This document shows, one piece after another, positions 1 through 64,000 of a stretch of 64,000 nt of DNA; position 1 is the first letter of the stretch, and each line of letters begins with the position of its first letter. The position numbers and the translations under genes were made by a program. The notes under the pieces were generated by a model that saw only the letters and a program-made list of their open reading frames with translations, was not told where the DNA came from and did no database searches. Source of the DNA: Antedon bifida (taxonomy: Eukaryota > Echinodermata > Crinoidea > Comatulida > Antedonidae); assembly GCA_963402885.1 (NCBI GenBank), contig OY727100.1:14849395-14913394 (forward strand), in the 5' to 3' direction.

Positions 1-703
1 TTCACATTTGAATGCTTTTTTATCAAATCCCCTTCCAACATTTGATGTGTCTGTATTGTACAATGGATCATTTTTACACCAGATCTATAACTGTTTTAAA
101 ACATTTCAAAAACCAGAAAAGGCACTTGAATTTGTAGATAACAGCAATGCTCTAGGGGATGAGTTTCATGTATTGTCTTTTATGTATTCTACTGTGATGG
201 AGCATTCTAAATCTCCAAAAGGTGCTCCCAAAGGATCCACAGATTCTAAGGAAGAAACTAAAGGTGCTAGCAAACAAAAGGGAGGTAAAGTTGATGAACT
301 AAAAAAAGTAGCTGGAGGTGGTAAGAAAGAAACCAGTGGCAACAGACAAACAGATGGAGGCATAAAAAAGCCTGAAGGTGCTCAGAAAAAACATGAAAAC
401 ATTGGCTCTCAAACTAATAGACGAGAAAGAAACAAAGATGGCGGAAGGGGATCATGGGGTGGTGGAAGAACTTCACAAAGTAGTGAAAAGGGTGATACAG
501 TAGGTGGTGAAAGAGGTGGAAGCAGTGCCAAAGGTGGTGAAAAGGATGCCAGTAGATGTGGTGGAAGGGGTGCAAGTGGAGGTAGTGGAAGGGGTGCCAA
601 AGGAGGTGGTGGAAGCAGTGCCAAAGACGGTGAAAGGGATGCCAGTAGAGGTGGTGGAAGGGTTATACGGCCCAGAATTCGCACGACCATGATAATTTCG
701 TAA
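1..703 (+). pseudogene. Truncated copy of the ASTE1-like gene (3' part)
   Basis: Positions 1-661 repeat positions 29573-30233 of the intact ASTE1-like gene almost base for base; I found two substitutions (near 119 and 150). The open frame continues the same protein (FDVSVLYNGSF, then the KGAPKGS tail and the first Gly/Arg repeats). At about 662 the match stops inside a GGTGGTGGAAGGG repeat unit; a dozen unrelated residues follow, then a stop at 701-703. The nuclease core would lie left of the window, so it is not known whether a whole gene once stood here. The ATG at 8 is an internal methionine-like codon context, not a real start. This is either a very recent duplication with a breakpoint in the repeat, or an assembly duplicate. 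Confidence 0.85.
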
Positions 704-1594
704 TTTTAGAAAAAAAAATACTGTTGAGGAAAAAAATTATAGTAGTAATATAAAGTAAATTTATTGATATACATACTCCAGAAATAATATTGAAAAAGGA
801 CGTTTAATTTAAAAAATATTCCTATTTGTAATTTGACACCACCTCGCGGCCTAGAATTCGTCCGGTTGTTTCACTTTTCGCAATATTCGCACACGCCCTC
901 TATAGTTTTAAAGGCGCTCGAAATGTAACCGTGTCGCGTGCAATATGCATAGAAACCCGGAAGTTCGGCCTAGGGAATCCTTTGTGTTTGCAATGTAACG
1001 TTATAATGGCATACTAGTTGTTTGTTCATTTTAAATGTCATATATAATTAATATATATATATTTTACAGGAATAGGCTGGTATTTGAACATAATTTATTG
1101 GCACATCAACAGCAGCTGGTGAATGAATAAGATTGATAACACCATCCAAGGTTAAGCACGTATTAACTGTCTGTAGGGAGTTCTGACTGATTCACAGATT
1201 GTTAGGCAACGTTGTTGAATTTTATTGTTTTTCAACATGGCATGTTTGAAAAAAAAAATTTAAGTCACAGCAATTAAAAGATTGTGAATAAAATAATAAT
1301 TAACTATTGAAGTGGTTAATACTATAGATATTATGTTGAAACATCCCGTTGTCTTCAGGAATTTATCCTTAAGTTTATAGTAGCTACATGTACTGTGTAA
1401 AAATATGATTGATTGGAATGGAAGAATGTTAATTGAGCAATGATATTATTTGCTAAAATGGTAATAAATGTTGGCAAAATAAATATATACATACACACAT
1501 TTCTATTTGGACAATTAGGCCTACTGTCTCATCCATTTTTTTTATTTTTTTAAATTTTTTTTTAAAGATTATTATATTCATTATTTTCCAGCTA
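704..1594. other. Spacer between ASTE1 fragment and transposon
   Basis: AT-rich, no coding signal on either strand. Short AT runs occur near 1050. I could not find a terminal repeat here matching the far side of the transposase at 3.5 kb, so the 3' end of that transposon is not located. Confidence 0.5.
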
Positions 1595-3546
1595 TCATAA
1601 ACATCTCTCGCATCGCCAGTCAAGCTCTGCCAACTCCTCATTGGTCATGCTGTCCAAGTCAGTAATGTCTGTACACGCATGATGGTACCAGCGTGGACAG
1701 CTCTCACAACCGACCCATACATCTGGGTTGTCGTCATACTTCTTTTTGCACTTGCTGCAGATGTTTTCATCTATCTGTTGTGTTCTTTTTTTGGTTTTTA
1801 ATTTTTTTTTTCGTTTTCCATTCGTTTTTCTTCTCTGACTCTCTTTCTTTCTTCTTTTGCTTCTTCTTCTTCCCTCTTCTTTTCTTCCTTCTCCCTCAGC
1901 ATTTCCCGAAATATTGTTCCCGATATTACATTCGGCAGCACCTTTTTATTTGCGTTCGCTTTTTGTTGATATTCCCTTCTTGGGTAGACCAAGTGCTGCG
2001 CTAGGCATGGCGAAGTATACGAAGTTTCTGGATGCCTTCCTACCGAGGCTGATGGTCGCCTAGGAAGGGGAACGGTGTGTGACGTCCCTGATGTTGTTGG
2101 GATGTCGTGAGGTGGTCGGTCAACGGTCTTAAGTTTTTTCCATGTTTCGTACATGGGATCCGGCACATCGTACCCTTCTCGAAGCCGACGATGGTATGTG
2201 GCAATCAAGTCAGGACCGATGGCGGATTCCAGAGCAAGAAGGGCGGTCTTCGTAGGTGATGATGTTGATGTTGTTGTTGGTGGTTGTCGTATTGGGGTGT
2301 TGGTGGAAGTAGATGCTGGTGTTAATGACGTGTGGTCGTGGTAAACGGTGGAGGGCAGTAGCTTGTCGGTGTCAACGGCGGCAGGATTGAATGGAAATAA
2401 ACCACATTTCCGAAATCCAGAAATGGCATTTTTTGATTTTGCGCCCTCTTTCCATGCCTCCGCAAACACCGAAGAGAAGGCTTGCTTGGTGACAACTTGA
2501 CCAGGATGTTGTATGGTGTACTCGCGTACACAGTTGTACCAAGACGCCTTGACCGACTTGTACACAGCCACATCAAGAGGTTGGATAATGTGACTGGCAT
2601 GTGATGGCAGGCAGTAAAGAATGTCATTTTCTTTACAGAAGTCGGCCGTCTCTAAGTTTATGTGCGATACGTGCCCATCCACAAATAAAATAATAGGAAA
2701 TGGAATGTTGAGTGATCGAACAAAAGGATGAAAATGGTTTGTTATATATTCGTAAAAGATTTCGGAATTCATCCAGCCGGTCTTCGATTTTGCAAAAGAC
2801 GAATCGGCTGGTGCACCATCAAGGGGGTCATAGGCAAACCGAACACCCGGAAATATGATCAGCGGCGGAATGTATTGCCCTATTGCATTACATGCACCCA
2901 CGACCGTGATCTGTTGCCGGGTGGATGCCGTTTGTTGGTAGACATTCTTTGCCCCCTTGGGTGCAATGACCCTCTCGGTCTTCCCTTGGAGAGGGAAGCC
3001 GATTTCGTCTGCATTAAACAGACGACGAGGGTCAGCGAAGACCTCCTCGTTCTTGCTCTCCACCATGTAGTCGGAACACTCCCTGAACCACCTCTGGATT
3101 TTATTGACCGTCACATCAGCACGTTCCCTTCCTAGTGCCTCAGGTAGGCGCATCGATAGTTCTTGATGACGACGTAAAAAATTACGCGTCCATCGACGAC
3201 CAGGCAGATTATCGACGAAGGGGTTTGGTCTGCCATCGGCATCCAGAAACTTCTTAATAACTACTTTCTTCATCTCCATCATCGTCCTTCCATAACCAAT
3301 CTTCGCCATCCCTATCGCCCATTCCACTAGCTGTTCCTCTTCCTTCTTCGATAAAATCGGGTCTGGTCCTTGAGTCGATTCGATGGGGGTTCTGCCGCTG
3401 CACTTATCCCGAATTGTTGATTTAGGGATGCCATACATTCGAGCAGCTGCCCCATATGAAAGCTCCCCCTTCCTTACCCGCCCACAGGCAATACGGACAA
3501 CCTCCTGGCTATACTTTCTGTATTTACCGTCTTGTAGTCCAGGCAT
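1595..3546 (-). mobile_element. Pogo/Tigger-like DNA transposon with C-terminal PHD finger (frameshifted)
   Basis: Coding part of a Tc1/mariner-superfamily element. The transposase frame runs 3546 to 1798. Downstream on the same strand, but in another frame, 1765-1595 encodes a cysteine-rich domain: ICSKCKKKYDD, GCESCPRWYHHAC, WRCERCL, stop. The spacing C-x2-C, C-x2-C, H-x2-C, C-x2-C is that of a PHD finger. A run of ten A residues (revcomp of 1802-1811) sits exactly where the frames part, so a slippage indel probably separated them. Terminal inverted repeats and target duplication were not found with confidence. Confidence 0.75.
1798..3546 (-). CDS. DDE_1 transposase (pogo/Tigger/Jerky-like)
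   Basis: A 582-residue frame. Residues about 12-48 form a pipsqueak-type helix-turn-helix (YSQEVVRIACGRV, then YGAAARMYGIPKSTIRD), followed by a CENP-B-type DNA-binding region to about residue 150. The catalytic DDE_1 domain has FNADEIGF (Asp180), LFVDGHVSH (Asp290) and IIQPLDVAVYKS (Asp325); the last two acids are 34 residues apart, as in pogo-group enzymes. The tail is Lys/Glu/Arg-rich and ends at a poly-A frameshift just before a PHD finger. All three catalytic acids are present and there are no internal stops, so the element looks young. Domesticated relatives (JRK, TIGD genes) exist, but nothing here suggests domestication. Confidence 0.92.
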   Translation of the reverse strand: MPGLQDGKYRKYSQEVVRIACGRVRKGELSYGAAARMYGIPKSTIRDKCSGRTPIESTQGPDPILSKKEEEQLVEWAIGMAKIGYGRTMMEMKKVVIKKFLDADGRPNPFVDNLPGRRWTRNFLRRHQELSMRLPEALGRERADVTVNKIQRWFRECSDYMVESKNEEVFADPRRLFNADEIGFPLQGKTERVIAPKGAKNVYQQTASTRQQITVVGACNAIGQYIPPLIIFPGVRFAYDPLDGAPADSSFAKSKTGWMNSEIFYEYITNHFHPFVRSLNIPFPIILFVDGHVSHINLETADFCKENDILYCLPSHASHIIQPLDVAVYKSVKASWYNCVREYTIQHPGQVVTKQAFSSVFAEAWKEGAKSKNAISGFRKCGLFPFNPAAVDTDKLLPSTVYHDHTSLTPASTSTNTPIRQPPTTTSTSSPTKTALLALESAIGPDLIATYHRRLREGYDVPDPMYETWKKLKTVDRPPHDIPTTSGTSHTVPLPRRPSASVGRHPETSYTSPCLAQHLVYPRREYQQKANANKKVLPNVISGTIFREMLREKEEKKREEEEAKEERKRVREEKRMENEKKN

Positions 3547-6072
3547 ATCTAAAGTTTAATAACGATGAACGGTTTATTTTTTTTAACTGTTTTTTTTTTC
3601 ACAATACTAAACACAAACTAGATTTGAACTCGTCACTACGGACGAGTTAGGTTATCCGCAGCGCAAAAGCCACGCGCACGTCATACGTTAGAATATTGCG
3701 CGCAGAAAAACGATTATGCCCTTGAAAAAATGTTACTGTGCTCTCTATTTTTTGTCACGTCTAAGCATATACAGTATACACTATATACTGTATATGTACT
3801 ACATACAGTGCAGAATAGGTGAAAATAAGTGACCAAAGTTATTGACGCTTTTGCACACGATGACGTCAAAACAATTTTAACAATGGTAAATCATGCGAAA
3901 GATAATTGATTGACCTAGACATATAAAAAAAATGGAGGAAACTGGAATACGGATAAGTGGAGATGCGCTCTATTAAATGTGACGAGCTATGAAGAAAGAG
4001 ACAAAAATCCAATATTTTATATTCGAGTGGCCATACGATGACGTCACAATGTCCGGTTAGCCAAATGGATGCACGATTCTATATCTACAACTCATCTACT
4101 TTCAGAATATGTAAAAAAAAATAAAATTGACCATGTAGTTTAGAATCTATGACTGTTTAAACAAAGGTATAATTTTGACAAATTTTTGAAATTGTTTATC
4201 AAAAACGCGCGCAAATTGTTCAATTCTACGTGCTCGTATGACGTGATTTTAAGTCGAAATTGTTTGAAAGTTGGTAAAATTACTAGAAAAGGCTGAAAAA
4301 ACAAAAATCAAGCAAAAAAAACATGTTTTTGCCCTATGTGCGCACGCGCGCGTAAAAATATTGCGCACGCGTGGGAAATTTTGAAATGCTCAAAATGACA
4401 TGAAACGCGTAGAAAGTTGATTAGAAATGAATTTTTCGCAATTTGAAATTTTAAACGCGCGTGCGCAGATAACTTTTTGCGCAACCTGCCATTTTTAATC
4501 CATAGAAAGTTTGCGCTTGATATGACTTAAATTTTCACCAAGTTTCAATACAAAATGACTTTTGGTTTTTAATCTATGATCAATCATTGAAATTCATAAA
4601 ATCGCGTGTAACTTACGCTGCGCGACTCAAAATTCATAAAAAAAAGTTTCTTGCACATCTACAGCTGCAGGTCAATCTTATGACAAAGTTATACAATCTT
4701 ATGTTAGCCAGAATTTGAGATACGCTGCGAACAAAATTCGTGGAAAGAAAGAAGAATATAGAAAAAAAAAAAAAAAAAAAAAAAAAAGAAAAAAAAGATC
4801 CTGACAATAACAAGGGGTTATCCGCCAAGTGCGGATAACCAATAAATGACATCGAACAATAAAACGCAACATCAAAACGGTTAAAATAAATATGCCAAAC
4901 AACAGGGTTAAAAAAGCAACTTATCTGTATTGTATACATGAGTGATTTAGATGTTTCAGCATCAGTATGTTCATTGATGTCGTTTCTCTGATGTCAGAAT
5001 GGATCTTTGATTTTATACGATCCAATCCTAACACGGGAAAATATCTGATGCTACACTCGTTCGAAGGTTTCCAATACAAATGTTAATTACAACAAACAAA
5101 AATGATAAGTAATAAACAATGTTTTCTTTGTAAATGTTATATATTTATTGTTAAATATTAAAAATATAATTTACACTCTGTATAAAATAAACGGTACACG
5201 TACTGTTCAATGTGTAAATATTTCAAATATAAATACTGTTTAAATTATTTGAAGGATGGACTGTGGATAACCTTTAAAAAAAAAGAACATTTAATTATTA
5301 TTTGAATAATGTATATTAATTATGCCAATTAAATAACATTAGTTAGCAGGCCCACACGTGTGTGCTTACGACATATACCTCACGTACTAATTTTTTTTTT
5401 AATGTTCTTGATTTAATTCTTGATATAAATCTGTAATAAAAAAAAAAGTTAACATTTAATTTTTATGTTTATTTAATTTTTTAAATATTTAGGCCTATAG
5501 CTATTGAATAAAAAACTGTTTTATTGAGTTATATTTGGTTAAAACGCCTAATTAAGACGGCTAAGAAGCATCTAATCACCCAAAAACAGTATATTATTAA
5601 CAAATTGTATAGCGCCACCAACCGGGCGAATTTTGAACCCAACTGGATTTTAGTGATGACGTAAGCATCAGACGAACAAATTATTTTTGTTTGGCCAGTT
5701 ATCAAAGACCATATAAATCATAAATTACAAGTATATCTCTTTAAATTTAGATTTTTTGGGCTTTTGCACGTGGCCCATACTCGTTAGCTAATTGCGTAAT
5801 TAAGAAAAATTCAAATTTTGTACCTACCTTGACTTGCAAAATATCGATTTTTTAATTCAAAGTTTCGCGGTAAACTGCTCGGACCTACGTTACGATCGAA
5901 GCAGAGAAGTAATTTTACAGTTCAGTGAACAAATTATTTTGATTGGTTGATGGGTTATGTTTATAAATGAATATTTATAAGTGGGCGGGTGAAATCTGAC
6001 ACCGTGTGAAATCTGGGTCGTATACCTATACGGCATAATCAATCAAACACCAATACTTCTAAAGGCTTTTAA
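3547..6072. other. Non-coding region with CpG-dense stretch and palindrome
   Basis: No gene seen. 3640-4640 is unusually rich in CpG words (repeated cgcgcg, gcgcacgcg, acgcgt) within AT-rich DNA. The 10-mer GGTTATCCGC occurs at 3652 and again in the hairpin at 4816-4840. A run of about 35 A residues lies at 4762-4797. 5600-6072 is probably the 5' untranslated part of the following LINE, but I cannot place its 5' end. Confidence 0.5.
4816..4840. repeat. 25-bp perfect hairpin
   Basis: GGTTATCCGC, five-base loop CAAGT, then GCGGATAACC: two 10-bp perfect arms. The same 10-mer occurs at 3652-3661, so it may be a transposon end motif. Confidence 0.8.
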
Positions 6073-7026
6073 ATGATGTCTACGAAGCCAAATTTAAGAT
6101 CAAAACGGACAACCGGGAAATCAACCGATAATTTATCTGTGCCTACCGAAGGCCCGATCAACGATGGAGAACAGCCTGCTACCCAGCCTGCTGATTCACC
6201 CAACATACCAGAAACCGAAGCCTTGCCGGTACAACAACAAAGCCCATTGTTGTCAAAGGACTCGTCTACTTTGCAAGATGTTAAGCTCCTCCTATCAGAC
6301 GATAAGGAACTTGTAAGTATTGTTGCAGCAACGATAAGCAAACATATTCTTTCGTCACCCGATCTTATGGATAAAATAATATCATCCATATGCGGAAATG
6401 AAACCGTAATAAGATCAATAAGTGACGCTATTATTGACCAGGTTAGCCAAAATATTTACAGTAGCATTTCCATGGACAACGAGACTATAGCGGGCGACAT
6501 TATTACTCTACAAGAGCAAAATGACCGTCTGAGAAAAGAACATCGCGGTATAGTGGACAAGATCGATGACCTCGAACAGTACAGTAGGCGCAACTGCCTA
6601 CTAATTCACGGAGTACCCGAAACGGCAAATGAAAACACAGATACCTTAACTCTAGATATTATAACATCACGCATCTGCGAAGATATGGAACTAATCGAGA
6701 TTGACCGAACTCACCGACTTGGACGGAAGAGAGTACTCCATAACAACAAAACACGCAGCAGTTCTAAACCGAGGCCTCGTCCGATTATCGTAAAATTTTC
6801 CACATACCGCGCACGAGCAGATGTATTTCGCAACAAGAAATTGCTTAAAAATTCTTCTTACTCTATAACCGAGAACTTAACACCTTCTCGCATGACCCTC
6901 CTGCGCGAAGCGGGCGCACATGCCGCTGTGGAAGCCGCGTGGTCGCTCGATGGACGGATCAACTGCCTTCTGCATAACAAGAAGAAGATTGTCATTAGGT
7001 CTACATCCGACCTCCGTAATCTCTAG
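6073..7026 (+). CDS. LINE ORF1 protein (coiled coil + L1-type RRM-like)
   Basis: 317 residues. Residues 1-60 are low-complexity and polar. A coiled-coil stretch (LQEQNDRLRKEHRGIVDKID) leads into DDLEQYSRRNCLLIHGVPE, the hallmark of the L1-type/transposase_22 ORF1 RNA-binding fold. RTHRLGRKR and PIIVKFSTYRARADVFRNKK follow, also conserved in this family, and the C-terminal part ends near residue 317. Known ORF1 proteins of this type coat the element's RNA as nucleic-acid chaperones. ORF2 begins about 790 bp downstream. Confidence 0.85.
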   Translation: MMSTKPNLRSKRTTGKSTDNLSVPTEGPINDGEQPATQPADSPNIPETEALPVQQQSPLLSKDSSTLQDVKLLLSDDKELVSIVAATISKHILSSPDLMDKIISSICGNETVIRSISDAIIDQVSQNIYSSISMDNETIAGDIITLQEQNDRLRKEHRGIVDKIDDLEQYSRRNCLLIHGVPETANENTDTLTLDIITSRICEDMELIEIDRTHRLGRKRVLHNNKTRSSSKPRPRPIIVKFSTYRARADVFRNKKLLKNSSYSITENLTPSRMTLLREAGAHAAVEAAWSLDGRINCLLHNKKKIVIRSTSDLRNL

Positions 7027-7176
7027 ATGTAATTAAAACATCAACTATCAATTAATATTGCTTGTATGTTCCGCTTTGCGGATTCAGCTACAGTAAACAT
7101 TGATTGTTCCTGTCTGATCCCAAAATTATTTATATTACATTACTCCTGCTGTTGTCGTTTATCGTCATCATCATCT

Positions 7177-7194
7177 TTTATTATTATTATTATT

Positions 7195-7274
<80 letters not shown>
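7177..7274. repeat. (ATT)n microsatellite
   Basis: About 33 near-perfect ATT units inside the LINE spacer. Confidence 0.95.
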
Positions 7275-7760
7275 GGTATTATTATTACTAGTATTATTAT
7301 CATCTCATTTGTATTGCTATACCATTCACTTGATCGTAATAGTTAATTGATAATTGGTACGGTACGGTATTATTAATTATTATTATTTTTCTTTATTATA
7401 ATACCGTTATTATATTATTACGACTACTATTCAATAATTGTAACAACTGATATCCCTAAAATCACTATTATGAAGTATATTGATTTATATACCTATCATT
7501 ATTATTCCCTTTGTTTTCATACTATTAGCAATACTTTTAATCAATAACTTTGAGAATAAATATTGTATAACTAATATTACTTTAATTACCAATAACTCTA
7601 TTATCAAACATATATATTGGTATAAAAATAAGTAAACAACCAACCCCAATGCCTTAATTTAATTTAAAACTTCCATATTACGCAATTTTGTAGTGCTCTG
7701 TGCGATTATGCAATATTATTCCTACTTATAATTCACCTGATAAATCGAATATTTATAAAC

Positions 7761-7762
<2 letters not shown>

Positions 7763-7799
<37 letters not shown>

Positions 7800-7809
7800 G
7801 TTATTATTA
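7763..7809. repeat. (ATT)n microsatellite
   Basis: About 15 ATT units ending just upstream of the ORF2 start codon at 7819. Confidence 0.95.
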
Positions 7810-7818
7810 ATTGTTTAA

Positions 7819-10800
7819 ATGTATACTCGTTCTATGTCTTGTGTGTCTTGTGATAAATGTATAAGGGTAGCCACATATGTTAACTGTGATATTTGCAATA
7901 AGCCTTCTCATGCAACCTGCGCCGGTTTTCCCTACTCAAATTCGCTCAAATTTTACTGCTGCAAATGTCTTGAAGAAACCCTTCCTTTCAATCACATAAT
8001 TGATGATGATGAATTCAAACATGAAATAAAACAGTTAAACAATGATCATACCATAAATTATTCTAATCTGCAATCATTACTATTTAATCCTTTTGATCTA
8101 AACGACAATAATGATTACGACTATATTAATGAAATAACTAATCATAATGATAAATGTGAATATTATTTGAGTGATTCATTTAACAACAAAATAATCAACA
8201 CAAATTCCAATCTCAGTATACTTCATATGAACTCCCGAAGCCTCATAAAAAACTTTAATTCCATCACAAACTATCTTCTTACTCTAAATCATAAATTCCA
8301 AATTATTGGTTTTAGTGAAACCTGGTTGGATAACATCAACAATGTACCGTCTCCACTCACTCATATCGAAGGATACACAATGATACAATCTAACCGTGCA
8401 TGTAAAAGAGGCGGGGGAGTTGCCATTTACATTTCAGATGAACTAAATTTCAAAATCAGAAGTGACATAAATTTACCAACAAACCAAAATTATGATTCGT
8501 TATTTATTGAAATAGAATCTATTACCAAAAATAGCATTGTTGGTATTATCTATAGGCCTCCCAATAGCTCTTTTCAACCATTCATAAACAATATTTCTAA
8601 CTGCATTGATTCAATAACAAAGGAAAAAAAACAATTATTTGTCTGTGGTGACTTTAACCTAGACCTTATAAAACACTCAACCCATAACTACACGAATGAA
8701 TTCTTAAACACCATGTACTCAGCATCTTTATATCCTCTAATTGACAAACCAACTAGAATAACCACTAAAACATCTACACTTATTGATAATATTTTTACAA
8801 ATGTACTTGACCAAAAACTAACTCCTGGTATTCTTTTTAACGACATTACTGATCACTTTCCAGTATTCCAAATCCTAAACAATTCCCATTCAAATCAAAT
8901 AAAAAATTTAAAATGTAACAAAAAACATTACTCAAGAAAGATAAACCAAGAAAATATAGCATCTCTAGGGATTAACTTAATGAACACGAACTGGGACGAT
9001 GTCTACCAAAATAACTCTGCAAATGAATCCTACAATATTTTTCTCGACAGATTTTCTTCACTATACGATACTCACCTCCCAAAGACAAGAACTAAAATTA
9101 ACAAACGTAAACTTTGTAAACCATGGATAACAAAAGGTATAATCAAATCTATAAACACTAGAAATAAATTATATAAAAAATATATAAAAACACCAAATAT
9201 GATTAATAAAACCAATTACATTACTTACAGAAATAAACTCACACGACTAATAAGAACATCATGTAAGCAACACTATACAAATAAGTTTAACGACTATAAA
9301 AATAACATTAAAAAAACCTGGAATATAATTAATAACATTCTCTGTAAAAACACCACAAAGACGCTACCTAGTTATTTTACAGATAATTGTACAAAAATTA
9401 CTGACCCATCTCAAATTGCCAATAAATTCAATCGCTATTTTACTGATATTGGACCTAAACTTTCTTCTAAAATTTCGGCTACTCATGGCAACTTTACTGA
9501 TTATCTAAGGAATCTCACTCAAAATTCAATTTTCTTCCAACCTACATCTGGTAAAGAGATTCTTGAAATAATTGCTAATCTAAAAAACAGTAAAAGTGCT
9601 GGCCTTGATGATATTGAACCCACGATTATTAAAGAAATTGGACCTTTTATTACCAGACCCCTTACCCACATTTTTAATCTATCACTAACTAATGGTGTAT
9701 TTCCATCATCCTTAAAAATCGCCAAAGTAATTCCTATTCATAAAAAAAATGATTCCCATTCCTTTGAAAACTACCGTCCAATCTCAATTTTGCCTTGCTT
9801 TTCTAAAATACTCGAACGCCTTATATACAATAGACTTTACAACTTTCTTTCTTCACATAAATCTTTTCATGATAACCAATATGGCTTCAGACCAAAACAT
9901 TCTACCGATCTTGCAATCCTTGACATTCAAAGTAAAATCTCTAACGCCTTATCTAAAAACCACCATACTATTGGCTTATTTTTGGACTTGTCTAAAGCAT
10001 TTGACACTATTAACCACACAATTCTTTTAACTAAACTTAGTCACTATGGTATCCGTGGAACTCCTCTATCTCTACTTTCTAACTATCTTCAAAACAGACA
10101 ACAAATCACCTCTTTCGGCTCCTACTCCTCAGAAGTTCTTCCCATAACATGCGGTGTGCCCCAAGGATCAATTCTTGGTCCTCTACTTTTTCTCATCTAT
10201 GTCAACGACATCATCAACGCTTCCAACTCTTTTGAATACGTCCTGTTTGCCGACGACACGAACATTTTTTCCTCCCATCCTGACTACAACACCTTAACTA
10301 GAATTTTTAATAAGGAAATAAAACATATATCTCACTGGCTTAAACTTAATAGACTCTCACTAAATATAAACAAAACTGAATATATACACTTTTCTCCAAA
10401 TAGAACATGCAATGACAATCAAAACACAATCCATATAGAAAACACTCCTATCAAAAGGGTTACTTATTCTCAGTTCCTTGGTGTAACTATAGATGATAAC
10501 TTAAACTGGAAAACCCATATAACAAATATAGCTAATAAAATTTCAAAAAACATCGGTGTCTTAAAAAAACTTAAATATATTCTACCCTCTAATATCCTCT
10601 TTTCTTTATATAACACATTAATTTTACCTTATCTATCCTATTGTAACATTGCTTGGGGAATTACAGATACTAAAAATAAAACTCTCTGTCCATGGGCTTC
10701 CACACATATTTCTAAATTAGACAAACTCTTTAAACTCCAAAAACGGGCTATTCGCATTTGTACCAATTCTCACTATATAGCCCACACAAAGTCCCTTTTC

Positions 10801-11136
10801 TTTAAACTTAATACCCTAAACATCTTCGATATTAACAAATTACAAATCGCCACATTCATGCACAGATATTCAAACAATCAACTTCCAAATATTTTCAAAC
10901 ATTTCTTCATCAAAAATAATGAATTTCACAACTACAATACAAGAAACGCCAACAATTACGCCACAATAAATTTAACCCATAACACAATCCGGAATTCTAT
11001 CAAATACCATGGTCCTCTAGTATGGAATAATTTAAGTCAATCCTTACTAAATACTAATAACTTAAATACATTCAAATCCAAATATAAACAATTCCTTTTA
11101 CGTTTGTCCTCTTGTTGTGTTTGTATTGTCCTGTAG
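7819..11136 (+). CDS. LINE ORF2: PHD finger, AP endonuclease, reverse transcriptase
   Basis: 1105 residues. The N terminus is a C4HC3 PHD-type finger: C8, C11, C23, C26, H31, C34, C47, C50. The exonuclease-endonuclease-phosphatase domain follows (HMNSRSL, GFSETWLDN, GGGVAIYIS, GIIYRPPNSS, CGDFNLDL, ITDHFPVF), about residues 135-355. The reverse transcriptase spans about 590-870 with NYRPISILP, QYGFRPKHST, LFLDLSKAFDTINH, CGVPQGSILGPLLFLIY and the catalytic FADD box. A thumb/C-terminal region follows to the stop at 11134-11136. All core catalytic motifs are intact. The product would nick target DNA and copy the element RNA into it. Confidence 0.93.
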   Translation: MYTRSMSCVSCDKCIRVATYVNCDICNKPSHATCAGFPYSNSLKFYCCKCLEETLPFNHIIDDDEFKHEIKQLNNDHTINYSNLQSLLFNPFDLNDNNDYDYINEITNHNDKCEYYLSDSFNNKIINTNSNLSILHMNSRSLIKNFNSITNYLLTLNHKFQIIGFSETWLDNINNVPSPLTHIEGYTMIQSNRACKRGGGVAIYISDELNFKIRSDINLPTNQNYDSLFIEIESITKNSIVGIIYRPPNSSFQPFINNISNCIDSITKEKKQLFVCGDFNLDLIKHSTHNYTNEFLNTMYSASLYPLIDKPTRITTKTSTLIDNIFTNVLDQKLTPGILFNDITDHFPVFQILNNSHSNQIKNLKCNKKHYSRKINQENIASLGINLMNTNWDDVYQNNSANESYNIFLDRFSSLYDTHLPKTRTKINKRKLCKPWITKGIIKSINTRNKLYKKYIKTPNMINKTNYITYRNKLTRLIRTSCKQHYTNKFNDYKNNIKKTWNIINNILCKNTTKTLPSYFTDNCTKITDPSQIANKFNRYFTDIGPKLSSKISATHGNFTDYLRNLTQNSIFFQPTSGKEILEIIANLKNSKSAGLDDIEPTIIKEIGPFITRPLTHIFNLSLTNGVFPSSLKIAKVIPIHKKNDSHSFENYRPISILPCFSKILERLIYNRLYNFLSSHKSFHDNQYGFRPKHSTDLAILDIQSKISNALSKNHHTIGLFLDLSKAFDTINHTILLTKLSHYGIRGTPLSLLSNYLQNRQQITSFGSYSSEVLPITCGVPQGSILGPLLFLIYVNDIINASNSFEYVLFADDTNIFSSHPDYNTLTRIFNKEIKHISHWLKLNRLSLNINKTEYIHFSPNRTCNDNQNTIHIENTPIKRVTYSQFLGVTIDDNLNWKTHITNIANKISKNIGVLKKLKYILPSNILFSLYNTLILPYLSYCNIAWGITDTKNKTLCPWASTHISKLDKLFKLQKRAIRICTNSHYIAHTKSLFFKLNTLNIFDINKLQIATFMHRYSNNQLPNIFKHFFIKNNEFHNYNTRNANNYATINLTHNTIRNSIKYHGPLVWNNLSQSLLNTNNLNTFKSKYKQFLLRLSSCCVCIVL

Positions 11137-11149
11137 CGTAATTGTGTAT

Positions 11150-11152
<3 letters not shown>

Positions 11153-11181
<29 letters not shown>
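11153..11181. repeat. (AT)n microsatellite
   Basis: Perfect AT dinucleotide run in the LINE 3' untranslated region. Confidence 0.95.
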
Positions 11182-11187
<6 letters not shown>

Positions 11188-11375
11188 TTTCTACTACTTT
11201 AATTAATATTTAATTATTGTCTATTGTAATTGATACAATTATTAGTGTATTTTGTACTGGTGAAACCAGGCTTAAAGCTCTATATTGAGCTTATTTGGTC
11301 TTTTTCAGGCTTTGCATTTTTTTTTATTTAATACTTATGTAAAAATATTAAGTTTGATGCATTGTGAAATAAAAA

Positions 11376-11397
11376 CGAACGAACGAACGAACGAACT
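11376..11397 (+). repeat. (GAAC)n LINE 3' end
   Basis: About five GAAC units marking the 3' terminus of the LINE. Confidence 0.85.
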
Positions 11398-13766
11398 TTC
11401 TATACAGTAATCGCTGTGGCTTAATATTGTCAAGGAATAACCATTATTACTTTTCTAGAAACAAAATTGATTGCAATATAAGGTCTAAATCTAAGACCAC
11501 GGTATCTATATTGCACAAATCATAGAGGTCCTGTGGGGGTTGAAGCCTATAGTTTCAACAAGATCCACCAGTCAAACATTCACCATTTGAAAATTTACTT
11601 TTTCGCGTGTTGTGCTGGAACCGATTAGTAGAAAAATAACCGAATAAACTTTTTGGAAAACGTATCCTATGTTTTGCAGTATAATTGGATGCTTTCACGA
11701 TATTAGGTAGCAACTTTCAACTTTGCGAGCTGCTTTGTTTACGTTGTGTTACGGCGTTATTTTATAGCTTTGACGTTCTTGAAAGTGCAAAAACATTTGG
11801 GTGTCTCAACACAAATCGAATCATACTCACCTTTGATGATGGAATAAATAAGTCATCAAATGTCAATCGAAATATTGTGCATATTAAATTAAATGAAGTA
11901 TGATGGCAACAGAAGGTAATCATTTGAACTGTTATACAATGCAGATGCCTGATCCCAAAGAGCTTAATAATCTTGGAAACAACATGGCGACAACTGATCA
12001 TACTTGGCCACGAAAGAAATCTTATTACTGTAACCTTAGAAACAATATGGCGCAAGAAAAGTATGAAATATAAGTTAATTGTGCTTGTTTTTTAAAAGTA
12101 TCTTGCATGCAAAATGTTTTGACATATTTTAAACTAAATGGTGGAATGTATCAGGACTTCAAAAAATGCATTGTATGTGTTCTAATGTACAAGTAGTACA
12201 TTATATTATGTGAAATGGCTGTGTGCATATCGACTGGAAATTGGATGTATATGTGTAACCCTTCTTGTTCGAAAATACTAATAAAACTCGGATTCCAAAT
12301 AAATTTATATTATTCCGGAGTTTATTCCAATTGAAGTTTAATTTAATCTGAAACTAAAAGAGAAAATACATACATGTATTATAACATAACTAACATACAT
12401 AAATCGATTAAAACAATACAATATAATATGTGTAATTCCTATTAAAACAGGTAACTCTTGATCTCTAATTAATCCAAAATTGTCTTCATAATCAATAACA
12501 TCGTAACAACACATAAATGCTATAGCAATAGTAATTAAGTGAAAATTCAATATAAAACACGCTAATGCTTCATCACTTTATACATTTACTAAGCCTAACA
12601 TATTCCTTGGAATATCTTTAATACAAACGTATCCTTTAACATACTAGATCAAGAGTGTAATAAAAGTTCCAAGAAGTGTACCCCTATGAATCATCATTCG
12701 TTCAGCCAATTCAGCAACATATGTGACCTCGACGGTGATTAGGAATGCTAGCATAGGGTCTAATTGTAAGACAACAATCATATACACATATCATAATTAA
12801 TCAAGCAAGTAGCTTCATTCTAGAAATAATAATTAAAAACGAGTTCAAATATAAAGTTAACTATACTACAATAACAACAAAGATTATACAATTCTAATAC
12901 ATTCTAATAAAACTGATAATACATGAATTAGTCCTATCATCGATTCAATATCGGTCGTCATAATCAAGACGTTCGTTTCTTGATCACTCATCAATAAATA
13001 ATTACTAATGGCCTAAAATAGTATAAGGATTGATCATCGTAAAAAGGCGATAGCCTTTCGTCTAAAGCATCGGCTTCTAATAATTAATAAAATTCGATGT
13101 ATCACTACTAAAATAATAATATTAACGATATAAGTACACTGTAATTAATACACTGATATTCAGGTACAAACTCGCTAAAACAATTTGGGACCTTACTTTA
13201 ATGTGTACAAGTAGCCTATAATGCATATCCTTGGTACGTTAGTGTCTTTATACACACTGTACTATCATAAACAAAAAAGAAGTCACTAGTCTATTAAATC
13301 TATCCTATAAAACTTATTAAATATATAAAAAAAAACAATTAAAGGTAACTAATACAAAACATTTGCTTACCTAAAAGAGCCAGTCGTACGGGCCAGATAG
13401 AAACTTTAAAAAACAGGTTGTTAATATGGTCGGAGCACTGTTACACTTTATATGTCTTGGTTTTATCTGTGTGCATCAGGAGAATGGAATGTGGGGCTAA
13501 GCTTATCTGACAACTTTTGGTAATTTATGTCTTCTTTAATTACAAACATTGCAAGAGGGCTCTCTATATTATGGTTCCCTGTCATTTGTGATATTGCACT
13601 GGGTTACATATGCACAGCAGTTATAATACAATTTTTTTAACGTTTAGCCTACTCAGAACAACTATCTTCTAGGACAACTGTACAACTACCCAATAACCCC
13701 AAAATCCTAAAAAAGAAGTTGTCCTAAGGGGATAGTTGTTTAGATATGCTTTACCACTATCTCAGA
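11398..13766. other. Intergenic region downstream of NEK11
   Basis: AT-rich, many stops in all frames, no recognisable gene, RNA or repeat family. It separates the LINE from the NEK11 stop codon and may contain the NEK11 3' untranslated region. Confidence 0.5.
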
Positions 13767-16700
13767 TCACTTCATCATCTTAGCTTGTTCCTCTAGGAAT
13801 AACAGTTGGTCAACGAGGAAGCAGTCACTAGGGTTACCAACAAACTGTCGAAGACCTTTCATAATGGCATTCTCATCCAGCGTAGCTTTCCCGTCGCCAA
13901 ATCTTGCTTCTTTCAAGAATGAATATGCTTTCTTAAAGGCAACTTTACCTAATTTCTTTTCACAGTCTCTGCAGGATTTATTAAGGAAAATACTAACAAT
14001 TGAAATAGTAGCACACACTTATCACCCATTTACAGTATAACCCCTATAAAGGAACAACTTCGGACTCTCCTTAATAGGGGTGTCTCCAAAATAGGAGTTG
14101 GTCGTGGTGTTATATACATATACTACCCCTTGTGCATTTCACTGGTAAACTCCACTCCCAAAAACTTGTAATAAGACTTTGTTTATGTAGAGCATCTTGT
14201 GTACCGTATATGTGTCTTGTGAACGGAAATGCCACCTTTAGTGAATGAATTATGGTTATTCTTGGCAATTTGCCAAAATGAAAAGAATATATATAAAAAA
14301 AAGGATACAGTGTCAGATTCTTGATTTTCATGTCACGAACAGCTGGCGAGAAGACACCAATTGTGTCATCAGTAACAGTAGCATTATTATCTAAAAATAT
14401 AAAAGTTTTAAAATAAAGCTACAGAAATTCTATTGTCAGCATTTTGTTTTAATCCTGATAAATGCAATGAAAAAGTACAGACAGTAGTATAATTATATGT
14501 AAAATACAATACCTTGCACAGTTGAGTCTAAAGCGTTTTGCATAACGCTCATCAAAGCACCGTAATCATCCTAAAGAAAAGAATAATAATAATAATAATA
14601 GTTCATTCTTATATAGCGCATATATTACCCCAGTCATTTTTTTGGATCAAACACGTATGGAAACATACTCCCATAATGCAGCTAGTAATACATTTATTTC
14701 AATACATAACTAGGTATAAATTAACTAGTAATAATTTGATTGGTATATATATGACAGGTGTATTTCTAGTAAAGGTTATTACACAAGTTGTAATGCTTAC
14801 CTCTTCCTGGTCAAACTCATCATCAGAGTCTGACTCAAAATCTTCATGTTGAGAGTAGAACATTTCCGCAGCATCAGCGTCTTCTGGAATCTGATTCAAG
14901 ATCTCTTTTGGAATCAACTGCTCTTTCGGTTTAGTCTCGGAAGCATTATCACCAGATGTACCATTCTGTTTTTTTTCTGATACCGATTTGCTAGGTTGAG
15001 AATCTGAATCATTTTTATTTCCATTTTCAAATGATTTCTTTTTACGAAGCGGTTTCAGACCTGGTTGAGCTAGAAAAAATAAAAAAGTGATTTAAACATT
15101 GAAATTGGGACACTTTTCATCATAATTTCTTTAAATTTTATGTCTTTAGGCACATGAGGTCAAGGATTACCAATAGTAAATTAATCACTGTCCTATCAGA
15201 TAGGTGGTAATCCACCGATACAGGGATATTTTGTGCACCAGTTCACCGGGGTAATCCCTACTCTGTCTCGAATGATGAACTAGGTTCTTTAAAGTTCACA
15301 CGGGTTATAACTGTGTACACTGGACCCATGGTTTATAGTCCTTTTCTGAGAAGACTTGTTCCACCACCAGAACTAGGAGTGAGTAGGTCTCAAACCCTTG
15401 CCGGTAATGTTTATATATATAAACTTTATTTAGACACGAGACTGATGTACAGCACAACTCGTTCAATCAACATTGATTGTTTTTACACAAGTTTGTGATA
15501 CTATATTACAAAAAAACCAACACCATATAAATACGAAAGAAACGAAAAAATTGAAATTGAAAAGAAACAAAATTACAGCAGAATCCCCTTCATCTGACAC
15601 CTCAATTTAGGGTACACCATACCGGTACTTCCCGTGTAAACGGGAACCCTTATCGAAGTGTATAATTTATGGGGATTCTACTGTAATACATAATAAATCT
15701 TTTTGATTTCATTTACCTTAAAAAAAAAAAATAGTGATAAAACACACATTTTACATGGTATTTAGCCATTTTAAAAGTTGGATGTACACCATCGTAGATT
15801 ACCATACCATTATGTTTTACAATGCATTTTTCAGATACGTTTTAAACAACTTAACTGAATTTGGAAGGGTATCAACATTGAGACTATTCCATATAATTGC
15901 TCCACGATAAGACAGACTTCGTTTTTTAAAATCGGTTTTTGGCTTCGGGATGAATAGATGTGTATCACTGTGCCTTAGATTATAATTTATATCATTGTAT
16001 GTAAATACATTATTTAGGTAAGGTGGGGCATTATCTGTCAAAACCTTATATATAACCATACAACATTCATATCTATCTTGATAAAATAAAGTTGACCAAT
16101 TAATTTGTCTTAGTGCCTCACTACTAGGTGTGTCATATGTTAGACCACACACGACTGTTTTGGATAGTTTGAACTCTTTTCATTAGAGTTTGACTAGTAT
16201 TTCCCCAAATTATGTTACAATAGCGCAAGTAAGGTATTACAATAGAGTTTGCAATATGTTTTAATATGTTTTGTGGAAAATAATAGCTACATCGTCTGAG
16301 CATACCCAATCCATTTAGAGCTTTACCTCGAATGTATTCAATCTGATTTTTCCATGATAAATGTTCGTCTATTATGATACCGAGATGTTTACAATATCGA
16401 ACGCGTGGTACAACATCATTATCTATATAAACTGATCTATTTTTGTCTTTGATAGTTGCCAATCGGTTTGTCGATCCGATCAACATGAACTCGGATTTAG
16501 AGACATTTAGACTCAATTTATTATTTTTTAGCCAATCGTGGATTTGTATAAGTTCTTCATTTATACTTTGGTATATTTCATTTTCATTTTTGAAGAACAA
16601 TAAATTATAGTATCGTCAGCATACATACTTATTTTACATTTGTTTGCAACTTTCGATAGGTCATTTATATATAAGAGGAAAGCAAGTGGGCCCACTATTG

Positions 16701-19700
16701 ACCCCTGAGGCACTCCACATTGGATGTGTGTATAATCAGACAATGTATTATTTACATTTGTGAATTGCTTTCGCTCAGACAGATAGCTCTCGAACCATTT
16801 TAAAACATATTTACTTAAAGATGTATTGTCCCCCAAAAACATGAAAAATGAAGATTAATTAAATCAGACTTTGAATATGTTATTTTGTAGTTTTAATAAG
16901 TTAATCACTTCCATAGAAAAAAAACGAACAAAAATAATGTTTTCACTTGTAAAATGATAAAATAAATGGTTAAATTCAACCAAAAATCCATTGGCTGGCA
17001 GCCAATTTGACCATTTTTTGCTTTAAATTAAATTTTTTCAGGTAAAGACATTTTTTTTTCGATCAAAGTAGTTAACTATTATGTTACATTAAAATGGAAT
17101 ATTAAAAAAAAAATTTTTTAAGAATTATTTTTTCAGGGGGACAATACATCTTTAAACCATAAAGTCTCAATTTACTTAATAGTATGTTATGGTTTACCGT
17201 ATCAAAGGCCTTTTTAAAATCTAGTAAACAGATTCCGACCAGCTTACCCTCGTCTATTGCACTATACCAGTCTTCCGTCACTTTTGTAAGTGCAGTAGAT
17301 GTTGAGTATGATGGTCGAAAACCTGATTGATTTATACATAACAGATTATTATTATTCAAAAAAGCATAAAGTTGATTAAAAACGACTCGTTCAATTATTT
17401 TTGAAAGTATAGGTAGGACGGAAATGGGACGATAATTATTAGGGTAAGTTTTTTCACCATTCTTAAAAATAGGCGTGACCTTTGCTATTTTCCACGTATT
17501 TGGGAATTTACATGTTGTGAAGGAGTGATTTATGATTCTTGTAATTGTTGGGGATATAATCGGAGCAGACAGTTTTAGAATGCCCGGTGGTAAGTTGTCA
17601 TGACCAGTGGCTTTGTTTTTTGAAAGATTACTTAAGTATTTATATACAAATTCACATGTGATGTGTTCGAATTCAAAATTTTTTTCCGTGAAAGCATCGA
17701 TTTCATCATAATTTATATCATTTATCGGCTCATGTATTTGTGATGCAAGATGTGAACCTATATTTGAGAAAAATGTATTAATTTCATTTGCGATGTCCTT
17801 AGCTTTATAGAGGACATCGCCATTATCATTGCAAATTGTTTGAATAGTTTGAGTTTTCTTTTTTGACGATATAATATATCTTATGGTATCCCATGTTTTT
17901 TTTACATCGTTTTTATTTTCTTTTATACTTTCTTGAATAAAATTAGCTTTACTTTTACGTATTAATTTATTGCACATATTTCTATACTTTCTGTACCTTT
18001 TCCAGAGTGATTCATTTTTAGAATGTTTACATTCTCTTTTGAGTTTATCTCTTTCTCTCATCTTTTCAATTACATCATCAGATAGCCAAGGAGCTGTTTT
18101 TTTACGTACCCTGTGTTTTTTCCAAGGAGCATGTTTATCTAAAATTTTGGTTAGTGTAGTTTCGAGAAGTTTGGCACTCTGACTTACGTCGCCACTGGCG
18201 GTAATACCATTCCAATTTACCATTAATAAATCGTTTAAAAAACTGTCTTCATTAAATTGTTTAAAGTTTCGTGTCATTTTATAATTATGATCCTGTTTAT
18301 TAATTTGATTTGTTTTATTGGAATCTTTATTATTTTTCGCCCCTTTCCCTATTATAGCGAATGGCATTGAGTGGTCACTTAAGCCGACGTGGATAACTCC
18401 AGACTTTAATATTTTAGAAACATTTGAGAAATACATAACATCTATTAATGTAGAGGAATGTTTTTCTATACGTGTTGGTTCTTCAATGATCTGTTTTAGA
18501 TTAAAATTTTCACTTAATTCAATTAGTTTCTTTGTGTAGCAATGTGGATTGTCAGACATAACGTCACAGTTTAAATCTCCCATCATCATAATATCTTTGT
18601 GTTCCAGTTCAATCTTTTGAAATATATTTTGTAAATATTCAAAAAGAACTGCTGTAGTATTTGGAGGTCTATACCACAATAGAACAATTAGATTTTTACA
18701 TTTATCACGTACTATTTCAATAGATAGGAGTTCGAGTTCATTACACATTAGATCATTCCTAATTTTGTGGTTGGTTTTTAGGTTTATATAGAGTGCTACA
18801 CCTCCACCTTTTTTAGTTTTACGTCTATCTAGTCTGTGTAATATATAATTTTCAACATGAAAATCTTCATCAATAAATGTATTATCTAGAAATGTTTCGC
18901 TTAAGCCAAAAACATTGAAATTGTTGTTATTTAGAATACGTTGCAATTCATCAAAATGTAAGTCTAGGCTACGTATATTTAAATGTGCAAATATAAAACC
19001 CTTTTGATTTAGTTCCTCAAATATATGAGGATCTTTTTTTACTATTTGGTTTATATCTGTTATTGTATTATTCCTATTATTTATTACATATGAGTGGTTA
19101 TCATTAATTAATACATCATCTATGGCCTGGGAACATTCAGTAGTATTGTTAGTCTCTTTTTCGGACTGTGACTTTAATGTACTTCTTAGACTCTTTGGTC
19201 AATTTTTTCGTTCGTAATAATAATGATCATAATTATGTACATTACCACAATATCTTGCTTTATGACCATATTGACCACATGATTTACATGTTAACTGTTT
19301 TTGATAGTAGCATTCGTAAGCTTGATGGTTGTTTAGTCCACATTTCCAGCATGGTTCATACATATAGGTTGACTCTTTGGAGCCATAACTAAACTGTTGG
19401 TAACTGCCATTTCTTGCTTGTTGATTATAATAACCATGTCTATTTCGTTTCCAGGGGCGTGTATTTTGATTTCTGTTTATTTGACATTCTTGAGCATGTT
19501 GCCTGGATGATGATTTCTCTGTATATTGAAAAAAAAAAAAAAATTGAAATTTGACTCGCTCATAACAAACAGGGAAATATATATGTTTTAAAACTACGGC
19601 TAACACTAATGGAATTAGTAGTTTCCAGTAGTTTTTAAAAAATTAATTTATGACAATGATATTACTAAGTATGCAAGTTAGCTTACCTTGTTTTATGGTC

Positions 19701-22700
19701 CCAATGTCTTCTCTATCAAAATAGTTGTCATGAGTGGTAGAATAATAGTCATTTTCTTGTTGATAAATTGAGATATCTGGTGTACTGGGAGGAAGGTTAG
19801 CACGGAAGGCAGGATCGTTGTACACATCTGGATTGTCTTTCACCCATGGTATATTCTGTGCAAGATACATAATATTAACAATTTAGTATAAAGTGAAAAA
19901 GGGCATTTCTCACGCCGCTCCTTTAGCCATATTCAAGAGAACAGAAGCAATAGGAAACAGTTACCATGCGGTAGCTTATAGTATAATACGGCTGAAAAAA
20001 ATAGTATTTGGAAACTCTGGACATGTGCACACCCCAAAGCATGTCTAGGAAAAGAGCGTCTATAAAAACATTTTCTGATAAATATTGAGATGCATGTAGG
20101 TGGTAGATTGTGAGATGAGCGGCGATATAGATATATACTGTAACACCACCACACTTATATATTGACAACATTCCGAAAAACATGTTTCTGTTGAGCTGTA
20201 ATTAGTAGCCCGTTTACATACCCTCGAACTACCTCCTTGCCATACTGGTGGTTTATATGTACCCATATTCTCTTGTATCAAAGTCTTTCTCTGCACATTA
20301 CCTGCTAAATTCTTCCTAGCTTCCTCCCTAGACAAGGCAAAACAAATTTAACTTCATGATATAATGGAGAAAAGGTTAGAAATATTCTACTTTGAGAAAC
20401 GCAATGTTACTAAAAACTGGGCAATATTAGGGAGCTTTTGATTTTCGGCAACCGTTACCTTAAAACCTTGGCTTTTTCATCTCCCTTTTGCATTTTCTTC
20501 AACCTCATACGCTCCCTCTGTGTCATATGTTTCAGCTCTTCTTGCTGTCTCTTCAGACTGGCATTTTGATCTTCAAGGTGGGTTTTTTCTCGTAACATCC
20601 TGGCTATCTCATCTGTGTCTGTTTTCTGACTGTGGACGTCATCTCTATGTTCCTTAAATGCTGCTATCTTGTTTTTCATTTTCTATATTGTAAATAATGA
20701 TGATGCATGGCAATATTAGTTTAACTATTCTATTTCTAATTTTAAATGGTATCTTACAAAATTGTCAACTTTTGTGATATACTACATGTTCAATTTGATT
20801 ACTTAATCAAACAAAAGGATTCTAATTTTGATGATAGTATAGTACTTTGCCCTAATCTTAATCAATAAATATTATACATATAGTTATACCCATGGAGAAT
20901 AAGTTAGTTCTCCATGATATACCATATCGTAAAGTGGTAAAATTGTTTATAGAGCATGTTGAGAATAACATTAGTAATCACCTCTATATGTCTTTCTACA
21001 AAATCTATTTTTGTTATTTCAGTTGCAGATGGTCTGTGGGAAGGATCTTTCTCGAATAGCCTAGAAAATAAAAAGCATCTTATTTGTCATGAACCAACTC
21101 AACCAGTCGTTGGATACGAGTCAACCAAGAAGAAGTAGAAATGTTTGGTTATTTAGCATGCACATATTCAGTACTAAGGATACTTTTGGTAAACAATTCT
21201 TTAAAATGGACTGCAGCACACTCTTACCTTTGTACAAGTTGCCGTAGATTCTGGTGATACATGTCTGGTAACTCAGGTTTATTCCCTCCAACTATCTTAT
21301 ACACAATTCCCATAAATGACTGGCCCTCAAATGCATGCTGCAATGCACATATTTCATACAGTATACATGCTACAGACCTAAATACCAAGTATAAATTCTA
21401 TTATCTGCACAACAGATTACAGTATATAATTATAGAGAGAGAGCGTTTGTATGTTACGGCACACATCACTATAATTTGATACCTCATGTGTGTATGGTAT
21501 CAAAATATATGTCATCTTGGGTCCAACATGGTGACCAAAATAATGGTGGCCAAAATAATGGTGTCTAAATGGCCCACCTGTGTTTTTATGTTTGTTCGTT
21601 GTAATAAACGTGTATGATTACCCAAAAAAAACTTGCTAAATTATTGTATAATCAGGTTAACACAATGCAGTTACCGCAGTAGAATAATTTTATTCTCCGA
21701 CAACACTGTAAAACTTTATGTGACAAAAAATGTGATGTGCCCATATATGGACATGATGATCATATCACTACTATATTTGGGCATATCCCACCATATTTGG
21801 GCACATCAAACTTTTTTGGTAAAAACAGTTTGATAGTGTAGACAGAGCTTCAGTTTCTTGCATTTTTTGTTTGCTTATTCTGGCAAAAGTATTGAAAACT
21901 TACCATAAATCTGACTTTGAGTTGTAGCCCTCATGATTCAGTACCTCTGGACTCATGTAATAGGGCGTTCCTATGAAGGTACTTGCATAGTCTGATGCCC
22001 CCATCAATACACGTGATATTCCAAAATCTCCAATCTTTATCATATTGTTTTTTAAAAATATATTTGAAGTTTTAAGATCTCTGTGAAGCACTTGTCTGAA
22101 ATGCGAAAACAAAATTTGTAAATTTTTTTACCGAGATGGCAGAATGGTAAAGATCATCCTGTCTGTGTCATTGGACAAAATAATTAGCTATTTGAATATT
22201 GAGTGCGATAAACCGTTTGAGGCTCACTCACTCCATGGTGGTAGAACAAGTCTTCTCGGATAAGGACTATAAATCGTAGGTCCAGTGTACACATCTAGCT
22301 CATGTGCACTTTAAAGAACCTAGTACATCTTTCGAGAGGAGTAGGGGGTTACCCCGGTACACTAGTTGACACACAGCCACTCTAACATGGACAGATGAGA
22401 GAGCGCCTTAAAGTGGCTGCACTGACATGAAAGTAGTTGAAAAGTGTAAGACCACAACATAACAGTGCCATGAGCAATGATCCATTTGTTGGAATTCGGA
22501 GCTATACAAGAACTTGTATGTTAAGTCGCTGGTCCCAGGTGATTGCATAAAGTATGTAGCAGATGAATAATTCAGTATAATGTTAAAAGAAGAATGTATC
22601 TATGCCATGGTGATCTATTGAATGCAAACTTACCGTCTATGCATGTGTTGTACAGCTAGGACTAATTGTACAAACCAGTCCATGACAACACCTTGGTCAA

Positions 22701-23824
22701 ACCGCTTGCCGGCCTTTTTCCAAGCAGTAATCTTATCACTTAAGTCTCCACCCTGTGAAATAACCAAATCAAAAATTTCATCAGGGTCAAAAATTTGACT
22801 CAAAATGCCTCAACTGTGGGATTATGTATTTACTATTATTACTAAAAATTGTCAGTGAGTTTTTAAAAAACTTTATGAACAGAATATCTCAAGGTTATTG
22901 AAACATGCATGCATATAAAAGACAATGCTGTGATCTGTCAATGATGTTAAGCTCTGTCTACACTACCAAACTAGTTCAAACAAGTGTAATGTGCCCAAAT
23001 ATGGTAGTGATATGATGTCATAATGTCCATATATGGGCACATCACATTTTTTTGTCACATAAAGTTTGATAGTGTGGACAGAGCTTTAATTAACAAATTT
23101 ATGTCAGTTGTTACTTAGCAACCTACCTCACAATACTCTGTAATTATGCAAAAAAATTCACCATCAAGAAAGCTATCATAATATCTAACAATATTAGGGT
23201 GCTGTAGTCTTGATAGGAGCTTAGCTTCATGCATCGCACCCACTGTTTCATCTGGGGCTAGCTCACCACAGGGAATCTCCTTCAGTACTTTCCTAAAAAA
23301 AGCAAAGCAATCAACTAGTAACATTGTATTTATTAATGAAACTTTTTCCTCTAAGTATAATTTATTCATTATTTGTTTTTTTATTTGGTTGCACGAAGCA
23401 TTTACAAATTGTAATAGGTATCTATATTGATTTTCGATAAGAAAATCTATAAATTGATGATGCCACAAAAGCGAGCCGTCTGTCTTGTCACTGTCTGCAT
23501 TTTGTCGGGTATTTTTCTCAGTTTTGATTTTCTGTATGGTTGTTCCATTGTTCCAATTAAGCAGACTTTAAAAACAGATGTGTTTTTTTTTTAATTAACT
23601 TGTTGAGTTGTGAAATATTGTTAGATCTTGGTGTGTACTTCTTTACATGTCAGAACTCACCATTCTTCATCACCTCTGGTTTTGTTTGCTCTCATATCAT
23701 AAACAAGGAACGCAGTCCCAAAGCTTCCACTTCCCAGCTTCTTTTCTACCCTGTACCGGTTTGCTAAGACTCGGTGGTCACTCTTGTCCTCTTTGGGTTT
23801 TTTCACTCCCCTTGTGGGTGGCAT
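13767..23824 (-). CDS. NEK11: NIMA-related kinase 11 (NEK11), complete, 13 coding exons
   Basis: Exons (5' to 3'): 23824-23661, 23292-23127, 22752-22634, 22095-21904, 21377-21228, 21060-20982, 20682-20459, 20327-20222, 19855-19687, 15069-14801, 14570-14513, 14390-14309, 13968-13767; 1980 nt, 659 aa (human 645 aa). Kinase domain: LGSGSFGTAFLV (30-41), Lys59 in KVLKEI, helix-C Glu77, LHRDLKTSN (Asp156), GDFGIS (Asp173), YYMSPE; the sequence follows NEK11, not other NEKs. After it come the NEK11 coiled-coil (MTQRERMRLKKMQ), the acidic stretch in exon 10 and the conserved C-terminal SDCFLVDQLLFLEEQ. NEK11 is a serine/threonine kinase of the S/G2-M DNA-damage checkpoint acting on CDC25A. The exon 12 donor (cact/gtat) is weak. 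The large intron 9 carries a LINE. The gene is head-to-head with ASTE1, as in humans. Confidence 0.93.
14582..14690 (-). repeat. Short interspersed repeat (LINE-tail type)
   Basis: AATAATAATAGTTCATTCTT followed by ATATAGCGCATAT matches, in reverse, the 3' tail of the LINE fragment ending near 49235; another copy is at 58437. Lies in a NEK11 intron. Confidence 0.5.
15190..15412 (-). repeat. tRNA-derived SINE copy
   Basis: On the minus strand it reads CAAGGGTTTGAGACC (box B), then AAGTCTTCTCAGAAAAGGAC, GTCCAGTGTACACA, CTTTAAAGAACCTAG and GAGTAGGG, shared in order with the copies at 22130, 53600 and 56270. Sits in NEK11 intron 9. Confidence 0.7.
15817..18990 (-). pseudogene. LINE ORF2 (endonuclease-reverse transcriptase), disrupted
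   Basis: Frame pieces 18990-17102 (endonuclease plus first half of the reverse transcriptase), 16842-16561 (fingers/palm to YADD), 16600-16133 and 16152-15817 (thumb and C terminus). The first break is a MITE insertion at a TTAA; removing the MITE and one TTAA makes the frame continue exactly (LYGL to SKYV). The other two are frameshifts. The C-terminal piece ends with the usual SLSYRGAIIWNSL motif. Confidence 0.88.
16819..17151. mobile_element. TTAA-flanked MITE, family 1, copy A
   Basis: 333 bp; ends AGATGTATTGTCCCCC and its reverse complement, flanked by TTAA at 16815-16818 and 17152-17155. Inverted relative to the copy at 43718. TTAA duplications suggest a piggyBac-type source. Confidence 0.92.
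19199..19510 (-). pseudogene. LINE ORF1 C-terminal fragment with two CCHC knuckles
   Basis: Open frame with an Arg/Asn/Gln-rich stretch followed by two perfect C-x2-C-x4-H-x4-C knuckles and the stop at 19199-19201. A poly-T tract and CAG at about 19515-19545 (minus strand sense) resemble a splice acceptor, so exonisation into NEK11 is conceivable, but exon 9 joins exon 10 in phase without it. The upstream part of ORF1 is missing (5' truncation). Confidence 0.7.
21700..21850. mobile_element. TA-flanked MITE family, copy 1
   Basis: Right end GATAGTGTAGACAGAGCTT intact, left end divergent (cactgtaaaac). Internal ATATTTGGGCACATC words as in the other copies. In NEK11 intron 4. Confidence 0.8.
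22130..22410 (+). repeat. tRNA-derived SINE copy
   Basis: Begins with an A-box-like GATGGCAGAATGGTAAAG and B-box-like CGTTTGAGGCTC, then AAGTCTTCTCGGATAAGGAC, CCAGTGTACACATCT, CATGTGCACTTTAAAGAACC and TCTTTCGAGAGGAGTAGGGG, all shared with the other copies. In NEK11 intron 3. Confidence 0.75.
22949..23086. mobile_element. TA-flanked MITE family, copy 2
   Basis: 138 bp with both ends: AAGCTCTGTCTACACTA and its inverse; right flank TA. In NEK11 intron 2. Confidence 0.9.
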
Positions 23825-24491
23825 GGTGGCACATCTATTATCTATGCCACTGCCTATTTGGTGATGATCTATAAGTTGGTAAAAAATAAAGATTAATGCT
23901 AATTATAGTTAGTGTGTAGAAATTAAATAACACAAACAAAAATGTTTTATCATGGTTTTATGTAAGCCTATATCTATCTAGTAGTAGTAGTAGAGTAGGC
24001 ATCAGATTCTTTAGACTTTGAAGTAACTTTTGTATATATTTTAAGGATAACAATAATTGTTATGGTTTGGCCTAATTATACTATAGATAGTTACGTTCAA
24101 ACAAGTTTTCTACCAGATTAGATATGCATCGTCTACTACCTAATCCAAAATGGAACAGACCATGCATGACAACAGACCCTCTCTATCAAGCATCCACAAT
24201 GTATCGGAGCCCATCCGCCACCCACTGTGTTCTCTTCCTCTTCTATTCCGATCCTTCCTATCCTATGCACGCCTCAAGATCTTGTCTTGTTGTCCTACCT
24301 AGCCTATCTATCTATCTATTCTAGGCCTATATAGTGGTCTAGCCTATCTAGACCTCCTTGGCTATATAAAAACATGCAAAGATACTTAGGCCTATATTAT
24401 TTTACAATCCACCAGAATACACAATTTTTAAATAACTATTCTATATATCTTTATTTTGCAAAATACACTCAATTCATATAATATCTACCAA
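23825..24491. other. NEK11 upstream region
   Basis: Expected site of the NEK11 promoter and 5' untranslated exons; the sequence around 23870 could be a splice acceptor for the coding first exon. CTAT repeats at about 24306-24320. No other gene seen. Confidence 0.5.
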
Positions 24492-24660
24492 ATAACTGCG
24501 GCGCTAGTTCCGTTTCGCACCTGTTTTTATTTCGACTTCCTTTTGACTCCAAGCTTGTTAAGTAACTTATTGTGGATACCACACCTTAAAATTGGGCCTC
24601 ATAAGTAGGCCTACTTTCATGAAGAAGAATCACATAAAAAGCAACAAATAAATCCTTTAA

Positions 24661-26669
24661 AGCCCCCTTCCCTACGTTTTTTAGATCTAATTTAAGATCA
24701 CAAACTATATTTAATGTAAAAATAATACTATATGGTCCTATTGCGATAACTTTTTTCGTCTTTAAACGGTTAAAAATGTGAAAAATAAGTCGATTCTAAT
24801 AATTATACCAATTATAGCGGCCCGCTATAAATCCCAAAATGCATTGCGCGCGGATTGATATTTTTGTTTTTCACCTGTAATTCGCCGACTTTTCGATCGA
24901 TCGTGAGGCCAAAACAAATGGAAGACTCCTAGCTTTTCCGCGAAAATACCGGGTTTTCCCCAATTTGTATCAACGGAGTCTGGCAAAAATAGAAAGACAA
25001 TTAATGCAGCAACTATACAACGTCAGGCTAGGTATATAGCTAGCGTACGATGTTCGTACGTTACCGATGTTTACCAGCTAGGCCTACAAAACTAAGCCTA
25101 GCTAGGCTAGGCCTAAGACCGTCCACGAGAGGTCGATCATCATATCATATCATGTCAATATACAAACAAAATGAGTAATAATTCGGATAAAAATGCGACT
25201 AAGGATAACATTTGTTGCGTTCAATGCGAACGTCAGAGGAAGTCCCCAAACTAATTACTAGGCCTATTATCAATTAATAATTGCTGCTATAAATATATTG
25301 AGCAAAACGTTGAATTGTATTATTTTTCAATAAATGCTAAGTAAGTCAGTAAAACAACAATTGAAAAAAATTCATTTTCATTTATCCACTAAACTGTACA
25401 ACAGTGTTGCTTAAACCACACTCCAGAAAAGAAAATATGAAAGAAATTTGCAGAAAGAAGCAATCAAACACTGTTATTTCAAAGTTCGGAACGTCCGTAA
25501 TTACTACGGAAATTCGGCAGGGTACTACGGAAATACTTAAATGATGGGGAATCCCCGGCAAAATGCAATGACTACGGACAAATCAACGACCCATATGACG
25601 GGGTTTTCCACGTACCTTCTCATGACGCACACAGTCAGAAATTCATTCCGAGCCTGTTCAGAAACATATCTAAAAAAAAAATTCTTCAATGCCTTCGCAT
25701 AATTCCTCTTGGGTACCGGTAGTGGTGTTTTACTAATATTTCAAGTTCATTTTATTAGGTAAAATTTTACACGCAAAAACAAACGCACGCATTTCTATTA
25801 ACATTTATTTACCAGTGTTTCATTTACATCTTACAACATATTAATTCTTAATAATTATATACTTTCTTCAAAGTTTCTTCCGATAAAATAAATCGTATTC
25901 TTAACCACTTTATTCTTCCGTTTCTTATTCCTTCAAAGTTATATGTATTGTACCTCAACACATTAAAATTAATATATATCCCTACGTACTTCAATTCTTT
26001 TTATATTTATAGAAAAATGTACATGACGTTAATAATTCTTTACCAAAACATTTAATTATCACTTTAGTAAATCTTTGTTTCTTATATTATAAATCATTTC
26101 TATTGTACCCTGACACAAAAAATTAGTATCGCTTAGGCCTCATTCAATTCATTTCTTTTATTTGTAAAAACTATACATGTTAATTTTCACCGTATTGAAT
26201 TTTTTGTACTCTGAAGTATCGGTATCTACGTAATTCTTCGTTTCTTATCTCATCATGCCACCTAGCTACAAAATACGTGTTCGTATTTTATTTTCATTAT
26301 TAATTAATTAATTAATTAATTGCCAAGTTTGTCTGTGTCCGTGTTTTCCTGTGTAAAAACAAAAAACAAAAGTAAAACACAATGAAATCGATAATCCTGT
26401 ATTACATTGTCGTGTTTCATTGTTCCCCTATCAATGGCACTATGGGCGTTCCATAGATATGGTAGTATTATTGTCTGTGGCCGAAATTGTCTGTGGCCGA
26501 AGTTGGCCTAATCCGAGCTACTGGATTAGGTAGTGATTGTTTCTCACTTTTTATCATAATTTACCATAAAACGTACATTTAAGACAAGGAATGACATGGT
26601 TTAATGTTTTTAAAGTGATATATATGTATTATTTTCCAAAAAACGTCCAAAATTGCAGGTAAGGGGTCT
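24661..26669. mobile_element. TTAA-flanked 2-kb insertion nested in the fold-back element
   Basis: Interrupts the left arm exactly at a TTAA (24657-24660 and 26670-26673); the other arm keeps the uninterrupted sequence. Ends AGCCCCCTTCCCT and, inverted, AGACCCCTTACCT form a 13-bp imperfect terminal repeat. It carries no long ORF. Diverged direct repetition of about 150-175 bp seems present at 25960-26280, and an AATT microsatellite at 26300-26321. Confidence 0.82.
26300..26321. repeat. (AATT)n microsatellite
   Basis: About five perfect TAAT/AATT units. Confidence 0.9.
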
Positions 26670-27414
26670 TTAAATTGATGATTTTACAGACATGTTTCTC
26701 GCATACAGTTCGCGAATTTAGCATCCTCGAAGTTCACTATTTTCGTTTCTATGGAGCGCCAAAAGAGCAAATATAATAGATGGTTAAAAACTCAGTGAAA
26801 TGCGTCTTCTGTTAATGCATCGATTATTGAAATACACGTTTAATTTTAATATATTTTGTCAATAAAAATGCTGTAACATTTTACTGCTAATAATGTGCTG
26901 TTTTCAAATATCAACCGTCGACCCTAGGCCTAAATCGGCATCACTACCTAGCCTAGGCCTAAGACTAAGAGTGTAATTATGATGATGAATTTGTCGATTT
27001 TCATTCTTAAATATTAACGAAAACTGCGAAAACCATGTACAGTATCAACAGTAACATTTTTGTTGCATTGACATTGACAAAATATGTTAAAATTGAACGT
27101 AATTTTCACCAATAAATGCATTAAATATACGCATTATACCGAGTTTTTAACCCTCTATTATGATTGCTCTTTTGGCGCTCCATAGAAACAACAACATTGA
27201 ACATGGAGTATGCGAAATTCACGAACCGATGTGCGAGAAACACGTCTGTAAATTCATCAATTTAAAGGATTTATTTGTTACTTTTTGTGTGATCTCCTTC
27301 ATAAAAGTATTGTTGAGGCCTAATTTTAAGGTGTGGTACTCACGATAAAGTTACTTAACAAATTTTGAGTCGAAATAAGCGACAGGTGCGAAACGGAACT
27401 AGCGCCATAACTGC

Positions 27415-28007
27415 AGGCTAACTAGCTAGAAACAAACACAACAACAAGGACATAAAACTCGTTTTTTGTTTTTTAGAAACAAACTTACGAACGCCCTCTA
27501 CAGATAGCTGCTAAGACAAGACAATAGAGGGGGTATGCAAGAATTATTAATTAAATTAGTCAATTAGTTTCCGTACATTTTTTCGACTAGACCTAGGCCT
27601 GACTTACCTCTCTAGATTTGCCGGAAAATGAATATTTAGTACAGTACCACACAGTCTACTATTTAACATTTTGTCGGTAATTGCCTTCATACTGATTTTT
27701 ATAGTCTTGTTTGCCTTATAGTCAGTCGATCATTCAAAAGCGTGCATGAGTCAGTCAAGCATGCAAGCTTCAGGGACAGTCGTAGTCGTACGTGTGAAAA
27801 AAGCACGTGCCTGATTTGTCTGAAAATAGGCCCTGGTGGTTGCACAATAATTACAGGAACGCAATTTTAACATGTTTTGTTTTTAAAAATAACATATGCC
27901 ATACTTAGGTTTACTGACTGTAAACAAATTTATCTTTAAAAACAGAAATGGAATAGGCTATAGTATAAACTATAATACAGTATTGTTAGCATCCCACCAC
28001 AACCAAG
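27415..28007 (+). promoter_or_regulatory. ASTE1-like copy 1 upstream region (duplicated)
   Basis: From about 27533 this region is homologous to 32669-34121 upstream of copy 2 (TATGCAAGAATTA, TTAGTTTCCG, GAAAATGAATAT, and the 60 bp before the start codon). It contains a CACGTG E-box at 27804-27809 that is kept in copy 2. The start codon context is ACCAAGATGG. Promoter function is inferred from position and conservation only. Confidence 0.6.
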
Positions 28008-30653
28008 ATGGGGATCAAAGGTTTAACAACGTTTCTTGATGAGCATCGTTTTCTAACAGAAACCTGCAGTCTTCAAGATACCAAGTTAGTTATAGATGGC
28101 TACAGTTTGTTGTATCATCTGTATCTAAATGCTGAGCTGGATATGAAACATGGTGGAGAGAACCTCGTCTTTTACGGAGTATGCCAAACATTTGTGGCAA
28201 ACCTCGGAAAATGTGGAATTGAGCCGTTTATCCTTATGGATGGTGCCATAGATCCCGATGGAAAGAAGTTCAGTACCATGAAGGATAGGCATAAGGATCG
28301 TGTACGTATGGCTCTTTCACTCGCTGCAGGTGGTCATGGTGTTGTACTCCCGGTCTTTGCAATTGATGTCTTTCATCAAGCACTAACAGATAGTGGGGTA
28401 AACTATGCACAGTGTGATTTTGAAGCGGACAGTGAAATCTCTGCTTTAGCAAATGCTTTCCAATGTCCAGTTCTTTCGAATGACAGCGATTTCTATGTAA
28501 CAGACCTTATTGGTGGTTTTATCAACTTGAAAGGATTTAACTTTCATCAGCTACAGCACACTTCAAAATCAAAAAGCAGTTTTCTGACATGCAAAATTTT
28601 CCACGTTGATAGATTCTGTAAGCATTTTAAACTGAAGAAGAGTTTACTCCCCCTCTTTGGAACACTGCAAGGCAATGATTATGTTGATCATTTTGTAGGT
28701 ATGAAACTGAAAGGGTTGATACATTGGCTTGCTGCTTTTGACTCACCAGATGATGCTATAGAAGCTTCTTTAAAGCATGAACACCACCAGCATAGAGACA
28801 AGTTACAAAATAAAATTCAAACATCAATAGAAATGTACACTGTCAATTGTACATCAGAATATGCTACATACTTTGAAACCAAAGAAATAAACCAAGAAGA
28901 ATGCCTCCTGTGGCAGAATTATGATCTTCCACTCTGGTTCATTACAGAGTTCCGTAGTTGGTCACTTCCATCAGATTCACTTAATGCACAGCTGATGAAA
29001 AAATGCTTTCTGGCGAACTTTATTGAGAGCCCACATCACGCAAGTTCAAATAAAATTAGCTTGCCAATAAGGCAAATGATCTATGGTTTTATTCATCAGA
29101 GCGACTGCAGTGAGAACCCAACAATTGACGAGTACGACAGACAAGGTGGGGAAGTTAAGTGTAGACAGGTTTCTCCAAAATATTGTGCAATTAGTATTCA
29201 CAATATTCGAGAACTTGACAAAACACAGAGCAAGCAATTATTTATGGATTGTTTAATGTTAAATTCAGAAGATCTGCACAACATAAAAAGAGAATTCCAA
29301 GTGCCAATTGCTTCTATGTTGTACTGGATAAAACATGCAAAACCGGATGTAAGTTGGAGGCACATTCTTGCTTTGCTTCTTGGATTGGTAAAAAGCAGTG
29401 CCATAAAACAGTTACATGACCAGCAGTTCAAAAAAGGCTACGTAGAAGATAGTTGTAACTGGATACAAAATAGATTTAGAGAAACACGAGTGAAATTTAT
29501 TGAAAGAGAAGGGAATTTTGATGTGAATGTCAGTAATATATTTGCCCAATGGCAGAGTGTCTTGAAGTATATTTCACATTTGAATGCTTTTTTATCAAAT
29601 CCCCTTCCAACATTTGATGTGTCTGTATTGTACAATGGATCATTTTTACACCAGATCTATAACTGTTTTAAAACATTTCAAAAACCAGAGAAGGCACTTG
29701 AATTTGTAGATAACAGCAATGCTCTTGGGGATGAGTTTCATGTATTGTCTTTTATGTATTCTACTGTGATGGAGCATTCTAAATCTCCAAAAGGTGCTCC
29801 CAAAGGATCCACAGATTCTAAGGAAGAAACTAAAGGTGCTAGCAAACAAAAGGGAGGTAAAGTTGATGAACTAAAAAAAGTAGCTGGAGGTGGTAAGAAA
29901 GAAACCAGTGGCAACAGACAAACAGATGGAGGCATAAAAAAGCCTGAAGGTGCTCAGAAAAAACATGAAAACATTGGCTCTCAAACTAATAGACGAGAAA
30001 GAAACAAAGATGGCGGAAGGGGATCATGGGGTGGTGGAAGAACTTCACAAAGTAGTGAAAAGGGTGATACAGTAGGTGGTGAAAGAGGTGGAAGCAGTGC
30101 CAAAGGTGGTGAAAAGGATGCCAGTAGATGTGGTGGAAGGGGTGCAAGTGGAGGTAGTGGAAGGGGTGCCAAAGGAGGTGGTGGAAGCAGTGCCAAAGAC
30201 GGTGAAAGGGATGCCAGTAGAGGTGGTGGAAGGGGTGCCAGTGGAGGTAGTGGAAGAGGTGCCAATGGAGGTGGTGGAAGGGGTACCAAAGGTAGTGAAA
30301 AGGATGTCAGTAGAGGTGGTGGAAGGGGTGCCAGTAGAGGTGGTGGAAGGGGTGCCAAAGGTAGTGAAAAGGATGTTAGTAGAGGTGGTGGAAGATGTGC
30401 CAGTAGAGGTGGTGGAAGGGGTGCCAGTAGAGGTGGTGGAAGGGGTGCCAGTAGAGGTGGTGGAAGGGGTGCCAAAGGAGGTGGTGGAAAGGGTGCCAGT
30501 AGAGGTGGTGGAAAAGGTGGAGGTGGTGGAAAGGAATCTAATAGAGGCGGTGGAAGGGGTGCTAGTGGAACGAGTACTGGAAGTTCTGAATTCGAAGATA
30601 ATATAACAGAAATGTACCTTTACCTTAACCAACTTATGCAAGGACAAAAATGA
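28008..30653 (+). CDS. ASTE1: Asteroid homolog 1-like nuclease, copy 1
   Basis: 881 residues in one exon (human ASTE1 has several exons and 679 aa). N-terminal XPG/FEN1-type domain: MGIKGLTTFL, LVIDGYSL (Asp30), FILMDGA (Asp78), FEADSEI (Glu139, Asp141), LSNDSDF (Asp159, Asp161), so the metal-binding acids are present. The central part follows ASTE1 throughout (LLPLFGTLQGNDY, RQMIYGFI, FAQWQSVLKYISHLN). From about residue 605 a Lys/Gly-rich tail begins; residues about 690-865 are Gly/Arg repeats of the GASRGGGR type. ASTE1 trims DNA ends in shieldin-dependent break repair in human cells; nuclear action is inferred here. It has a tandem paralogue at 34.1 kb and lies head-to-head with NEK11. 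AATAAA at 31013-31018 is a possible poly(A) signal. Confidence 0.93.
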   Translation: MGIKGLTTFLDEHRFLTETCSLQDTKLVIDGYSLLYHLYLNAELDMKHGGENLVFYGVCQTFVANLGKCGIEPFILMDGAIDPDGKKFSTMKDRHKDRVRMALSLAAGGHGVVLPVFAIDVFHQALTDSGVNYAQCDFEADSEISALANAFQCPVLSNDSDFYVTDLIGGFINLKGFNFHQLQHTSKSKSSFLTCKIFHVDRFCKHFKLKKSLLPLFGTLQGNDYVDHFVGMKLKGLIHWLAAFDSPDDAIEASLKHEHHQHRDKLQNKIQTSIEMYTVNCTSEYATYFETKEINQEECLLWQNYDLPLWFITEFRSWSLPSDSLNAQLMKKCFLANFIESPHHASSNKISLPIRQMIYGFIHQSDCSENPTIDEYDRQGGEVKCRQVSPKYCAISIHNIRELDKTQSKQLFMDCLMLNSEDLHNIKREFQVPIASMLYWIKHAKPDVSWRHILALLLGLVKSSAIKQLHDQQFKKGYVEDSCNWIQNRFRETRVKFIEREGNFDVNVSNIFAQWQSVLKYISHLNAFLSNPLPTFDVSVLYNGSFLHQIYNCFKTFQKPEKALEFVDNSNALGDEFHVLSFMYSTVMEHSKSPKGAPKGSTDSKEETKGASKQKGGKVDELKKVAGGGKKETSGNRQTDGGIKKPEGAQKKHENIGSQTNRRERNKDGGRGSWGGGRTSQSSEKGDTVGGERGGSSAKGGEKDASRCGGRGASGGSGRGAKGGGGSSAKDGERDASRGGGRGASGGSGRGANGGGGRGTKGSEKDVSRGGGRGASRGGGRGAKGSEKDVSRGGGRCASRGGGRGASRGGGRGASRGGGRGAKGGGGKGASRGGGKGGGGGKESNRGGGRGASGTSTGSSEFEDNITEMYLYLNQLMQGQK
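30050..30575 (+). repeat. Coding Gly/Arg minisatellite (copy 1 tail)
   Basis: Tandem 15- to 30-bp units of the type AGAGGTGGTGGAAGGGGTGC encode Gly-Ala-Ser-Arg-Gly-Gly-Gly-Arg. The bias leaves three other frames open across the array, which are artefacts. Confidence 0.9.
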
Positions 30654-31271
30654 AGCTTTTGTTAAGTTGTATCATAACTGGTACTGTAACAGAATCAAGT
30701 TAGATGTTTGTTGCTGGTAACCTGTTTGGGTTGTGGTTGTTTTAATGAAAGAATATTTTAATTACAGAATGATTTTTTTAACTGTTAATAGTACGGTATT
30801 CATTCTATATTTACAGTACATTTACATTCAATTGATATTACAGTACTTGACACAGTACTATTACTGTTTATATAAGTTTATAGTATGATGAAGAAGAAAA
30901 ATGTGTATGCAAACTTTTTTTCTTGTACTGTATCGGAAAATTGAAATTGATAAGTAAATACATTGACAGAATTTACAGAATCTGTTTAGTTTAATAGGAT
31001 TATTATTTGATTAATAAATAAGATTACTGTATAGTCAATTTTTCGAACATCCCAACATGCTTTTAATAAAACATCAGATCATTTGCATGGATTTAGTTTA
31101 GGGTTTTTATTACAATTATGATAAACCTAATAAGGTATTCGGCCAGAAAGTCTTGTCAACAAAAGTACAGTACGATTATGGTTAAGTGTCATGTCTGTTG
31201 ACACAAATAAATTAATAAATGAAACAGTTTTTGGAAGAATATCTTCATTCAAAGGATTATTTTTTTTACAA

Positions 31272-31340
31272 AGATTCAAACTGCAGTATATGATGATGAC
31301 TATTTAATATTAAATCTTTGACAAACTTGAAACTATCATA
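31272..31340 (-). pseudogene. Relic of FANCA last coding exon
   Basis: Matches 38480-38541 inside FANCA exon 29 (GCAGTATATGATGATGACT, TTAAATCTTTGACAAACTTG) with substitutions and a 2-bp deletion that would shift the frame. It marks the right breakpoint of the tandem duplication. Confidence 0.85.
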
Positions 31341-33229
31341 TCATGAACAAGGAATGCATTCCCCAATACGATTTGTTTTGAGTCACATAAACGGGGACGC
31401 GCCACTCTTGATTACGAAAAATGATAAAAATGGCTGTTTTTCTGTTCTAGAAATTCTCATAAGTATCCAATAAAGTTATACAACCTACCAAAATGTTTGA
31501 TTTGATAACACCTATAAGATGTCACCAATTATAAGTGCAGTAAACGGGTTGAACCATCGGCAGACGGCAAAATATACACTGTTGTACTCAGCGTGAATTT
31601 CTGTTTTTTACATATTATTGGAGGCACTTTCTACTTCAACAGAGCAATGGCTCTGTACTTCAAAGATCTGTAGCGCCCTCAGAATAAAAGTAATCACGTT
31701 ATGCTGTAATATTAATTATCAATCGATTCGGAATACAATTTGCTGTCTATCTATATAAGAAAAAATTTGATTGGGCAAAATTTGTAACCGGCACAGCCCT
31801 TTTAATTATGTGGTCTGATCAGGAAAAGCCTTACAGGAGCTTTGGAAAAGCCTTTCTTTACCATAGCGCATTCCGTTTCGATTTCCCGCTTCTCTTGTTG
31901 GAGGTGTGTCTGTCCATTACTCCATGGTCTGTCACTGTCAGGTATTGTGTAAAATTGTATTTAAAAACATTATGTATTGTATATATAAGTTATATTAATG
32001 AACGTTGACATATTCATAATACTTCTCGTCCATCTATTAACTCAAATCAGTGTACTACATTATTGAATTCATGATTTTAAATTGTCCTTTCTGATGCTAG
32101 GCTTCAGTGTACGATACGACATTGTTCAAGGTACCAATCCATTTATACGTGGGGAAGTGACTCCACGATTAACATGCTGTGCAGAATACCATACCAAAGA
32201 ATTTAAAAATATGGTTACTGAATTCGACGATTTATTATTTATTATATATATTTAGGCTTAGCCTACTCCTATCCCCTATAGGCTCGATTTTGTATTATTA
32301 ATAACGTTGACAACCCTCGCTAAGAGTGGACGAATCCGAAACAGTTGGATGCATAAACACCGCTGCTGCGCGTCGAAGGCGATCGCGCACTGAAAAAGGT
32401 CTGAGGCACTATGAATTAATTTTACTGTTGTTCAAAACAAATCGTATTCATATGACGTCATAGTTACGTCATTCGGTAATTTAAATGTGTTAATTAGGAA
32501 GTTAATGTCGCATTTATGTCTACTCGTAATGCACTTAGGTGCTCTAAATCTACCGTTAAGGAGATATGATGGGGCTTTAAAATAGCAAATGGCGGCCATT
32601 TTGAATTTATGCTAATGCTATGTTGCAATATTTCTAGGTTCGACCATAATTTTACTGGACTAGTAGGCCTATGCAAGAATTAGTTTTTGATTAGTTTCCG
32701 CACATTTTTTTGTTTAACATTGAAACAAGGACTCGACTAGGCGTGACTTACTTACTCTCTATATTTGCCAGAAAATGAATATATTTAGTACTTCATAATG
32801 ATTTTTATAGTGTTGTTTGCCCTTTTTTTTTAATCAGTCAGTCGATCATTCAAGCCTGCATGAATCAGTCAGGCATGCAAGCCCTTCTTATTCAGTCGAA
32901 ATTCCGTCGTATGGAAAAAGCACGTGCCCGGTGATTTGTCTGCTGGATCATAATTGATGGACTACAAAATTGATAACACTGTATTTAATTATTGATTTAT
33001 TATTATTGGGCCTAGTCAGTCTTGGGTCTTGTTTAGAATCTAGTAAGTACTGTCTGTACTGCATCAGTACTACTGTATCTACAAGCTAAGTACATACAAT
33101 AACTGTATCTACACTGTGACAAACTAGGCGTTTAGAGAACATCTGTTACAACATTACAGGTAAATTATGAATAACAAGGCCATTACATGGCTGGTCCAGT
33201 TGCGTGCGCAAATTTGATTTAGTGTTTAC

Positions 33230-33519
33230 CGACCGACCGACATAGTGAGCTATAGAGTTGGCCCTGGGGGTTGCACTTTGGGCGGACGCAGGGCCGGTGT
33301 TGCCCCAAATGCCCGGGCAACACCCTTAATTTCATACTAAATGTTTTTTCTGCCACTAAATTAAAATTTAGATCACATTAATAACGATTAACGTTAATTG
33401 AGGCCTTAATATGTAAATTGACAAACTGCAGCATAAAATTAACCAGCAGTCAACAATACCGGTCAGTGTATTTTTAGTCGTGTGGACGCGACTCTATAGT
33501 TCACTATGTCGGTCGGTCG
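33230..33519. repeat. Inverted repeat, possible small transposon
   Basis: ACCGACCGACCGACATAGTG at 33230 and its inverse at 33500-33519; arms of 30 bp with one mismatch, about 230 bp apart. Present only upstream of copy 2, so inserted after the duplication. No target duplication recognised. Confidence 0.7.
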
Positions 33520-34121
33520 GTCTGTCGGTCCGGTATCACTATGCGTTTTATCGCTTTCTGACCTTATCTTGATATCGGTTTAATCTAGCTAAGTCAATTT
33601 TTCACAGTATATTCCTTATGGCCAGGAATCGATGTGGTTATGTTTTCATGGTGCGCAATAAAAAATTACGCGGTCTACGCACGATTTAACGAAATCACGT
33701 TTGTAATCATATCTTCACAACCATGAATCACAATTAAATAAAATAATTAATTAGAATAATTATGACATAATATGGCACATAATAGAGGGCGCTATATGAG
33801 CATGCAGAGAGATTAAATAATATGTGTAAACAGCGTTTACCAAACGAAATGTTGGAGCCCTCGGTTAGAGGTCTTTCAAGAACATGTTTTTTTCAATAGT
33901 TGAGAGATGATGATGATTTCTGCCTTAATTGGATAGGAAAAAAATAATAAATATAAAACCCCCTTAAAATATTCTTGCGACCGCCCCTTTCATGTTGTTT
34001 TTAAAAATAACATATGCTATATTTAGGTTTACTGACTGCGTAAACAAATTTATCTTTAAAAACAGAAATGGAATAGGCTATAATACACACTGTATTGTAT
34101 TGAAAGCATCCCACAGCCAAG

Positions 34122-37100
34122 ATGGGGATCAAAGGTTTAACAACGTTTCTTGATGAGCATCGTTTTCTAACAGAAACCTGCAGTCTTCAAGATACCAAGT
34201 TAGTTATAGATGGCTACAGTTTGTTGTATCATCTGTATCTAAATGCTGAGCTGGATATGAAACATGGTGGAGAGAACCTCGTCTTTTACGGCGTATGCCA
34301 AACATTTATGGCAAACCTCGGAAAATGTGGGATTGAGCCGTTTATCCTTATGGATGGTGCCTTAGATCCCGATGGAAAGAAGTTCAGTACCATGAAGGAC
34401 AGACATAAGGATCGTGTACGTATGGCTCTTTCACTCGCTGCAGGTGGTCAGGGTGTTGTACTCCCGGTCTTTGCAATTGATGTCTTTCGTCAAGCACTAA
34501 CAGATAGTGGGGTAAACTATGCACAGTGTGATTTTGAAGCAGACAGTGAAATCTCTGCTTTAGCAAATGCTTACCAATGTCCAGTTCTTTCGAATGACAG
34601 CGATTTCTATGTAACAGACCTTACTGGTGGTTTTATCAACTTGAAAGGATTTAACTTTCATCAGCTACAACACACCTCACAATTCAAAAGCAGTTTTCTG
34701 ACATGCAAAATCTTCCACGTTGATAGATTCTGTAAGCATTTTAAACTGAAGAAGAGTTTACTCCCCCTCTTTGGAACACTGCAAGGCAATGATTATATTG
34801 ATCATTTTGTAGGTATGAAACTGAAAGAGTTGATACATTGGCTTGCTGCTTTTGACTCACCAGATGATGCTATAGAAGCTTCTTTAAAGCTTGAACACCA
34901 CCAGCATACAGACAAGTTACAAAATAAAATACAAACATCAATGGAAATGTACACTGTAAATAGTACATCAGAATATGCTACATACTTTGAAACCCAAGAA
35001 ATAAATCAAGAAGAGTGCCTCCTGTGGCAGAATTATGATCTTCCACTCTGGTTCATTACAGAGTTCCGTAGTTGGTCACTTCCATCAGATTCACTTGATG
35101 CACAGCTGATGAAAAAATGCTTTCTGCCGAACTTTATTGAGAACTCACATCACGCAAGTTCAAATATAATTAGCTTGCCAATAAGACAAATGATCTATGG
35201 TTTTATTCATGAGAATGACTGCAGTGAAAACCCTACAATTGACGAGTACGACAGACAAGGTGGGGAAGTTAATTGTACACAGGTTTCTCCAAAATATTGT
35301 GCATTCAGCATTCACAATATTCGAGAACTTGACAAAACACAGAGCAAGCAATTGTTTATGGATTGTTTAATGTTAAATTCAGAAGATCTGCACAACATAA
35401 AAAGAGAATTCCAAGTCCCAATTGCTTCTATTTTGTACTGGATAAAACATGCAAAACCGGATGTAGGCTGGAGGCACATTCTTGCTTTGCTTCTTGGATT
35501 GGTAAAAAGCAGTGCCATAAAACAGTTACATGACCAGCAGTTCAAACAAGGCTACGGAGAAGATAGTAATAACTGGATACAAAATAGATTTAGTGAAACA
35601 CGAGTGAAATTTATGCAGAGAGAAGGGAATTTTGATTTGAACGCCAGCAACATGTTCGCCCAATGGCAGAGTGTCTTGAAGTATATTTCACATTTGAATG
35701 CTTTCTTATCAAATCCCTTTTCAACAAATGATGTGTCTGTATTGTACAATGGATCATTTTTACACCAGATCTATAACTGTCTTAAAACATTTCAAAACCC
35801 AGAAAAGGCACTTGAATTTGTAAATAACAGCAAGGTTCTTGAGGATGAGTTTCAATTATTGTCTTTTATGTATTACACTGTGGTGGAGCATTCTAATTCT
35901 GGATATGGCATTAACATAGATTCAAAAAATGCAGAAGAAACTGAATGTCTCGACAAACAAAAAGAAGGTGCTAGAGAAAACCTATGGGCTACAAGAAGAG
36001 TTAACAGTCAATTTAATAGCCTGCCAGGTGACTATGGCTCTCAAGCTAATAGATCCAGAATAAACAAAGATGGTATATGGGGATCAAGAAATACTGAAGA
36101 AGGGCATGAATCTATCAGAGAATCACCAAGAACAACACATAATATTGGTTATAAAAGACAGGATATGACACAGGAAGTAAACCTATGGGCTGCAAGAAGA
36201 GTTAACAGTCAATTTAGTAGCATGCAAGGTGACTATGGCTCTCAAGCTAATAGATCCAGAATAAACAAAGATGGTATATGGGGATCAAGTGCTAAAGAAG
36301 GAAATGAATCTATCAGAGAATCACCAAGAACAGCACATAATAATGGTAATAAAAGACAGGATATGACACAGGAAGTAAACCTATGGGCTGCAAGAAGAGT
36401 TAACAGTCAATCTAATAGCCTGCCCGGTGACTATGGCTCTCAAGCTAATAGATCCAGAATTAACAAAGATGGTATATGGGGATCAAGTGCTGAAGAAGGG
36501 CATGAATCTATCAGAGAATCACCAAGAACAACACACAATATTGGTAATAAAAGACAGGATATGACACAGAAAGTAAACACTTTAATAAACAGAGTGGTTG
36601 TTGTCCAGGAAATCAAAGTGGTGCCAAGGGTGGTGGTGGTGCAAAAGGGCACACATAGGGTTATGAACAAAGGTGGAGGTTCAGGGGTTGGTGGAAGAAC
36701 TTCACAAAATAGTGGAAAAGCTGACACAGGTGGTAGAGGAAGGATTGCTAGTGGAGGTCATGGAAGAGCCAGTGGAGGTGGAAGGGATACCAGTGGTGGT
36801 CATGGAAGGGGTGCAAGTAAAAGTGGTGAAAAGATAGCCAGTGGAGGTCACGGAAGAGGTTCCAATAGTGGTGGAAGGGGTGCCAGTGGAGGAGGAAAGG
36901 GTGCCAGTGGAGGGGGAAGGGGTGGAGGAATGGGTGCCAGTGGAGGGGGAAGGGGTGCCAGTGGAGGAGGAAGGGGTGGAGGAATGGGTGCCAGTGGAGG
37001 AGGAAGGGGTGGAGGTGGTGGTGGAAAGGGTGCCAGTGGTGTTGGAAGTGGTGGATGTGGAAGGGGTGGAGGTGGTGGAAAGGGTGCTAGTGGTGGTGGA

Positions 37101-37340
37101 AGGGGTGCAAGTGGTGGTGGAAGGGGTGCAAGTGGTGGTGGAAGGGGTAGAGGTGAAGGAAAGGGTGCCAGTGGAGGAGGTGGAAGGGGCGGGAGTGCCA
37201 GTAGAGGAGGTGGAAGGGGCGGGAGTGCCAGTAGAGGAGGTGGAAGGGGCGGAAGTGCCAGTAGAGGAGGTGGAAGGGGTGGGAGTGCCAGTAGAGGAGG
37301 TGGAAGGGGCAGGAGTGCCAGTAGAGGGCGAGGAAAATGA
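34122..37340 (+). CDS. Asteroid homolog 1-like nuclease, copy 2
   Basis: 1072 residues, single exon. Its first 600 residues are close to copy 1 (roughly 95 % over the first 270 by my count), with the same XPG/FEN1 acids: Asp30, Asp78, Glu139, Asp141, Asp159, Asp161. The tail differs: three tandem modules of about 66 residues (each with NLWA-RRVNSQ, GDYGSQANRSRINKDGIWGS, ESIRESPRT), then a short Val-rich stretch (36585-36650) that looks like a Gly repeat read out of frame, then Gly-rich repeats ending in five GGSASRGGGR-type units. No stops or other damage, so it is probably functional. FANCA lies tail-to-tail downstream; AATAAA at 37378-37383. It should act on DNA like copy 1 but with a different tail. 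Confidence 0.9.
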   Translation: MGIKGLTTFLDEHRFLTETCSLQDTKLVIDGYSLLYHLYLNAELDMKHGGENLVFYGVCQTFMANLGKCGIEPFILMDGALDPDGKKFSTMKDRHKDRVRMALSLAAGGQGVVLPVFAIDVFRQALTDSGVNYAQCDFEADSEISALANAYQCPVLSNDSDFYVTDLTGGFINLKGFNFHQLQHTSQFKSSFLTCKIFHVDRFCKHFKLKKSLLPLFGTLQGNDYIDHFVGMKLKELIHWLAAFDSPDDAIEASLKLEHHQHTDKLQNKIQTSMEMYTVNSTSEYATYFETQEINQEECLLWQNYDLPLWFITEFRSWSLPSDSLDAQLMKKCFLPNFIENSHHASSNIISLPIRQMIYGFIHENDCSENPTIDEYDRQGGEVNCTQVSPKYCAFSIHNIRELDKTQSKQLFMDCLMLNSEDLHNIKREFQVPIASILYWIKHAKPDVGWRHILALLLGLVKSSAIKQLHDQQFKQGYGEDSNNWIQNRFSETRVKFMQREGNFDLNASNMFAQWQSVLKYISHLNAFLSNPFSTNDVSVLYNGSFLHQIYNCLKTFQNPEKALEFVNNSKVLEDEFQLLSFMYYTVVEHSNSGYGINIDSKNAEETECLDKQKEGARENLWATRRVNSQFNSLPGDYGSQANRSRINKDGIWGSRNTEEGHESIRESPRTTHNIGYKRQDMTQEVNLWAARRVNSQFSSMQGDYGSQANRSRINKDGIWGSSAKEGNESIRESPRTAHNNGNKRQDMTQEVNLWAARRVNSQSNSLPGDYGSQANRSRINKDGIWGSSAEEGHESIRESPRTTHNIGNKRQDMTQKVNTLINRVVVVQEIKVVPRVVVVQKGTHRVMNKGGGSGVGGRTSQNSGKADTGGRGRIASGGHGRASGGGRDTSGGHGRGASKSGEKIASGGHGRGSNSGGRGASGGGKGASGGGRGGGMGASGGGRGASGGGRGGGMGASGGGRGGGGGGKGASGVGSGGCGRGGGGGKGASGGGRGASGGGRGASGGGRGRGEGKGASGGGGRGGSASRGGGRGGSASRGGGRGGSASRGGGRGGSASRGGGRGRSASRGRGK
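35974..36578 (+). repeat. Three tandem 198-204 bp coding repeats in copy 2
   Basis: Units start near 35974, 36179 and 36379, each with AACCTATGGGCT(A/G)CAAGA and a shared TCTCAAGCTAATAGATCCAG. They are in frame and absent from copy 1. Confidence 0.93.
36680..37337 (+). repeat. Coding Gly-rich minisatellite (copy 2 tail)
   Basis: Tandem GGTGGAAGGGGTGCCAGTGG-type units; the last 150 bp are five nearly identical 30-bp units (GGAGTGCCAGTAGAGGAGGT). Copy number is likely to vary between individuals. Confidence 0.9.
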
Positions 37341-38418
37341 TTTTACAGATATCTTTACACTTTACATTACCAACAAAAATAAAGAGCTTATTGTTGTTCT
37401 AGTAAATGAATTGAAGTAAATACTTTATTTTTTTAGTTCAATTAATATTCAATACTTTATACAGTACTCAATGATTGAATAAATGATTAGGTAAAGATGT
37501 ATGCAAACTACTTTTTTCTCTCCCTGTTACTGTATCTGAAAATGTTTTGAATGATATTATGTAAATAAATTGAATTTGTTTTATTTGATTATAAATAGGA
37601 TTACTGTACAGTATTGTGTTTTCGTGCCGCTCCTTTAGGTAGTAATCCCCTAGAGAACAGAGTCAGAAGAAACAGTTACCAAGCAGTAGATTATTGTTTA
37701 CTACGACTGAAACAATTTGGAAACTCGGACTGGGAGAAGAGAGTCTACGAGATATATGCAGACACTTAGTCTAGTCTAGTCTGTAAGACTGGCTGTCAAC
37801 GTAGGCATTTATCATTGAATATGAGTCGCTCCTTCTTAATAAATAATTTTGGTGAATGGTGTATATCCTAGGTGTGTATAGATGAAGAATTGCTTGATTA
37901 TAAGTGAGTATGGTACATAAGTGAGTAAGGTAGCAGCTGTACTATAACATTATTTAATGACAAAAAAACGATTAAACCAGTCGAGCGGCATTTTTTGTAA
38001 GAAATATTTCTTGTTATATGTATTTGCTCATTGTGAAAAGGTGTAATATAGTATATATCCAAAACTTGCATCCCAACATGCTTTTCATAAAACCTCTGCT
38101 CATTGAGACAGGGTTAATTAATAATAATGTATTCATTAATATAGTGCGAATTCTATATACATAATATGTTTATGTTCAAATGATGTTTTCACATTATTAC
38201 CCAGTAAAAACCTACTACAGTATTTGGTCTGGAAGTCTTTAAAAAAAAAGTCCATTACGATTAAGTGTTGTGTCGGCTAACACAAATCAATTAAGATTAA
38301 ACAGTTTTTGAAAGAATATCTTTATTCAAAGGATTATTCTTTTCTAATACATTACAATGTAAAATTATAAATGTAACAACAATTTAATATAATTTTTACC
38401 TCACACAGTAACAATTTA
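37341..38418. other. Tail-to-tail spacer between ASTE1 copy 2 and FANCA
   Basis: Contains the probable poly(A) signal of copy 2 at 37378-37383 and the 3' untranslated sequence of FANCA. 37420-38418 is partly homologous to 30850-31270, the same flank after copy 1. No other gene seen. Confidence 0.6.
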
Positions 38419-41400
38419 CTATGATAGTAATTTCACAATTTCACTTTGAATCTCTGGTGTTGCATTCTTAAGAATTTCTGGATTCAAACTCTGCAGTATA
38501 TGATGATGACTCTTTGATATTAAATCTTTGACAAACTTGAAGCAACTGGTCATGAAATTCAAGGAGATCCCCTAAGGATAAATAGAATTATGACAGAATA
38601 GTTTTAAATATGCGCAAATGTTTACTCTCAATTTTCATTCTTTATATTTTATGTTAAATCTAAAATACACTTTAATATTAAGTTAAATAAGTGTCAATGC
38701 ATACTGCAAAAAAGAGTTACAGCACTACAGAATGTATCTTACTTTAGCTGCATTGAAAAGGCCTTGATTCACATTGGTGTATAGCTTCACTAATTTGTGA
38801 TGTTGGACCAGTACAGTTTGAAGAACACATGGCTTATTTACCTGATCCTTCCAAAATGATGTCGATCCATTCAAATAAACTCTGCAAAAGATTGTCTGTA
38901 ATTAATAAGGAGCTAGGAAGTCATTGCATGATAGGACTTCCCACACTTCCTCTGCATAGTTTTGGCAGATTCTAGGTTCATGTGAGACAACATGCATGAC
39001 TTTCAGATCCTTAGTTGTTGCAAATCTAAAGCTTCCGATTATGCACTATAGAAATTAGTAGAGTGAGGCAGGACTGGAATGGTAAGCGATAGGACTGGCA
39101 TTTGAGAAGGTATGAGTTGTAAGAGAGAGCTGCCTATTATATAACCTGTTGTATGTCATCTTGTGTAGGCCTACTGTCTTGACCTGGAGCAGGTTTATAT
39201 TACAACACTTTTGAACTTGTTAATGGTCTACTACTCAAAATAGGTCTCAACGTGTGCTGTACTGTGGATATGTAGATGCTTTACTATATCAGTTCCAGAC
39301 AATATTTAAAGCATACATTGAAACAACAATTCTACCCTAAATCATACGCAAGTTGTACTACCATATAGGAAGCTGGTGAGATAAGTTAAAATTATTTCTA
39401 GACTAATAATTTACCTGAATAATGCAATCGGCATAAGCTGTACAACAGTCTGTGGTGCAACACAAGTTTCAAGAATAGAATCCTCTAAAATCAAACAATT
39501 GAAACAATTCATTGATTAGCTTTATGGAATTATTCTACTGCAGTTACTGCAGTACTGTATCTCTACATTTTGTTTACTCTTAAACCTGTTTATTATTATT
39601 TAGCAAACTGCCTCAAACAAGCTAAAGTCATTGCAGTAAAAAAGTTTTTTAATTGCATAATTTACCTGTAAGTATTTTCATACTCTCGAGATGAATTTCC
39701 AGAATATTTTGTGCAAGTTGTAGAGAGGATGAAACTAACCCTCCATTAAAAATGGAATGTGCCACATCAGCAATTGATAGTTCAAATAAATACTGTAAAA
39801 CCTAGAATAGCAATTAAACCAATAATGGTGAAGTGATTAGTAGTATTTGGAAACACACACAAGTGGTATGTTAGTGTTTGGATGCTCAAGGAATAAACAT
39901 TTGGTCACTGTAGGCCAACAAACAGTCTAGGGGAGCGCACAACACTTAGTTTTACTCATAGTGCGAACTCATGGCCAGGGGAGTTAGGCTATTTAGGCCT
40001 ATTTAATTAATTGAAAAGGACACACAGGAAAAACAGGGTTTTCTGCAAACAACCTGCTATGGCTTTGTAGTGTTTAGACTATAAAAAGTGTGCGCTATGG
40101 GCTTTACTTATGTTTATTAAAAGTAAGGCTTCTTCAAAGACAGTATTTTGACAATAGTATCCAGCCAAATCTGTATGCAGTACATTTCACACCTTTTTTG
40201 AGTTCAAAAGTCTGTGTAACTGTTTATAAAGATTATGTTTCTTTAGTGAAAATAATGCTACACTAAGCAACCACAGATCTTGATCTTGAGATAGCGTAAA
40301 CTGTAGAGGGCGTGAATCAGACGATACTGCTTCAGCTGCATGATCTTGCAAAAAACTGAAATTCTTTAACAGTTCCGACAAATTCTGTGACTTGGAAAAC
40401 TTTGGAAGCTTCTTGGAATGTACCTAAAAATTAAAACTATGTTTTTTAAAATTGCAATTTTAAATACTTATACATATAAAAATGATAAACTTGAGCAAAT
40501 TTAGATGTCCAAACCTTCTGGATCTGGCAACTAAATTCCATAAAAAGTCAAATGTACAAACTTACCAATAATGAAGACATTAATAAAGGACATTCCTTCT
40601 TTAGTTGAAGTATGCAGGTAGAATTTAAATGACAAAGCACCTGGAATATATTCAAAATATTTAAGTATTAGTACTATAATTAATGGTTCTTTGAAACTGT
40701 ATGATTAGCCTGTGATAGACTATCCTGTTATTTACATTTACTTACCCGTGCAAAATATAATGTCATATGAAGAGGAAGAGAACATGTAGTTTCCATCAGA
40801 TTTTGCCCCTGTCAAAACAAAATCACAAAAAATGGTAGAATAAGAAAACTTTTTACAAAGCTAATGTCAATTGGTTACAAGAGTTGCTTTTGATTCATTG
40901 TGCGCATGCAGGGAGAGTTGGGATGCTTTCTCACTCAACACCTCAACACAACAACAGCAAAAGCTCCCTATTATAATATTTCTCCTTGTCTTACAAATAA
41001 GTCTGTCTGAAAGAACTATTATAATTGTAAAAAGGCTTGTGTGTACTTCTGTCCTAAAAAGTCCAAACAATCATAAAAAACATGATTTAGATTAAACTTA
41101 CTAAGTGGATGTTTATAAAGTTATTGAAAGCTTTCAAGGTATTTGAAGCAGGCGGACAGCCAGGTGTGTTGGTCACCAGTAAGTGAGCTGGCAGGCTGGT
41201 AACAATATTCATAATGCAGGCAACTTCAAGAGGGTCATTCCCATTGTTTCCCAATCTTTTCTGAATTGCAGCCATCATCCAGCCTAAATTGTCAGCAGGT
41301 TTTACAAATCTACTGGAAACAAATGTCTGGCACACTTCCTGAAGTAGTTGTAGAATTTCACCTTGGCTGCCATTTTGACTTGTTGCACTTTTGGATTTCT

Positions 41401-44400
41401 CTCGAAGATGATGGATGCATCCATTATGGACATACAGACCTGATTGAACTCCATAGTTCTTACTGTATTCGACTAGTTCAGTGAAAATCAATGAACATAT
41501 TTCAGTATCACCACCAAACTGTTCGTTTACAACCCATCTGTAGTATTCTTTTCGTTCAAGATATGAGATGCAGTCAAGGTGAGGCTGTACAGATAGCTCA
41601 TTACATATCCACTGACTTAACGCAAACTTTATTGAGTGTCTTCCAACATATTCTTTAAAATCATGTGATAAAAACAGCTGTTCAATTTCATCATCAGTAG
41701 TATTTTCATTTGCATATCTTAACTCTGGGTACAGTCTTGGTACTAGATATAAAAACTTTTCAATTAAAACATCCGGAAGACAACATTGTGTTGAGAGTCC
41801 ACTTAATTTATTTAGATCCAATAAATACCGAATCATTGTCGAGGAAAGCTGCAACATAAATTTCATCTTATCACCTGTGTTGGTGCTGAGTAGTCTGGTT
41901 AAAACCGGAAGAAACTGGTCGCAACTGGAATCACTACTCTTTCCATGAACTGTTATGGTTACCAGAGGAAGAAAATCCTGTTTCAGATGAATATGAACTA
42001 ACAGAATAGACATAGGACCAATATGTGATTTCTGTAGTTGACTCTCCTGATGTGTTAGTACTATACATAGTCTTATCATCAATGATTTTAGAACTAGTTG
42101 AAACTGGCTTAGCATCGATACAAAATTGTCTGCCCAATGCACAGTCACTTCAGGTCTCTGCATGCAGGCTTTACAAAAACCATTTAATAGTACCTCTGTC
42201 GTCTGAAAAACATTAGATTTATAAGAACCAGGATGTTATAATATGGTTCAATATATCAAATACATAAATTAAAATGTATGTTTTCTCCTAAGGGAGGTGA
42301 ATAAATTTGATTTGAATTGTATAACCAGACCTTTGCGGGGACTGTGGTTCCTATGTTCATTTAACAAAACTGTCGGAGACAAATACATAAATTATAAAAA
42401 ATGAATGACATTTATTAGTATCTACAAGTTTGAAATTACCTCAACTTGAAGTTGTGTCAGTGAAGGCGCTTGCAAGTCAAGGGTCAAAAGTTCATCTGCA
42501 GTTGAAAGGTCAGAAGGTGTGAATTCACTACAGAGAACAGTTTGAAGTCTTTCTGATATGATTGCAAGATGACGGTTAAAACCTGTAGAACAAAAAAGCG
42601 CACATATAATAAAAATCTGCCTAATCTCTACTACCACTAATTCTAGAAGCAATTCAACCAAGCCTATAAATCAACTAATATCATCTACTTCAAAAGCCTC
42701 TGTCATTCAGCAGCATGGTAATGGATATGAGCGCTCAGTGGCTAAATCCAGGGACTTCAGAGCTTAAGCATCCCCAATACAACTACCCAGCGTTGGAGTG
42801 CTTTGCCCTCTGTGTTACACCACCGCTGGCATCATTCACACCTTTAACATCATTTAAACCCATTATTAACAATAGCATAACTTACAATTAATTCAAATTA
42901 ATCAAATTGACTTACTTTCTTTATTTGTTTCAAATTCATTGACAGCTTTTACTAAATTGTCCAAACTTTGTTTAAGTGCATCCATAGGCTCAAACATTTC
43001 ACAGTCATCCTCCTCCATATCTATACCTAAAAAAGAACAAAAACGTAATAATTTGAATTTATCATTCCTCTATCTACAGGATTATCATCTTCTCTGCTGA
43101 CACCTCATATTTAATTATTTTAAAATATGTTAAGAATGCAAACGAGAGTCAATATTAGCTATTTCTGTAGATAATAAAAATGCATACATTACTGTTTTTC
43201 ATAAATTGGACTTATGTACATTAATCAGGACAGTTCTAACAAATGTGCTCTAGTCATTGTAGAATGTGACGGTAATACTTGTAAAATTAGATTTTGATTT
43301 TTAGAAGAAACGAACATAACAGTACCTTCCAGTAGAGAATTAAGTTCCTTATCACAAGCCTTTTTATACTTTTCCATCATTTTAACTGGAATCTTTCCTA
43401 GACTTCAATTAAAAACAGAAAAAATTAAATTAGATAGTGGCCAATTTAAATTTATTCAGAAAATTAGATGAAAAAAAAAATCCCAGAATGAATGAGGGCA
43501 CATACAATTTTTTTTTTCAAGTTAACTGAAACAATATCTGACAACAAAAAAGAAGAACTACTTTACTCTTTCAACATTTCTATTAATTTCATCCTCGAAT
43601 CTGGAACATCCGGTAACTGGAATAAAAATATAATTTTTAGAAGGTTGTATCCAACACACTATACAAACATTATGTAATATAAGTCAATAAATACGCTATA
43701 CAATTTGAAACAGTTAAAGATGTATTGTCCCCCTGAAAAAATAATTCTTAACAAAATTTTTGTTGAATATGTCATTTCAATGTAACATAATAGGGATCCA
43801 CTTTGACAAAAAATTGGATCGAAAAAAATGTATTTACCTGAAAAAACTGTAATTTAAAGCAAAAAATGGTCAAATTGGCTGCCAGCCAATGAATTTTTGG
43901 TTGAATTTGAACATTTATTTTGTCAATTTATAAGTGAAAACATTATTTTTTTTCTATTGAAGTGATTAACTTTATTAAAACTACAAAATAACATATTCAA
44001 AGTCTGATTTAATTAATCTTCATTTTTCATGTTTTTGGGGGACAATACATCTTTAACAGTATAAACAACAAAAATCCTTTACCATTCGTGGAGTTAACAG
44101 AACTGGTAGAAACCGACCCATAAAATAGGGGTACTTGAAAATGCTACCAAGAATAAACATAATGACTAATATCAATTAACATATACAAACAATTAAAACG
44201 TGTTCATGAACGTCGTGGGGTGACAAAAATGAGAAACAGAAAGCTATCAACAAAAACATACAATTACCTTGCTTGAATAATACTATGAGGAATCTGATTG
44301 GTGGCCTCGAACACGCCAATGGCTTGTTCAACATCTGCCTCGGCTTGTTTGTGTAACTGTAAAATAGTTGTATATTATTGACATTTCGAGTTTACCTATT

Positions 44401-47400
44401 GTAATTTTTATACACATTTGGTGTAGTTATTTAAGTTATCATAGCATAGATCAGCTTGTAACCACACAGAGATATTTGTTGCTACTGTATACTGCACTTC
44501 TCAGTGCTGTGTATAATTAGTTATAAATTAATAAATAAGAAAAAATAATGTATTCTGTTTTTCTATAGATTTTATAGTTTTTCTTCTTTTCTCTCAATAT
44601 TTGAAGGCTTTTTGAATAAATATTTTAAACAAACCTCTTTTGTTTTCAATTCTTTAGATTCACTCGTGTCAGACTGTTCCAATGTTTCCTAAATGAAAGA
44701 AAAGCACTGCCTCCATTATACGTTGCAATTTTTATTTATTACAAATTGATACCATATAATATGGACAGGTTGATGTCATATCACTACCATATTTGGCCAT
44801 ATCACTACCATATTTGGGCACATGACACTTTTTTGTCAAACTAGTTTGATAGTGTAAACAGTGCTTTATACCATGCTTAGAGTTTACAGGACTTAAGATG
44901 TAAGAAAATGCAGTGATGCAATACCTTAAGATCTGCAAGCCTTGTTTTAGCTAACAAGACGTAGTCGCATAGAAGGTCTTGACACTTAGCAAAGGTCTGT
45001 GGAGGCTTTTGAATGTGTGCCTAAAAGAGAGTGACAGATTTACAATGATAAATAATAAATCTTGCACATGTGTAGTTTCAAGTCATAGCACAGTAATCAG
45101 TTTTTTTTGGAAAACTATGAACTATAAGCTGTTCCTTTGATTCTTTTTTTAAATTTCAACTTTATTTACAGAGAGTAACCTCTCCAGCTGCACAAACGCC
45201 AGTTGATATTCAGGGGCCTTCTTAAAGTCCCTAACTCCCGAACTCCATTCTGAGTGTAGCTATACTATAAATATATTGAGGACTACAGTATTGCTTTTCA
45301 CAAGAGGTCATACCATGTCAAAGGTTAAATAAAATTCACATTTCTTAACCTTTAGGGTGTAAGCAGGCTCAAATGGTACAATCGATGTCAAAATCTTCAT
45401 CAGAAACATGAAGGATTTTTTAGAAGTAATGTAGACACTACCATCACCAAAGGTGTTCTGTAAGATACAGCAAAAAACATAGTTTCGATTTTAAACGAGT
45501 GTCATGAAAAAAAAAAGTTAAAATCAGTTAAACTTTTATTTCTAAACATGTCAATCATTAGCTTCGAATGCAAAACATCACTTATCACAGAGGGCGGTCT
45601 TCAATTTCGAAATAAACCTAATAAGTATTTTGACAGTTTTTTACATTAACCTAATATATGTATAAAACGTACTGTTAAATATCACAATAACATTAGACAT
45701 AATGTTAGTATGTACTTGATAACATTTATATAATACAACCCTACCGGGCCCTGCCGGCCGTGGATTAGTATGAACCGAGAAATGTTATAATAAGATAGGA
45801 ATTTTACTGATTTTTAATGACTTACAATAGATAACTGGGTATTATTATTCATAATAAAAATAGTATTTTCCTACATAAAATTGATTGTTCCTTTGAATTA
45901 TTATTAATATGCATTATATAATACTTTTCCGCAAGAAAAATTACTAAAACTGACACGAGGTTCAATTTTGGTTAGTCTAGAATTTGATCTTTTAAAAATC
46001 CTCAAACCTTAAACCACTGTGGGTACGATGTAAAAATTTGAGGTCCTTCTGCAGCAGCTTGTCTGGCTAACAATAGGGCTATAATGAGGAAATCCTGATC
46101 CATTTCTTCAATAGCTATTGTCAAGAAGTTGTCAATCAAACCTGAAAACAATTTTTAAAATGACATGTATTTGGCTGGGCTGTTCTGACGAGGTCAATGG
46201 TGTAACGGCTATGAACGCTCACTGGTTAAACCCAGAGCTAATGCTTGGTTTCTACTAGAGACGCAACACAAGGACGTATCTTAAGTGAGTTGACCAATCA
46301 GAAGCGATGGATTACTCAAACTGACGCTTGCCATTGGTCAACACGCTTGCGTTGCGTGTTGCGGCCTAGTATGAAGCAACCTTTAGGGGTGAGAAACCTC
46401 AATGCAACTACCCAGTGTTGGAGGGTCCCTTAGGAGTACTAAACAAGGGCCTTTGGCTCTGTGTTACGCCACTGGACAAGATAATCATAACTAATCAGCA
46501 GTCTGACTAGATCACTGCCAATGTTTTTTGCGAGTTACTTGTCGAATTACGCTTATTCCTTTTATAAACTAATAAAAATATTTATCTATCATAAATGACG
46601 AAATAGGCATAGATTCAGAAAAATCTAACTACCTTTAATAAGGTTTGGTGCACCTGAGCAAACAACAAGAAACGTAGAAATGAAGCTTAGTAATGCCTGC
46701 CAATTAACCTAAAAAAAACAACACTTGAAATTAGTTGTAAATTTATTATGAGATAAAATAAACCTTTATTGTCATGACCATGTATGGGCACATCACATTT
46801 TGTTGTCACATAAAATTTGATAGTGTAGACAGAGCTTTATAAATTGTGATTATTTTATTGTTTACATACCTCTTCATGTTCTAATAATCGTTTAATCATG
46901 GCTGCAATCTCTTCCTCGTTAAAAAACAAGAGTAGTTCACGATACGAGGCAGTTGTTTGGGACGCGCTTTTTGAAAAAGTCCACAAATGTTGATCAGAAA
47001 TAGCTTGAGACACTGTGAAGTTCAAAAGTGAGTTATTATTATTAATTACTGATCCATGATTCACTTTAACTATCATAATATACTCAGCAATAGCATAAAT
47101 AGTGCATGATCAATAAATGATATTCCTCTCTACTTTCACAGTCATTTTAAAATATATTAGTATTAATTTATTACTTGTTTTCTATTTTATATAATAATAC
47201 CCTGGATTTATAAAGCACTTAACTTTTGAGAAATATCTAAGCGCTGTACATATTATTATCTGGCCATTTCTGGATTAAACCCGTATGGTAACATACTCCT
47301 ATCTGCAGCTAATGATGATGATGATGTTAAAAGAAGAATATAAATGTTTATTTGAAATGAAATTTAAATATGAAGATAACTTGTTCGTACCTATGATATC

Positions 47401-50400
47401 AGTGCTAGCAGTAAGTTGTTGCTGTAACTGTTGCTTGAAGAACTTTACATTTGATTGTTGGTTTACTGTCTTAGACAGTCTTATCAACTGTAATATGTTC
47501 AGATGGCTTGAGTTGGGTGAATCTTTTCTCTTCTTTATAAAATCTGAAAAAAAATATAGGACACCATGCACTGTTTGCGTTTGGAGATAAAAATGCTTTT
47601 TTGGATGTTGCTCCATGTCTTTGAAATGATTAGTTATCTCCATACAATTAATTAAAAACATTAAAATCATACTTCTTTTCTGATGAGGAATATGATATTT
47701 ATGGATCAATAAAAGAAATCGGTTTCTAAATCAGCTACACTATGTGGTTGCTAGCGCATTGAGCACTTTCAATGGATATGTGCGCTATATAAAGTACTAT
47801 TATTATTATCTGCGCTTAATGCATATCTAGTTACATTTGAACTCCACAGATCACATTTAGGTTCTAACAAAGTGTTCCTTTAATAGGTGTTGGTTATGGT
47901 GTTGAAACACATTAATTTCACATAATAGGGGTTTCCCCTGAATAGGGGTTGCCTCAAAAGAGGAGTTCAATTGTATTTATATTACAATATATACAGTATA
48001 CATAATATATTATCAAATTATAAAATAATTCTTACCAGTCATTATGGTGTCCAGAATAACAACTGATGCCTGAAAAATAAGTAGAGTTGAAAATGGTTTT
48101 GATTATTTAAACTTTAAACTATAATGTTACCACTATAATACCAATACAGTCATTAAGCCCTCATCAATACCAACAACATCATCATCATTAACATAAATAT
48201 CTTTATTTTCACTACTGGATGTTTAACAGAAGTTTAATTTTACGGTACCTTTTGTACGGCAACTTTGGCAACATCTACATGTTCTTCAGTGTTGGCAGGG
48301 TAACCATGATAAACAAGAAAGGCAGCAAATCCTACAGATGAAAACAAATACTAAAGGAGTTGTCAACAGTGTTCTTTCCTAGGTGAGCCCCAAGTAACTG
48401 TCACCACAGACAGTTCGCAATGCAGCTTTGAGCTTTGAGACTCCAATAGTGGTGCATGCAATACAAATGTTTGACTATTATAATTAGAACATTCCATTCA
48501 CACACAAAATAGCAAATGATATTGCAAACAAACTCTTTCACTGTTCACTGTATGTATTGATTATTGACATTTTTTCCTGCCACTAAAAAAAGAATTTCGA
48601 TAAAAATACCTTGAACAATTTCTGTGCATCTGGCAACTATAATTTGATCATCAGGAAGATTTAAACCAATGTTAACTATTCCATGTGTGAGGTCAGCAAA
48701 TACATTTTGTCTCCCCAGGTTACTGGTAATAAATTTGTTTATAGACATGATGGATTCTCTGTGCAGAATCCAAATCAACTCCAATGGTAATGATGCCTAC
48801 ATTTTAAAAAAACAATATGTTCTTTATTACTAAATAAAGGTACCATAAGTCCTATTAAATATGGTACAATTGAATGCACCGCACAAGGCACAGCACAATT
48901 TGGCACCAGTCTACCTATATAAGCTTGTAAATATTTACCAGCCTATTGTATCTCTTAGATCAGGTGGCCATGTCTGCTAGTAGTTCCTAAGACTAGGACA
49001 TCTACATATGGTGGAGGAGCTTTTGCTGTGGAAACTCCAACTCTGTGGAATTCCTTACCAATTTCAATCATACAGTGTACTACTCTAAACTTATTCAAAA
49101 CCCAGTTGAAGTCTTTCTATTTCAAACAAGTTTTCATTATGTAAATTATTGCCACTTCTTGTCTATTTTAATTTATGTACAGCGCATTGAGAGCTTGCTT
49201 ATATGCACACTATAAGAATGAACTGTTATTATATAATCAGGACAGTCAAATAGATAGATGAAAATGGAATTTAAACAAGCTAAAGTAAAGTCATTGTGAA
49301 ACTAAAAATGTACCACCAGCTGAGAAAAAACGTCAACCATACATACCTTTGAATTAATTTTTTTTATAAAATGAGCTTTGCTAAAAGAGTGCATTAGATT
49401 GAGTTTGTGAATTCCTCTCAATACCACCTTTACTTGAAGCTGAAAAAAAAAACCCACAATTCACAGAGTTGTCTCTCTACTGTCACACTATACGGATGTG
49501 AAATGGGAGAATTTAAGACCCAGTTTTACCAAGGTTGTTTTGACATAGTTCAGTATTGTACAAAGATATAGCTCCATGATTATACTGAGAACATGTTTAA
49601 GAGGTCTGTCACACCTGTTCTGGCACGATCCCGGTGTAGCGCCGGCAAATCAAATCCAACAATGTTTTGTTTTCACGCCGCTCCATGCACCTATATGCGG
49701 CAATCAATAAGCACATAGCCACATGAAAACGAAACATTGATGTTTGATTTGATTTGCCGGTGCCAGACCGCAACCGTGCAGAAACAGGTATGAAAGACCC
49801 TTAAAGTATGATGTTTTTTATGTGGGTTATTTCATTGGTTAAATTCTAATTGCTTGTCAGTTTTGTCAATTTATGTTTCTCCACAAAAAATCAGTCAATA
49901 GAGGGTGTCCTATAAGCGGAAAAGATGATTGTTGTCAAAGCCGAGCTCGATAGCGGGGAACTTCCTGCTATATTATTTTTGAAGTTCTTAATATTGCTGC
50001 CTCTCTATGATTGGCTAGAGGGGCATTAAATAAGCAATCTAGCATTAGTTATAATTTTATAGCTTCATGGTTTAACCATTTACCTTTTGTGTATCATTCA
50101 GAAGATGAGGAGTGTCTTTATCATCTGTTACATTGACAATTGCTTGAAGGTTCTTTGCATAGCTTAATGCGGCTAACACGTCTACTGCAGTGCCTGTCAA
50201 CTTAGCATGTGATTGAAGGCTACTTACAAACATGTCAACTACATAATGTAAACAAAAAAATAAATGGATCATTTATATTTGGTCTGTAAATTTCAATTTG
50301 TTGCTTTTCTGAAAACATCAATAACTTTTATAATCATAGTTCCATAAATAGGCTGGAAAAAAAGATTGTTTTGTTGCTCACAACACCATCAATTGAAAAA

Positions 50401-52029
50401 CAGTATTGGTTGGTAGGTTGGTTTTGGCTTACATAAATAATGATGTAGCCTTGCTATTATACCTACCATGGAATAAACTACTGAGCAATACAATATAAAT
50501 GTAAAAATAGCCATAGAAAATTCAAACCTAGATTTGAGCAGCTCTTGGGCAACACAATTTTTTAGGTCTGCTAGCAAATTGCTTTTACCAAGGATAGGCA
50601 CTTACCACTTAGTTTCTCATTTTGTTCATCATTATCTCCACTGCTAACCTAATACAAGAAGAAAAAAACACTACCATATAATATTTCTACTGTGGGTGAT
50701 GGGGTGACTTGCAGTATACTGCCAGATTACATGGACATGGTCTTTAAAGCTCTGTCTAAACTATCAAACTTTATGTGACAAAAATGTGACGCAGCCCATG
50801 ATGAATAATGTCATCATGGTACTACCATAATTAAGCTTATCACTACCATATTTGGGAAAATCACATTTGTTGTCAAACTAGTTTGATATTGTAAATGAAT
50901 CACTGTACATATGTACCTGTTGTAGTGAATTTAAGTCTTCAAATAGTTTGTCCACATGTTGGTGGTGATCAATCAACCGTAACACTACATCTTTTAAGTT
51001 TGTTGTATTTTCGGATAACTGTGTGTCTCTGTACTGTTGCCGACATTCTATAGAATATATATAATAAATAAATGATCAAAAAAACAATTAGCAACGTTAG
51101 CTCATCATAATGCACTTGTCAATTGTATGACCCACTATACGACCCCCGGGAGAGGTGCGTCATGGGTGCGTCATTTACAAATAATTACTGACGCAGGGGT
51201 GCGTCAAAAAACCTAGATGGTACGTCACATCAATGAAGAAGGTGTGTCAATGTCCGTCACTTTACCACCCACCATATCATAAACAACATGGTAACAGTGC
51301 GTCAAAATGGGTGCGTCATGGACACCTAAAGGTAAGTCACATTTTTGACGCACGGGTGCGTCATGGTATTCAATGGTATGACGCACATCGGACAAATGAC
51401 GCACCTCTCCCGGGGGTCGTATAGTGGGTCATACAATTGACAAGTGCATAACACCAGGCATCTATGCAGCGGCGAGAGGGTCGCATGGCTTCCCATATTT
51501 TGTCGTCTCATAAAAAATAGGCCTAAAAATATTTATAACATTTTATTTGGTTAAGTTAGTTAAATTTTACACAAATTATTATGTATTATTACATTAAGGT
51601 AATATCAAGCATTGTTTATCACATCACATACTGTACTGAAATACTTTGCGCAATTTTAATTGATTATTTTGATTCAGATTGCGCAACAAGAGGACGAAAT
51701 CCTTGCTTGAACATTGTTTTTACACAAGCACATTAGTTGATTTTAAAATTGCGTGATCAAATCGCGCATTACAGGCCTACAACTACTACTGCTCTAGGCC
51801 TAGGGCTACAAGTAGGGCTGGACCAAGACCCATAGTCTCAGTCTCTCTTTCTAGCTAGGCCTAGCTAGTTTGAGAGTTTACCGATATGGCCCATCACGAT
51901 GGAGTTATTACCTCCATCCCAGGCCTAGGCCTAGCCGGGAACAAAACTCATGTTTTTATTTGTTATACCTAGAAGATTCTCAAATGTTTTTGCATTTGAA
52001 CTATTGTCTTCAACTTCTTTTAAATCCAT
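38419..52029 (-). CDS. FANCA: Fanconi anaemia complementation group A (FANCA), complete, 29 coding exons
   Basis: Exons: 52029-51969, 51047-50917, 50648-50606, 50238-50084, 49439-49347, 48796-48610, 48331-48249, 48069-48036, 47543-47391, 47012-46870, 46708-46633, 46141-46008, 45457-45350, 45020-44925, 44688-44635, 44356-44268, 44143-44083, 43616-43567, 43402-43326, 43026-42916, 42582-42440, 42202-41102, 40808-40746, 40640-40566, 40423-40193, 39801-39666, 39484-39415, 38881-38743, 38571-38419; 4050 nt, 1349 aa (human 1455). FANCA-specific blocks: VNWQALLSFISTFLVVC, SYPQWFK, SIVPFEPAY, LLAKTRLADLK, FLPVLLTPRM, LPDVPDSRM, AIISERLQTVL. FANCA is the solenoid scaffold of the nuclear Fanconi core complex that ubiquitinates FANCI-FANCD2 at interstrand crosslinks. 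Exon 22 is 1101 nt where human has many exons, so introns were lost. The gene is divergent with NDUFB9. Confidence 0.94.
42705..42850 (+). repeat. Interspersed repeat shared with 46188-46478
   Basis: ATGGTAATGGATATGAGCGC, CAACTACCCAGCGTTGGAG and CTCTGTGTTACACCACCGCT match the second copy in order. Ends resemble CAGTGGTGTAAC inverted repeats, so a small hAT- or piggyBac-type element or a SINE. In FANCA intron 20. Confidence 0.6.
43718..44052. mobile_element. TTAA-flanked MITE, family 1, copy B
   Basis: 335 bp, ends AGATGTATTGTCCCCC both inverted and perfect, TTAA at 43714-43717 and 44053-44056. Body matches copy A in reverse (AATTGGCTGCCAGCCAAT in both). In FANCA intron 17. Confidence 0.93.
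44755..44866. mobile_element. TA-flanked MITE family, copy 3 (5'-truncated)
   Basis: Right end GTTTGATAGTGTAAACAGTG followed by CTT and TA; internal CATATTTGG words repeated. FANCA intron 14. Confidence 0.8.
46188..46478 (+). repeat. Interspersed repeat, second copy, interrupted by a MITE
   Basis: AATGGTGTAACGGCTATGAA, CAACTACCCAGTGTTGGAG, CTCTGTGTTACGCCACTGG align to 42705-42850. A palindromic element (46243-46384) is inserted in it. FANCA intron 11. Confidence 0.6.
46243..46384. mobile_element. Palindromic MITE related to 62124-62292
   Basis: Left GCTTGGTTTCTACTAG and right CTAGTATGAAGCAACC arms, with ACGCAACACAAGGACG and CTTGCGTTGCGTGTTG inside. Same ends as the copy in VPS35 intron 3. 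Confidence 0.7.
46770..46836. mobile_element. TA-flanked MITE family, copy 4 (half element)
   Basis: Only the right half: ATGGGCACATCACATTTTG, TTTGATAGTGTAGACAGAGC, TT, then TA. FANCA intron 10. Confidence 0.8.
47190..47320. repeat. Short interspersed repeat fragment
   Basis: GGATTAAACCCGTATGGTAA followed by CATACTCC and GCAGCTAATGA parallels GGATCAAACACGTATGGAAA at about 14645; AAGCGCTGTACATATTATTA is a LINE-tail-like motif. FANCA intron 9. Confidence 0.45.
48957..49235 (+). mobile_element. LINE 3'-end fragment
   Basis: 48977-49144 encodes the C-terminal motif of a reverse transcriptase (KTRTSTYGGGAFAVETPTL, then LWNSLPISI and LFKTQLKSFYF) to a stop, followed by a tail with CAGCGCATTGAGAGCTTGC and TATAAGAATGAACTGTTATT. 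The tail recurs alone, reversed, at 14582 and 58437. 5'-truncated insertion in FANCA intron 5. Confidence 0.8.
49601..49800. mobile_element. TTAA-flanked MITE, family 2
   Basis: Exactly 200 bp between TTAA at 49597-49600 and 49801-49804. Ends GAGGTCTGTCACACCTGTT and, inverted, GGGTCTTTCATACCTGTT; arms extend through GCCGGCAAATCAAATC. FANCA intron 4. Confidence 0.9.
50747..50896. mobile_element. TA-flanked MITE family, copy 5
   Basis: Left end TA then AAGCTCTGTCTAAACTATC; right end GTTTGATATTGTAAA decayed. Ends about 20 bp before the FANCA exon 2 boundary. Confidence 0.8.
51111..51448. mobile_element. PIF/Harbinger-like MITE with repeated TGACGCAC motif
   Basis: 338 bp flanked by TAA (51108-51110, 51449-51451). 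Terminal inverted repeats start TGCACTTGTCAATTGTATGA and are perfect for about 53 bp. The 9-mer class GTGCGTCA/TGACGCAC occurs nine times in both orientations inside. TAA/TWA duplications are the signature of PIF/Harbinger. In FANCA intron 1. Perfect ends suggest a recent insertion. Confidence 0.92.
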
Positions 52030-52163
52030 GTTTTCAAGCCTTCTTAATTAAAGTTCTCTCTGGTTCCACACTCGCGCGCCTTCTATTTTTATTTTGAAAA
52101 AAACACGTGTGTGAGGAGTCAGTCAAGGTTCAAAGGTTAATAATTTTTTTTAATGGACGAAAA
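52030..52163. promoter_or_regulatory. FANCA-NDUFB9 divergent promoter
   Basis: Only 134 bp separate the two start codons, so both 5' untranslated regions and core promoters must share this interval. It has a CACGTG E-box at 52104-52109 and a CGCGCG cluster near 52072. Function is inferred from layout. Confidence 0.75.
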
Positions 52164-53995
52164 ATGTCGTTCCGATCGGGATTCGAACTTCTAAGTCACT
52201 CTCAAAAAGTACTTCGGCTTTACAAAAAGTCTTATAGGCATTTAGAATCATGGATAGGAGACAGGTACTCATCTAATAATTTTTGTTTGGGCGTACTAAA
52301 ATGACGACATTGTCATTAATCTGAAATTATAAGCTAGGCTTAACCTTTATTTAGATAGGCTAGCTAGTTTAGGCCGCCGGTCGGTGCAGCCCGGTCTAGC
52401 TAGCTAGTACTACTAGACTAGGCCTAGGCCCTATAAGTCTTTAGCTAGGCCTACTAAATAGCAGGATACCTAAGCCCTACTTACTAGCTACTAGGCCTAG
52501 GCCTATATAATAATAATTAATATATTTTATTCTTGTTATTTAAAAATATTTAATTATTCATTAATTATCCACTTCTGAATCTTAATTTAATCTAATTTAA
52601 TTATTATTATTTGAATTTAATTGATTTTTTTGTTTTCGCAACATGATCAGTTAAATATAATTTAGGCTAATTTGTCTTTTTAAACTAATAGTAATATAAG
52701 CCTAGCTAGTAGGGTAGTAAGTACTAGGCGTACTAGGCCTCTACTAGGTAGGTACTGTAGTAGGTATCCTACTACTATACTGTAGTAGGTGTATTACTAA
52801 AAGAGTAACAGCAGCTCATATTTTGTTCGCATTTTGTTTTTAGGTCAACTTTCCGTTATGAAGCAACACTTTTACGTGCAAGATTCGATGAACATAAAGA
52901 TGAAAAGAATTTACAAAAAGCTCAGACATTATTAAAGGCAGGAGAAGAAGAATTCTGGGAAAAGCAGCATCCACAACCATATATATGTATGGAAAATCAT
53001 CAAAATGATTTACTAACATCATCAATGTCATATCACATTTTCTAAACTACATCAACAGCACCACTTACCACTCAATTTGAATATTATAGCTTGGATGGGA
53101 GACCATCTGGGAATATCGGGTGCTTTATATATAGAGCTGGGGTCCAGTTAGGCATTTGAAATCAGCACCGCTGACTCTTATGCAGCCCTACCTGCCTCAG
53201 ACCTCCTCTGGTTAAGATGGGCACTGGATGAGATCAATGCTAGGACCAAACAAGGTGCTTTAAGCAGTCCTGGCATAGTTTAAAAAAATTACCAAATACA
53301 AAAGAAATTCCGCCTTTACGACACACTACAGCAGCAAAGGGACATTTTTCTGTTATGTGAAACAAATTAGCAGGAATATAGTTTATTGGGTCCAAAAGTG
53401 TCAGTATACTAGAGATTCTACTGTAGCACATCTAAAATTTTGTTTTATTTCTATTTTTTATTATTTATATTATAGTCATTGATTCACCTGGTGGTACAAG
53501 ATATGAGAGGAAAATCCCACCGCCAGATTGGGTAAGACTACCAACAGTACTTTACCAAACAATTTAGATCACTCAATTACATTACTAGGTGGAGAGAGGC
53601 GGTGTGGTACATTACTTGTATCAGGTCTTGTGTTGGTAGATTATCTGCAACAAACGTGTCAAACATCAACCATAGATCCAATGCTCATGTGCACTTTAAA
53701 GAACCTAATAAATCTTTCGAGACGAGTAGGGGTGTACTAGTTCACTCACAGCCACTGATCATAACTGGGCCCTCTGGAAGACCCAGGGGTCACCCAATAT
53801 AAATAAATAATAACAAAACTATATATACTTATTATTTTTCAGGCAATGAATTTGTGGCACCCAACGGAAAAGGCTAGGTATCCATCATTCTTTGCCAAAC
53901 GTAATAAGCGAATAGCAGACGAGCAGGCCAGGTGGAATGAATTAGAAGCCGAAGAGAAAGCCCTACTAGAAGGAAAGGGTGAACGATCATCATAG
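52164..53995 (+). CDS. NDUFB9: NADH dehydrogenase 1 beta subcomplex subunit 9 (NDUFB9), 4 exons
   Basis: Exons 52164-52264, 52844-52986, 53476-53531, 53843-53995; 453 nt, 150 aa (human 179). It is an accessory LYR-family subunit of mitochondrial complex I, peripheral to the membrane arm on the matrix side, where it holds an acyl-carrier protein. Diagnostic blocks: [20 protein letters not shown] (the LYR position reads LYK, as in human), [62 protein letters not shown]. The C-terminal proline-rich extension of the mammalian protein is missing; the stop at 53993-53995 is clear. I chose the ATG at 52164 because it matches the family start; an upstream in-frame ATG at 52107 overlaps the E-box. AATAAA at 54104-54109. 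Confidence 0.95.
53086..53128 (+). repeat. 5S rRNA-derived fragment (SINE3-like)
   Basis: AGCTTGGATGGGAGACC, then CTGGGAATATCGGGTGCT, closely match the 3' half of eukaryotic 5S rRNA, including the box C promoter region. The 5' half is not recognisable, and unrelated sequence follows, so this is a relic of a 5S-derived SINE or a 5S pseudogene, not a functional gene. NDUFB9 intron 2. Confidence 0.75.
53600..53810 (+). repeat. tRNA-derived SINE copy (head missing)
   Basis: CTCATGTGCACTTTAAAGAA, TCTTTCGAGACGAGTAGGGG, CACAGCCACTGATCATAACT and GACCCAGGGGTCACCC shared with the full copy at 56270. NDUFB9 intron 3. Confidence 0.7.
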
Positions 53996-55759
53996 GATTA
54001 TTAGAATATGGAATTAAAACATTGTATATATAGCTTGTTTGACTGTGTATGAATACAAGCTACAAAAGGTTTATGTGACCTTTTATAGCTTGAAGACTGG
54101 GTAAATAAAACAACGACCATTTAAAAAAACAAAAAACATAGTGGTTCAGGATGAATAAAGAAATAGTTGTTCAGTATGTATGAATAACCAAACTGTATGC
54201 GAAAAGGTTTTTATCCATAGTTGTTTCTTAAATGTCAAACATTTACTGTAAAATCTCCAAAAAGAACTAACATGGGCTTAAATTGAAAGAGGTTTATATT
54301 ACAGTAGGGTTGTAGAGTTTAAAGAGTTAATATTTCCAGTTTAGTAATTAACACTGATTAACTATTGCTGTGCAAACTAGCCTACAAGTAAATGGCAATT
54401 AGTTCAATTAAAAGAATGACATGTTTATTTGAATAAATTTTCAAAATCGAAGTATCCATTTGCTTATTCATTTCTGCCCTATTCTTTGCCAATCTTTATT
54501 CATTTTAACCAAAGCTATCTATCCTTGTTTTAATTGACTATTCTCATGTCATACTAGTCTCTATAACCACAGATTACATTATTTACATACAAAAATCAAA
54601 AACGTCATGTTATTCATATATATAGTTTATATTTGATATGGAATTTCATATTATACAAAATAATAGATGTGCAAAACAATTTATGTGGCAATACTATAGC
54701 TCACAAAACAAATTAATTTACCATTTTCACTTTCATCTGCCATAACCTAGGATTGTATTACTCCTCCAAAAAGTGACCATCTCTGTGAATGTGGTCCTTA
54801 TTTAGAGACAGATCAATTAATTACACAATAATATTAATCATACAGTGATTACACTTTCTGACAGATAAGGAATTATTGTACCATATAGAAATAAGTGGGG
54901 TGTACTTTAGGTAGATGTAGCTAAAATGTGTGATAGACGTCATCAATGCTCACAATAGTTACCATAAAGATTGTTTTTATGTACATCACTTTTGTAAATA
55001 ATAACCTCACTTTGATTTCAATTCTGTCATTCAAAACAATCAATACAGTAAATTGAACTTTGACATATCCTGTACACCCCTAGCCTACACGACTGATACT
55101 CATTTTTCTATGATCATACTAAATTTACCTTCTACCAGAGAAGGACTTGATTTAACGACTCTAAAACTATACAATTGTTTCATTGTATGATACCACATGT
55201 AAAAATACATCTAATATTGAATACTATACCATCTATACTTCATTTTCTACAACATGGGACACAAAGGAATGATTAACTTCAAAGAGGCATAGAACATCCA
55301 ATTTACACCAACCAATTAAAAAATATTTTGAATTTGTTTCATTTTATATGCAACTGTATTATATGCAAGAGGTCCAAATATTACTTTTATATATGACAGG
55401 CCTAAATGTTGCTCTTCTAAATGAGAGAAACCTGTGTTGTCCTTTTAAATGGTAACAGACTGAGTTGCCCTTTATGAGAGAGGCCTATTGTAAATATAGC
55501 CCTTTTGAATAAGAAAAACCTATGTTGCCCTTTTGGATGGTAACAGACTGAGTTGCCCTTATATATAAGAGAGGCAGCCTATTGTAAATGTTGCCCTTTT
55601 GAATGAATAATACCTGTGTTGCCTTTTTGAATGAATAAGACCTGTGTTGCCCTTTTGGATGGTAACAGACTGAGTTGCCCTTTTATATATAAGAGAGGCA
55701 GCCTATTCAAGAAGACCATGTTGCCCTTTTTCATATATGAGAGAAGACTAAACATTGCT
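53996..55759. other. Tail-to-tail spacer NDUFB9-VPS35
   Basis: NDUFB9 3' untranslated region with AATAAA at 54104-54109, then AT-rich DNA without genes, then the tandem repeat at 55385-55745 directly behind the VPS35 stop codon. Confidence 0.6.
55385..55745. repeat. Tandem minisatellite downstream of VPS35
   Basis: Repeated GTTGCCCTTTTGGATGGTAA, CAGACTGAGTTGCCCTT and AGAGAGGCAGCCTATTG blocks in about 3 diverged units of 100-120 bp, with shorter partial units between. It probably lies in the VPS35 3' untranslated region. Confidence 0.85.
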
Positions 55760-63296
<7,537 letters not shown>

Positions 63297-63434
63297 AGCG
63301 ATTTTTAGCGTAACTCTTTTTCACTAACTAGAAATCTCCCTCTCGTGACCCAGGGCGCCCTCTCTAGGTAAGCTGTAATTGCCAGAGTGTGACAATTTTT
63401 ATACCCAATCTAATCAAACTCTCAGCAAGCAAGA
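63297..63434. promoter_or_regulatory. VPS35-KDSR divergent promoter
   Basis: 138 bp between the two start codons. GGGCGCCC and GTGACCCAGG lie in the middle. Shared promoter inferred from spacing. Confidence 0.75.
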
Positions 63435-64000
63435 ATGTTGTTGGAAATTGTTGCTGTAAGCGCTGTTTCTCTAGCTGTTTTGGCCTTTTTTATTGCTCCA
63501 TATGCAACGCCGAACGTATTTGAACTTAAAGGTTCTCATGTTATTGTAAGATAACATTTCATGTCTTTACAAATAGCTATTTTGTTATCTAGGCCTAGGC
63601 TCTCCAAACCAAAGTCTCTAGTTTAACTACTCGGGGCAAAGGCGGCGCGCGTGTGATGAGAGGTGGTGATGGTTGTGGTAGGTATTGTAAATTACTCTGA
63701 CCAAAAAAGCTGCCCTAGATTTGTCCGGAATTGCCAGAAATAATCACTGACATATTTTTTTAAGAGAGTTTTATTAAACATCTCCCTCTCGAATTTAGTT
63801 GGTAAAATATAGTTAAATAAGATCCTATAGGCTAGGCTAGTTCTATAAATTAACATTTTTATTATTATTTTTACTACAGATCACTGGTGGCTCAAGTGGT
63901 ATAGGAATTGCTGTGGCCATTGAAGCGGTGAAAAATGGTGCAAGTGTTACTATTATGGCCAGACGAATGGTATAGTCTTTATTATACTAAAATGCACAGT
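63435..64000 (+). CDS. KDSR: 3-ketodihydrosphingosine reductase (KDSR), 5' end only
   Basis: Coding exons 63435-63545 and 63880-63969 are in the window; the rest lies beyond the right edge. Residues 1-20 are a hydrophobic membrane anchor (VSLAVLAFFI), then FELKGSHVI leads into the Rossmann nucleotide-binding motif ITGGSSGIG and VAIEAVKNGASVTIMARR, in the arrangement typical of KDSR. The enzyme reduces 3-ketodihydrosphingosine with NADPH at the ER membrane, the second step of sphingolipid synthesis. Other membrane-anchored short-chain dehydrogenases are possible, but the exact start and motif spacing favour KDSR. The gene is divergent with VPS35. Confidence 0.85.

Follow-up and report, generated by a model that had tools for sequence, protein, structure and literature searches.

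ASTE1 (asteroid homolog 1) is regarded as a DNA endonuclease of single strands and 3′ overhangs, and the primary paper on its cleavage is reportedly that of Zhao et al. 2021. An excerpt of a review (PMC8785701) places ASTE1 downstream of shieldin, where it cleaves single strands that protrude, and in the excerpted text of PMC11574390 it appears only as a table entry. The excerpt of PMC12345631 groups ASTE1 with Mkt1 and FAM120 by predicted structural similarity within the Rad2/XPG family. This class contains a stress-granule protein as well as nucleases, and the excerpt mentions no RG-array tail for it. A glycine/arginine-rich (GAR) C-terminal domain is described for another DNA-end nuclease, MRE11 (excerpt of PMC8564520). 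Our literature search returned no paper combining asteroid homolog 1 with crinoids.

The ASTE1 locus and its nuclease cores

The window analyzed here is a stretch of 64,000 nucleotides from the crinoid Antedon bifida (G000:C13:14849395-14913394), taken from a 315.6-Mb assembly of 27 contigs. Two ASTE1-like genes lie on its forward strand, copy 1 (28008..30653, 881 aa) and copy 2 (34122..37340, 1072 aa), each a single ORF whose translation contains no internal stop. A search of the assembly with the copy 1 protein gave four matches, all at this locus: one each for copy 1 and copy 2, and the other two for parts of a third copy.

In the predicted structure of copy 2, the folded core comprises residues 1–594 (34122..35903, forward strand). 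The core end was set on this model alone, in which the pLDDT falls at residue 595, and the same limit was taken over for the XPG/FEN1-like core of copy 1 (residues 1–594; 28008..29789, forward strand). The acids D30, D78, E139, D141, D159, D161, and D224 are all kept in copy 1, copy 2, and P0001, the asteroid homolog 1-like isoform X2 of the comatulid crinoid Anneissia japonica, which is the best match to the core (62% identity). Six of the seven are invariant in a 32-sequence alignment, with D30 at least 90% conserved. The structure comparison of the copy 2 model, which shares 14–18% identity with EXO1 and FEN1, aligned six of the seven metal-binding acids with EXO1, and the comparison of this model with the PDB points to an XPG/FEN1 catalytic fold. 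XPG_N (PF00752) was detected at 23.7 and 25.1 bits in the two copies (cut-off 22), and XPG_I_2 (PF12813; residues 132–216) scored 19.0 and 21.7 bits, under the cut-off of 24.2. The homologue matches were mostly named asteroid or ASTE1 and otherwise bore generic or XPG-domain names (3 of 37 were nameless), and ASTE1 proteins of vertebrates, cnidarians, molluscs, and arachnids have the same core, catalytic acids, and fold family. The sequence evidence supports the assignment of both genes as intact ASTE1 paralogues in a crinoid, with a predicted nuclease activity. Two full-length ASTE1-like ORFs retaining all XPG/FEN1 metal-binding acids had been claimed in a preliminary description of this DNA; both ORFs are present and stop-free, the ASTE1 identity is backed by the homologue names, the core sequence, and the catalytic acids, and all seven acids were seen in both copies.

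Over codons 1–588, the differences between copies 1 and 2 amount to 29.5 synonymous and 51.5 nonsynonymous (dN = 0.038, dS = 0.085). The resulting dN/dS between the cores, a check called for in the preliminary description, is 0.44, away from the value near 1 that it had set against its own proposal. Neutral simulations gave a mean ratio of 0.79, and 14 of 1000 were as low as the observed core. By core part, the ratio is 0.34 for residues 1–240, 0.32 for 241–420, and 0.63 for 421–588. A core ratio of 0.44 is higher than expected of a conserved nuclease. The core pair is under purifying but relaxed constraint. With Anneissia as the outgroup, 15 changes fell on copy 1 and 13 on copy 2, and 23 were not assignable.

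The third copy, copy 0, begins at G000:C13:14847829, upstream of the window, and its 3′ part occupies positions 1..662 (forward strand), where it is 99.7% identical to 29573-30234 and ends abruptly within the RG array. In the part upstream of the window, one extra base is inserted where codon 288 lies, and the match stops at codon 744. The description of the locus as a tandem pair had overlooked this frame-broken copy ending at 662. Megablast blocks delimit a copy 1-bearing segment (11396..30234, unstranded) and a shorter, 10.6-kb duplicate holding copy 0 (G000:C13:14839447-14850056), with 101 mismatches over 10336 aligned bases (about 1.0%; blocks of at least 200 bases). Only the copy 1 block carries large insertions, including a reverse-transcriptase element; these could be allelic or post-duplication. 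The flanks of the copy 0 segment did not align beside the copy 1 block, and none of the seven sequences checked contained runs of N. The copy 0 segment may be either a recent duplication or a misplaced allele/retained haplotype.

Composition of the C-terminal tails

Past residue 594, copy 1 extends for about 287 residues (96 Gly and 30 Arg) and copy 2 for about 478 residues (134 Gly and 55 Arg). The copy 1 tail opens with a Lys/Gly linker (29790..30014, forward strand). It continues into an RG array (30015..30569, forward strand; end placed by eye) of 24-nt units encoding GGGRGASR or G(G/S)EKD(A/V)SR, and closes with a non-RG C-terminal end (30570..30653, forward strand), whose DNA weakly resembles the sequence from the copy 2 stop onward. 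The copy 2 tail contains three tandem 66-residue modules (35978..36578, forward strand; 198-bp unit, 3.0 copies with 93% matches in TRF). These are followed by a stretch of ≈25 residues out of frame relative to the matching copy 1 repeats (36594..36668, forward strand) and by an RG array (36681..37337, forward strand) that ends with five 30-nt units of the GGGRGGSASR type. In the DNA alignment, the out-of-frame match to the copy 1 repeats covers 36616-36680; past the shifted stretch, copy 2 regains the RG frame, and both other frames hit stops between 36656 and 36835.

An RG/RGG (GAR) motif is defined by at least three RG separated by gaps of 0–4 residues. Two stretches of the copy 1 array (22 RG, 10 RGG, 26 Arg, net charge +23, 3 Tyr/Phe) and one long stretch of the copy 2 array (24 RG, 12 RGG, 29 Arg, net charge +33, 0 Tyr/Phe) have this spacing. 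The Gly/Arg-rich tails and the three 66-residue modules of the preliminary description were thus recovered, and the tails are predicted to be disordered and are rare among the homologues fetched. Their reported lengths of 270–470 residues were mended to the values given above. Weak matches of the tails to ribosomal eS10 and DUF5132 were taken as low-complexity noise.

Origin and turnover of the tails

Where the RG array begins, both copies share a non-repetitive 41-bp anchor with 36 of 41 positions identical. None of 2000 shuffles reached its score of 57, and the best other array window scored 25. Furthermore, 29975-30026 of copy 1 matches all three copy 2 modules in their central block (81–83% over 53 columns), and at the protein level 10 of 2000 shuffles reached the score between the module and the copy 1 linker. 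The 3′ ends of the genes are also alike, more weakly (5 of 2000 shuffles). The tail DNAs align mostly in the same reading frame, with a best E value of 9e-64 over the arrays that is inflated by repetitiveness. A search of the assembly with a 26-base array unit, allowing up to two mismatches, yielded seven matches, six in copy 1 and one in copy 2, and none with the reversed pattern as a control. The module array, searched as DNA in the 315.6-Mb assembly, was found in one place, copy 2, by a search that skips very common words. A dispersed repeat was not supported as the source of the array or module, as 7/7 array matches and the single module match (1/1) lie inside these genes.

Similar 24-nt window pairs within the arrays were all in register (1701:0:0 and 1220:0:0), and all 11 gaps in the MAFFT alignment of the arrays were multiples of three; units of 3n length could by themselves give such a pattern. 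Differences between the arrays of the two copies numbered 36, 44, and 50 at the three codon positions, of 159 each. Unit-to-unit differences are spread evenly over the codon positions in copy 1 (0.34/0.36/0.30), and the third position carries an excess in copy 2 (0.52). Differences among the three modules are few and mainly nonsynonymous, and the module pairs gave dN/dS-like ratios of 2.76, 0.53, and 0.70 on few changes. Selection on single tail residues is weak or undetectable.

The Anneissia protein P0001 bears a tail at the same position (273 residues, 41% Gly, 14% Arg, 17 RG), built of RGSGGGG-type units with no RGG and without a recognizable 66-residue module. Its linker resembles neither the copy 2 module nor the copy 1 linker above chance (1536 and 313 of 2000 shuffles reached the respective scores), and a by-eye impression of homology between the linker and the copy 2 module was dropped on the former count. 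As the linkers cannot be aligned across species, homology of the tails between species is argued from position and composition only. Among the 57 homologues fetched, only the Anneissia protein has more than five RG past residue 540, and the nameless P0046 has five. The statement that the RG tail is confined to crinoids is limited by the scope of this search, which comprised 57 proteins (13 nameless, and no other echinoderm named), with one search scoring the best 7994 candidates; two genomes represent the crinoids. In 43 of 48 other homologues, several of them partial records, the post-core part has 0–79 residues and 0–1 RG; bird ASTE1 tails are Lys-rich and 43–47 residues long. An N[RK][FY]xxL ending occurs in 17 of the 57 homologues and is absent from both Antedon copies and P0001. 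To our knowledge, EXO1 and FEN1 are without such an RG tail.

Given the shared anchor, the shared module block, and the RG-rich Anneissia tail, the simplest reading of the sequences is that one RG tail was gained, before the gene duplicated. This tail was probably gained in the crinoid line, before the split from Anneissia japonica, and is probably shared by crinoids in general. Since the module block is present once in copy 1, it was multiplied rather than invented in copy 2, and the module triplication alone looks specific to that copy. The preliminary description had each copy growing a different tail, gained twice; this claim was discarded on the anchor and the module block, the tails being homologous in DNA outside the repeats. 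Two independent gains after the duplication would accord with the differing units (24-nt in copy 1 versus 21- and 30-nt, among others, in copy 2) and with the low overall identity of the tails. However, they would leave the shared anchor, module block, and, more weakly, 3′ end, as well as the RG-rich tail of Anneissia, to be explained and would require the anchor to be a gene-conversion tract, and we consider them very improbable.

Possible roles of the tail

We propose a single origin of the RG-rich, disordered C-terminal tail, predating the divergence of the two copies. The tail would then have turned over by in-frame tandem duplication, of RG units in both copies and of the 198-bp module tripled in copy 2, with one out-of-frame stretch tolerated in the copy 2 tail. 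The tail might work in the manner of the MRE11 GAR domain and lend the enzyme a sequence-nonspecific affinity for ssDNA or RNA, and as a PRMT-methylatable surface it might hold or tune the nuclease at DNA ends. Composition and frame would matter, and length and exact sequence would matter little. By analogy, an ancestral RG tail with turnover and a GAR-like, nucleic-acid-binding, methylatable role has in our judgment about an even chance of being correct. FUS-like condensation is driven by aromatic residues; with three and zero Tyr/Phe in the arrays, condensation of this kind is not suggested by the sequence. The nuclease fold of MRE11 is unrelated to that of ASTE1. The GAR-like role is favored by the MRE11 precedent, the nearest known to us for an RG region on a DNA-end nuclease, together with the literature on ASTE1 function and its class; nine arginines are named for the MRE11 domain in the excerpt of PMC8564520, compared with 26 and 29 in the copy 1 and copy 2 arrays.

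The same tails could instead be tolerated, functionless extensions, in which G/A-rich 3n repeats grow by slippage within a disordered C-terminus and stay open since the units lack stops in the frame used. The ≈25 copy 2 residues read out of frame, the ≈190-residue difference in tail length, the modules without a signal of purifying selection, and the copy 1 units without a third-position excess are consistent with this explanation, as is the fact that, of the remaining two forward frames, one likewise stays open along most of each array. It is a real possibility that we rate short of even, as the RG-rich composition is common to Anneissia, the array unit occurs nowhere else in the assembly, the third-position excess is present in copy 2, and the RG frame is regained after the shift, where the other frames are stopped. 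That one copy is a decaying duplicate, its tail differences reflecting early pseudogene drift, might be read from the high core dN/dS, particularly in residues 421–588, and from the broken copy 0 adjoining it. Against such decay stand 881 and 1072 codons without a stop or frameshift, the seven acids kept in both copies, and the near-equal numbers of changes assigned to them (23 remaining unassigned), which make it improbable. A bolder extension of the GAR-like proposal is that crinoids swapped the short ASTE1 C-terminus, including N[RK][FY]xxL, for a fast-evolving RG nucleic-acid-binding tail that rewired recruitment to DNA ends, and that one paralogue then added three tandem module copies for a separate role; we regard it as rather unlikely.

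The feature is real, intact, somewhat unusual, and older than first thought; it varies on a type already known, and its function is putative. If functional, it would provide a natural case of a structure-specific repair nuclease whose MRE11-like RG domain evolves through repeat expansion, and the adjoining paralogues of unequal tail length would suit testing RG density versus sequence in recruitment to DNA ends. If neutral, it would be a clear case of a disordered tail drifting under limits of frame and composition only.

Duplicated ASTE1 copies and transposon genes

Synonymous divergence along the ASTE1 core was estimated by codon block between copy 1 (window 28008-29771) and copy 2 (window 34122-35885). 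The dS value for codons 1-240 (0.056) was lower than those for codons 241-420 (0.110) and 421-588 (0.107), and this lower divergence may reflect gene conversion between the copies.

The broken third ASTE1 copy, copy 0, extends into the window as its first 662 bases and belongs to a near-identical 10.6-kb block (G000:C13:14839447-14850056, on the contig scale). Its junction, at window 662/663, lies inside the arginine-glycine (RG) array; the 14-base word CGGCCYAGAATTCG occurs at window positions 668 and 847. The transposon genes comprise a DDE transposase (window 1798-3555, - strand) and two reverse transcriptases (window 7819-11136, + strand; window 17102-19198, - strand), the latter of which sits within an insertion that the copy 0 block is without.

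C-terminal tails and a short motif

Long tails were also observed in two other ASTE1-like proteins. P0046 (808 aa) has an Arg-, Gly-, and Ser-rich tail in which Tyr is also visible and which contains five RG and one RGG; in P0047 (891 aa) the tail abounds in Ser and basic residues. These low-complexity tails are possibly independent gains.

Near the C-terminus, N[RK][FY]xxL was found in 17 of the 57 fetched ASTE1 homologues (P0003, P0006, P0009-P0013, P0016, P0025, P0028-P0030, P0033, P0042, P0051, P0053, and P0056), whose carriers span birds, sea anemone, and arachnids. Judged from these sequences, it looks like a short conserved motif of the ASTE1 C-terminus. The scan of the 57 homologues did not detect it in the crinoid protein P0001 (Anneissia japonica), and it was also absent from copies 1 and 2 of the window.

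Genes neighboring ASTE1

A FANCA exon (window 41087-42235, - strand; PF24783, E 2e-31; PDB match, Fanconi anemia group A protein) places another repair gene close to the ASTE1 pair. Pieces of a NEK-like kinase gene (window 19575-23902, - strand) lie head to head with copy 1, and were duplicated along with copy 0. One exon was identified by PDB matches to NEK2 and NEK1, and the others by eye. Since human NEK11 and ASTE1 are head-to-head neighbors, the NEK-ASTE1 order in the window may represent ancient synteny.
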